From NCBI GenBank assembly GCA_002427745.1, contig DIYF01000183.1:1-46986 (forward strand): a stretch of 46,986 bases of DNA, given 5' to 3'. The notes below the pieces were generated by a model. It was not told where the DNA came from, did no database searches, and worked only from the letters and a program-made list of their open reading frames with translations. The position numbers were made by a program, and so were the translations under genes. Numbering within the stretch: position 1 is the first letter of the stretch; each line of letters begins with the position of its first letter. Of this stretch, positions 1 through 46,986 are shown in pieces. Source of the DNA: Roseivirga sp. UBA6061. Lineage in GTDB: Bacteria > Bacteroidota > Bacteroidia > Cytophagales > Cyclobacteriaceae.

Positions 1-420
1 CGCCATAATCATAATATTGAAAAACACGCCCAGATAGAGCGCTCTGAAACCTCTTAAAAAAGCGGCCGGTTTGCCGCTATACCGTAATTCATAAAACTCC
101 AGATCCGTCATTACCTTGGAGCGTCTCCACAATCGGGAATAGACAAATACAGTGAGCATGCCTGTGATCAGAAACACCCACCAGGTCCAGTTACCGGAAA
201 CTCCGTTTTTTCTTACAATGTCTGTTACCAGGTTAGGTGTATCAGCAGAAAAGGTAGTAGCCACCATAGATACTCCCAGGAGCCACCAGGGCATGTTTCT
301 GCCAGACAGAAAAAACTCCGCTGAGCTGGAACCGGCCCTTTTAGCGATAATCACCCCGATGGCCAGGGAGATTATAAAAAATGCAATGATTACGGACCAA
401 TCTATTGTTTCGAGTACCAT
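1..420 (-). CDS. Sodium:solute symporter (SSS family), N-terminal part
   Basis: The first 140 codons of a gene that runs off the left window edge; ATG at 420-418. The translation starts with a hydrophobic helix (about residues 8-24), then a short KRAGSSSAEFFLSGRNMPWW segment. The SGR-NMPWWLLG-SM-ATTFSADTP pattern is typical of the first helices and Na+-binding region of SSS-family transporters (SGLT/PutP fold). Further hydrophobic segments follow near residues 82-98 and 128-140. The protein should be an inner-membrane Na+-coupled importer. It lies 4 bp after the hexosaminidase gene on the same strand, so it is probably the last visible gene of the amino-sugar operon and may import GlcNAc or a related sugar. 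The substrate is inferred from context only. Confidence 0.85.
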   Translation of the reverse strand, partial: MVLETIDWSVIIAFFIISLAIGVIIAKRAGSSSAEFFLSGRNMPWWLLGVSMVATTFSADTPNLVTDIVRKNGVSGNWTWWVFLITGMLTVFVYSRLWRRSKVMTDLEFYELRYSGKPAAFLRGFRALYLGVFFNIMIMA

Positions 421-424
421 AAGC

Positions 425-2497
425 TTAGTTTCCGGTTTCAACTTTTACCAGTGACCTGACGATTTGCTCAATGGTATTGACATTCATTAGCTCCGTTCTG
501 CCTCCTTGCAGGCGGGCTTTCTTCAACACTTTTTCTGCTTCTGAAAGCCAGTTCAAATCAGGAGTTTCATTCTTCTCGAAAAGGTATACTGCCTGCATTC
601 CCAGCTCTGAGACTTCCATGAGCTGCTCTGAAAGTCCTTCAATCTCCTTCAGCATGGGCGATACCCTGATAATCTTACTGAGCGCCTCATGGTTTTCATA
701 CCAGATGAGCAGCTGGTCTTTGATATAATCTCCGCTTTTGGCATTCTTATCGTTTAAATAAGCCTGTACCGCACTATCAAACTTCCTGGCTGTTTCAGAA
801 TCAGCCACGGCTGCATCCGCCCAGAGCGTAAAGGGACTGTAAGACTGGTACATAGTACCTCCCGGGTTTCGGGTATATCGTTGTAAGGGTCCTGTAATAT
901 TATTCAGAGTTTGAAGTGGCGCTATATCATGCCCTCCTGCCAGCTTTCTGAGTATCTGATCGCGACTGGCAATATGCAACAGGCCATGCTCCTCCAATTG
1001 TAAGCTCATGATTTCCAAACGTCTGTACATGTCTTCTACATCGTTTACATCCTGGGCAGACCAGAGCCTTTCAGCAATAGCAGCCGTTCGGGGCCATATT
1101 CTGGAATCCACAGTATGTGGAATCACCAACTCTGCCCACATCGTGGCCTCACCTCCCAAAATGAGTTTTCGCTGTTCGTCTGTCAGGCTCACTGAGTCCG
1201 GTAAAGGGTCAGTCTTATAGTGATTTACAGCCGTATGCATCAGATCTATATAAAACCCGTTTGACAGAAAAGTCTGATAGCCTTGTTGCGCAGAATTAAC
1301 CAGGGCGTCAATTCCTCTCCAGGACTGAATTACAGCCGATTTAGGCAGTCCGGGCTGCAAAATCTCATCCCAGCCAACCATACGCTTGCCATAAGACTCC
1401 AGGTGAGTCAGAAGGCGTGTGTTGAAATAGTTTTGCAGGGCATGATTGTCCTTAAAACCTTTTTCGTTTTTGAAAGCCTGAATGCGCTTGTTGGCATCCC
1501 AGTGTCTTCCTTCATTTTCATCTCCTCCAATATGGAAGTATTCATCCGTAAAGATCTCAGCCATCTCCTTGAATACAGCTGCCAGCACCTCATAGGTCTT
1601 TTCATTGGTAGGATCCAATGTTGGGTCAAAAATACCGGCATTGCGCTCAATTTCGTAGCTCTTCTTCCCTTCTACACTGCCCAGTTCAGGCATAGCTGCC
1701 AGCCAGGAAGAGGCATGGCCTGGTACATCAAACTCCGGCACCACTCTGATACCCCTGTCAGCTGCATAGCGTACTATAGTCCTGAGCTCAGTTTGAGTGA
1801 AGTACTGGCCATCGGAGCCTTTTTGGTGTAATACAGGGTAGCTTTTGCTCTCTACCCGAAAGCCCTGATCATCTGTCAGATGAAGATGTAACACATTCAT
1901 TTTGACCGCAGCCATACCGTCAATATTGCGCTTGATCACTTCAATAGGCTGGAAGTGTCGGGCAACATCCATCATCAGTCCTCTCCAGGGGAACCTTGGG
2001 CTGTCGGTGATTTCTATACCGGGAAGTTGATAGCCTGATTCTCCACTTTCGATAAGCTGGAGAATGGTTTCCATGGCATGCATAGCTCCCAAATCCGTTT
2101 CTGCTTCTACCCTTATACCCGACCTGCTTATGTCCAGTGTATAAGACTCATCTTCATGAAGTCGTACTTCACCAGGTCGGTTGACATGAATATGGAGGCT
2201 CCCTCCTTTTCCGAAATTCGTATCTGTAACATAGCCCTGCTTCAGAAACAGGCCTGTACGGTTACTCAACCTTCTTAGAAAGCGCGTAGAAGCTTGTAAA
2301 ATGCGCTGATCAGGCTCACCGGAGAGCGAAATGCGAAAGTCTTTCTTTAAAGCGAATGTGCCACTCTGAAGCGATACCTCCTGGGGTACCGGCATCAAAT
2401 TCAGTTGATTTTGACGCTGATATCCCCACGACACTGAGCAGGTCGTGAGGAATAACGCCAATAAAACTAATCTAACACTATTGTTCCTGACGATCAT
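425..2497 (-). CDS. Beta-N-acetylhexosaminidase, GH20, exported
   Basis: A 690-residue protein with a signal peptide (hydrophobic VRLVLLALFLTTCSVSWG near the N-terminus). A GH20b-type N-terminal domain (about 33-150) precedes the GH20 TIM barrel (about 153-490). The barrel opens with the typical PRFPWRGLMMDVARHF stretch and has NVLHLHLTDDQGFR and the catalytic HIGGDE motif at about residues 322-327 (Asp326-Glu327, substrate-assisted catalysis). GH20 enzymes remove terminal beta-linked GlcNAc or GalNAc from chitin oligomers and glycoconjugates, here in the periplasm or outside the cell. The C-terminal 150-200 residues are an extension without a recognised catalytic motif. The gene starts 8 bp after the nagB/PIG-L stop and ends 4 bp before the symporter, which implies cotranscription. 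Family call is firm; linkage preference is unknown. Confidence 0.93.
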   Translation of the reverse strand: MIVRNNSVRLVLLALFLTTCSVSWGYQRQNQLNLMPVPQEVSLQSGTFALKKDFRISLSGEPDQRILQASTRFLRRLSNRTGLFLKQGYVTDTNFGKGGSLHIHVNRPGEVRLHEDESYTLDISRSGIRVEAETDLGAMHAMETILQLIESGESGYQLPGIEITDSPRFPWRGLMMDVARHFQPIEVIKRNIDGMAAVKMNVLHLHLTDDQGFRVESKSYPVLHQKGSDGQYFTQTELRTIVRYAADRGIRVVPEFDVPGHASSWLAAMPELGSVEGKKSYEIERNAGIFDPTLDPTNEKTYEVLAAVFKEMAEIFTDEYFHIGGDENEGRHWDANKRIQAFKNEKGFKDNHALQNYFNTRLLTHLESYGKRMVGWDEILQPGLPKSAVIQSWRGIDALVNSAQQGYQTFLSNGFYIDLMHTAVNHYKTDPLPDSVSLTDEQRKLILGGEATMWAELVIPHTVDSRIWPRTAAIAERLWSAQDVNDVEDMYRRLEIMSLQLEEHGLLHIASRDQILRKLAGGHDIAPLQTLNNITGPLQRYTRNPGGTMYQSYSPFTLWADAAVADSETARKFDSAVQAYLNDKNAKSGDYIKDQLLIWYENHEALSKIIRVSPMLKEIEGLSEQLMEVSELGMQAVYLFEKNETPDLNWLSEAEKVLKKARLQGGRTELMNVNTIEQIVRSLVKVETGN

Positions 2498-2505
2498 AGC
2501 GGCTC

Positions 2506-4464
2506 TTAAAAGTGATACCTCTTAAATGCCTCGATCGCTTCATATTCTGAAAGCCCAAGTTCGTTGTACTTAACGGCCGTGTGCTTATTTCTATCCTCGG
2601 CCCTTTGCCAGAACTCTCTGCTGTCCTCTCCCTGAAACATGACCCCGTCTTTCTGAGACTGGTGTCTGAAAATAGCCTCACGCTTTCTTAACAGCTGATC
2701 CGGACTTAACGGTACAGCCATTTCTATCTCATGGATCGGGTATTCATGCCATGCTCCTCTGTACAGCCATACCCAGCAATCCTTAATAGATTCTTTTCCT
2801 TTAAGGCCCTTCAGCGCCATAGTAATGGCATCGAAGCATACCTTATGGGTGCCATGTGGATCTGCCAAGTCTCCGGCAGCATAGATTTGGTGTGGCTTCA
2901 CTTCTTCTATAAGGTCCTGTACCAGTTTGATATCCGCCTTGCTGATCGGGGCCTTTTCTATTTTCCCTGTTTCATAGAAGGGCATGTCGAGGTAGTGTAC
3001 CTGTGAATCAGGCAGGCCGTAGTACCTACAGGCACTTACGGCCTCACCTCTTCTTATGAGTGCTTTGATTTTTCTGATTTCTTCAGGGACCACCTTGTAT
3101 TGCTTTTTGCCACTCAGCAGCTTAATGGCTTTGTCGAACAACCCTGTTTGTTTGTCTTTTCCGTCTGACAGGAAACCCGTCAGCTGCTGGGCAAATTCGG
3201 CATACAAAAGAGCCTCATGATCCGAAACAGCAATATTTCCTGAAGTCTGGTAAGCCACATGCACCTCATGCCCCTGCTCTATAAGTCTTAGAAAGGTTCC
3301 TCCCATGGAGATCACGTCATCGTCAGGGTGCGGGCTGAAAATGATCACGCGTTTTTTGGCAGGCATGGCCCGTTCAGGCCTTTGAGAATCATCTGCATTG
3401 GGCTTGCCCCCCGGCCAGCCGGTGATGGTATGCTGGAAATAATTGAACATGGCAATATTGACATCATAAGCCGTTCGGTCTACCAGCAATTCCGACATGC
3501 CATTGTCATTATAATCCCTGTCTGTTAGCTTCAGAATGGACTTGTTGAGGGTATCGCTGAGCCAGGTTACGGCTTTTCTGGCTATTTCATCCGTCCAGAT
3601 GGTGTCTCCTACCAGCCATGGTGTCTTAAAACGGGTCAGTTCTGAAGCCGCCAGTGTATCCATCACGAAGGTTACATCACTGTGGCTTTGCAGAAAAGCG
3701 GCAGGAATATCTGCCGAAGCTTGTCCTTCAACGGTTCTGGCTACAATTTCGGCCTTTTTCAGACCCCAGGCCATGATCACAATCCGACTGGCTTTTAGTA
3801 TGGTACCCACCCCCATCGTAATGGCTTTCTTAGGTACCTCATTCATGTTGTCAAAAGCAAAAGCATTGTCCAGCCTGGTAAGGTAATCCAGGGTAACCAT
3901 TCTCGTGGTTGAGTTTTCTTTGGAACCCGGCTCATTAAAGCCGATATGTCCCGTTCTACCGATACCGAGTAGCTGAAAATCAAGCCCTCCCAGGGAGTCT
4001 ATTTTGTCTTCGTAATAGGCACAGTAGTTGGCCACCTGATTATAAGGCACCGTACCGTCCGGGATATTGATATTTTCGGGCAGGATATCTACATGATTAA
4101 ACAGATGGTCATGCATGAAATAGACATAGCTCTGCACATCATCCTTACCTAGTCCATAGTATTCATCCAGGTTGAAGCAGACCACATTTTTAAAACTCAG
4201 TCCCTCTTCACGGTGCATCCTCACCAGTTCATCATATACCTTGATAGGAGATGAACCTGTAGCCAGACCTAACACACATTTTTGATTTCTTCCTGACTTG
4301 TATCTGATCAGGGCCGCTATTTCATGAGCTACGGCTTTTGCCGCATTGGTAGCATCGGTAAAAACGTCTGAATGTATTTTTTCAAACTTGGTTGATTCCA
4401 GGGCACTCCACTGATTTTTGGTCATGCGCAGGGTTCTGTTCTCCTTTTCCATTGTAGTCATCAT
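2506..4464 (-). CDS. nagB: Glucosamine-6-phosphate deaminase fused to a PIG-L deacetylase domain
   Basis: 652 residues with two domains. Residues about 25-310 are NagB: GLATGSSP (67-73), FNLDEYYG with Asp100 matching the proton-transfer Asp72 of E. coli NagB, and GIGRTGHIGFNEPG with His173 and Glu178. Residues about 370-600 are a PIG-L/LmbE zinc deacetylase: SPHPDDD (His379, Asp381, Asp382) and DPHGTH (His537, His540) for zinc and catalysis. The NagB half should convert GlcN-6-P to Fru-6-P and ammonia. The PIG-L half may remove the acetyl group from a GlcNAc derivative, possibly replacing a separate nagA, which is not seen here; that link is inference. Long NagB proteins of this kind are known in Bacteroidetes. 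First gene of the operon with hexosaminidase and symporter. The residue matching E. coli Asp141 is Thr171. Confidence 0.92.
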   Translation of the reverse strand: MMTTMEKENRTLRMTKNQWSALESTKFEKIHSDVFTDATNAAKAVAHEIAALIRYKSGRNQKCVLGLATGSSPIKVYDELVRMHREEGLSFKNVVCFNLDEYYGLGKDDVQSYVYFMHDHLFNHVDILPENINIPDGTVPYNQVANYCAYYEDKIDSLGGLDFQLLGIGRTGHIGFNEPGSKENSTTRMVTLDYLTRLDNAFAFDNMNEVPKKAITMGVGTILKASRIVIMAWGLKKAEIVARTVEGQASADIPAAFLQSHSDVTFVMDTLAASELTRFKTPWLVGDTIWTDEIARKAVTWLSDTLNKSILKLTDRDYNDNGMSELLVDRTAYDVNIAMFNYFQHTITGWPGGKPNADDSQRPERAMPAKKRVIIFSPHPDDDVISMGGTFLRLIEQGHEVHVAYQTSGNIAVSDHEALLYAEFAQQLTGFLSDGKDKQTGLFDKAIKLLSGKKQYKVVPEEIRKIKALIRRGEAVSACRYYGLPDSQVHYLDMPFYETGKIEKAPISKADIKLVQDLIEEVKPHQIYAAGDLADPHGTHKVCFDAITMALKGLKGKESIKDCWVWLYRGAWHEYPIHEIEMAVPLSPDQLLRKREAIFRHQSQKDGVMFQGEDSREFWQRAEDRNKHTAVKYNELGLSEYEAIEAFKRYHF

Positions 4465-4626
4465 AAGGCTGATATTAAGACTGATATATGGTACTTAATC
4501 TATTCTTAATTCAATTTAGTTTTGTGCTATTACATCCAGAAAAATACTCGCTGAAACGCACTGATTTGAAGCTAAATGCGCAACACATCTTAAAGTAAAT
4601 TATAGCTGACTTTTGGGCATAAAAAA

Positions 4627-4650
4627 CGCTGGTCCGTGACGGGACCAGCG
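4627..4650 (-). terminator. Intrinsic terminator after the susD-like gene
   Basis: A perfect 9-bp inverted repeat, CGCTGGTCC (4627-4635) and GGACCAGCG (4642-4650), with a 6-base loop. On the minus strand the stem is followed at once by a run of six T (4626-4621), the layout of a Rho-independent terminator. It sits 40 bp past the susD stop and upstream of nagB, so susCD and the nagB operon are probably separate transcripts. Confidence 0.88.
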
Positions 4651-4689
4651 CTTCGATTGCATGAAAAGTAAGTAAACTATATCGGGGTA

Positions 4690-6363
4690 TTATTTAGCCC
4701 ACCAAAGGGTAACCCCAATGTCATCAGCACCCTGACGGCCTAAGGCTACGTCAAGGTTTGTTCCGTTCTTATCTCTTGCGCTGTTACCATAGCGCATTCT
4801 CTGTGGATATGCTCCATTCGTATCACCCATGCTGAAGATGTCAGCATCACTCACACCATTGGCCAGGGCAGCAGGATAACCTGATTTTCTTACGATAGCC
4901 CAGCCTTCGAAACCATTGGTGTAGTTGGCAATCCAACGCTGTGTAGCAATTTGCTCTCTCATCTGATCAGGAGTACCGCTCAGTGAGCCCATTGGAGAAT
5001 TGGCCAGGAAGTCAGTGATATCAGAACTGCTCACACCCCAGTGCTCCATTGATCTTGAAACACCTGACTGATACATTGCATTCGCATCACCACCAGCTCC
5101 GTTTACAGCTGCCAGTGCTCTCATAAGGAAAGCATCTGCAGAAGTGAGAATGATCTCAGATGAAATAGGTCCGCCATTCTTTGGATTAATAATAACATCC
5201 GCAGGCGTTGAGAACATGTCCCATCCGGCATAGTCGTAGCTAACACCATTCAAACGGGTTGGCTGACCGATGTAATAAGTATTCGCAGCAAATGACACAG
5301 TTATTTCATCACCGGTTTCTGATGTGTTGTAAACTACTCCGGCATCATCCAGTGTTTGCAGCATCAGGGCATGTGCTTTCACTTCGTCAGCCGTAGCCGG
5401 CTTTCTGAAGGTCATATCACCGCCTGCAGCAGGCTTGGCAAATACAGAGAGTCTTGGGTCATTATTGTCTCTCAAGGCTGACACCAATACTTCACCCAGA
5501 TGCCATTTAGATCCGAGTCCTCCGAAGTTGTGCCAGATATCGCCATAGGCTGCACTACCCCACTGAGATATCTCTTCATCTTTGATAAGTAAAGCATCAT
5601 CGCTGGTAGCTTCCATCAACGGACTGGCAAGTGCCTGAGAGATGGCGGCATCAGCAAAAGTAGCGCCAGGGGCTCCCTGAGCTCTGATACCCAGTTTTAG
5701 CTTCAGCGTGTTGGCAAGTCTCTTCCATTTCTGGAGGTCACCATTGAAGAACAAATCATTGTCCCCCATGTCATCCACACCGTCACCGGATACAGTCAGG
5801 CTGCCAATGGCGTCCATAGCCTCATCTAACTCAGTGATAATTCCCTGATAAATATCTGCCTGTGTATCAAAGCTTGGCGTAATAATGTCAGGATTACCAG
5901 TCTCAGAATAAGGTATCTCTCCGAAGATATCGGTGAACTTACTAAAGTAGAGTCCCTTCATGATCTTACCTACCGCGTTCATTGGTGCATTTTCGAAAGT
6001 TCCTCCGGTAGCAGTGATATCCAGGAAGTTATCCAGGTCTCCCAAATAGCCTTCCAGCCATCCGAAAGTAGCATCTGTGTAACCTCCATTGTAGGTATAA
6101 CCCAGGCCATCACTCCACCAGCAGCCATTGTGACCAAAAGTGAAGTAACCTGCAAAGCGATCGCCATGAATCAAAGGCCCTCGCCAGTAAGGAAAGCGGT
6201 TAGGTCCGTACAGCTGGAACTGAACGTTTGTCAGAAAGTATCTGGCACTCGATTCATCTGATGTAATCGCGCCAGGCTGTGTGTTGATCTCGTCAAAGTC
6301 TGAGGTACAGGCAAAGGCACCTAAGAGGCAGAGTATCAACAGATTTTTATATATGGTTTTCAT
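4690..6363 (-). CDS. SusD/RagB-family nutrient-binding outer-membrane lipoprotein
   Basis: 557 residues. The N-terminus MKTIYKNLLILCLLGAFAC is a lipoprotein signal with the acceptor cysteine at residue 19. It is followed by TSDFDEINTQPGAIT, the tail typical of the SusD-like_2 (PF12771-type) group. The sequence has the expected helical TPR-like stretches (SKFTDIFGEIPYSE, LANTLKLKLGIR) and ends in the usual aromatic/Arg-rich C-terminal half. SusD proteins cap the SusC channel on the cell surface and hand glycans or peptides to it. The gene lies 19 bp downstream of the susC-like gene on the same strand, the standard pair order. The ligand is not readable from sequence; the neighbouring hexosaminidase operon suggests a GlcNAc-containing substrate. 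Confidence 0.93.
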   Translation of the reverse strand: MKTIYKNLLILCLLGAFACTSDFDEINTQPGAITSDESSARYFLTNVQFQLYGPNRFPYWRGPLIHGDRFAGYFTFGHNGCWWSDGLGYTYNGGYTDATFGWLEGYLGDLDNFLDITATGGTFENAPMNAVGKIMKGLYFSKFTDIFGEIPYSETGNPDIITPSFDTQADIYQGIITELDEAMDAIGSLTVSGDGVDDMGDNDLFFNGDLQKWKRLANTLKLKLGIRAQGAPGATFADAAISQALASPLMEATSDDALLIKDEEISQWGSAAYGDIWHNFGGLGSKWHLGEVLVSALRDNNDPRLSVFAKPAAGGDMTFRKPATADEVKAHALMLQTLDDAGVVYNTSETGDEITVSFAANTYYIGQPTRLNGVSYDYAGWDMFSTPADVIINPKNGGPISSEIILTSADAFLMRALAAVNGAGGDANAMYQSGVSRSMEHWGVSSSDITDFLANSPMGSLSGTPDQMREQIATQRWIANYTNGFEGWAIVRKSGYPAALANGVSDADIFSMGDTNGAYPQRMRYGNSARDKNGTNLDVALGRQGADDIGVTLWWAK

Positions 6364-6382
6364 ATTTTTCTTCTATCTAAGA

Positions 6383-9300
6383 TTAAAAGCTCAGGTTGAC
6401 AGTGAATCCAATGCTTCTCAGGGATGGCAGATTGTAGAACAATACGCCCTGAGCAAATGATGTAGTACTATAGCTAGACTCCGGATCGAAGTTATCTATT
6501 TTCTTACTGATGAAGAACAGGTTTCTTCCTACCACACTCACAGATGCAGAGTTCAGGAAAGTATTGCTCAACATAGATGATGGCAGTCTGTAAGTAAGCG
6601 CCATTTCACGCAGACGGATGTTCGTCTGATCGTACACGTAGTTAGAGGCAATTCCTCCCAGTGCTCCAAAATATTCCTGCGCTGTGATTGACTCTGTGTT
6701 CTGAGTCCATACCGGGTTTTCAGGGGTACCGGTGTTGGTAACTGCATCCAGCACGACACCACCTTCTCTGTACAATAATGACCTTGCAGAAACACCGCTT
6801 CCGTCCAGTCCGGCATCAGCACCTGAGTAAATCTCTCCACCAAATCTGGCATCGATCAGTACAGACAGGCTGAAGTTTTTGTAACGGAAAGTATTGCTGA
6901 AACCACCAATCCAGTCTGGCTGGTAGTTACCAAGCAGTTGCTTCTCAGAATCTGCAATCGGAATACCTTCAGAGTTCACTACAAACTGTCCCTGATCGTT
7001 CGTTAACCAGGTAGTTCCGAAGATATCACCATATCCACCACCTTTGGTTGCCTGAACAGATACGGTACCACCGTTTGTGCTTGAGAACTGGAAGTTTTCC
7101 AGATCATCGATGAATTCAACCAGCTCGTTGGTATTGTGAGCAATATTGAAAGAAGCATCCCAACTGAAATCCTCCGTTTCGATTGGCACACCACCAATCA
7201 ACAACTCGATACCTTTGTTATTGATCTCTCCCACATTCGTGTTAAAGAAAGAATAACCAGTGGCCTGTGGCACAGGTACACCCCAGATAAGATCTTTTGA
7301 CGTGATGTCATAATAAGTAAAGTCACCATAGAAGCGGTTACCATACATCTGCCATTCCAGACCTACCTCAAAGGTAGATACCTGCTCAGGCTTAAGATCT
7401 TCATCGAATAGCGTAGCTGGTCTTGAAAGTGTAGTTCTTCCCAAATACCCATTCTGGTTGAGGATAAATGTGTTCTGAAGCTGGAAAGGATCAGTATCGT
7501 TACCCACCTGTGCCCAGCTTACACGGGCCTTAGCAAGATTTACCACAGAGTTATCAAGTTCCAATACTTCGTTCATCAGCACAGAAACACTGGCAGATGG
7601 GTAGAAGAAAGACCTGTTAGCTTCCGGAAGAGTAGAAGACCAGTCATTTCGGCCTGTTACATCCAGGAATATAATGTCCTGATAAGACAATTGGGCTGAA
7701 GCATAAAGAGAACTCACTTTTTTCACTCTCTCAAAAGAGTAAGAAGGAATTAAAGTAGTCGCGCTGGCCACGGTAGCCTGGGTAGGGATTTTGAAGCCTT
7801 CACCGAAGATGGAATATCTTTCGGATTTAGAGATACGCTGGTTACCACCGAAGTTGACGGTCAGATTGAAATCATCGCTGAGCTGCTTTCTGTAAGTAGC
7901 CAGGAAGTCCGCATTTACTTCACTCTCTTTGTTGTCTGAAAAGTTGAAACGCCCCTGACCATAAAACCAATGGCCGAATTGGTTTACTGACTCAATTTTC
8001 TGATCAGTAAAGTCACCACCCACTCTGGCGAAGATTGAAAACTCATCAGTAAACTGATAATCAACCTTTACAAAACCGAGCAAACGACTTCTCACATCAT
8101 CATTTCTATCGTTCTGAAGTACCCAATAAGGGTTAGTTCCACCACTGGTATAGCTTCTTACGCTAAAATCAGACTCATTCTGGAAATCCTGAAGGTCAGC
8201 AAGCGCTACATTACGAGGTGTTGCATACAAGTTGGCTACCACACCCTCTGTTCCCAGAGCGGCTCTGTTGGTACCTTCAGTCTGTGAATAGCTCACTTTC
8301 GCATCGATAGAAAATTTATCCGTCAATCGGGCAAAGCTTCTGAGGTTAAAGTTATGTCGCTGAATTTCAGAGTTCGGCAAAATAGAGTTGGCTGTAGTAT
8401 TGGTATAGGAAAAACGAGCACTTGATTTGTCATTACCTCCGTCAATGGCTACTGTGTTTACAATGTTTGAACCAGTTCTGAAAAAATCTTCAATGTTACC
8501 AGGCTGTGCAGAATAGGGTCTGTTTTCGCCCGTATAGTAAGGCTGAGAAGAACCATCTAATTGCGCTCCCCATGAACCTCCTGTAGTCAATAAAGCATTT
8601 CCATTAGATCCCTGGCCATACTGGTTTTGCATTTCAGGAAGTAACATGGCTTCCTGTGCCTGGAAACTGCTGCTTATGCTTACACCTAATCCGGAGTTCA
8701 GAGAACCTTTCTTGGTAGTAATCAGGATCACACCGTTACTGGCACGAGAGCCATAAAGTGCTGCTGCATTCGGGCCTTTCAACACAGAAATAGAAGCTAC
8801 ATCATCAGGGTTGATATCACCAATACCATTACCATAGTCAGATCTGGAAAACTCCCCGGCATTGTCCGAGTTAGATGAACCAAATCCTGAATCGTTCATA
8901 GGTACACCGTCAATCACATACAGTGGCTGGTTATTTCCTGTCAGCGAGTTATTACCTCTGAGTAGGACTCTGGTACTACTACCAGGACCGAATGTACCAG
9001 GGGAAACCACGATACCGGCCACTTTACCGGCAAGTGAGTTAATTACGTTGGTTTCCTTTACAGTAGACACTTCTTCCCCGCTTACCGAGGTCATAGCATA
9101 ACCAATAGCCTTCTTTTCTCGCTCCACACCAAAGGCAGTCACTACCACCTCTCCCAATGCCACAGCATCTGGTTGTAATACAATATTGATAGTGGTCTGA
9201 TTGCCCACTGCCATTTCCTGTGATATATAACCTATAAAGGAGAACACCAGAACAGCATCACTGCCTACCACTATATTATAGTTACCGTCAGCATCACTGA

Positions 9301-9475
9301 CAGTCCCCTGGGAGGTACCCTTTACGCGTACGTTTACACTTGGAATTCCCAAGCCATCATCTCCCCCGGTAACCTTACCGGTGACTCTCTGGCCCTGGGC
9401 AAAAACATCGCCTGCTATAAAAATCAGCAGTAGCATCGCCAGGCCTTTAAAAAGTAAATTTTTCTTCATTGACAT
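6383..9475 (-). CDS. SusC/RagA-family TonB-linked outer-membrane transporter
   Basis: About 1030 residues. I place the start at ATG 9475 (or ATG 9469) because the reading frame extended upstream begins with GTG and adds a charged tail before a good signal peptide (MKKNLLFKGLAMLLLIFIAG, cleavage near VFAQ). Next come a carboxypeptidase-D regulatory-like domain (VTGKVTGGDDGLGIPSVNV onwards), a TonB-box-like EVVVTAFG, a plug domain (NVINSLAGKVAGI, RVLLRGNNSLTG, PLYVIDGVPM) and a long beta-barrel ending with an aromatic residue (NLSF). The protein imports substrates captured by the SusD partner, using TonB/ExbBD energy. It is divergent from a LytS/LytTR regulatory pair, which is a candidate regulator. 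Family assignment is firm; substrate is not. Confidence 0.94.
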   Translation of the reverse strand: MSMKKNLLFKGLAMLLLIFIAGDVFAQGQRVTGKVTGGDDGLGIPSVNVRVKGTSQGTVSDADGNYNIVVGSDAVLVFSFIGYISQEMAVGNQTTINIVLQPDAVALGEVVVTAFGVEREKKAIGYAMTSVSGEEVSTVKETNVINSLAGKVAGIVVSPGTFGPGSSTRVLLRGNNSLTGNNQPLYVIDGVPMNDSGFGSSNSDNAGEFSRSDYGNGIGDINPDDVASISVLKGPNAAALYGSRASNGVILITTKKGSLNSGLGVSISSSFQAQEAMLLPEMQNQYGQGSNGNALLTTGGSWGAQLDGSSQPYYTGENRPYSAQPGNIEDFFRTGSNIVNTVAIDGGNDKSSARFSYTNTTANSILPNSEIQRHNFNLRSFARLTDKFSIDAKVSYSQTEGTNRAALGTEGVVANLYATPRNVALADLQDFQNESDFSVRSYTSGGTNPYWVLQNDRNDDVRSRLLGFVKVDYQFTDEFSIFARVGGDFTDQKIESVNQFGHWFYGQGRFNFSDNKESEVNADFLATYRKQLSDDFNLTVNFGGNQRISKSERYSIFGEGFKIPTQATVASATTLIPSYSFERVKKVSSLYASAQLSYQDIIFLDVTGRNDWSSTLPEANRSFFYPSASVSVLMNEVLELDNSVVNLAKARVSWAQVGNDTDPFQLQNTFILNQNGYLGRTTLSRPATLFDEDLKPEQVSTFEVGLEWQMYGNRFYGDFTYYDITSKDLIWGVPVPQATGYSFFNTNVGEINNKGIELLIGGVPIETEDFSWDASFNIAHNTNELVEFIDDLENFQFSSTNGGTVSVQATKGGGYGDIFGTTWLTNDQGQFVVNSEGIPIADSEKQLLGNYQPDWIGGFSNTFRYKNFSLSVLIDARFGGEIYSGADAGLDGSGVSARSLLYREGGVVLDAVTNTGTPENPVWTQNTESITAQEYFGALGGIASNYVYDQTNIRLREMALTYRLPSSMLSNTFLNSASVSVVGRNLFFISKKIDNFDPESSYSTTSFAQGVLFYNLPSLRSIGFTVNLSF

Positions 9476-9578
9476 TGATTTAAGTTTATGTCCGCTTTTA
9501 AATGCGTATTCCACAATTCAATGATTATCCTATAATCGCACATGTGAAAAAAAATTAGCTGAATGGAGATATTTCGTA

Positions 9579-9606
9579 TATGTTTGAAGCACCAGAGCAT
9601 TCAAAC
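9579..9606. promoter_or_regulatory. Inverted repeat overlapping a -7-like element between susC and the sensor kinase
   Basis: GTTTGAA (9582-9588) and TTCAAAC (9600-9606) form a perfect 7-bp dyad with an 11-bp spacer. The left arm overlaps TATGTTTG (9579-9586), which fits the Bacteroidetes -7 consensus TAnnTTTG on the plus strand, towards the kinase gene. No clear -33 TTG is seen. Reading this as an operator overlapping the kinase promoter is inference. The rest of the divergent gap (9476-9771) shows no other convincing signal. Confidence 0.35.
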
Positions 9607-9771
9607 GATTGCGCTTGGCCTAAACCAAACTTTTAGCTAGTATTTAGCACCATATGGCGAATAAAATAGCCCTTGCTTCAGACCTTTCTTTTTTTGTTTT
9701 TTCGAAACAGACCGAATCTATTGAAGACGACTACCAGCATTCTGCCATTGAGCACATACAAATTCCCCGTT

Positions 9772-10830
9772 ATGTTCTCTAAGCGCTATTCATATGCCAA
9801 TAATGCGGTAGCCTACCATGCACTGTTTTGGGTAATTTATTTCCTGGTAAACATCCTGCGCTGGGGTAGCTATTATGATGACTATCTGTACTCGCTGCGG
9901 TCTAACCTTGTTGAGTTTCCCTTACATATCATATTGGTCTACTTCAACATCTACGTGCTAATGCCCAGGCTCATTCCCAAGAAAGTAGGGCTTTATATCG
10001 GAGCATTAATTATATCAGTATTCATTATAGTTCTACTTAAGGGATTCATTACCTATAACCTGGTGACCACGGATCTTTTTAAAGAATCTCCTTTTGAAGA
10101 ACGCTTGTTTGGCATCAACTATCTGGCTGCCAGTTTTATAGGAGAAGTATATGTGGTAGGCGTGGTTACAGCCATTAAGATGACCATTGACTGGGTCAAG
10201 TTTAAAGACAAAGCAGCTGACCTTGCCAAGACTAACCTGGAAACGGAACTCGCCTATCTGAAATCTCAGATTCAGCCTCACTTTTTCTTTAATACGCTGA
10301 ACAACCTTTATTCACTTACACTCGATAAATCTGACAAGGCGCCTGAAACGGTGCTGAAGCTCTCAGAACTTATGAGCTATGTGATTTATGAAGCCAAGGA
10401 AGAAACCGTGTCGTTAACCAACGAAATCAATCATATCCAGAACTATATTGACCTGGAGAAACTCCGCTATGGCGATAAACTAAAACTGAGTTTTGATGTA
10501 TCAGGTGATATATCAGGAGTAAGGTTACCCCCTATTCTGTTTCTGCCTTTTATCGAAAACTGTTTTAAACATGGAACCAAAACCCGGGCCTCAGAAATCC
10601 CTATTTCTATCGGGATCAGTGTGGAAAATGGTCAGATTGAGTTTACCTGTAAAAATGAGGTGACCAATGAAGAAGACGTGCATAAGAAACTGCTCGACCC
10701 GAACCATAATGGAGTCGGACTGACAAATACTGAGCGCAGATTAAAACTGAGATACCCGGATAATTACGATCTTAACATTGAGAAGACAGAAACCGAGTAC
10801 TGTGTAAACCTCAAAATACCCTCGAAATGA
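9772..10830 (+). CDS. LytS/YehU-type membrane sensor histidine kinase
   Basis: 352 residues from ATG 9772 (MFSKRYSYAN). An upstream extension in the same frame would begin at TTG 9673 and looks like non-coding leader. Four hydrophobic helices occupy about residues 15-135 (ALFWVIYFLVNILRW, FPLHIILVYFNIYVL, LYIGALIISVFIIVLL, a fourth near YLAASFIGEVYVVGVV). Then comes the His_kinase (PF06580) box QIQPHFFFNTLNNLYSL with phospho-acceptor His about residue 170, and an HATPase region with LPPILFLPFIENCFKHG (N box) and GVGLTNTERRL. It should autophosphorylate and act on the response regulator that follows, whose start overlaps its stop by 4 bp (ATGA). The signal is unknown; divergence from susC suggests a link with glycan uptake. 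Confidence 0.93.
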   Translation: MFSKRYSYANNAVAYHALFWVIYFLVNILRWGSYYDDYLYSLRSNLVEFPLHIILVYFNIYVLMPRLIPKKVGLYIGALIISVFIIVLLKGFITYNLVTTDLFKESPFEERLFGINYLAASFIGEVYVVGVVTAIKMTIDWVKFKDKAADLAKTNLETELAYLKSQIQPHFFFNTLNNLYSLTLDKSDKAPETVLKLSELMSYVIYEAKEETVSLTNEINHIQNYIDLEKLRYGDKLKLSFDVSGDISGVRLPPILFLPFIENCFKHGTKTRASEIPISIGISVENGQIEFTCKNEVTNEEDVHKKLLDPNHNGVGLTNTERRLKLRYPDNYDLNIEKTETEYCVNLKIPSK

Positions 10831-11555
10831 AGTACAAGGCCTTGATTGTTGATGATGAGCCACTGGCAATTAATGTGGTGGTGCGGTATCTGGAAGGATT
10901 CCAGGATTTTGAGGTGGTAGACACCTGTCAGAATGCACTCGATGCTTTCAACATCCTGGATAAGAAATCCGTGGATGTGATATTTCTGGACATCAATATG
11001 CCTACCATGACCGGGCTTGATCTTATCAGAAACCTGAAAAACCCACCTTTGGTCGTTATTACAACTGCCTTCCGGGAATATGCCATCGACAGTTTTGACC
11101 TGGAGGTGATAGACTATCTGGTCAAGCCTTTTTCCCTTGACCGCTTTATGAATACCATCGGCCGGGTAAAAAAGCGCCTGGCTCCAACAGCGACCGGCAC
11201 GAACTCAGCAGAGCCCGCTCAGGACAGCCAGGAACCACAACACGTTTTCTTCAAAGTGGACAAGAGAATGGTCAAGGTAATGCTGGATGACATCATCTAT
11301 ATAGAGAGTCTTAAGGACTACGTAAGGATCAAAACCAGTACAGAAAATCTGATCAACCATAACAACCTGGTGAGTATCACCGAATACCTGCCTGAGCATA
11401 AGTTCATCCGCATACACCGATCTTACATCATTGCTCTTGACAAAGTAAAGGCCATTGAGGGCAACTGTGTGGAGATTGGTGGGAAACTCTTACCTATTGG
11501 ACGCAATTATCAGAAGACGGTGAAGAAACTCATTCTGAACATTGATGAGGACTGA
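10827..11555 (+). CDS. LytTR-family response regulator
   Basis: 242 residues. The receiver domain (1-120) has the acidic pair Asp9-Asp10, phospho-acceptor Asp55 in VIFLDINMP, Thr80 and Lys100 (DYLVKPF). A linker with Ala/Gln/Glu (about 120-140) leads to a LytTR DNA-binding domain (about 140-240) with FIRIHRSYIIALDKVKAIEG and LPIGRNYQKTVKK. LytTR regulators bind paired direct repeats in DNA, commonly about two helical turns apart. The start overlaps the kinase stop (ATGA), so the two are translationally coupled and form a two-component system. Target genes are not shown by sequence; the divergent susCD genes are the obvious candidates. Confidence 0.95.
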   Translation: MKYKALIVDDEPLAINVVVRYLEGFQDFEVVDTCQNALDAFNILDKKSVDVIFLDINMPTMTGLDLIRNLKNPPLVVITTAFREYAIDSFDLEVIDYLVKPFSLDRFMNTIGRVKKRLAPTATGTNSAEPAQDSQEPQHVFFKVDKRMVKVMLDDIIYIESLKDYVRIKTSTENLINHNNLVSITEYLPEHKFIRIHRSYIIALDKVKAIEGNCVEIGGKLLPIGRNYQKTVKKLILNIDED

Positions 11556-11665
11556 CCTCCCGGCTGTTCATTATTGCGAGTTCTGCCCCACTCTCTTCCA
11601 ATTACCCCTCATAAAAGTGCATTAGCGCAGTTTATTTCTATCTTGCCTGATAAACTACCCATACC

Positions 11666-12163
11666 ATGAAGAGAGTTCTGTTTTTTGCCTTGATTATTTT
11701 CGCCTGTTCGCAAACAGGTTTTGCCCAGGAAAAACTCACCACATTCGTTTTGATCAGACATGCGGAAAAGGCCAGTGACGGCACAAGAGACCCCGGTTTG
11801 ACGACTGAAGGCGAAGCACGGGCTGAAAGATTGAAAGAGCTTTTTAAAAATGCTGATCTGGCGGCCATTTACTCAACGCCCTATAAGCGTACCCGATCTA
11901 CGGTAGCTCCGCTGGCAAAAGCCACTTCGCTCGAAATCAAGGAGTATAATCCTCGGGGAACTGCCTTTTTGAACGACATTATGAAAGCTCATGCCGGTGG
12001 CACCATTATCATTTCGGGCCATTCTAATACTACACCCTTTGTAGCCAACGCTTTGCTGGGCAATGACCAGTTCAAGCAGCTTGATGAGAGCGAGTACAAC
12101 AAGATTTTTGTTGTGACCGTCTCTGAGGTCGGCAAGGGTACGGTAACGATGCTGAATTACTAG
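11666..12163 (+). CDS. Exported SixA-like histidine phosphatase family protein
   Basis: 165 residues with a signal peptide (MKRVLFFALIIFACSQTGFAQ). The histidine-phosphatase hallmark is present: LIRHAEK (Arg31, His32 as the phospho-acceptor), STPYKRTRST with the second Arg, and SGHSN (His119). The length fits the short SixA/phosphoglycerate-mutase-like branch. Because it is exported, it should act in the periplasm, so a role like cytoplasmic SixA (phosphohistidine phosphatase on Hpt domains) is unlikely; the substrate is unknown. The gene is separated by 3 bp from the next exported protein and the two are probably cotranscribed. Confidence 0.88.
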   Translation: MKRVLFFALIIFACSQTGFAQEKLTTFVLIRHAEKASDGTRDPGLTTEGEARAERLKELFKNADLAAIYSTPYKRTRSTVAPLAKATSLEIKEYNPRGTAFLNDIMKAHAGGTIIISGHSNTTPFVANALLGNDQFKQLDESEYNKIFVVTVSEVGKGTVTMLNY

Positions 12164-12166
12164 ACG

Positions 12167-12868
12167 ATGAGAGTGAAAGCTATACTCCTCTTAGTCTCCT
12201 GTATTTTTCTCCTTCACCCCTCTGCAAACGGGCAGTCATGGGATGCCGGCAAAATCGATAACCTGCATCAATGGAGTTTCAGGATGTCGCGAGGGGGAGA
12301 TTCCCTGGGTTACTCTCGTTTCGAAGTAAGACGGATTGGCAATCAGATTCTCGTCAGTGAAGACTCCCGGGTACCGGGCTTTGGCGAGGACATGTTTTTG
12401 TACCTGAACAGCGAAACACTGGCCAATGACTCCATCCTGATTACCGGTCGTTTATCAGGCTTTCCTCTTGAAAACAAGCTAAGATGGTACGGTGATACGG
12501 TAAAAGGGTATATGAACTTTCCTAAATCGGCCAAAAGAACCACCAAGTCGGTTTCCCAGGCGCTTCCTGCCGGTACCAAAGAAAGACTGGCCTCTTTTGT
12601 ACTCAGTCCGTTCTATAAAGGCCTGAAAGAGGGCATGACCTTCAGTTACCCTCAATTCAGCAGTATGGATGGGCAGCTCCGCACCGTCACAGCCAGTGTG
12701 GTGGGGAGTGAAACGGTGACCATCTCAGGCAAGTCTGTAGAGGCTTACAGACTGGAGCTGACAGGCGGAGTAGCAGACCAAAACATCTTTATTGACAAAG
12801 CCAAACCGCGCATTGTTAAGATTACTTTCAGAAATATAGACTGGGTATACGAGTTGATCAATCCCTGA
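12167..12868 (+). CDS. Exported protein of unknown function (DUF3108-like)
   Basis: 233 residues starting with a signal peptide (MRVKAILLLVSCIFLLHPSANGQ). The rest is predicted mostly beta: alternating strands such as YSRFEVRRIGNQILVSE, SILITGRLSG and RTVTASVVGSETVTI. The end, VEAYRLELTGG...NIFIDKAKPRIVKITF, resembles the last strands of DUF3108 or LolA-like beta-sheet proteins, but I cannot confirm the family. It starts 3 bp after the histidine phosphatase stop, so the two exported proteins probably share a transcript. Other options are an envelope lipid- or sugar-binding protein. No catalytic motif is visible. Confidence 0.7.
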   Translation: MRVKAILLLVSCIFLLHPSANGQSWDAGKIDNLHQWSFRMSRGGDSLGYSRFEVRRIGNQILVSEDSRVPGFGEDMFLYLNSETLANDSILITGRLSGFPLENKLRWYGDTVKGYMNFPKSAKRTTKSVSQALPAGTKERLASFVLSPFYKGLKEGMTFSYPQFSSMDGQLRTVTASVVGSETVTISGKSVEAYRLELTGGVADQNIFIDKAKPRIVKITFRNIDWVYELINP

Positions 12869-12899
12869 ACAATAGCCGGCCTTTATTGTTAGGGAGGCT

Positions 12900-13292
12900 A
12901 TGGGTTTGAGTCGTTATAAGTCTCGCATTACACAATGGTCGCTGATATTGCTGATTGCCTTCTATCTGTTTGCGGGCTTTAATCATTTTCGCGATCCGGA
13001 CTTCTATTATCCACTGATCCCCCCTTACTTTAAATACATCTATGAGATCAATGTAACCTCGGGGTTGATTGAAGTATTGCTGGCCCTTGGGATGAGTTTC
13101 TCTAAAACCAGGAAGGCGGCTTCCTATAGCATCGTACTTATGCTTCTGGCTTTTATTCCGGCTCACATTTATTTTATTGAGGAAGGTGGTTGTATGTCTG
13201 AAAGCCTGTGTGTACCAGCATGGATTGCCTGGGTAAGACTGATTGTGGTTCATCCATTATTAATTGCCTGGGCATGGTGGCACAGGAAGTAA
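12900..13292 (+). CDS. DoxX-like small membrane protein
   Basis: 130 residues with four predicted membrane helices (WSLILLIAFYLFAGFNHF, a short one around SGLIEVLLALGMSF, YSIVLMLLAFIPAHIYF, WVRLIVVHPLLIAWAWW). The FAGFNHFRDPDFYYPLIPPY segment after helix 1 is the recognisable feature of short DoxX/DoxD-like proteins. ATG 12900 is preceded by AGGGAGG four bases upstream, an unusually good Shine-Dalgarno match for a Bacteroidetes gene. Function is unknown; some DoxX proteins act in redox homeostasis. It is convergent with the flippase-like gene, 33 bp apart, with no clear terminator between. Confidence 0.8.
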   Translation: MGLSRYKSRITQWSLILLIAFYLFAGFNHFRDPDFYYPLIPPYFKYIYEINVTSGLIEVLLALGMSFSKTRKAASYSIVLMLLAFIPAHIYFIEEGGCMSESLCVPAWIAWVRLIVVHPLLIAWAWWHRK

Positions 13293-13325
13293 CGAATTGG
13301 TCAGACGTCCGCCAAAGAGAAGTGC

Positions 13326-14195
13326 TCAGCTACTTCTGAATTGCCTTACGAAGACAGTACCGATCAGAGAACTAAAAAGTGTGATGATAAAGAAGATGGA
13401 AGCGAAGGCCGCTGCAGCACTCTCGTTCAGCGCAAAGATAACAGCACCTTCTACCATCACCCACTCTCTTACGCCAATGCCACCAGGCGCTGATACCGGA
13501 AGTGCTGCCGCTACTGAGGAAACCAGAAACAATGTGAAATAGTCCATATAGTCTGCTTCAATTCCAAGGGCCTGTAGCATAAAGTAAGCACAGATCAACT
13601 GGAGCCCCTGCACACCAATGGCCTGAAGGTTGGTGATGTGGTTGTACTTTTTATAGGTAGGAAAAAGAAAGTGTACAAGCAGGTAATAGGCCGGATAGGC
13701 TATGATAAGCCCTAGCCATAACAGAAAGCCTAAACCTTCCAGCCATTCGGCCGTGCTCCCCAGCAAGGCGGTAATGAAGGCGAGAAATCCCAGTGCCACT
13801 ACCCCACTGATTCGATCCAGCAAGGTGGCCGTGATAAGGCCTTTGACGGGTGTCTGATAAAGCTTGTTAAGTAAATAGACCTTGTAGCCATCTCCCCCGA
13901 TACCTCCCGGGAATACCTGGTTGTACAACATGCCCAGGTAGTACAGCTTTAAATTGTAGATTGATTCGAGTGATAGTCCGAGTGACCGGAAGAAATAGTT
14001 CAGTCGGAAGGCACTGAGTATTTTGGAAGCATTAAATGCCAGCAAAGCCAGCCCCAACCACAAAGGATCGAGTCCCAACAACTGTCTTTTATACTCCTGA
14101 AGGTCGATTTGCCCAATCACCAGGTAGATGGCCAGAGCAGCTACCAGTAACTGAACTACGAGCTTAAGCCGCTTTTTCAGCTTAGCCTTGTCCAA
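13326..14195 (-). CDS. Lysylphosphatidylglycerol synthase TM-region/flippase-like membrane protein
   Basis: 289 residues with about eight hydrophobic helices. The family signature is FPGGIGGDGYKVYLL (about 95-109), followed by LLDRISGVVALGF and a late PVSAPGGIGVREW (about 233-245). These fit the UPF0104/LPG_synthase_TM family, proposed to move lipid-linked molecules across the inner membrane. There is no C-terminal synthase domain, so it is the stand-alone form. The only start that keeps the first helix is TTG at 14195, which lies inside the end of the glycosyltransferase gene (14-bp overlap); the next Met comes after several helices. Translation is therefore probably coupled to the upstream glycosyltransferase, and the two likely act on the same polyprenyl-linked sugar. 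Confidence 0.88.
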   Translation of the reverse strand: MDKAKLKKRLKLVVQLLVAALAIYLVIGQIDLQEYKRQLLGLDPLWLGLALLAFNASKILSAFRLNYFFRSLGLSLESIYNLKLYYLGMLYNQVFPGGIGGDGYKVYLLNKLYQTPVKGLITATLLDRISGVVALGFLAFITALLGSTAEWLEGLGFLLWLGLIIAYPAYYLLVHFLFPTYKKYNHITNLQAIGVQGLQLICAYFMLQALGIEADYMDYFTLFLVSSVAAALPVSAPGGIGVREWVMVEGAVIFALNESAAAAFASIFFIITLFSSLIGTVFVRQFRSS

Positions 14196-15120
14196 CGAAA
14201 TCCTCCTTTAAACGATAGGTCTTCTTGTTCTGAGACTCGAAGTAGGTACGCATCATCAGCTCGGCAATAATCCCCACCGTGATAAACTGGATACCGGCCA
14301 GAATCATAATGCTGCCAAGCAGTAACAAAGGCCTGCCCCATATATCTGCTCCCGTTACAAACTTGAAGATCACCAGATAAAGATCTATCAGAAAGCCGAT
14401 GAAGAAGGTAATGATACCCAGCCCCCCGAAAAGGTGCATGGGTCTTCTGAAATACTTCTGGAAGAAGATCATCAGCAGCAAATCCGCCATTACCTTGAAG
14501 GTACGGTTGATCCCATATTTTGACTCTCCGTGAATCCTGGCGTGGTGGTTCACATCCACTTCCGTCATTTTAGCTCCCTGCAACTTGGCCAGTACCGGAA
14601 TGAAACGGTGTAACTCTCCATACAGCCCCAGGTTCTTGGCTATATCCTGACGATAAATACGCAGTGAACAGCCATAGTCGCTCAGGCGCACGTCTGTGGT
14701 GTTTCTGATAATCCAGTTGGCGATTTTACTCGGGAACTTGCGCAGCACGAAACCATCCTTTCTGTTGGCTCTTACACCGGCCACCACATCCATACCGGTT
14801 TCTTCCAGCTTTTCCATCATTTTAGGAATATCGGCCGGATCGTTTTGCAGATCGCCATCCATGGTTACAATGTACTCCCCTTTGGCGGCATCAATACCCG
14901 CAGACATGGCAGTACTCTGTCCGTAATTCTTATTGAAGACCAGTAACCGGGTACGGGCATTGGCTACTGATTTGATGTTCTTTATGGTATCATCCGTAGA
15001 ACCATCATCTACCAGGATCAATTCATAATCAATTCCCTCCAGTGCCTCATATTCCTTCTGGCACAATGGAATTACGTTATCCTCTTCGTTATAGACGGTT
15101 ACAACTACTGAAAGCTTCAT
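14182..15120 (-). CDS. GT2 polyprenyl-phosphate glycosyltransferase (DPM1/GtrB/ArnC-like)
   Basis: 312 residues. The GT2 (GT-A) catalytic domain fills about 1-220: VVVTVYNEEDN at the N-terminus, ILVDDGSTDDT (Asp38-Asp39) for the nucleotide sugar, MDGDLQNDP (Asp88, Asp90) for metal, and the HHARIHGESKYG region. Two membrane helices follow (about 228-255 and 262-292), then a basic tail. Such enzymes transfer a sugar from a nucleotide donor to undecaprenyl phosphate at the cytoplasmic face. The downstream overlapping flippase-like gene and the divergent ArnT-like gene at 15365 give the complete make-flip-transfer set for modifying lipid A, another glycan or a protein. The sugar is unknown. Confidence 0.92.
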   Translation of the reverse strand: MKLSVVVTVYNEEDNVIPLCQKEYEALEGIDYELILVDDGSTDDTIKNIKSVANARTRLLVFNKNYGQSTAMSAGIDAAKGEYIVTMDGDLQNDPADIPKMMEKLEETGMDVVAGVRANRKDGFVLRKFPSKIANWIIRNTTDVRLSDYGCSLRIYRQDIAKNLGLYGELHRFIPVLAKLQGAKMTEVDVNHHARIHGESKYGINRTFKVMADLLLMIFFQKYFRRPMHLFGGLGIITFFIGFLIDLYLVIFKFVTGADIWGRPLLLLGSIMILAGIQFITVGIIAELMMRTYFESQNKKTYRLKEDFVGQG

Positions 15121-15349
15121 ATCATTTAAATCTGGCCTCAGGCTGAATGGCAGACAAGAAGCACCTTTTAACTACTCAACACCTACCGATCCTGCATGAA
15201 TTCTGACGAGAAAAGGGAGCCATTGATTTGATGCTGCAAATTAAGCGAGTTAATACACAATTACCTAATAAGAAGCCCGAAGAGGAAAGCTGTGAATAAG
15301 GTTATTAAATCACTTTGGCCTGAGCACTTCCAGCTTCGGACTTCTTTCT

Positions 15350-15357
15350 TAGCTTTG
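15350..15357 (+). promoter_or_regulatory. -7-like promoter element before the ArnT-like gene
   Basis: TAGCTTTG matches the Bacteroidetes -7 consensus TAnnTTTG and ends 7 bp before ATG 15365, so the transcript would be leaderless or nearly so. The -33 position holds TTC rather than TTG. The rest of the divergent gap 15121-15364 shows nothing else convincing. Confidence 0.3.
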
Positions 15358-15364
15358 TGCCCAA

Positions 15365-16942
15365 ATGAATCGGAAGCGCTCATTAGTCTTTATCCTGATC
15401 CTCGCGGTAGCCGTAAGCTTTGCCAATATTGGTGGACTGGATGTATACGCTCTGGATGAAGCCAAGAATGCTGAAGCAGCGCGTGAAATGTTTGAAATTG
15501 GCGATTGGGTGGTGCCTCACTTCAATTATGAGCTGAGAACGGATAAACCTCCCCTGCACTACTATTTCATGATGGTAGGTTACAAGCTCTTTGGTGTCAA
15601 TGCCTTTGGTGCCCGCTTCTTCTCTTCTCTCATGGGCGTTCTTACCATTCTGCTGGTTTTTCTCTTCACTAAGAAGAACCTGGGGGAAAAGGCTGCTGTT
15701 TATGCCAGCCTGGTGCTCATAGCCTCTTTGCACTTCGCCTTGCAGATGCATATGTCGGTACCCGACCCCTACCTGATATTCTTTCTTACCTGGGCTTTCT
15801 TTTCCTTTTATGAGGCTTATCGCTCCGGAAGTAAATGGCAGCTTTTTGCCTTCTACTTTGCCATTGGCTGCGGACTGCTGGTCAAAGGCCCTGTAGCACT
15901 GGGGCTGGCCGGGCTGACGGCATTACTTTTTCTGATCTTTAAGAAAGATCTCAAATGGCCTACGATTTCGAGATTACAGCCCTTTAGTGGCGTGGTATTA
16001 TCCCTGCTGATAGCCTTCCCCTGGTATTATCAGGTACATCTGCAAACCAATGGCACCTGGACCAATGAGTTCTTCTTTAAGCACAATATCAATCGCTTCT
16101 CCGATCCGATGGAGGGACATGACGGTATCTTCCTGCTCACTTTTGCCTATGTCTTTGTGCTGGGAATGCTCACCTTTCTGCCTTTTGTCTTCCAGTCTGT
16201 AAAGCATGCTTTTAAAGAGCGTAAATCGAATGACGCCCTGCTGTTTGTGCTCATTGCGGCTTCAGTGATCATCATCTTCTTCTCCGTAAGCAGTACCAAA
16301 TTGCCTAATTATACAGTACCCAGTTATCCTGTACTTGCTGTGATTCTGGGCTATTATCTCTCCAAGCTGGACAAGTACTGGTTCGATAAACTTGCCAATC
16401 GCATAGGGCTGGTTGCCTATGCCATCTTACTCATAGGCTTTCCGATAGGTATTTATTTCGGGATTGCCGCAGACAAATCCCTGAATCACCTCACACACCT
16501 GAGCTATTACTTTATTCCCATTGCTCTTGTGGGAATTGGTCTTTTGGTCTTTATGAAGCAGAAAGCCATGCCCCGGATTCTACTGTCTCTGATGGGCGGC
16601 TGGCTGATTACTACCATGTTTTTCTTTCACCTGATCTATCCTGAGATCGATCGTGAAAGCCCGGTAAGAAAGACACTACCCACTATGAATACTGAGGCCA
16701 GAATCATTGCTTATAAAAGGCTCAATGCGGCATTCGTATTCACGCTTCAGCGCGAAGTCAAACGTTATGATACCCTGCAAAACATAGCAAGTGACATCAG
16801 CAATGCTCCTGCAGGTTACGTCATCTCAAGAACTGAGTACCGGGAAGAACTTGAGAAAATCCCTGGGCTGGTCTATCATAGTGAAGCCCGGGATACTTTC
16901 GAAAACCCCACTACCCTGGTAATGAAATGGGGTAATCCTTAA
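15365..16942 (+). CDS. ArnT/PMT-like membrane glycosyltransferase (GT-C fold)
   Basis: 525 residues, about 11-12 membrane helices. The first periplasmic loop carries the GT-C signature: YALDEAKNAEAAREMFE (catalytic acidic residues), then DWVVPHFNYE and TDKPPLHYY, as in the ArnT/PMT (PF13231/PF02366) family. These enzymes take sugar from an undecaprenyl-phosphate carrier and attach it to lipid A or another acceptor on the periplasmic side. A C-terminal soluble part (about 440-525) is shorter than in E. coli ArnT. It faces the GT2 and flippase-like genes, which could supply and translocate its donor. L-Ara4N itself is not indicated, because no arn biosynthesis genes are in the window. Confidence 0.9.
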   Translation: MNRKRSLVFILILAVAVSFANIGGLDVYALDEAKNAEAAREMFEIGDWVVPHFNYELRTDKPPLHYYFMMVGYKLFGVNAFGARFFSSLMGVLTILLVFLFTKKNLGEKAAVYASLVLIASLHFALQMHMSVPDPYLIFFLTWAFFSFYEAYRSGSKWQLFAFYFAIGCGLLVKGPVALGLAGLTALLFLIFKKDLKWPTISRLQPFSGVVLSLLIAFPWYYQVHLQTNGTWTNEFFFKHNINRFSDPMEGHDGIFLLTFAYVFVLGMLTFLPFVFQSVKHAFKERKSNDALLFVLIAASVIIIFFSVSSTKLPNYTVPSYPVLAVILGYYLSKLDKYWFDKLANRIGLVAYAILLIGFPIGIYFGIAADKSLNHLTHLSYYFIPIALVGIGLLVFMKQKAMPRILLSLMGGWLITTMFFFHLIYPEIDRESPVRKTLPTMNTEARIIAYKRLNAAFVFTLQREVKRYDTLQNIASDISNAPAGYVISRTEYREELEKIPGLVYHSEARDTFENPTTLVMKWGNP

Positions 16943-17069
16943 TTGACCATGGGTCAGAGACGGTAATCTGTACCTCTTTCTGCATACAAGCTTAAAAACC
17001 TTTGTTAAGAAGGTCTGATTAGCAGAGTAGCCTGAAAAGGCCTTGTTCGAAATCAGAACAGCCTCTGCC

Positions 17070-17492
17070 TCAAACTGATTTTTTCAGGTCTACGAGTATC
17101 CACACATATAGTAACAGGTTCAGGACGGCAGCTCCCAAAAACAGGGGTTTGATAAAACTATAGGCAGGAGGTGCGGGTACGGTCTCCATGATTTGATAAA
17201 CCATATCAATGGCCCAGAATGATAAACAGGCAATCAGAGACAGAGGAACCCCTGGCTTATCTGCTGCCTGCCTCGTCTGTTTATAGGCTACAAGAGACAG
17301 CAGGATCAATAGTATGGAGAAGAAAAAATTCAGCGCATACAGCGACCACTCAATCATAGGCGGCAACTCTGATGTATAGGCGTGCCAGTTCCACTGATAG
17401 GGTAAGATAATATGATACACCCCAATCAGGAGTCCCTGTATCGTAGCTATTCTGAGTAAAATGTTTGTTCGTTTTTTCATAGCAGATGTCAT
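17070..17492 (-). CDS. Four-helix membrane protein of unknown function
   Basis: 140 residues, starting at ATG 17492 or ATG 17480 (MKKRTNILLR). Four hydrophobic segments are visible: IATIQGLLIGVYHIILP, WSLYALNFFFSILLILLSLVAY, LIACLSFWAIDMVYQI and the last near PLFLGAAVLNLLLYVWILV. The C-terminus is basic (DLKKSV). No motif ties it to a known family. It is divergent from the membrane-bound LytTR regulator at 17691 with a 198-bp gap, so the regulator may control it, as is common for LytTR regulators and small membrane proteins. That link is inference. Confidence 0.7.
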   Translation of the reverse strand: MTSAMKKRTNILLRIATIQGLLIGVYHIILPYQWNWHAYTSELPPMIEWSLYALNFFFSILLILLSLVAYKQTRQAADKPGVPLSLIACLSFWAIDMVYQIMETVPAPPAYSFIKPLFLGAAVLNLLLYVWILVDLKKSV

Positions 17493-17690
17493 GGTAGTTG
17501 TTCTGTGATATTCTGAAAACAGACTGACAGCACTGAGCTTTCAAGACATGTCGTGCCCATAGTTGTTGTCGAGGTGAGTTTGTAAATCCCGTACATTTTT
17601 AAGAGGATTGTGCATGGTATTACCACGAACATAGAGCAGCACTGAGAGTGAAAAAAACGCTTGTGACGAGTAACCAACTATTTGTGACCG

Positions 17691-18491
17691 ATGACGCTGA
17701 GACAAAACATATTCACCGAAACCTATCTCTTTTCTCAGAACCAAAGAGCCGAGATGAAGAGGACGTTTTTTCTGGGACTCTTAATTCTGGTATTTTTTCT
17801 TCTGGTGCGACCTTTTGGAATGGACGTATCGCCTGGCAATATTCTTATGATCGGCTCGGCAATTATACTTATTGCGATTGTGCTAAAGGTTGGCCTGTAC
17901 TTCCTCATAAGACGTACAGAGCTTCACAAAACATGGACACTGGGTGCTGAAGTTTTGAAAACCCTCTGTTACCTGCTGCTTTTGGCCATCTGTTCTTCCT
18001 GTCTGGCCGGATTAATCGGACTGACAACTTTCAATACTCAATCTGTCTCTCAATTTGCCTTTTATACTTGCGCTTATGCCGTTGTCCCTATCTCAATATC
18101 AAAGTTGTGGGAACACAACAGGCGTCTGACGGAACAGATACAAACAGCGCAGTCAACTCAGGCGGAGACCAGGACCGTCATATTAATAAGCCCGGTTAAA
18201 GCGGATCGTTATGAGGGTAAAGCTTCTCAAATACGATATCTTCAAAGTGATGGCAACTATGTAATCATACATGAACAGAGTAAAAAACACCATGTTCGAC
18301 TTACACTCATATCAGCAGAGGAACAACTATCTGGTCTGGGCTTTCTACGGGTACATCGTTCTTACCTGATAAACCCTGCCCATATCGAAAAGATCATGTC
18401 GCGTCATTTGGTTCTGAAAGACGGAACCAGATTACCCATATCACGGCAGTTCAGAAACAAACTGGTAGAAGGTAAGGCAGTCAATCAGTAG
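17691..18491 (+). CDS. Membrane-anchored LytTR transcriptional regulator
   Basis: 266 residues with no receiver domain. Four hydrophobic helices fill about residues 24-130 (TFFLGLLILVFFLLVRPFG, ILMIGSAIILIAIVLKVGLYF, a third near LLLLAICSSCLAGLIG, a fourth near FAFYTCAYAVVPI). A linker leads to a LytTR domain (about 165-262) with IRYLQSDGNYVIIHE, FLRVHRSYLINPAHIEKI and LPISRQFRNKL. ATG 17691 is used; ATG 17754 (MKRTFFLG) would also give the full membrane part. The membrane portion may sense an envelope signal directly. It is divergent from the four-helix protein, a likely target or partner. The family is common in Bacteroidetes; its signals are mostly unknown. Confidence 0.88.
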   Translation: MTLRQNIFTETYLFSQNQRAEMKRTFFLGLLILVFFLLVRPFGMDVSPGNILMIGSAIILIAIVLKVGLYFLIRRTELHKTWTLGAEVLKTLCYLLLLAICSSCLAGLIGLTTFNTQSVSQFAFYTCAYAVVPISISKLWEHNRRLTEQIQTAQSTQAETRTVILISPVKADRYEGKASQIRYLQSDGNYVIIHEQSKKHHVRLTLISAEEQLSGLGFLRVHRSYLINPAHIEKIMSRHLVLKDGTRLPISRQFRNKLVEGKAVNQ

Positions 18492-18553
18492 TCTTTTAAA
18501 TCCCCCTACATGCATTCTTTAAGAGTGATAGTGTCCGGAGACCAGGAAGAAAG

Positions 18554-18578
18554 AAAAGCCACTCGTCTAGTGGCTTTT
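18554..18578. terminator. Hairpin between convergent LytTR and PorP-OmpA genes
   Basis: AAAAGCCACT (18554-18563) and AGTGGCTTTT (18569-18578) form a perfect 10-bp stem with a 5-base loop. The T-rich right arm on the plus strand and the matching T-rich arm on the minus strand fit a bidirectional terminator, though the U tract lies within the stem. It sits 62 bp past the LytTR stop. Confidence 0.6.
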
Positions 18579-18723
18579 CCCGACTATTTATCTCAACCAA
18601 AATAGCCATCAACATGATGTAATCTTAAATGCAGCAGGTTTGAAACTGCTCTCTGATCAGGGGCCTGATAATCAGAGCCCTGACCGTGTCAGAGGTCAAT
18701 ATTTCCTCTCAGCGTAACCAACG

Positions 18724-20352
18724 CTAATTCCTTACAATCTCCATCTCTACCCTTCTGTTGAGTGCTCTGCCCTCTGCTGTGTTGTTATCAGCACGTGGAT
18801 TAGCAATACCAAAACCTTGTGCTCTAAGTCTGCCTTCATCGATACCCTGCGATACGAGGTAACGCTTCACCGCTCCTGCCCTCTCTTTGGACAGGCGAAG
18901 GTTGGATTCCGCATTACCACTGCTATCTGTATAGCCCGACAAGCTCAGCGATATTTCAGCATTCTCTTTCATCAGCTGAGCTACAGCATCCAATGCTTTG
19001 TAAGAGCCCTGGGTCAGCGTGGCGCTGCCCGAGTTAAAAGCAATTGATTCCTGAGCCAGCGAAAGCGCTTTTTCAATCTTCTCTTCTTCAAGCTTAGCCA
19101 GCCTTTCAAGCTCCTGTAATCTCAGTCGCTCTACTTCAGCGAGGCGCTCACGTTCCGCCCTGGCCTCTGCTTCCTTTCTCTCTTTTTCGGCTGCTAATGC
19201 CGCTACACGCGCTGCTTCCTGCTTGTCCATCTCCTCCTGTTTGATTTTCAGGAAGAGCGCCTTATATGCTTCTTCGGCTTTCAGGTTTTTCTCCTTGCGC
19301 TTGCCTTCTTCCAGACTACTCAGGTAACAAAGGGCTCTGGCTTTGTCATCAGGGGTTACCAGGTTTTCATCAAAGATCCTGTCTTTAATGATTTTATCGA
19401 CTACAGCTTTCCCTTCAGCAATACAGGCGTCCACCCGGTCTTCTTTCTTGTTCAACCGGAGATGCAGTCCGAATTCATTGAAGCCGTCTGCCAGGAAAGG
19501 CGCGTCTTTTTGCCCGAAGTCATAGTTGTAGGTAAAGAGAAGCCTGGGAAACAACTGCACCCCTACTCCTGCGCTTACACCATAGTTATCGCGATAGCCC
19601 AGGGTAGCCCTGAACTTATCCCTGAATTGTACTTCACCCATGACATCAATCTCCGCACCAATGGTTTCTCTCAGCCTTAGCCCGGCATAGGGTGTAAAGG
19701 TCAGGTCAGGATTGATCGCGAATTCATAGTGCGCACCACCGATAAAGTCAGGCACATTGTCATCGTTGATCTGGATATAGGCATCATCTGAGAGGCTTTC
19801 ATTGATAAGTGTGGGTACTGCCACATCTATGCCCAGTCTGCCCTTTCTGTAACTGGCAGTAAAATCAAAGCTCAATGAGCTGCCATTTTGGCCCAGGAGA
19901 TCAATCAGTACATTATCTACAGGGTTTTCAGGGTTGACTCTGTCCTCATTCAGGCTGAAGAAGGAAAACCCCAGTTGGGTGCCCAGAGATAAACCATCAT
20001 TACCTTCACCGAAGAGTTTATACCCAACACCTCCTGAAATCTTCACCTGGCTGGTAAAACCTATATCGGCTGTGGTGATATGTGCACTAAAGGCTGTTCT
20101 GCCCCTCACTGCCCCATTATAAGACAGGGCGAAGTTTCTCGGAGAACCGATAAGACCTCCAAACTGGTCTCTGAAGACCAAATGGAGGTAGCGGTTTTCT
20201 TCAAACACATTACCTGAGGGATATGCGATATTTCCCGCATAGTAGTACTGATTGAACAGCGGTACCTGCTGGGCTCTTACTTCACTGACCCACAAAGTCA
20301 GGATGAAGAGTACTACGAATTTTCCGTATATGTTTTTCATTTGCTTTTGCAT
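18724..20352 (-). CDS. PorP/SprF-like outer-membrane protein fused to an OmpA peptidoglycan-binding domain
   Basis: 542 residues, ATG 20352 (or 20340). A signal peptide ends near SEVRAQ. Residues about 28-300 have the PorP/SprF pattern: QQVPLFNQYYYAGNIAYP, then repeated beta-strands with RDQFGGLIGSPRNFALSYNG and VGYKLFGEG. A charged, helical Glu/Arg/Ala-rich linker (about 350-430) looks like a coiled coil. An OmpA domain closes the protein (about 430-542): IAFNSGSATLT, SGYTDSSGN with the peptidoglycan-contact Asp, LSKERAGAVKRYL with the Arg. PorP/SprF proteins are needed to secrete or display T9SS type B cargo. The gene starts 12 bp after the giant adhesin stop, as in sprB-sprF, so it is probably that protein's dedicated partner. 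The OmpA tail would tie it to the cell wall. Confidence 0.9.
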   Translation of the reverse strand: MQKQMKNIYGKFVVLFILTLWVSEVRAQQVPLFNQYYYAGNIAYPSGNVFEENRYLHLVFRDQFGGLIGSPRNFALSYNGAVRGRTAFSAHITTADIGFTSQVKISGGVGYKLFGEGNDGLSLGTQLGFSFFSLNEDRVNPENPVDNVLIDLLGQNGSSLSFDFTASYRKGRLGIDVAVPTLINESLSDDAYIQINDDNVPDFIGGAHYEFAINPDLTFTPYAGLRLRETIGAEIDVMGEVQFRDKFRATLGYRDNYGVSAGVGVQLFPRLLFTYNYDFGQKDAPFLADGFNEFGLHLRLNKKEDRVDACIAEGKAVVDKIIKDRIFDENLVTPDDKARALCYLSSLEEGKRKEKNLKAEEAYKALFLKIKQEEMDKQEAARVAALAAEKERKEAEARAERERLAEVERLRLQELERLAKLEEEKIEKALSLAQESIAFNSGSATLTQGSYKALDAVAQLMKENAEISLSLSGYTDSSGNAESNLRLSKERAGAVKRYLVSQGIDEGRLRAQGFGIANPRADNNTAEGRALNRRVEMEIVRN

Positions 20353-20364
20353 GACTTTGCTGAT

Positions 20365-23300
20365 TTATCTGTTTCTGATGATGGTAAGGAAGCCTTTGAT
20401 AATGCGATCGCCATTGTAAATATTGATCTCATAATAGTAGGTACCATCAGGTACAGGCTCATTTTTGAAGGTGCCATCCCAGTCATTTCTGTAATTGACT
20501 TTGTTGTAGATAAGCTTACCTCCCTGGGCAAATACCTTCACCTCATTGACCGGATTGTCGAGCAGGTCTTCAATGACCCAGGTTTCATTCACACCATCAC
20601 CATTGGGTGAAAACACATTTTTCACATCGGCTCCGGGCGTATTTGTTGTATATTCTCTCAGTGGTTCTATGACCACCTCTTCGATATTTATGGTAAATGC
20701 CTGATCGAAAGTGAGTCCTCCCGCATCCGTTACGCGTACCAGAATGGAGCGGGTGGCTCCTGCTTCAAAATTGATAAGACCGGCTGTGCGAAGCGTACCA
20801 CCACTTATTTCAAAGTCAGCATTGTCGGTATCTCCTGTACCGGAAGCCAGTGCGTAAGAGAAAGTATCTCCATTGTCGGGATCAAGCGTCATAAAACTCC
20901 CCACATCCTGTGCCTCATCTGCTTCATCTATCGTGGTATTGGTAAGACTCAGAGCAAATGGAGTCTCATTCACATTCACCACCGTGATAGTGAAGGCTCT
21001 GGCAAAGGTTCCCCCATTGCCATCATCGGTTTGTAACCTGATATTGTAGCTTGCACGATCTTCAAAATTGAAGGACACATTATTCACCTTCAGGTCAAAT
21101 CCATCTACTGTAAAACTGGCATTATCATCATCACCGGTACCTGCCACCAGACTGTAGCTATGAGTGTCTCCGACATCAAGGTCTGAGGTAGTCAAGGTTC
21201 CGACTACTGCATCCAGGGCATTGTTCTCATCCAGGCTGTTTGCGCTCAGCGTGATATCAGAAGGTGCATTGTTGAAGTCATCATTAATGATGGTCACCGT
21301 GGCATCATCACTGATATTTACCCCCAGGGATGTGCTCAGGTTAGTGAGACTAACGGTGAGTGTTTCATTTGCCTCAATCACCAGGTCATTGGTTGGATTG
21401 ACTGTGAACGTTTGTGTTTCACCGGCAGTACCGGTAAAAGTGAGGGTCTGGCCGGCAATGGCAATGTAGTCAGAGTTTGCTACCGTAGCTGTACCGTCTG
21501 TTGTGGATACATCTACGGTAAAGCTGCCTTGTACGGCATTGTCCAGCGTAGAGGTAAGCGTGATGGCTCCGTCTCCCTCATTGCCTGATGCATCAGCGAT
21601 AGTAATGGCAGCTGCATCATCATTGGTAATGGTCATGGTGGCCTGATCCGTAACTACCACTGAATAGCTGGTACTCCCCAGGTTACTCATAGATACGGTG
21701 AAGGTCTCACTGGCTTCCAGCTTTTGATCAAAAACCGGAGCTATGTCAAAAGACTGTGTTTCCCCATCCGTTCCATTGAATGTAAGGGTGCGTCCCGAAA
21801 CCGGCATATAATCGCTGTCAGCCTCAGTGGCTGTACCGTCTGCTGTATTCACTTCAATCGTGAATCCACCAGGTACGTTACCTTCCAGGGTGGCCGTGAT
21901 AAAGAATGACTCACCATCTTCAATCTGGCTCACATCCTCGATGGTTACTGCCGCATCATCGCTCAGAATAGTATAGGTAAATACCGATTCGTCTCCCAAA
22001 GTGGCCTGATCAGGATTAGAAAGCGTCACTACCACTGTCTCATCCTCTTCTATCAGTAAATCATCTGTGATGTTCATACTGACGGTTTTGACCGTTTCGC
22101 CTGCGGCAAAATTGAGTGTGCCTGCGGCCAGCATATAGTCAGTACCACCACCTGTGGCAGTGCCGGAAACCGCGTATTCTACTGTAGCATCTACCAAACC
22201 AGCCTGATTCAGATTCACCTGAATGTCTGTAGTAACCGTACTCTCCAAACCACTCGCTGTAGTAGTGCTAAAGCTTACTGCAGGTAGTGCCTGAATCGGG
22301 CCAACCAGATCTGAAATGCTTTCCAGACCACTGCTTATCCCATTGGATGGGGTCACGCCAAAGATGATATTTTCTCCCACCAGTTCATCGGTAAGGGTGA
22401 GCGTGGTGGTAGTGGCACCGGCAATGGGAACCAGTTGATTTCCTGTAGCCCCGATGTAAATATTAACTGTTAAGGACTGATTTGTCTGGTCGACAGAAGC
22501 TATCTCAATAAGTCCTCTTGTGCTGCCACGGCTCTCTGCCAGCTCAAAAGCAATCACGAGCCCCACTCCGTCTCCACCACTGGCTAACTCAACTCTGTTT
22601 TCAACCAGCGTAAGGCCATCACCATCGATCAATGATATGACATCTTCACCAGTAACGATAGTCGCCAGATCAGCGGGTGTAAGACTGGTCAACGCCATTT
22701 TCGTAGCATTTTTGGTACCGAAGCCTGCAAGCGCATTCACATTGGCATCGTAATAGCTGATAGGGTAAATACCGAATCCAATACCAAAACCGAAGACTAC
22801 GTCTACAGTTGGTGAAATGGGGTCGGCCGTTCCGCTGATAAAGTCTTCTGTATAGACCAGGTTATCAAGAATATTGAGGAAGGCGTTTTGTCCTCCGCGA
22901 TTGACCGGGAGCTGAAACTCATGATCTTCCATGGGCGTACCGTTGTACACCGTTGCAGGCGAAGCTGCACTACCTGTGTACCATTGATAAGTCGTGCCAC
23001 TTTCGGGGTCGTTCTCATCATCTGAATAGCTATAGCTTCCTGTGAAGGTCTGCCCTACCTGCGCTAAACCAGAGATACTCACATCAGTGGCTACCGGTGG
23101 ATCATTGTCATCATCAAGAATAGTAACTGTACCCTGATCTGTGATGGTTATTGTATTATTGGCACCGGTCACGAGGTTGCTCATGCTCACCAATACTGTT
23201 TCATCTTCCTCATCCTCAATATCTGCTATTGGACTGATAACGATTGATTTCGTTTCACCGGCATTCCCTTCAAAAGTCAGGTTTTGTGTACCTGACCCTG

Positions 23301-26300
23301 AAAAATCCGTCATGTCAGTAGCAGTTCCGGCAGCAATGATTGCATCCAGGGTGAAGCCACCGACTACTCTCGCATCCAGGGTAAGATCAACTCTGATAAC
23401 ACCTTCATCTTCATTGCCCGATACATCTGCAATGGTTACTTCTGCGGTACAACTTGCATCGTCATCTCGGAAGTCCCAGCCCTTATTAATCAGACTTTGT
23501 CTGGCAGCATCCCCAGCACAATAGCGCAGACCTTCCACGTCAAACTCCTGATTAGCCACTACATCTTTTTCGGCCAGGGAAATCAACAGGGCATCATAAT
23601 TAGCTACAGAAAGCCCGGAAAGCTTCACCATGCTGCCAAAATCACTCACTTTGCTCAAATCCCAGTTTGACAGATCCTGATCAAAGGCCGTAGCCTCGTC
23701 CAGCATGTTTGAGATATCAACAGCATTGCTCATGTCCCAGCCACTGATGTCCTGATTAAAATTGACGGCTTCGTCAAACATGTTATCAAAGTCAATACCA
23801 CTGCTCACGTCCCAGTCGCTGATATCCTGATTAAAGGGGGTCTCATTGAACACGCCACCGAAATCCGTAACACTACTCACATCCCATTGGCTTACATCGC
23901 CATCGAACATTGCAGCCTCTTCGAACAGATCCTGCATATCAATAATGTTACTTACATCCCAGCCATTCAGGTCCTGATTAAAGACTTCGGCTTTTCTGAA
24001 AACCTGTTCCAGGCTCTCCAGAACAGGAAATTTCCAGTTGTCAAGAGGTTGGTTAAAAGCTTCCGACTCCTGGAACATGCGCCTGATGCTGGTGGCTTTG
24101 GCCAGGTTCCAGTTGCCGATTGGTTGATTAAAGGCTTTAGTTTCCTGGAACATCTCTTCAAAGTCCCATCCCGATGACACATCCCAATTGCTGATGTTAC
24201 CATTGAACACATCGGTTTGCTTAAACATATGATCAAACAGCTCCACATTGCTCACATCCCAGTCGTTCAAGTCCTGATTAAACGCATCGGCCTGTAAGAA
24301 CATCTGTTGCATCTCAATCACATTGCTTACATCCCAACCATTGAGCGGCTGGTTGAAGGCCTGGGCCCGGCTGAACATGTTAGTCATGTCTGTGACATTG
24401 CTCACATCCCACGCTTCCAGGGGCTGATTAAACAGATCAGTAGACTCGAACATGCCGTCCATATTAGTCACACTGTTCACATTCCAGGATGAGATATCGA
24501 TATTAAAGACATCGGCACTCAGAAACATACTCTTCATATTGGTTACACTGGAAACATTCCAGCCGGATATGTCCTGGTTAAAATTGCTGGTACTGCTGAA
24601 CATGCCACTCATATTCGTGACATGGCCCACTTCCCAGGTGGTGATATCACCATTGAAATCACTGCCACTAAACAGGCCAGACATATCGGTGATACTGGAA
24701 ATATCCCAGGCAGTCAGATCGGGGTTACCTAAATCAGTCTGTGAAAACATCTCCGAAATGCTGGTTACATTCGATAGATCGGGAACATCAGTGGCATTAA
24801 TGGTCAATGCCAGCGGTAATCTTGCAAATGCACCTTCCATTGAGGTCCAGGCATTACTTCCCCACTGATCTATACTGGTAATAGGCGGAGGGTTAGACGC
24901 AAAGGAATTGGTATATATCCTGGGGAAAGCCCCAAAAATGGTAACCGTGTACTCCCCGGCCGTGGCATAGGTATGCAGTATATCGCCTAGTACATTGGTA
25001 TCTGAAGAACCATCCCCCCAGTCTACCCGGTAGTTGTATCCATCTCCCGTAGTGGGCAGGGTTACCGTGGTATTGTCCCGGGTTGTAGTCCATTTGGTGA
25101 TGAAAAAGGCTGTTGGATCATCATCATCAATAATGGTTCCGGTAGCTCCATCAGTAATATCTACATTATTGCCTGCACCAATTACCAGATTCGACATGGC
25201 AATGGAGAAGGCCTTATCAGCTTCTACCGTAGCATCAGCCGTTAATGGTACCAATATGGCCTTACTCTCACCGGCCAGCCCTTCAAAGTTTACAGTAAAG
25301 TTTGTCAGTGCTGTATAGTCCGCTCCGGCTATCGCTGTTCCATCAGTCGTAGTGAGGTCTATTGAGAAGCCACCGATAACTTCCCTGTCCAGCTCAAGCA
25401 GAAAAAACAGGTTACCGTCATCTTCATTGGTAGCTCCATCGGCAAGCGTAAGAGTAGCCATACAGCCCTGACTGTCGCCACTAAAGCTAAAGTCAAATTC
25501 ATCTTCAAGGAAGGTTCTGGCAGCCAAGCCGGAACAGTATGTCAAACCATCAGCCCCGACAGTGATTTCCTCACCTGAGTCAATGTCCTGAGTTGCCCAG
25601 CCCATCAACGTACTGTCATAGTTGACCTGCGACATACCTGAACCATCAAACAGGTCGCTCATGTTCTCGACTTTAGTGATATTCCAGCCACCCAGATTCT
25701 GGTCAAAGGCGACAGCATCATGAAACATTCCCTCCAGGGTTCTCACATTGGATATGTCCCATACGGAAATGTCCTGATTGAAGACATCGGCTCCTCTGAA
25801 CATCTCTTCCATGTCCTTGACGTTAGCAACGTTCCATCCGGAAATGTCTTGGTTGAAAGCATTGGCATTCTCAAACATCTCTGCCATGTCTGTCACTGAA
25901 GAAACATCCCAGGCTGAGATATCCTGATTAAAGGCGTCAGTGCTCTTAAACATGTCGGTCATATTCGCCACACCAGACACGTCCCATTGATCAAGTGGTT
26001 GATCGAACGCATCGGCATTATCGAACATATCGGCCATGTTGGTGACATTGGAAACGTTCCAGTCATTGAGCGGCTGATTGATAGCGTCAGCACCAAAAAA
26101 CATCTCTTCCATATCTTCTGCAGCTGAAACATCCCATATTCCAATGGGCTGATTAAAGGCATCGTTTGAATAGAACATGCCGTGAAAATCAACCACATTG
26201 ATTACATCCCAGCCGGTAATATCTCCATTGAATCGATGTATGCCTCCGGCATCTTCTGTGGTGTTAGACAGTTTGAACATGTCTCTCATGGTTGTCACAC

Positions 26301-29300
26301 CGGAAACATTCCAGCCACTGATATCTCCCTGAAACATCAGCGCATCTTCGAACATCTGCTCCATGGTAGTGACATTCGCAGTATTCCAATTGCTGATATT
26401 GCCATTGAAATTATTGGTGCGAATGAACAGCTCTTTCATGTTCTGCACATTACTCACATCCCAATTAGAAAAGTCTTCATTAGTCAGCGCGTGGCAGTCG
26501 CTGAACATCTGGTCCATACGAGTCACCTGCGAAAGATCCGGAGCATCCGTAGCGTTGATCACCATATTGGAAGCACCCTCAAAAGCGCCTTCCATAGTTT
26601 GCCAGACATTAGTACCCCATTGCTCAACGGAGCGTAATTTCAAACCGAGGTCTCCCCCGTCTTCATCCTGCTCTGAGAAGAATATCCAGGGAAATGATCC
26701 GATGATTTTTACAGTATGAACACCGGGAGTAGTATAAGTATGGCTTGGGTCATTCGTGAGATGCGTTTCAACAGTACCATCGCCCCAGTCTACACGGAAA
26801 TCATACCCCCCGCCATTTGTAGGAATGATCATTTCTTCATTCGCCATAGTGGTCTCCCAGGTGATAATGAAGAAAGCTGACTCGTCATCATCATTAACGA
26901 TAGTGGCTGTGATGCTTTCAGGAAAACTCACCTCGTTTCCTGCATCAGTCACCAGATTGCCGATGTTAACCGTTAAAGTTTCATCCGCCTCATTTTCGGT
27001 ATCCTGAGTAATCGATATGGTCAGGTTTTGTAGCTCTCCTGCTGTTCCTGCAAAGGTCACGGTTTCGGCCGTAAGTGCAGTATAATCTGTACCGGCTGTA
27101 GCCGTGCCATCCACTGTGCTGAGGTCAACAGAAAAACCACCGGTAACTGCATCTTCCAATTCCAATATGATCGTAATGGTACCATCATCTTCATTGCCCC
27201 TGACATCTGTCACCGCCACATTGGCGACACAACCTGTTGCGTCTCCCACAAAAGTCCAGCTATGATCATCTATCAGCGATTTTCTTTCTGTGGCACTACC
27301 ACAGTAACTCAAACCTGCAGCTCCTATTGTCAGGGCATCCTGCACATTACGAGCTGACCATGCGATGATCGTAGCATCGTAGTTATTGTCACTCAAACCT
27401 GAATTATCGAACAGATTGGCCATGGTGGTGACTCCATCAATATTCCAGTCACCCAGGTTTTGATCAAAGGCATCTGCATCACTGAACATGCCCGACAGGT
27501 CGGTAACCAAAGACAGGTCCCAACCGGAAACGTCCTGATTGAAAGCCTCTGCACCACTGAAAGCCTCACTCATATTGGTCACCTTAGTGGTAGACCAGGT
27601 AGCCAGATCCTGATTAAAGGCAGTGGCTCCTTTGAAGATAGCATTCATATCCTCCAAGGCAGAAAGGCTCCAGCCAGACAGGGGCTGATTGAAAAGCACA
27701 GCACCTTCGAACATACCGGCCACTGTAGTCACCTTATTCATATTCCAGGCATTGAGCGGTTGGTTGAAAGCTGTGGCATTCTTGAACAGAGCTTCCATAG
27801 CAGTTACACCCCCTACTTCCCAGGCAGAAATGTCTTGATTAAATACTGCAGCCCCTTCAAGCATGCTTGCCAGTGTAGTGGCACTGCTTACATTCCAGCT
27901 ACCAATATTTTGGTTGAAGGACGTGGCACCTGAAAACATTTCCGAGAAGTCGGTTACGCTTTCTACGTTCCATCCGGTGATATTACGATTAAAGGAAGTT
28001 GCTCCTTTGAACATGCCACTCAGGTCAGTTACTGTGGCTACTTCCCAATTGTCAACATTCCGGTTAAAGGCAGTGGCTCCGGCAAACATCTCACTTAAGT
28101 CAGTGATGGGTCCGTCTTCTGAGTTAAACCAGTATTCCAGGTGTTGATTAAAGGCTTTGGCATTGGCAAACATCCTCCTGGCTGTGATTACGCTGTAAGT
28201 ACTCCAATTCTCGAGGCCTTGATTGAAGCTTTCAGCACCTTCGAATACGCCTTCCATATTCTGGATATTGAAAGTGTTCCATTCACCGATGATTCCATTA
28301 AAGGCCTTACAATCCCTGAACATTTCTTTCATACTCAAGACCAGGTTGAGATCAGGGTTATCCGTGGCATTCAACACCATATTTACAGCACCACTAAAGG
28401 CACCTTCCATTGACTGCCATTTGTTGGTACCCCATTGATCGACAGACTTCAGTTTCGCGGCATTATCGGCAGTACCTTCTGACAGATGGATACCCGGAAA
28501 GCTACCAATGATCTTTACCTGATGGTCGCCATCAGCGGCATAGGTGTGCACCGCATCACCGGTTTGATTCGTCTCTACCGTGCCATCCCCCCAGTCTATC
28601 TGGTAGTCGTAACCGGTACCCATAGTAGGGATAGTCACTTCCTCATTAAAAGTTTCGGTAGTCCATGTGGTAATGAAAAGCGAGCTTTCTGTCTCATCAT
28701 CGAGAAGCGTAATAGTACCCCCATCAGAAATATTCACATTGTTTAAGGCAACATCGGTCATCAGATTGGCCATGCTCAGGTTGATGGTCTCATCAGATTC
28801 CTCTTCAGAGTCAGGTAAAGGCGTTACTGAGAAAGTCTGTGTTTCTCCGGCAATTCCATTAAAGGTCAGCACCTCAGCCACTACGGCAGTATAATCTGTA
28901 TCGGCTGTAGCAGAGCCATCTGCTGTGCTTACCTCTATGGTGAGGCCTCCGTCCACAAAAGCATCCAGGGTCAAAATCACATCAACTGCTCCCCCGTCTT
29001 CATTGACGCTGATATCAGTAAAGGTCAATGTGGCATTGCAGAGCCTGCTGTCTCCGTCTATGATCCATCCATCATTATCAATAAGTGATTGACGATCAGT
29101 TTCGCTGGTGCAATACTCCAGGCCATTGGCACCAAGTGTCAGGCCATTAGGCACGGTTTGACCGGCCCAGCTGGCCAGTGTCAGGTCATAATTGGCCTGC
29201 GACATAGCGGCATTGTCGAGCATGTCATCAATGCTGGTAACACTGGTGAGTTCAAAACCTGCCAGGCTTTGATCAAAAGCGGTAGCACCACTGAACATGT

Positions 29301-30387
29301 CTTCCATCGTGGTAACTGCCGCGGTATTCCATCCCGATAAGTCCTGATTAAACCGGGTAGCAGATTTGAACATATTGCTCATATCAGTCACTTTGCCTAC
29401 ATCCCAGGTGCCAATAAGATGATTGAAGCGACTGTTGCTTTCAAACATCCCCTTCATGGTCTCCACATTGGATACATCCCAGTTATCCAGGTCCTTGCCA
29501 TAAAAGGTATTGGAAAACATCTCTGACATATCCGTGACCTTGCTTACATCCCAGTTATTCAGGTTTCCCCCATAGTTGGTAAACTTGAACATCTCCTTCA
29601 TATTGGTCACAGCGCTCACATCCCAGTTACCCAGGCGACTATCGCTGATGCGGTTGCGATTGTTGAAGCTTATTCCCTTGAACATTGCCTCCATGGTAGT
29701 TACGTTAGAGACATCCCAATCACCGATGGTAGTATTAAAGCTGGTTGCCTGTTCAAAAGCAAAGCTCATATCGGTTACTTTAGAAGTGTTCCAGAGTCCT
29801 ACTTGCCCTCTGAAGTTACTTGCCTTTCTGAAGATGTTTTTGAAGGTGGTGACATTGGAGGTATTCCAGGAATTAAAGTCTTCACTGGTAAGACCTGTGC
29901 ACTCTTCAAACATAGACTCCATAGAGGTTACCAGGGCCAGGTTAGGACTGTCCTGTGCGGTTACTGACATATCGGGAGTACCGGCAAAAGCCCCCTCCAT
30001 AGACTTCCAAAGTATAAAACCCCATTGCCTGACTGCTTTTAGCCTCAGGCGATTTGTGTACGAAGAATTCATCATATAAACCCTGGGGAAATCTCCGCTG
30101 ATTTTCACTGTGAATCTATCCGCAGTGGCATAGGTGTGACTGGCATCACCGGTTTGGTTGGTTTCTACATTGCCATCACCCCAGTCAACTGTATAGTTAT
30201 AGCCTGTTCCTGTGGTAGGAATAGTTATTTCCTGATTGGCAGAGGTGGTTTCCCAAATCGTTACGAATTCACCCTGTGCATAAGCACCGGCCGAAATCGT
30301 CAAAAAGATCAGTACCCCAAGCCAACGCCACATCCAGCGTCCATCAGGAAGAGGTATCACATTATTGAGTAGCATTTTAATTCTCAT
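20365..30387 (-). CDS. Giant T9SS type B surface adhesin with BspA-like (DUF285) modules, Calx-beta and cadherin-like domains
   Basis: About 3340 residues from ATG 30387 (a GTG lies two codons upstream). A signal peptide ends near AGAYAQ. Four modules follow, starting near residues 40, 570, 1170 and 1760. Each has a PKD-like strand set with (V/I)DWGDG and HTY, 9 to 15 copies of the 25-residue DUF285 repeat (FNQDISGWDVSNVTDMSGMF-like; about 47 in all), a conserved Cys pair and a Calx-beta domain. After about residue 2430 come a YQWYTGS region, three more Calx-beta domains, two cadherin-like domains and a type B gliding-motility C-terminal sorting domain (VFSPNGDGVNETWVIEDL to FLTIIRNR). The architecture indicates a calcium-stabilised, cell-surface adhesin secreted by T9SS. 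The adjacent PorP-OmpA gene is its likely secretion partner. The ligand is unknown. Confidence 0.93.
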   Translation of the reverse strand: MRIKMLLNNVIPLPDGRWMWRWLGVLIFLTISAGAYAQGEFVTIWETTSANQEITIPTTGTGYNYTVDWGDGNVETNQTGDASHTYATADRFTVKISGDFPRVYMMNSSYTNRLRLKAVRQWGFILWKSMEGAFAGTPDMSVTAQDSPNLALVTSMESMFEECTGLTSEDFNSWNTSNVTTFKNIFRKASNFRGQVGLWNTSKVTDMSFAFEQATSFNTTIGDWDVSNVTTMEAMFKGISFNNRNRISDSRLGNWDVSAVTNMKEMFKFTNYGGNLNNWDVSKVTDMSEMFSNTFYGKDLDNWDVSNVETMKGMFESNSRFNHLIGTWDVGKVTDMSNMFKSATRFNQDLSGWNTAAVTTMEDMFSGATAFDQSLAGFELTSVTSIDDMLDNAAMSQANYDLTLASWAGQTVPNGLTLGANGLEYCTSETDRQSLIDNDGWIIDGDSRLCNATLTFTDISVNEDGGAVDVILTLDAFVDGGLTIEVSTADGSATADTDYTAVVAEVLTFNGIAGETQTFSVTPLPDSEEESDETINLSMANLMTDVALNNVNISDGGTITLLDDETESSLFITTWTTETFNEEVTIPTMGTGYDYQIDWGDGTVETNQTGDAVHTYAADGDHQVKIIGSFPGIHLSEGTADNAAKLKSVDQWGTNKWQSMEGAFSGAVNMVLNATDNPDLNLVLSMKEMFRDCKAFNGIIGEWNTFNIQNMEGVFEGAESFNQGLENWSTYSVITARRMFANAKAFNQHLEYWFNSEDGPITDLSEMFAGATAFNRNVDNWEVATVTDLSGMFKGATSFNRNITGWNVESVTDFSEMFSGATSFNQNIGSWNVSSATTLASMLEGAAVFNQDISAWEVGGVTAMEALFKNATAFNQPLNAWNMNKVTTVAGMFEGAVLFNQPLSGWSLSALEDMNAIFKGATAFNQDLATWSTTKVTNMSEAFSGAEAFNQDVSGWDLSLVTDLSGMFSDADAFDQNLGDWNIDGVTTMANLFDNSGLSDNNYDATIIAWSARNVQDALTIGAAGLSYCGSATERKSLIDDHSWTFVGDATGCVANVAVTDVRGNEDDGTITIILELEDAVTGGFSVDLSTVDGTATAGTDYTALTAETVTFAGTAGELQNLTISITQDTENEADETLTVNIGNLVTDAGNEVSFPESITATIVNDDDESAFFIITWETTMANEEMIIPTNGGGYDFRVDWGDGTVETHLTNDPSHTYTTPGVHTVKIIGSFPWIFFSEQDEDGGDLGLKLRSVEQWGTNVWQTMEGAFEGASNMVINATDAPDLSQVTRMDQMFSDCHALTNEDFSNWDVSNVQNMKELFIRTNNFNGNISNWNTANVTTMEQMFEDALMFQGDISGWNVSGVTTMRDMFKLSNTTEDAGGIHRFNGDITGWDVINVVDFHGMFYSNDAFNQPIGIWDVSAAEDMEEMFFGADAINQPLNDWNVSNVTNMADMFDNADAFDQPLDQWDVSGVANMTDMFKSTDAFNQDISAWDVSSVTDMAEMFENANAFNQDISGWNVANVKDMEEMFRGADVFNQDISVWDISNVRTLEGMFHDAVAFDQNLGGWNITKVENMSDLFDGSGMSQVNYDSTLMGWATQDIDSGEEITVGADGLTYCSGLAARTFLEDEFDFSFSGDSQGCMATLTLADGATNEDDGNLFFLLELDREVIGGFSIDLTTTDGTAIAGADYTALTNFTVNFEGLAGESKAILVPLTADATVEADKAFSIAMSNLVIGAGNNVDITDGATGTIIDDDDPTAFFITKWTTTRDNTTVTLPTTGDGYNYRVDWGDGSSDTNVLGDILHTYATAGEYTVTIFGAFPRIYTNSFASNPPPITSIDQWGSNAWTSMEGAFARLPLALTINATDVPDLSNVTSISEMFSQTDLGNPDLTAWDISSITDMSGLFSGSDFNGDITTWEVGHVTNMSGMFSSTSNFNQDISGWNVSSVTNMKSMFLSADVFNIDISSWNVNSVTNMDGMFESTDLFNQPLEAWDVSNVTDMTNMFSRAQAFNQPLNGWDVSNVIEMQQMFLQADAFNQDLNDWDVSNVELFDHMFKQTDVFNGNISNWDVSSGWDFEEMFQETKAFNQPIGNWNLAKATSIRRMFQESEAFNQPLDNWKFPVLESLEQVFRKAEVFNQDLNGWDVSNIIDMQDLFEEAAMFDGDVSQWDVSSVTDFGGVFNETPFNQDISDWDVSSGIDFDNMFDEAVNFNQDISGWDMSNAVDISNMLDEATAFDQDLSNWDLSKVSDFGSMVKLSGLSVANYDALLISLAEKDVVANQEFDVEGLRYCAGDAARQSLINKGWDFRDDDASCTAEVTIADVSGNEDEGVIRVDLTLDARVVGGFTLDAIIAAGTATDMTDFSGSGTQNLTFEGNAGETKSIVISPIADIEDEEDETVLVSMSNLVTGANNTITITDQGTVTILDDDNDPPVATDVSISGLAQVGQTFTGSYSYSDDENDPESGTTYQWYTGSAASPATVYNGTPMEDHEFQLPVNRGGQNAFLNILDNLVYTEDFISGTADPISPTVDVVFGFGIGFGIYPISYYDANVNALAGFGTKNATKMALTSLTPADLATIVTGEDVISLIDGDGLTLVENRVELASGGDGVGLVIAFELAESRGSTRGLIEIASVDQTNQSLTVNIYIGATGNQLVPIAGATTTTLTLTDELVGENIIFGVTPSNGISSGLESISDLVGPIQALPAVSFSTTTASGLESTVTTDIQVNLNQAGLVDATVEYAVSGTATGGGTDYMLAAGTLNFAAGETVKTVSMNITDDLLIEEDETVVVTLSNPDQATLGDESVFTYTILSDDAAVTIEDVSQIEDGESFFITATLEGNVPGGFTIEVNTADGTATEADSDYMPVSGRTLTFNGTDGETQSFDIAPVFDQKLEASETFTVSMSNLGSTSYSVVVTDQATMTITNDDAAAITIADASGNEGDGAITLTSTLDNAVQGSFTVDVSTTDGTATVANSDYIAIAGQTLTFTGTAGETQTFTVNPTNDLVIEANETLTVSLTNLSTSLGVNISDDATVTIINDDFNNAPSDITLSANSLDENNALDAVVGTLTTSDLDVGDTHSYSLVAGTGDDDNASFTVDGFDLKVNNVSFNFEDRASYNIRLQTDDGNGGTFARAFTITVVNVNETPFALSLTNTTIDEADEAQDVGSFMTLDPDNGDTFSYALASGTGDTDNADFEISGGTLRTAGLINFEAGATRSILVRVTDAGGLTFDQAFTINIEEVVIEPLREYTTNTPGADVKNVFSPNGDGVNETWVIEDLLDNPVNEVKVFAQGGKLIYNKVNYRNDWDGTFKNEPVPDGTYYYEINIYNGDRIIKGFLTIIRNR
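23110..30280 (-). repeat. Four tandem long modules inside the adhesin gene
   Basis: Approximate module limits on DNA, read on the minus strand: 30280-28690, 28685-26885, 26880-25115 and 25110-23110. Each repeats the order PKD-like, DUF285 array, Cys pair, Calx-beta, and each next one starts with a (F)FI-TW-TT segment. DUF285 copies count about 9, 12, 11 and 15. Copies are diverged rather than identical, so the repeats are old, but the FNQ-(D/P)(I/L) units within module 4 are close enough to trouble short-read assembly. Confidence 0.85.
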
Positions 30388-30459
30388 ACACACTTAATTA
30401 TTTCAGTAAATTTTGGTCAACAGCGAATAAAGGGCATGCCTTACGCGCGTGAAAAATTA

Positions 30460-30490
30460 TGTTCCGAACCGGGGCTGGTTTGTTCTGAAA
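30460..30490 (+). promoter_or_regulatory. Paired TGTTCYGAA boxes, proximal pair, upstream of the adhesin
   Basis: TGTTCCGAAC starts at 30460 and TGTTCTGAAA at 30481, exactly 21 bp apart and about 73-103 bp upstream of the adhesin ATG. Two further copies with the same spacing lie at 30667 and 30688. The spacing of two helical turns fits direct-repeat sites of LytTR regulators. Each box also holds a TTCYGAA dyad, so another dimeric regulator is possible. Confidence 0.55.
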
Positions 30491-30666
30491 GTGTGGATGG
30501 CTGTTACATCAGGAATTTGATAAGAGCTTTCAAAAGAAGTATATCGACTCATTTTGAAACGGAATAACTTTCCGGCCATTCTTGTTCAATGGATTATTTG
30601 TTGAGGTGACAACCTGATGGGTTGATGAAGCTATATTATAGAATGATATAGGCAGTTGCCCGGAAT

Positions 30667-30697
30667 TGTTCTGAACCCGGTGTTTTTTGTTCCGAAA
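30667..30697 (+). promoter_or_regulatory. Paired TGTTCYGAA boxes, distal pair, just past the LytTR gene
   Basis: TGTTCTGAAC starts at 30667 and TGTTCCGAAA at 30688, again 21 bp apart, 23 bp past the LytTR response-regulator stop. The rest of the 30388-30719 gap shows no gene. A -7-like element for the adhesin could not be assigned with confidence. Confidence 0.5.
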
Positions 30698-30719
30698 CCT
30701 CTTGTTACTGATAAGAGCT

Positions 30720-31448
30720 TTACTCCACTCTTAGTTTTTTCAGCAGGTCATCGCGGTAGTTCTTACCAATAGGCACCTTTTCATCGTTGATGATGACATA
30801 GGCAGAATTGATGGCCTCCATCTGGTCTACATTGATGGTGTAGCTGCGGTGTGTACGATAAAAATTCTTTGGCAGGCGATCAGAAAGATCTGTCAGGCTA
30901 CCACGTATCAAATGTTTCTTTTTATCCATGGTATGCACTTCTACATACACATGGTCGCTCTTGAGAAAGCTGATTTTGTCGAGCTTAATTTTGTGGAAAA
31001 GGTTTTTCTCCTTTACAAAAATGGCGTCTTTGATAAGAAGATCTTCTTCTTTAGAGTTCTCTGCCCCTTTACTCTCAGCATAATTATATAAAGCCAGCTC
31101 TACTGAGGTGTAGAGGTCATCGCGATTAAAGGGTTTGACCAGGTAAGCCGGTGGCATCACTTTTTTGGCCCGCTCTATGGTCATGGCATCGGCATTGGAG
31201 GTGAGGAAAATAAAGGGAAAATCGAAATCTTCTTTGATTTTCCAGGCCAGGTCTATACCATCTTTACGACCGGCCAGCTGGATGTCAAGAATAGCCAGGT
31301 CAGGCTGGTCTTCCCTGATGATTTCCAGCGCTTCTTCATAACGTATAGCCGGTTCTAATACCTCATAGCCAAGGTCTTCCAGGATCATACAGATGTTATC
31401 TGCAATGACCACTTCATCTTCCACTACCAGTATTTTAACCTTACCCAT
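30720..31448 (-). CDS. LytTR-family response regulator (partner of the TPR kinase)
   Basis: 242 residues from ATG 31448 (MGKVKILVVEDE); a longer frame would begin at TTG 31493 and looks like leader. The receiver domain has Glu10-Asp11-type acidic residues, phospho-acceptor Asp55 (LAILDIQLAG), the Thr/Ser of FIFLTSN and Lys of AYLVKPFN. A LytTR domain fills about 145-242 with ISFLKSDHVYVEVHT, FYRTHRSYTINVDQMEAI and VPIGKNYRDDLLKKL. It is divergent from a TPR-containing HisKA_2 kinase (154 bp apart), a usual arrangement for a two-component pair. Its 3' end faces the adhesin promoter region that carries paired 21-bp-spaced boxes, so adhesin control is a reasonable guess. Confidence 0.93.
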   Translation of the reverse strand: MGKVKILVVEDEVVIADNICMILEDLGYEVLEPAIRYEEALEIIREDQPDLAILDIQLAGRKDGIDLAWKIKEDFDFPFIFLTSNADAMTIERAKKVMPPAYLVKPFNRDDLYTSVELALYNYAESKGAENSKEEDLLIKDAIFVKEKNLFHKIKLDKISFLKSDHVYVEVHTMDKKKHLIRGSLTDLSDRLPKNFYRTHRSYTINVDQMEAINSAYVIINDEKVPIGKNYRDDLLKKLRVE

Positions 31449-31601
31449 CCTTCCTCTTTGCCCGAAGATATTGTGCCCTATATGCAAAAGCAAATGGCCC
31501 AGGTGATATATTCACATCCGAAATACAGATTATATATTTTGCGATATTGCGGGCCTTGATCAAATCTATTTCCGGAGTACCATACTCCATAAAAGTTAAC
31601 T

Positions 31602-33716
31602 ATGAGAAGCTATAGAGGCTTATTAATGCTGATTGCAGGTACTTGTTTGCTCTGCTTTGAAGCGCTCGCACAAAGGCAGAGAATAGACTCTTTGCTGGTG
31701 GTGCTCAATCAGTGCGAAACCGACTCGGCCTGTGCGGAAGTCAGGAACTGGATTGGCGAGCAACACCAGTACATTACAGGAGACCTGGATTCTGCCTTGT
31801 ATTATTTCCAACAAGCAGAGCAATTCGCGAATGATGCTATTTACGTTAAGGGAAGAGCACTCTACTTCCAAAGCAGGCTGTATCTGGATCTGGAAGACCA
31901 TGAAGAAGTCTTACGCACGGCCACAGAATCTGCTAAGTATTTCAGGGAGGTAGACAACCCCTACCGACTCTCCACGGCCATTTGGCTACAAGGCATGTAC
32001 TATGCTTATGTAGGTCCTTTGGAAAAAGCTATTGAACTTTTTCAGGAAGCAGCTATCCTGGCTGACTCCAGTGGTGACTATCGGTTTACCGCTATTCTTT
32101 ACTCCAATATGGGTGCCCTTTCATTACAACAAGGTAAACGCCAGGAGGCTGTAGAGTACTTATTGCAGGCTGTTGAATACAGGAAAAAAGCCAATAGCCC
32201 TAATTCACCTGAGCTATTAATTTCGATAGGCTCCACCTATACAGAAATGGAGGATTATGAACGAGCTATCCCCTATTTCAGGGAGGCGATTGAGGGAAAT
32301 AAGGACACTTCGATCAAGGGTGACAGAGAAGACAAGATTATCACTGCCCTGGCCTACCTGGCTATGTCAAGGGCCTTTATGAATTTAGACCAATATGACT
32401 CTGCCCGGGTAAATCTGGAAAGAGGGAAATCACTCAGCGTTGAGGTCAATGATAGTACCGGCATTGCTAACTACTACGAAAGTCGGGGTGATATCTCCTT
32501 TCATCAGGCCGATTTAGACAATGCAATAATACTCTACGAGAAAGCCAGGCAATTAATGCCAGTGCAGGCCAATGTAGGAGAAAGGGCTGACGTGTACCTT
32601 CACCTGGCAGAAAGCCATTTGCAAAGAGCAGCCGGCAAAAGAGGAAATGATCTGAATGCGGCTAAAATGAATGCTGAAATGGCTTACGACCTGACAAGTA
32701 ATACAGATCTGCTGGAGCAAAACGGACAAGCAGCATACCTCCTCTATCAGGTATACGAAGCGCTGAATCAGTCTGAAACGGCTCTGCAGTACGCAGGTGA
32801 GTACATTTCAATGAATGATTCATTGCTCAATATCAAACGCCTGCAGGCCGTGTCTGATTTACAGGCCAAATATGAAACAGACAAAAAGCAACTGGAGATC
32901 GACTTCCTGAACCAGCAACAAGAACAAGCCAAAGTCCTCCAGAGCAACCAGCAGCTGATCATCATTATCCTGGTGGTGGGTATTACCGGTATTGGCATCT
33001 TGCTGTTCGTTATTTATCGCACTTATCTACAAAAAAAGAAGGCCAATGACGAATTGTTCACTAAAAACGAGCTGATAGGTAAACAAAATGAGGAACGCGA
33101 GGTGCTGTTGAAAGAGATTCATCACCGGGTAAAGAACAATCTCCAGGTGATCAGTAGCCTCCTGGATCTGCAAAGCAGGCGTATTGAGGACGAATCATTA
33201 CAACTGGCTTTTGAAGATGGTCAGACAAGAGTTCAGGCAATGGCACTCATCCATCAAAAGCTGTATCAGAATGAGGACATTGGTAATATTTCGTTTAAAG
33301 AATATGCCGAACAACTGACAGCGAACTTGTCTGGTGTCTATGCCCATAATAACAAGGTAGATATAAGCATTGACGGAAAAGATGCCCTGCTGGACATTGA
33401 TACGGCTATACCCGTTGGGCTCATACTCAATGAGCTGATCAGCAATGCATTCAAGTATGCTTTTCCGGAGACAACAGAAGGTCAACTCAAGGTGAAGCTG
33501 GAAGAATCTGAGCCGGGAAATTTTCAAATGACGGTTACGGATTCCGGACCGGGACTACCCGGTGAATTCAATTTCAAGAAAGCACGCTCTTTAGGTTTAC
33601 GACTGGTCCGCAGGTTGAGTCAGCAATTGTACGGAACTTCCAGTTACAGCTTTAATAGCGGGTCTATATTCACGGTCACATTCAAAGACACCAGGTTGCG
33701 CAAGGCCATGGGTTAA
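31602..33716 (+). CDS. TPR sensor histidine kinase (HisKA_2 type)
   Basis: 704 residues. A signal peptide (RGLLMLIAGTCLLCFEALAQ) precedes a periplasmic part with about seven TPR repeats (LDSALYYFQQAEQFA, LYSNMGALSLQQGKRQEAVEYL, YERAIPYFREAI and others, about 50-420). A coiled segment leads to one membrane helix (IIIILVVGITGIGILLFVIY, about 448-468). In the cytoplasm are HisKA_2, LLKEIHHRVKNNLQVISSLL with phospho-acceptor His at 507 or 508, and an HATPase domain (PVGLILNELISNAFKYAFP, VTDSGPGLPG, LGLRLVRRL). The TPRs probably sense a periplasmic protein or peptide. The partner is the divergent LytTR regulator. This kinase type is common in Bacteroidetes; ligand unknown. Confidence 0.93.
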   Translation: MRSYRGLLMLIAGTCLLCFEALAQRQRIDSLLVVLNQCETDSACAEVRNWIGEQHQYITGDLDSALYYFQQAEQFANDAIYVKGRALYFQSRLYLDLEDHEEVLRTATESAKYFREVDNPYRLSTAIWLQGMYYAYVGPLEKAIELFQEAAILADSSGDYRFTAILYSNMGALSLQQGKRQEAVEYLLQAVEYRKKANSPNSPELLISIGSTYTEMEDYERAIPYFREAIEGNKDTSIKGDREDKIITALAYLAMSRAFMNLDQYDSARVNLERGKSLSVEVNDSTGIANYYESRGDISFHQADLDNAIILYEKARQLMPVQANVGERADVYLHLAESHLQRAAGKRGNDLNAAKMNAEMAYDLTSNTDLLEQNGQAAYLLYQVYEALNQSETALQYAGEYISMNDSLLNIKRLQAVSDLQAKYETDKKQLEIDFLNQQQEQAKVLQSNQQLIIIILVVGITGIGILLFVIYRTYLQKKKANDELFTKNELIGKQNEEREVLLKEIHHRVKNNLQVISSLLDLQSRRIEDESLQLAFEDGQTRVQAMALIHQKLYQNEDIGNISFKEYAEQLTANLSGVYAHNNKVDISIDGKDALLDIDTAIPVGLILNELISNAFKYAFPETTEGQLKVKLEESEPGNFQMTVTDSGPGLPGEFNFKKARSLGLRLVRRLSQQLYGTSSYSFNSGSIFTVTFKDTRLRKAMG

Positions 33717-33738
33717 CTAACCCGAGTCATTGTAGTTG

Positions 33739-33779
33739 CTTAGCCAACACTTAGCAACACTTAGCAACACTTAGCCAAC
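33739..33779 (+). repeat. Short tandem repeat, CTTAGCAACA x4
   Basis: Four tandem copies of a 10-11 bp unit (CTTAGCCAACA, CTTAGCAACA, CTTAGCAACA, CTTAGCCAAC) right after the TPR kinase stop. Near-identical copies suggest replication slippage; a helical-turn-spaced binding array is also possible. Confidence 0.75.
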
Positions 33780-33930
33780 CTGAACTAATACTCCAGTCAA
33801 TCTGCAACAGTGAATCCAGGACCACTTTCTCAGAAGGACCGGCCTCCCTTTTCAGCATGAAAAAAGCTGGCCAGCCCGCACATAACTATATGACTAAAAG
33901 AATATCCTATCCGGTGAAAAAAATACCCGA

Positions 33931-33960
33931 AACCATTCATCACTTTTATTAACCATTCAT
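33931..33960 (+). promoter_or_regulatory. Direct repeat AACCATTCAT x2 upstream of the VCBS gene
   Basis: AACCATTCAT occurs at 33931-33940 and again at 33951-33960, 20 bp apart, about 45 bp before ATG 34006. A two-turn direct repeat this close to a start suggests an activator site. The regulator is unknown. Confidence 0.4.
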
Positions 33961-34005
33961 TTTATCTAGTTTGACGGAAGACAATGTTGTTTGTCGCAAC
34001 AACCG

Positions 34006-36207
34006 ATGCACTATACTACTACCGACCGGTTCAGGACCTTCGGCATCCGCTCGCGGATGCTTCTGTTATTGACCATGCTGTGCGCTCATTTCAGCAGTAG
34101 GGCTCAATGCGATTTTGTAGACGTTGCTCCATCTCAAAACATTTATCATACTTTCACCGATGGCGCCCTGGGTGGTGGCGTTTCCTTCATGGATTTCGAT
34201 GGTGACGGCTGGGATGACCTGACACTTGGTACAAGCAAAGGTGAGCCCGTCAGATTTTACAAAAACAACGAGGGGCAGTTTGAATTAGTAACTCTTGAAG
34301 GAATAGACAATACCTGCGAGACAAAGCAAATCACCTGGGTTGATTTTGATAATGACGGAGACAAGGATCTCTATTATGGCTGTGAGGAAGGTGGTGTTGT
34401 CCTCTATCAGAACGATGGCAACCTCTCATTTACAGAAGTAACCACAGAATTTGGTCTGGTCCTTCCCGATGCGCTCACTTTTGGTGCCAACTGGGCTGAT
34501 TTTGATAAAGACGGCTGGCTTGACTTATATATTACCTACTACGGAGGTTCACGTAATCAACTCTTTCGCAATCTTGCTGGTAACGGCTTTGAAAACATCT
34601 CGGTCAATTCAGGAGTCGACCCGGTACATAGGCCGAGTTTCTGCGCAGTTGTTTTTGACTATGACCAGGACGGATTTGAAGATATATATGTAGCAAACGA
34701 CAGATCTGCACGCAATGACCTTTTAAAGAACCTGGATGGAAGCAGCTTTGAAGAAGTGGGAGCAGCCAGCATGAGCAATCTACCCATGGATGCCATGGGA
34801 ACAACTATTCTGGATATGAATCAGGATGGTTTTTTTGAAATCTATATCAGCAACTCGCCTCAGGGAAATGCACTGCTGTTCAACAATGGCGATGGCACTT
34901 TCAAAGACATTGCACAGGAATCAGGTACTATTTTCAACAGTGTTGGCTGGGGCGTCAACACACTCGATTTTGACAATGACGCCTGTCACGATCTCTATGT
35001 AAGCAGCAGTGAAGATGGAAAGGACTATTCGTCCAGTGTGCTATACAGAGCATTGGATGAGTCAAGCTTTGAACAAACCCAGTATCCCGGTATGGCAGCT
35101 GATACGATGATAAGTTTCAGCAATGCTGTCGGAGATTTCAACAGAGATGGTAAAATGGATATTGCTGTGAACAACAGTTATGGTAACCCAAGTCAGCTAT
35201 GGCAAAACAACTGCATTAATGATAACCACTGGCTCAAGCTGCGGCTTGAGGGAACTATCAGCAATCGTGACGCTATAGGCGCCCATGCTGTGGTCTATAC
35301 CGATGGTTTGCCCAATCACCAATACAAAACTGCAGGCATCAGTTTTATGGCTCAGAATACGGATTATCTTCACTTTGGACTGGCCACAAGTACAGCTGTA
35401 GACTCTGTTTTAGTATTCTGGCCAAGCGGTGTGATTGATAAACTGCTAAACCCGGGTATAGATCAGGTAATATCGCTGGAAGAAGGTGCGGCCGCTACGC
35501 CCGTAGCCATAACGGCCAGTCATAGCCTCGAAGCACTTTGCGAAGGAGAAGAAATTACCCTGTCAGTCAATCTAAAGGGCCGGGAACACGAGGTACAATG
35601 GTCTGACAATACTACAGGAAATGAACTGATAGTTTCTGAAACCGGGGTTTATAGTGCGAGTGTAAAATTCGGAAACCAGAATATCACCTCAGAAAACAAG
35701 GCAGTGAACTTCAATAACCTGCCAGGTGTAACTTACGAGATAACTGATGCTTCTAATGGTGGGACTGGAAGCATTACCCTTCACCCTGCCTCAGAATCCT
35801 ATAGCTATTCCTGGAGTCATGACCTGGAGCTTAATGGCCCTGTTGCCGACAATCTTTCGCCAGGCATGTATGTGGTAAGAATCACTTCAGAACAGGGATG
35901 TAATGTCAACCTGACGCTGGAAGTAAAAGCCAACATTGTAACCAGCCTTGACGACCCTGTAAAAAATGCTATAGGCTATAGAATGCAGGCCAATCAGCTG
36001 ATTATCAGTTTACCTCCGGAGCTTAGAGGAAAACTACAGGAAGTACAGGTGCTAAATGCCCACGGACAAAGTTATTCTACATCCGAATTCGGGCCTCTTC
36101 AAGCTGCTGAGCTGGCCATCGCAGACATTCCATACCGACAGCTCATCATCGTTCAGCTACAGTTTAGTGACGGAAGGCATGTGAAAAAGCTCTTTTTCGA
36201 AGACTAA
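34006..36207 (+). CDS. Secreted VCBS/FG-GAP and ASPIC/UnbV repeat protein
   Basis: About 733 residues from ATG 34006; a TTG at 33991 extends the frame by five codons, and ATG 34057 would start directly at the signal peptide (RMLLLLTMLCAHFSSRAQ). Six or more VCBS/FG-GAP repeats carry calcium-binding DxDxDG motifs (FDGDGWDD, FDNDGDKD, FDKDGWLD, YDQDGFED, MNQDGFFE, FNRDGKMD). An ASPIC/UnbV domain follows (HWLKLRLEGTISNRDAIGAHAVV to VDSVLVFWPSGVID). After a beta-rich part, the end (NQLIISLPPELRGKLQEVQV to GRHVKKLFFED) resembles a T9SS type A sorting domain. It is probably a secreted beta-propeller for binding; no enzyme motif is seen. Confidence 0.88.
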   Translation: MHYTTTDRFRTFGIRSRMLLLLTMLCAHFSSRAQCDFVDVAPSQNIYHTFTDGALGGGVSFMDFDGDGWDDLTLGTSKGEPVRFYKNNEGQFELVTLEGIDNTCETKQITWVDFDNDGDKDLYYGCEEGGVVLYQNDGNLSFTEVTTEFGLVLPDALTFGANWADFDKDGWLDLYITYYGGSRNQLFRNLAGNGFENISVNSGVDPVHRPSFCAVVFDYDQDGFEDIYVANDRSARNDLLKNLDGSSFEEVGAASMSNLPMDAMGTTILDMNQDGFFEIYISNSPQGNALLFNNGDGTFKDIAQESGTIFNSVGWGVNTLDFDNDACHDLYVSSSEDGKDYSSSVLYRALDESSFEQTQYPGMAADTMISFSNAVGDFNRDGKMDIAVNNSYGNPSQLWQNNCINDNHWLKLRLEGTISNRDAIGAHAVVYTDGLPNHQYKTAGISFMAQNTDYLHFGLATSTAVDSVLVFWPSGVIDKLLNPGIDQVISLEEGAAATPVAITASHSLEALCEGEEITLSVNLKGREHEVQWSDNTTGNELIVSETGVYSASVKFGNQNITSENKAVNFNNLPGVTYEITDASNGGTGSITLHPASESYSYSWSHDLELNGPVADNLSPGMYVVRITSEQGCNVNLTLEVKANIVTSLDDPVKNAIGYRMQANQLIISLPPELRGKLQEVQVLNAHGQSYSTSEFGPLQAAELAIADIPYRQLIIVQLQFSDGRHVKKLFFED

Positions 36208-36295
36208 GCTCACTCACGCCTTGTGCTTTCTTGCTTCTTAGCTATTTATCAGAACCTTATTTCTTCGGCATCGCTATTATAGGATAAACGCTTTT

Positions 36296-37567
36296 ATGAG
36301 AGACCTTCTGTTATTTCTTTCACTCTTCTGTTCTGTTTCATTGATGGCTCAGTCTTCCGCTGACGTCAGGATGGAAAAGCTGATTGAGGAATTTGAGAAG
36401 GAGTACTATCGAAGTCCCCCTCCCGCCCTCTCCTTGGACTTCAAGGCAAACCTTCATAACGAACTGCAAACCAGAAACATCAAAGTTCAAAAGACCTTCT
36501 TTTCTAAGCTCCTGACTTCACTGAAGAGCATAGAGACAGAGGAATTACGGACAGATCTCCAGCTGGATTTTCAAATTATCAGCTATGAATGTCGACTTAA
36601 CCTCAAAAGACTGGATTTGATTGAAAAATCAAGTGATCACGGTGATATAGCTCCACTTGAGAGCGTATTTGAGTTTAACCACGGACCAGAGTGGTACGCC
36701 TGGTTTACGCAAAAGTGGACGGGTACTGACATGAGCCCTGAAGAAATTCTGGCCTTTGGTGAGAGAGAAGTTGAAAGGGTAAAGTCAGAGATAAGCCAAC
36801 TCAACATTTCACAGACAAAGCCTGCTGATCAGCTCACCAGGGATGTCGCATTGATCGTAAAAACACTCAAAGAGAAAAAGCAACAGATAAAAACAAAGCT
36901 GGAATTTCTTTTCCCTGCCTTTCCTCAATTGCCTGATCTGCACATTCAGCGGGGCACCAATCCTGCCATGGCGCAGGCCCCCGGTTATTACAACAATAAC
37001 ATCTTCTATTTTAACCTGTTTGACAAACCATTCGATCTGGCTGATTGTGACTGGATGCTTATACATGAGGGAAGTCCGGGCCACCATTTCCAGGTAAATT
37101 ACCACAATCACCTCAGCGTAAAATCTTATCGGGCCGGGTTGCGCTATATGGGGTTTATAGAAGGTTGGGCTGCTTATACCGAAAACCTTGGCAGAGAAAT
37201 GGGCCTGTATCAACACCCTTATGAAGCATTGGGTAAATGGAAATGGGATATTATACGCTCTGTAAGAATAGTGCTTGACGTGGGATTGAACTATTACGGC
37301 TGGACCGACCAAAAAGCGCTCATCTACTGGCAGGAGCACATCAAGGGACAGGACGATATTGCCGCCAGAGAAATTGCCAGAATGAAACGCTGGCCGGCAC
37401 AAGTACTGACCTATAAACTGGGCGAAGCAGAAATATTAAGAGCTTTGGAGGAAGAAAGAAACCTCCTGGGTGCGGACTTTAGTTACAAGAGCTTTCATAC
37501 CCGTTTGCTCAACCATGGCTCCATTCCCGTTACGCTTATTCCTCACCTGGTAAAACAGCAATTATGA
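36296..37567 (+). CDS. DUF885-family putative metallopeptidase, exported
   Basis: 423 residues with a signal peptide (LLLFLSLFCSVSLMAQ). The family signature LIHEGSPGHHFQ has His257, Glu258, His263 and His264, and EGWAAYTE at about 289-296 follows, as in DUF885 proteins thought to be zinc peptidases. The usual family length is about 550-600, so this is a short member with a reduced N-terminal part. Substrate unknown. Its stop overlaps the next gene's start by 4 bp (ATGA), so it is translationally coupled to an esterase and the two may act on the same imported material. The enzyme call is family-based inference. Confidence 0.85.
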   Translation: MRDLLLFLSLFCSVSLMAQSSADVRMEKLIEEFEKEYYRSPPPALSLDFKANLHNELQTRNIKVQKTFFSKLLTSLKSIETEELRTDLQLDFQIISYECRLNLKRLDLIEKSSDHGDIAPLESVFEFNHGPEWYAWFTQKWTGTDMSPEEILAFGEREVERVKSEISQLNISQTKPADQLTRDVALIVKTLKEKKQQIKTKLEFLFPAFPQLPDLHIQRGTNPAMAQAPGYYNNNIFYFNLFDKPFDLADCDWMLIHEGSPGHHFQVNYHNHLSVKSYRAGLRYMGFIEGWAAYTENLGREMGLYQHPYEALGKWKWDIIRSVRIVLDVGLNYYGWTDQKALIYWQEHIKGQDDIAAREIARMKRWPAQVLTYKLGEAEILRALEEERNLLGADFSYKSFHTRLLNHGSIPVTLIPHLVKQQL

Positions 37568-38448
37568 GAAAACTTATCCTGTCCATGCTGGCTTCTCTGT
37601 TACTTATCACAGTTCAGGCTCAGCCTTTCAGAACGGTCAACGATCTCAGCTACGCTAAAATTCATGACAAGCAAAAACTTGATCTCTACCTGCCACAAAG
37701 TGTAGAAGGTGCTCCTATCGTGCTTTGGATCCATGGGGGTGCCTGGGCCTTTGGCGACAGGAAAAACGAGAGAGACCTAGCGGAGAAAATCGTCAGGAAG
37801 GGAATTGCGGTGGCTGTTATGAGTTACAGGCTGAGCCCCGGTACCTGGGCTGACCCCAGGTTTGACACCGGTATCCAACATCCGGAACACATCAGGGACG
37901 TGGCAAGCGCCTTCAGCTGGCTATACCAAAATGCCTCTGAGTATGGCTACTCAAAGAATGACATTTTCGTTTCGGGTTATTCTGCGGGCGGACATCTCTC
38001 AGCACTCCTGGCCACAGACCCGCAATACCTGAAAGCCCACAAATTGTCCCTGGAAACCATCAAAGGTGTCATTCCCATAGCCGGGGCTTATGACATAGCC
38101 GACTACCACGATACGCATTATCGCTTTAACGGACCAGACATGGCCGACAAACATGTGAAGGCTGTATTCGGTGATACGAAGGAAGACTTCGTACAGGCCT
38201 CTCCTACCCACTTTGCACAAAACCTGGAGGTTCCCATGTTCCTCATTTCAGAAAACCAAAGCTATAAGTACACTAAAATCTTCGAGGACACTCTTAAAAA
38301 AACCGGTAAAAAGGACATCCAATACCTGCACGTGAGAGAGCTTGATCACAAGGGCTTTTATGAAAATCTTGCCCAAACTGACCAGAGCAAGTACCGTGAC
38401 ATGATCACAGATTTTATACATAAGTGGAGTGCAGACAGACACCAATAG
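37564..38448 (+). CDS. Exported alpha/beta-hydrolase, carboxylesterase-like (BD-FAE/hormone-sensitive type)
   Basis: 294 residues, signal peptide MRKLILSMLASLLLITVQAQ. LWIHGGAW (about 54-61) is the oxyanion-hole motif and VSGYSAGGH (nucleophile Ser140) the elbow. His262 in ELDHKGF is the likely catalytic His. The acid position seems to be Glu230 (FLISENQS) rather than the usual Asp; this needs a structural model. Such enzymes hydrolyse small acyl, acetyl or feruloyl esters, often from sugars. ATG 37564 overlaps the DUF885 stop. Confidence 0.9.
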   Translation: MRKLILSMLASLLLITVQAQPFRTVNDLSYAKIHDKQKLDLYLPQSVEGAPIVLWIHGGAWAFGDRKNERDLAEKIVRKGIAVAVMSYRLSPGTWADPRFDTGIQHPEHIRDVASAFSWLYQNASEYGYSKNDIFVSGYSAGGHLSALLATDPQYLKAHKLSLETIKGVIPIAGAYDIADYHDTHYRFNGPDMADKHVKAVFGDTKEDFVQASPTHFAQNLEVPMFLISENQSYKYTKIFEDTLKKTGKKDIQYLHVRELDHKGFYENLAQTDQSKYRDMITDFIHKWSADRHQ

Positions 38449-38826
38449 CCCTTTTTCTCGAAGTCAGCACTCCATAGATTCTATAAATAGAGCGATAGAT
38501 TTCTCCTTAGTTTACAAGGGCTTTCCCTAAAAATTATAACTATTTTCCTTTGGTTTGGTGTGTCTTTCTGGCAATCTTAACGTCTTATTCCTGAGAATAT
38601 ATAGTCTCGACTCAAAATGTCTATATATAAAAAGAAAGTGTCAAAATTTTGAGTCAGCAGAGTTGTTCATTAAAAAATGCCCTGCAGCCAGCCAAAGGCC
38701 GGTTTTGACCGAATTTTAGTTTTTTAAAGAATTATAAGAACCAGGATGACCTTTGTATAAACTAAGGGACTAACTGTTAATAACTGTTAAACTGATAATA
38801 ATCCACTATTAATAAATTACCTCACA
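38449..38826. promoter_or_regulatory. 378-bp AT-rich gap with dyads before the PKD lipoprotein
   Basis: No gene is visible. GACTCAAAAT (38609-38618) pairs with ATTTTGAGTC (38646-38655) as a perfect 10-bp dyad with a 27-base spacer; TCAAAATTTTGA (38641-38652) is also a perfect 12-bp palindrome. TAACTGTTAA is repeated head to tail at 38771-38790, 36 bp before ATG 38827. These look like regulator sites of the lipoprotein gene, but no factor is known. Confidence 0.4.
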
Positions 38827-39558
38827 ATGAGAAATGCCTTTAAACTAATTGCCGCCATTTTGCTGATCGCTTTTTTTGGATGTAGCAGTGACGACACTCC
38901 ACCAGTAATTCCTACTGTCAGCTTTGAAAGAGACAGGGATATTGTAGAACCCGGAGATGAAGTAACTTTCACAAGTACCAATACCGATGCAGACACCTTC
39001 CTTTGGGAGTTTGGTGATGGCAATACATCTACAGATGAAAATCCTGTGCATACCTACTCTGAGACCGGTTCATTTACCATCACCCTAACAGTAACCAGTA
39101 CCACAGGCGATACTGCCAGCAGCACTGCTACTATTGTAGTAGGTAAAAGGTACCTTCTCGGGTTTCTCGTAACCAATTTCAGTGCAGTTGACGCAACCGG
39201 CAAGCCCTGGGATGATGATTCAAGCGGTCCGGAACTATTCTTTGGCCTGACTCAGTCTTCAAATCAGAATGTAGACCTTTACAATCTCGGAGACAATCTT
39301 ACTGCAGATGATCTGCCGGCCGGAGGTACCGTACCTACTGATGCTCAGGTAGAACTGACTGACGAAGAATGGAGCTTCATCTACATCGATAATGACGATC
39401 CACAAAACGACATTAACACGTCTGATGTCATGGCCATTATCACTGCCAACCCGGCTACTGTCACAGCTGATGAAAAAGACTATGAAGCAGGACAAGGTAT
39501 TTTCACGGTTACCTTGCAAGATTTCTCAGTGCAAATTCTTTACGGAATCAGAAACTAA
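38827..39558 (+). CDS. PKD-domain lipoprotein
   Basis: 243 residues. The signal MRNAFKLIAAILLIAFFGC ends in a lipidation cysteine (about residue 19), followed by SSDDTPP, so it is probably outer-membrane anchored. A PKD domain covers about 30-110: EPGDEVTFTSTN, FLWEFGDGNTSTDENPVHTY, GSFTITLTVTS. The C-terminal half (about 110-243; KRYLLGFLVTNFSAVDATGKPWDDDSSGPELFF to FSVQILYGIRN) is beta-rich with acidic loops and is unrecognised. Possible calcium-dependent binding. It is preceded by a gap with dyads and followed by a strong terminator, so it is likely transcribed alone. Confidence 0.85.
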   Translation: MRNAFKLIAAILLIAFFGCSSDDTPPVIPTVSFERDRDIVEPGDEVTFTSTNTDADTFLWEFGDGNTSTDENPVHTYSETGSFTITLTVTSTTGDTASSTATIVVGKRYLLGFLVTNFSAVDATGKPWDDDSSGPELFFGLTQSSNQNVDLYNLGDNLTADDLPAGGTVPTDAQVELTDEEWSFIYIDNDDPQNDINTSDVMAIITANPATVTADEKDYEAGQGIFTVTLQDFSVQILYGIRN

Positions 39559-39579
39559 TCAGATATAACCAGATAACGG

Positions 39580-39606
39580 AAAAGCGCTCTCACAGGAGCG
39601 CTTTTT
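39580..39606 (+). terminator. Intrinsic terminator after the PKD lipoprotein
   Basis: AAAAGCGCTC (39580-39589) pairs with GAGCGCTTTT (39596-39605), loop TCACAG, followed by a T tract. It lies 22 bp past the stop codon. Confidence 0.88.
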
Positions 39607-39769
39607 CTGTTTTAAACGAGGTGTTTTTTTAAAGGCTCCCCTCCTAAAACAGCACCTCCGCTTCTCCAGGATGTTGCTTACATAAGATTGCATACCAGCC
39701 AGCGAATGTGAGTCGTCAGTTTCCGATGTATTGATTAAATTAATTGCGGTCAATTTTAAACTTTACATC

Positions 39770-41197
39770 ATGCCCCAGAAAGAAACGCGCTCAACCCGGG
39801 AATCCAGAAGACACTTTTTAAAGACACTAGGCCTTACAGGTGCCGCCTTTACCATTGTGCCAAGACATGTACTCGGTAAGGGTTTTATAGCCCCCTCCGA
39901 CACACTCTACCTTGCCGGTATCGGTGCCGGAGGCAAGGGTTATTCTGACCTGGAAGAGCCCACCAGGAATAAAGCAGTGAAAGTGGTGTCACTCTGCGAT
40001 GTGGACGATCGCAGAGCAGAGCGCGCCAGAAAAAAATTCGATGGTGCCAGCTATTACAAAGACTATCGCATCATGCTGGATAAAGAAAAAGGTATTGATG
40101 CTGTTACCGTTTCCACACCAGATCATATGCACGGTATTCAGGCCCTGGCGGCCATGCAATTGGGTAAGCATGTCTATGTACAGAAACCCCTGACACATGA
40201 CATAGCCGAGGCACGTGAACTTACAGAAGCAGCTCATCGCTATAAAGTAGTGACCCAAATGGGAAACCAGGGAGCCTCAGGCGATGGTGTACGTAAAATG
40301 CAGGAATGGTACCAGGCCGGATTGATAGGTGAAGTAGAAGAGGTTTGGTGCTGGACGGACAGGCCTGTCTGGCCACAAGGCATTCCATGGAAAGATCAGT
40401 CGGCTGAAATACCCAAAGAGCTTGACTGGGATTTATGGCTGGGTACGGCTCCCAAAAAGAACTATATAGACAACCTGGTACCTTTCAACTGGAGAGGCTG
40501 GTGGGACTACGGTACCGGTGCCCTGGTAGATATGGCTTGTCATATCATAGAACCGGCTTTCAAGACACTTAAGCTGGGCTACCCTACAGGAGTTGAAGCC
40601 AGTGTAGGGTCTGTTTATACAGGGCCTTTCAACAGGGGGTACTATCCTGAGAGTTGCCCTCCCTCCTCACATATCATACTGGATTTCCCTACCCGCGGAG
40701 ATAAGCCGGCTGTGAAGCTCCACTGGATGGATGGTGGCATACAACCCACCCGACCTGAAGGTCTCGGTGCCAATGAAACCATGGGTGACGGTGGCAATGG
40801 CGTGATCATGAAGGGCTCTAAAGGTATTATGATGTGTGGTACTTATGGTATCAACCCAAGACTGCTGCCGGCTTCTTTACATGAGCAAACTGAGTCGGTG
40901 CCTGAAACGATTGCCAGGGTACCGGAAGGGCACTATGTACAATGGGCCAATGCCTGTATGGCGGGCTACAAAAAGAACGAGTGTAGCTCTGATTTTGACA
41001 TTGCCGGTCCGCTGACAGAGAGCATTCTGATGGGCAACCTGGCTCTGAGAAGCTTTGATATCCGCAAAAAGAAAGGCAACAGGTATGAATACCCTGGCCG
41101 TTATATTAAGCTGCTGTGGGATGGACCGAATATGAAAATCACAAACTTTGACGAAGCCAACCAGTTTGTAAAAAGGGATTATCGCACCGGATGGTAA
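39770..41197 (+). CDS. Gfo/Idh/MocA-family oxidoreductase, Tat-exported
   Basis: 475 residues from ATG 39770; the frame extends to TTG 39731 but the twin-arginine signal fixes the start near here (RRHFLKTLGLTGAAF, a Tat signal). The Rossmann fold (about 40-165) has GIGAGGKG, VSLCDVDD, STPDHMHG and VYVQKPLTHDIAEA (QKP in place of the common EKP). The C-terminal Gfo/Idh/MocA domain includes GTGALVDMACHI. Secreted members of this group oxidise or rearrange sugars with tightly bound NAD(P). The substrate is unknown, and no neighbour points to one. It converges with the anti-sigma-like gene. Confidence 0.9.
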   Translation: MPQKETRSTRESRRHFLKTLGLTGAAFTIVPRHVLGKGFIAPSDTLYLAGIGAGGKGYSDLEEPTRNKAVKVVSLCDVDDRRAERARKKFDGASYYKDYRIMLDKEKGIDAVTVSTPDHMHGIQALAAMQLGKHVYVQKPLTHDIAEARELTEAAHRYKVVTQMGNQGASGDGVRKMQEWYQAGLIGEVEEVWCWTDRPVWPQGIPWKDQSAEIPKELDWDLWLGTAPKKNYIDNLVPFNWRGWWDYGTGALVDMACHIIEPAFKTLKLGYPTGVEASVGSVYTGPFNRGYYPESCPPSSHIILDFPTRGDKPAVKLHWMDGGIQPTRPEGLGANETMGDGGNGVIMKGSKGIMMCGTYGINPRLLPASLHEQTESVPETIARVPEGHYVQWANACMAGYKKNECSSDFDIAGPLTESILMGNLALRSFDIRKKKGNRYEYPGRYIKLLWDGPNMKITNFDEANQFVKRDYRTGW

Positions 41198-41245
41198 TCC
41201 TGTGAGATTCACTTTTCATTGTCTTAGCGCGTTAAGGAGCCTGGT

Positions 41246-42046
41246 TTACAATTCGTCCAGCAGCTCCTGCGCTAACTCAGAATTGTATAGTTTTTCGGTA
41301 ATGATCTTTCCAAGCAGGCTCTTGGCCCCAGCCACATCATCCCTTGCCAAAAAAAGAAGACTCTTATACCAATAACCTCTGCTGTTTTCCAACAGATCAC
41401 TTTGTATAAACTCATCTAATACCAGCTCTGCCTCCTGATAATTACCTGACTCTATCTGGGTCAGAGCCAGATAGATATAAACCTGGCTGGTTCTTTGGCC
41501 CTCAGCATATAAACGCCTGAACTCCTGACGAGCCTTTTCGTAGTTTTCCGCTTCTATCAGTTGTTTTCCCTTCTGAATAGCGGTGTCCGGGTTGTCATTG
41601 TTTCTGAAGGTTCTGGTGGTATGATTCGTTTTTTCCAGATAAAACCTGAACAGTTCCTGCGAACTTCGTGGAGAAGATACATTACCGATAAAAACCAGGA
41701 TCAGAATGACAGCCGCTGCTGCGACCATATAGATCAACCTTGATTTGGTCAGAACTGCAGGCTGCTGAGTGTAAGACTCCCTCGCTTTCGCCACTTCACT
41801 CCGAATTTTCTCAGCATAGGCATTATCGAATACATCCAGGGGGTCAGCAATATCCTTTCCCCCTTGTGACTCATGGAGACTCCAGTCATGTGGATTAAGA
41901 GACTCTCTGAGTTGCTTTTCCAATACTACGCGTTCACGGAAATTGGCATCAGCATCAAGCCTCTTTTTAAAATCATCCAGTGCATCGCCCCTCAGCTCAT
42001 CATTGAGGTACTGCTCAATCAGCAAATCATCTTCAAAATCCATCAT
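41246..42046 (-). CDS. Membrane TPR protein with anti-sigma-like N-terminus
   Basis: 266 residues. The cytoplasmic N-terminal part (1-100), with DLLIEQYLNDELRGDALDDFKKRLDAD-type sequence, is of the kind found in Bacteroidetes anti-sigma/sigma-regulator proteins. One membrane helix follows (about 104-121, basic residues on the N-terminal side, so N-in, C-out). The outer part (124-266) has about three TPR repeats (AENYEKARQEFRRLY, SGNYQEAELVLDEFI, DVAGAKSLLGKII). Its ATG overlaps the ECF sigma stop by one base, so the two are translationally coupled. With the TPR-CHAT gene it forms a three-gene operon. It is proposed to hold the sigma factor at the membrane and to be released or cut by the CHAT protease; that is inference. 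Confidence 0.82.
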   Translation of the reverse strand: MMDFEDDLLIEQYLNDELRGDALDDFKKRLDADANFRERVVLEKQLRESLNPHDWSLHESQGGKDIADPLDVFDNAYAEKIRSEVAKARESYTQQPAVLTKSRLIYMVAAAAVILILVFIGNVSSPRSSQELFRFYLEKTNHTTRTFRNNDNPDTAIQKGKQLIEAENYEKARQEFRRLYAEGQRTSQVYIYLALTQIESGNYQEAELVLDEFIQSDLLENSRGYWYKSLLFLARDDVAGAKSLLGKIITEKLYNSELAQELLDEL

Positions 42047-42597
42047 TACTTCAGTTGGTTGTAACGACTGTCAGACAGAATAAGCCTGATCAATTGATTT
42101 TTACACTTAAACACACGTTGTCTTGCCACAGTTTCCGTACTATAGCCCATCTCTGTGACAATTTCAGAATATGCAATTTTTGAGAAGTAAAGCTCCAGGA
42201 CCCTGGAACAATTTGAAGATAGTACACCAAGTTTTTCAATAAACAGCTCAAACCTCTTTTGCTCTGTCAAAGCTCTCGATTCATCCTCAGAAGTACTCAT
42301 ACGACTAAAATACTCATTATCTACCCGTATAGTGGTCTTTGAGGTTTTTAAATGCCTTCTCCATAAATTCTGACAGACTACAAACAGATAATTCTTAAAA
42401 TCTCCCTGTATCTCAAATGGTTCATTTCTGTGTCTGACAGCAATCTGAACCAGTGCTTTTTGGAAAATGTCCTGTGCATCATCCCGGGTACCGCTATTGC
42501 CTTTGATATAGTCTTCTATGCGAGGGTAAAAATCCTGATAAATCTTCTCAATCTTCCTGGATTGGCCACTGATAAGTGCTTCAAAGTATCTATCCAT
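42046..42597 (-). CDS. ECF (RpoE-like) RNA polymerase sigma factor
   Basis: 183 residues. Sigma region 2 lies at about 20-90 (YPRIEDYIKGN, DAQDIFQKALVQIAVR, FKNYLFVVCQNLWRRHLK) and region 4 at about 125-180 (LSSNCSRVLELYFSKIAYSEIVTEMGY and TVARQRVFKCKNQLIRLI as the recognition helix). There is no region 1 or 3, as expected for ECF factors. It starts 8 bp after the TPR-CHAT gene stop and its stop overlaps the TPR anti-sigma-like gene. It should direct RNA polymerase to a small regulon when released. Possible targets here are the operon itself and the divergent lipoprotein at 46186. Confidence 0.92.
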   Translation of the reverse strand: MDRYFEALISGQSRKIEKIYQDFYPRIEDYIKGNSGTRDDAQDIFQKALVQIAVRHRNEPFEIQGDFKNYLFVVCQNLWRRHLKTSKTTIRVDNEYFSRMSTSEDESRALTEQKRFELFIEKLGVLSSNCSRVLELYFSKIAYSEIVTEMGYSTETVARQRVFKCKNQLIRLILSDSRYNQLK

Positions 42598-42604
42598 TCT
42601 CTAT

Positions 42605-45600
42605 TCAGGCTTCCTTTTTATTCCTTCGTGAAGTGAAAAAGACGATAAGCAGGGCCAGCAAAGAAGATACAGCAATGATCATCCTTGTCCTGTTTTCGCT
42701 CTTCCAGGTAAGCACCTTGTCATCGCCCCACAGTGTATAGGCAGCCCAGAAGGCCGGGTGAGAATAAACTGAGGATTCAAAAAACTCGACCTGAGCTTGT
42801 TGTAATGCCATATCTTTAGGTAACCCGGATTTCAGCTTCTGGTAGAACAACTCCATGATCTGCGCTGTATTTTCGTCATCAATAGGCCATTGGCTGGCTA
42901 TGATGTTCTGAATACCTGCCAGCCTGAAAGATCTCGCAAGACTTATCAGACCTTCTCCGTTTTGCCAGGGGCCGAAGGCTGTCTGACAAGCACTTAAGAC
43001 CGCCAGATCCGCAGACAGCTCAAGATTAGACAGTTCATATGATTCGAGGTAATTATCTTCCCCATCGTCTCTGCCTGCAGTAAATGCAATACCGGAGTAT
43101 TCGGGAAGGCTGTCGCTGAGAATGGCATGTGCTGCCAGGTGAATAATGTTGTATTCAACCGCCTTCTCTCTGAAGCGGCCTACAGTAGCCTCATCTGCCA
43201 GAAAAACATCCCCCTCCGTGATTTCAGCAATCTTCTTCACCTCACTCTGATTGTATAGAAGCGGGCTTAGTCCGTTCCTGCTTTCAAGGTTAACACTTCT
43301 GGTTACCAGACTCCTGCCATAGCCCTTATCGCTATAACTGGGTGCAAAACCAACGAAGTCTTTTCGAACACTTTTCGCTTTTTTATAGTCAGTGAAAAGA
43401 ATACTGGCCGAAAAACCATAACGAACTGACAAACTCTTAATGAGGTATGGCAAGGCACTAAAACTGTCAACGGTTGCTTCAGCTTCATCGGTATTCAAAG
43501 TGGCAAATGACAGTCTCCCTAAAGGACCATCAGGTATCACAATCAACGATTTTCCGGACTGATAATTCAGCTGTTTGGAGAGAAGTCTGCCATAAAGCTG
43601 GTTGGAAACAGCATTGTACTGACGAATTTCCTGCTTTGACTTGCCCCGTTTAAGAGCCCGGGAGTAGTCGCTGTTCCATCCAATATACGCTTCGAGGCTG
43701 TTTTCAAAAGCTGTGTCGATCTTCTGAACATGTAAATTGATCAGGTCTGAAGTAACAGCAAATGAATACAGCAATGAGTCAGCCCAGACATATTCTATGA
43801 GGGTACTCTCATCGGGTATTTCACTCATTATCTTATCGATACTCACTATATGCTCGCTGTACTTCAGAGCATAGTAGGCAGGATAATTATTCTCATAGCT
43901 TTCAATAAGCTTTTCAAGCTGCCTCTTCTTACCGAAAATCACATTGCCCAGAGAATCTGTGAGCAGGGTATCTGATTTAATTCTCTTCTCATAAAAGGCA
44001 ATTTCAACCAAGAGGTTGTTTTCAATATCCAGCAGACTATCCGGCAGCACGGTGCTATTGGACTGCTTTAACCTCTGAGACAAATAAAAGGCCCGTGACT
44101 TTTCAGCAATTTCAAACGCATAGCCCAGGTAATAGGCATCATCCGTTTTCTCATACAGTGCTCTGCAAAGATCAATGGTCTCTGTATAGTGAGCTGTCTG
44201 CTCATTCATAAAGCTATTCAGGTCGTCAATCTCCAAATACTCTCGCCTGACCTGATCTATGAGTCCTATGGCCAGCTGGTAGCCTGAAAAAGCCGCATTC
44301 AAATACCTCAGGGCCTCCCCCTCTGTATCAGCGGTATTGGCCAGCCTTTTCAAGGTTCTGCTTTTGGTAATCATAACAGGTAAAACATCAGCAGGAAACA
44401 TCACTTCTTCCAAAGCAGGGTTGTCGAATACACTGTTCAAAGTAGACACCTCACTTCCGGCAATAATGGCCCTTTGAAAATTTTCCAGTGCTTCCATATC
44501 ACTTCCTTCGGCCAGTCGGCTGAATCCCAGGTTTTTAAGGGTGGTAACCAGAGAATTAGCTTTACCTGAAGAAAAGAACTCACCCCTGATCGCCAGAGCT
44601 TTCAGAAAATGATCTCTGGATCCTGAGAAGTTCCCCATAGCCATTAAAGCATTACCAAGGTTGTTATGACTTTCTGCGATAGAAGGATGATTGGCAGGCA
44701 GCAGGCGCTCTTTGATCTTCAGGGCGTCTTGCTGGTAGTTCTTTGCCTTTTGATAGTTGAGTTGATAAAGCCAGGTAGTTCCCAGGCTTGAATAGCTTTG
44801 CGCCACATCCATATGGATATCTCCGAAAACTTCTCTCCTGCTCTTAAGAGCCCTGTGATAATACCCGAGAGCGGTTTCATAATCCCCGGTTTCTCTGTAT
44901 GCGTTGCCTATATTGTGAAGACATGTAGCCGTTCTGGGATGCTTTTCACTAAAATTTTTGAGATAAATTCTCAGAGCTCTCTCGTAATAATCAAGAGACT
45001 TCTGGTATTGACCATTGTCGAACCACATAATTCCCAGATTGTTATAGCTGGCAGCCATGTCCGGGTCATCTGGCTTCAGGGTTTTCTTTCTGATTTCAAG
45101 CGCCTGCTCAAAGTGGTCAATGGCCTCTCTTATATTACCCAATCGATTATATGTGATGGCCAGCTCATTAATGACCGTGGCATTATGTGAGTGTTCCCGG
45201 CCCAGTGTTTTGATAAAGACAGCGGATGCTTTCTCCAGTAAATCAACGGCAGTCAGGTGATCGCCCATTCTGTTCTGAACATAGGCAATGTTATAAAACA
45301 ACTCACCAACCTTAATATGATCTTCTCCCAGATTGTGACGTTTGATATCAACAGCCCCCTTATACTGCTCAAGTGCCTGAGCGAACATGCCCTTGTTGAG
45401 ATAGACAGATCCCAGGCCCAATTGTACATTGGCCAACAGACTGTCGTTTTCCATGAGTCTCTTTCTGGCCACCTCCAGGGCAAGCTCATACTCGTTCTGT
45501 GAGGAGTCATATTCATTGAGAGACCTGAATGTCATAGCCTTGAAAAGTTTGACAGAAATCAGGGATCTCCAGGAATTGTTCTTTTGATAGATGTTTTCTG

Positions 45601-45808
45601 CATTCCTGAAGTAGTATTGGGCACTATCAAATGACCGTGCCTTCAGATACCTTACCCCCTGGGTGTATAAACTTCTGGCGAGAAGGCTATCAGTCGCTTG
45701 TGAGTGTTGAATTGAATTATTCTGTGACTGCCTGACAGCAATAAGTTCGTTTGACACAAGATTCAGGCATACTACAAGAGCCAGCACTACCGGCCTTAAA
45801 ATACTCAT
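42605..45808 (-). CDS. TPR-CHAT putative caspase-like protease
   Basis: About 1067 residues from ATG 45808, with GGGAG 5 bases upstream; ATG 45823 is an alternative, and the frame reaches a GTG at 45880. A signal or anchor helix (RPVVLALVVCLNLVS) opens the protein. About ten TPR repeats of 42-residue kinesin-light-chain type follow (e.g. AASYNNLGIMWFDNGQYQKS). A helical region leads to a C-terminal CHAT domain with catalytic His894 (HLAAHA) and Cys941 (LSACQTA). A last membrane helix (MIIAVSSLLALLIVFF) and a basic tail (SRRNKKEA) end it. CHAT proteins are caspase/separase-like proteases. With N-terminal export and a basic C-terminus inside, the TPR and CHAT parts should be periplasmic. First gene of the operon with the ECF sigma and TPR anti-sigma-like genes. 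Confidence 0.9.
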   Translation of the reverse strand: MSILRPVVLALVVCLNLVSNELIAVRQSQNNSIQHSQATDSLLARSLYTQGVRYLKARSFDSAQYYFRNAENIYQKNNSWRSLISVKLFKAMTFRSLNEYDSSQNEYELALEVARKRLMENDSLLANVQLGLGSVYLNKGMFAQALEQYKGAVDIKRHNLGEDHIKVGELFYNIAYVQNRMGDHLTAVDLLEKASAVFIKTLGREHSHNATVINELAITYNRLGNIREAIDHFEQALEIRKKTLKPDDPDMAASYNNLGIMWFDNGQYQKSLDYYERALRIYLKNFSEKHPRTATCLHNIGNAYRETGDYETALGYYHRALKSRREVFGDIHMDVAQSYSSLGTTWLYQLNYQKAKNYQQDALKIKERLLPANHPSIAESHNNLGNALMAMGNFSGSRDHFLKALAIRGEFFSSGKANSLVTTLKNLGFSRLAEGSDMEALENFQRAIIAGSEVSTLNSVFDNPALEEVMFPADVLPVMITKSRTLKRLANTADTEGEALRYLNAAFSGYQLAIGLIDQVRREYLEIDDLNSFMNEQTAHYTETIDLCRALYEKTDDAYYLGYAFEIAEKSRAFYLSQRLKQSNSTVLPDSLLDIENNLLVEIAFYEKRIKSDTLLTDSLGNVIFGKKRQLEKLIESYENNYPAYYALKYSEHIVSIDKIMSEIPDESTLIEYVWADSLLYSFAVTSDLINLHVQKIDTAFENSLEAYIGWNSDYSRALKRGKSKQEIRQYNAVSNQLYGRLLSKQLNYQSGKSLIVIPDGPLGRLSFATLNTDEAEATVDSFSALPYLIKSLSVRYGFSASILFTDYKKAKSVRKDFVGFAPSYSDKGYGRSLVTRSVNLESRNGLSPLLYNQSEVKKIAEITEGDVFLADEATVGRFREKAVEYNIIHLAAHAILSDSLPEYSGIAFTAGRDDGEDNYLESYELSNLELSADLAVLSACQTAFGPWQNGEGLISLARSFRLAGIQNIIASQWPIDDENTAQIMELFYQKLKSGLPKDMALQQAQVEFFESSVYSHPAFWAAYTLWGDDKVLTWKSENRTRMIIAVSSLLALLIVFFTSRRNKKEA

Positions 45809-46185
45809 TACGCTCCCGGGCATATAAAATGAATTAAAAACATGTCTCACTATAACATTACCATTAAGTAAATGATACACTTAAATGTTTTTGGTGACAA
45901 ACTAAAGGATAATTGATCTGAAATTGCTCAAACGAGTAGGCTGAAAAATCGAGATATGAGCCTTGTGACTAATACTGCCGGATGGCCTGTTAGCAAAATT
46001 TCAGTCCGTTGCCTCCTCCCTCCAAAAGAGACAGGTCAAAATTAATTTGATTTTTTCGGGTAACAAAACCTCTCATTAAGAAGATAGCTACAACTATGTT
46101 AAGCTAGCTATAAAAACAATCTCTAATTGACTTAATCAATGAAAATCTATCTTTTAATGATTAAAAAACTCAAACCCAATCAAAT
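45809..46185. other. Divergent gap between TPR-CHAT and the edge lipoprotein
   Basis: No gene is visible in these 377 bp. A small dyad, ATTGA-CTTAA-TCAAT (46126-46140), lies about 46 bp before ATG 46186, and an AGCTAGCT palindrome sits at 46102-46109. These could be sites of the ECF sigma factor or another regulator, but I cannot assign them. Confidence 0.4.
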
Positions 46186-46986
46186 ATGTTAACTATAAAA
46201 AACAAGTACAGGAGTCGGGCGCACTCCCCGAATATCCTATTAATCCTTATCGCTTTCTTTTTTGTCTTCTCCTGTGCAGAAGAGGAAATTTATGAACCTG
46301 TCACCGATCAGCCACTGGACGAATATCACAGTACTTACAATACTACTATTCAGGACGGTAAACTTAAGTTTAGCAGCAAAGAAGCGATCACCTACTTTAT
46401 GGAGTCTGATAAAGAAGACAGGGAGGCCTATATCAGGGCAATGACTGCCAGTGGGTTCAAATCACTGAGGCCTTTCTACCATGAAAATGAACCTGACAAG
46501 ATTGACAGGTTCCTGGCCGAAAAGCAAGAGCGCATCAGAACGAAAGGTCTTCTCTATAGCGACAAGAGCGAAGATGAATACAACCTTGATCTTGATGATG
46601 AGTTGATCATGGACCCCTATTTTGCCTCCATTCTCAATGAAAACAGAGAAATCTATGTAGGTGATGAACTGTATATCTACACGACTAAGGGCGTATATGT
46701 CAGTAAAATTGAGAAGGAAGCCGTTTTACAGGAGTACATGAAGAACCTGGAGGCCAAGATGGTAGCCAATGACATCATGAGCGTACCTGGCATATGTGAG
46801 TATAAAGTAGATACTGGTGAAAAGCCTCAGGCTACAGAAGGTGGAGGTCTGAGCCTCTCTCAGGTTGAGATGGTGCCTGTTGCAGTAACAGAAGATATCA
46901 CGCTGTATTCTAATGAAGACCTGGACATGTACGAAGATGACCCCTGTAATAGCGGTGGAGGCACTGGTGGTGGCGGAACCGGAGGC
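46186..46986 (+). CDS. Lipoprotein of unknown function, 3' end outside the window
   Basis: 267 codons visible from ATG 46186. A lipoprotein signal (ILLILIAFFFVFSC, acceptor Cys about residue 30) is followed by an acidic, helical domain (about 45-200) with FSSKEAITYFMESDKEDREAY and FYASILNEN-like stretches. A Gly/Thr-rich linker (SGGGTGGGGTGG) reaches the edge, so at least one further domain probably lies outside the window. I do not recognise the family. It is divergent from the TPR-CHAT operon by 377 bp; it could be a target of that system or unrelated. Confidence 0.82.
   Translation, partial: MLTIKNKYRSRAHSPNILLILIAFFFVFSCAEEEIYEPVTDQPLDEYHSTYNTTIQDGKLKFSSKEAITYFMESDKEDREAYIRAMTASGFKSLRPFYHENEPDKIDRFLAEKQERIRTKGLLYSDKSEDEYNLDLDDELIMDPYFASILNENREIYVGDELYIYTTKGVYVSKIEKEAVLQEYMKNLEAKMVANDIMSVPGICEYKVDTGEKPQATEGGGLSLSQVEMVPVAVTEDITLYSNEDLDMYEDDPCNSGGGTGGGGTGG

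Follow-up and report, generated by a model that had tools for sequence, protein, structure and literature searches.

The window, a stretch of 46,986 nucleotides from the genome of Roseivirga sp. UBA6061, carries on its minus strand three neighbouring genes encoding a TPR-CHAT protein, an ECF sigma factor and a single-pass TPR protein with anti-sigma-like traits. The genes and their relevant features are the following:

42605..45808, minus strand: gene of the TPR-CHAT protein, 1067 aa from the ATG (PF12770 at 179 bits, TPR families)
45737..45808, minus strand: signal-peptide-like N terminus, CHAT protein residues 1-24 (hydrophobic segment from the ATG, by hydropathy alone)
43241..43243, minus strand: Glu856 codon, whose acid may line the S1 pocket (varies together with a residue in the linker of the anti-sigma)
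43127..43129, minus strand: catalytic His894 codon (invariant in a 49-sequence CHAT alignment)
42986..42988, minus strand: catalytic Cys941 codon (invariant in the same 49 sequences)
42875..42877, minus strand: Asp978 codon, second acid covarying with the linker residue
42632..42688, minus strand: C-terminal transmembrane segment of the CHAT protein, residues 1041-1059, followed by a basic tail (hydropathy)
42046..42597, minus strand: gene of the ECF sigma factor, 183 aa (TIGR02937 at 44.5 bits)
41246..42046, minus strand: gene of the single-pass TPR anti-sigma-like protein, 266 aa (model pLDDT 85.4)
41882..42046, minus strand: head of residues 1-55, helical in the model, taken to be cytoplasmic and akin to an anti-sigma domain
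41678..41734, minus strand: transmembrane segment of the anti-sigma-like protein, residues 105-123 (hydropathy)
41567..41677, minus strand: juxtamembrane linker, residues 124-160 (alignments)
41603..41605, minus strand: Arg148 codon, proposed position (P1) of cleavage by CHAT (Arg in 93 of 118 members; putative cleavage)

The sigma gene stands between the CHAT and anti-sigma genes, which are two separate genes; it lies 7 bases from the former and overlaps the latter by 1 base. The analysis confirmed the gene content of the operon-like set that a sequence-only reading had described (PF12770, TIGR02937, one transmembrane segment and weak TPR matches) as well as its overlap of 1 base, and corrected its gap of 8 bp between the CHAT and sigma genes to 7. 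The match of the sigma factor to TIGR02937 covers residues 15-169 of 183 and exceeds the cut-off of 42.9 bits, and the protein has sigma-70 regions 2 and 4 only, as defines an ECF sigma factor. No RNA family reached its gathering score in 36000-46986.

The TPR-CHAT protein, related to caspases and to separase, is a member of the CHAT family by its PF12770 score, against a cut-off of 24 bits, and by the presence of the His-Cys dyad. It consists of a signal-like N terminus, a TPR array, the CHAT domain and a C-terminal transmembrane segment, and the AlphaFold2 model (pLDDT 86.7) shows a CHAT domain of alpha/beta type between a long helix array and a C-terminal helix. The intact His894 and Cys941 reported by the sequence-only reading were found again in the numbering from the ATG, and both residues are retained in 14 of the 14 CHAT proteins of this genome. 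A transmembrane segment with a basic tail ends all 13 of these proteins that have a complete C terminus, and most of the 14 begin with a hydrophobic segment. Across 92 CHAT/anti-sigma pairs the transmembrane segment was detected by hydropathy in 84, starting a median of 12 residues past the CHAT domain. Because of this layout of signal-like N terminus, C-terminal transmembrane segment and basic tail, the active site of CHAT is predicted to be periplasmic and near the membrane. In the CHAT of locus L173 both the histidine and the cysteine are replaced.

The anti-sigma-like protein has one transmembrane segment and weak TPR matches in its tail, and its AlphaFold2 model comprises a helical head, a low-confidence stretch, the transmembrane helix and a tail of helices. 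The single transmembrane segment and the overlap with the sigma gene are traits of membrane anti-sigma factors, and sigma binding is putative. The head of the window protein matches no anti-sigma family above cut-off; among 34 aligned family members, zf-HC2 was found in 2 and RseA_N in 1 at E<=0.01. A Foldseek search of the PDB with the whole model gave generic TPR or helical matches (best E 0.0024). A protein search with the window sequence alone recovered 2 proteins (95% and 30% identical), so the family escapes queries made with a single sequence. We defined it as the proteins scoring to a profile of 34 sequences (A2). These were picked by eye from 46 proteins encoded downstream of CHAT-near sigma genes; L092 and L164 were regained through the A2 model, and the other 10 of the 46 stand outside the family and outside every linker count. 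At E<=1e-20 a member occurs in 97 of the 291 genomes of the order. An earlier HMM, trained on 25 CHAT-adjacent anti-sigmas of other genomes with L128, L168 and L173 omitted, scored each of the 7 CHAT-adjacent anti-sigmas of the window genome that were tested at between 89 and 247 bits. We entered 60 other sigma loci of this genome, 58 of which yielded a sigma gene (4 of the 58 without a downstream gene on the same strand), and one downstream protein (L202, contig C102) scored 150 bits, the next best scoring 37. By these scores, members of the TPR anti-sigma family in the window genome occur almost exclusively near CHAT genes.

The association of CHAT with sigma genes extends well beyond this locus. 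The window genome (8.18 Mb, 188 contigs) has 14 CHAT matches, and 68 ECF matches over cut-off. An ECF gene is found at up to 4 kb from 8 of the 14 CHAT genes, where 6.4% would be expected per gene (p about 6e-7), and at up to 1.5 kb from 6 of the 14, against 2.5% (p about 6e-7), counts so far above expectation that the proximity is not due to chance. The remaining six lack a sigma gene at up to 4 kb; in one of them it is 6 kb away, and two are located at contig starts. We listed CHAT proteins in 19 relatives and in 61 genomes of the phylum, the window genome being counted in each set, and took flanks for most of them (for G013, 7 loci of 48 matches), leaving out several weak or partial matches; L162, L167, L170 and L172, with no CHAT over 40 bits by our own CHAT model, are outside the survey. 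In the relatives a sigma gene lies within 4 kb of 25/36 CHAT genes whose product has the C-terminal transmembrane segment versus 6/26 without it, and in the phylum sample the values are 8/18 versus 7/19, so that the segment makes little difference to linkage there. In 80 named loci, a non-random sample picked for similarity to the CHAT proteins of the window genome, they are 27/70 and 5/20, the linked loci including Aquimarina, Agaribacillus, Splendidivirga, Winogradskyella, Saprospiraceae and Bacteroidales. With the window anti-sigma as query, 9 of 15 matches in other genomes have a CHAT within 5 kb. Thus the recurrence of the triad elsewhere, on which the sequence-only reading had staked its proposal beforehand, was found in many genomes, with varying gene order. 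A TPR anti-sigma gene lies at up to 4 kb from 65 CHAT genes, and the two are convergent in 35 cases, on the same strand in 19 and divergent in 11; this adjacency surviving gene rearrangement argues for CHAT and the anti-sigma protein forming a functional pair. The frequent location of CHAT on the opposite strand also favours a different arrangement, in which CHAT is an output: the sigma/anti-sigma pair would itself sense stress and induce CHAT to act on other envelope proteins, the linker arginine described below being the target of a different site-1 protease or conserved on other grounds.

Sequence conservation in the juxtamembrane linker bears on this point. Of 118 distinct members, 93 have Arg in the column of window residue 148, 7 have Met and 3 have Lys. 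This arginine, a median of 27 residues past the transmembrane segment, is conserved more strongly than any other charged residue of the anti-sigma protein; the residue after it is Gly in 49 of the 93 members, Ser in 19 and Asp in 10, and in the window protein Arg145 is a near alternative to it. In five genomes the anti-sigma is present without any CHAT at E<=0.001 (G003, G100, G140, G199 and G355), and the arginine is kept in one of these (G199) versus 78 of 92 paired members (p 0.004). Among members with no fetched CHAT within 6.5 kb, in genomes that do bear CHAT, it is kept in 14 of 21, and for such members CHAT proteins encoded elsewhere could act in trans. The statement that only CHAT-bearing genomes keep the arginine was too simple and was dropped. 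One of the 14, L252, does adjoin a CHAT. The retention in the 14 members and in the CHAT-less genome is what the output arrangement would lead one to expect, for where no CHAT is near another protease could cut at the arginine, or the residue could be kept otherwise; that arrangement predicts neither the absence of the arginine from four of the five CHAT-less genomes nor the joint change of linker and CHAT described next, and we regard it as unlikely.

The linker residue covaries with the CHAT domain. An unbiased scan of 2550 column/residue splits ranked Glu856 first, Ala892 second and Asp978 third. In 91 pairs (L356, with a gap at 856, being excluded) Glu856 is accompanied by Arg or Lys in the linker in 79 and by another residue in 3 (Ser, Ser, Glu), and where it is lost the linker has Met or Leu in 8 and Lys in 1; every Arg-type pair with a letter at 856 has Glu there (77 of 77). 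Glu856 is replaced by Leu, Ala, Val or Ser. The preceding residue is acidic in 4 of the 9 pairs without Glu856 and also in 18 of the 82 pairs that have it; when this acid is counted as retention, the 5 remaining non-acid pairs all have a non-basic linker residue. Among CHAT entries outside the pairs, which are partly duplicate (for example L098 and L103), Glu856 is kept in 141 of 143. Asp978 is Asp in nearly all CHAT proteins; in 92 pairs it occurs with Arg in 78 and with other linker residues in 8, and a different residue at 978 occurs with Arg in 0 and with others in 6. The 65 pairs with a measured distance of up to 1.5 kb include none of the 9 without Glu856, the CHAT having been fetched separately, with no distance computed, for 8 of these; in the pair of G310, for example, the coordinates place the two genes side by side.

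The same covariation might reflect shared ancestry, one or two clades combining a divergent CHAT with a divergent anti-sigma without direct contact between the two. In a quick maximum-likelihood tree of 87 CHAT proteins the linker and residue 856 change 5 times each and about 4 of the changes coincide. Since these are about four independent events and the pairs are not independent, the Fisher values (about 1e-8) overstate the covariation, and a tree-aware test gave 2 independent contrasts on supported branches, with no power to reach significance. Ancestry is further favoured by the five of the nine Glu856-less pairs that fall in one clade (support 84) and by the association of other columns (892, 939, 1011) with the linker residue, and it is opposed by the losses outside that clade, at L260, L264/L267 and L165, each again together with loss of the arginine, and by the invariant glutamate of the Arg-type pairs. 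On balance we consider ancestry by itself a rather improbable explanation, and the covariation supports, without proving it, a role of CHAT as dedicated site-1 protease of the anti-sigma.

A structural role for residue 856 can be suggested by comparison with related proteases. In the CHAT model the helix carrying Glu856 (853-864) comes after strand 816-822, and according to PMC4626109 gingipain R Asp163 and MALT1 Asp365, which bind a P1 arginine, are located at the beginning of helix alpha-1 or within it, following strand beta-1; because of this similar position, Glu856 is, purely by analogy, a plausible S1 acid. Asp978 had been named as a separase-type S1 residue before the variants were inspected, and it does covary. 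The S1 aspartate of separase is Asp2151 (PMC10317155) and is reported to be replaced in Csx29 by K670 (PMC9729208); K670 aligns with window residue 982, 8 residues past a conserved Trp, and not with 978, which was rejected in that role. The column of residue 982 is mostly Ala, Ser or Pro and not acidic, a difference from eukaryotic separase, whose substrate is cohesin. Csx30 is cut by Csx29 between residues 427 and 429, and deletion of Met427 alone blocks cutting (PMC10028731); a cut after Leu407 is also mentioned (PMC9729208). Csx29, a CHAT protein that has no separase acid and cleaves close to hydrophobic residues, parallels the Met-type pairs found here, without being proof.

CHAT could also control the anti-sigma without cutting it, its TPR array binding the TPR tail as co-receptor or inhibitor and the CHAT fold serving as scaffold. 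TPRs are present in both partners, and the closest solved anti-sigma relative, Myxococcus xanthus DdvA of the DdvA/DdvS system (PDB 8rot, 8rw5), is a transmembrane anti-sigma with a CHAT domain in the same chain, which makes control without a separate protease conceivable. The dyad is nevertheless invariant in 49 of 49 aligned CHAT proteins and what covaries is a residue of the short linker and not a TPR surface, so we judge control without cleavage very unlikely. In contrast to DdvA, anti-sigma and CHAT are here two proteins with a membrane anchor each and not one polypeptide. Relevant PDB matches were obtained with a profile of the CHAT family (A4), whereas phmmer with a single CHAT domain gave none.

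The sequence-only reading had compared the locus with Craspase, the type III-E CRISPR system of Csx29 (TPR-CHAT), Csx30 and CASP-sigma, which is RNA-guided via Cas7-11. The TPR-CHAT fold and the proposed cutting of a sigma inhibitor are shared, and the comparison survives as an analogy only: the locus has no Cas partner, CHAT is predicted to be secreted and membrane-anchored and hence in another compartment, the inhibitor is a small single-pass TPR protein, and DdvA is closer. A scan of 36000-46986 for repeats detected nothing resembling a CRISPR array, and none of the window proteins that were scanned was recognised as a Cas protein, so that neither Cas7-11 nor an array was found at the locus. 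The description as CRISPR-free thus holds for the locus and has to be limited to it, because two RAMP-family genes (frames of 301 and 406 aa) are present on another contig (C61). A defence island was considered and dropped: PADLOC, run on 8 proteins near the locus, gave OmpA/MotB-like cross-matches on one protein and no defence gene beyond these.

A comparable regulatory logic is that of DegS, RseA and RseP, in which a periplasmic site-1 cut is followed by a site-2 protease and then by release of the sigma factor. The same logic is proposed for the triad, the site-1 enzyme being here a CHAT cysteine protease encoded beside its target instead of a DegS-type serine protease. A site-2 protease candidate is present in the genome as one M50/RseP-like gene (220.6 bits, contig C111). 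DegS/RseA is also named in PMC10028731. Other caspase-fold protease genes adjoin sigma genes in metacaspase-sigma-70 operons (PMC3501461) and in EACC2-caspase-ECF neighbourhoods, the latter with a TPR protein (DUF1822) as well (PMC8195603); the portions of these descriptions available to us contain no single-pass TPR anti-sigma. In literature searches, mostly short of full text, we recognised no description of the CHAT/ECF/TPR anti-sigma triad in Bacteroidota.

Considering linkage, predicted topology, linker conservation and covariation in few lineages, we propose as the probable reading that CHAT is the site-1 protease of the neighbouring TPR anti-sigma and that the triad is a signalling switch operated by proteolysis. 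At rest, the cytoplasmic head of the single-pass protein would hold the sigma factor, the TPR-CHAT protein being predicted to reside in the periplasm with its catalytic domain kept close to the membrane by the C-terminal anchor. An envelope signal may be met by the TPR array of CHAT or of the anti-sigma protein, upon which CHAT would cut the juxtamembrane linker after its conserved basic residue, which is Arg148 in the window protein, or after the Met replacing it where CHAT has lost Glu856. The stump would then be degraded by the RseP-like intramembrane protease, freeing the sigma factor. Relief of the anti-sigma by TPR-CHAT in the periplasm, as suggested originally, is in part supported by the linkage, the predicted topology, the juxtamembrane arginine and the covariation of residue 856. 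More tentatively, and with a chance that we put a little short of even, many Bacteroidota may contain several parallel and mutually specific CHAT/anti-sigma switches, the exchange of Arg for Met together with the loss of the pocket acid reflecting co-evolution of enzyme and substrate by which paralogues are possibly insulated from one another.

The residue pair formed by linker 148 and CHAT 856 makes this proposal directly testable. If true, the proposal would provide a substrate and a pathway for the secreted TPR-CHAT proteins of Bacteroidota, encoded by up to 14 genes in the window genome, and would add a separase-like cysteine protease that acts in trans to the enzymes by which proteolysis sets sigma factors free. 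The RNA-guided Craspase and the single-chain DdvA would then be relatives within a broader theme.

In the window genome, two RAMP-family genes, with frames of 301 and 406 aa (loci L360 and L361), lie together at positions 37235-39289 of contig C61, and on the basis of this gene pair a type III CRISPR-like locus seems to be present. None of the 14 CHAT matches of this genome is located on C61. Within the window itself, a gene at 20365-30393 encodes a protein of 3342 aa in which DUF285 occurs in many stretches and which also contains Calx-beta and PKD domains, as well as CHU_C, a signal for type IX secretion. This gene adjoins another at 18724-20352 whose product carries PorP/SprF and OmpA domains.

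In G013, a genome of 4.1 Mb from the same order as that of the window, 48 CHAT matches were found; a C-terminal TM was present in none of the eight G013 CHAT proteins from the seven loci sampled (L127-L133). A weak match to the CHAT model, adjoined by an ECF sigma gene, was located at L173:8551-11331, and in the aligned dyad positions of this CHAT-like protein the His is replaced by Asp and the Cys by Thr.

Small genes were also observed beside CHAT genes. At L020:4939-6279, 3' of a CHAT gene without a nearby sigma gene, a TonB_C protein is encoded together with two short proteins of 96 and 97 aa, each with a C-terminal TM and neither with a Pfam match; the products of these downstream genes are possible partners or substrates. 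At L019:5748-7115 and L017:12115-13230 small genes, none with a Pfam match, separate the sigma and anti-sigma genes from divergent CHAT genes, the intervening proteins being of 142 and 143 aa, with N termini alike, and of 159 and 165 aa.

A subfamily of longer anti-sigma proteins, of 336-346 aa, has an additional C-terminal part beyond the TPRs (L023, L105, L109, L110, L114, L116, L117, L120 and L122), and the loci are convergent in every member. At three further loci, L025, L080 and L111, a single CHAT gene has two TPR anti-sigmas nearby, both with the linker Arg; here one protease might serve two switches.
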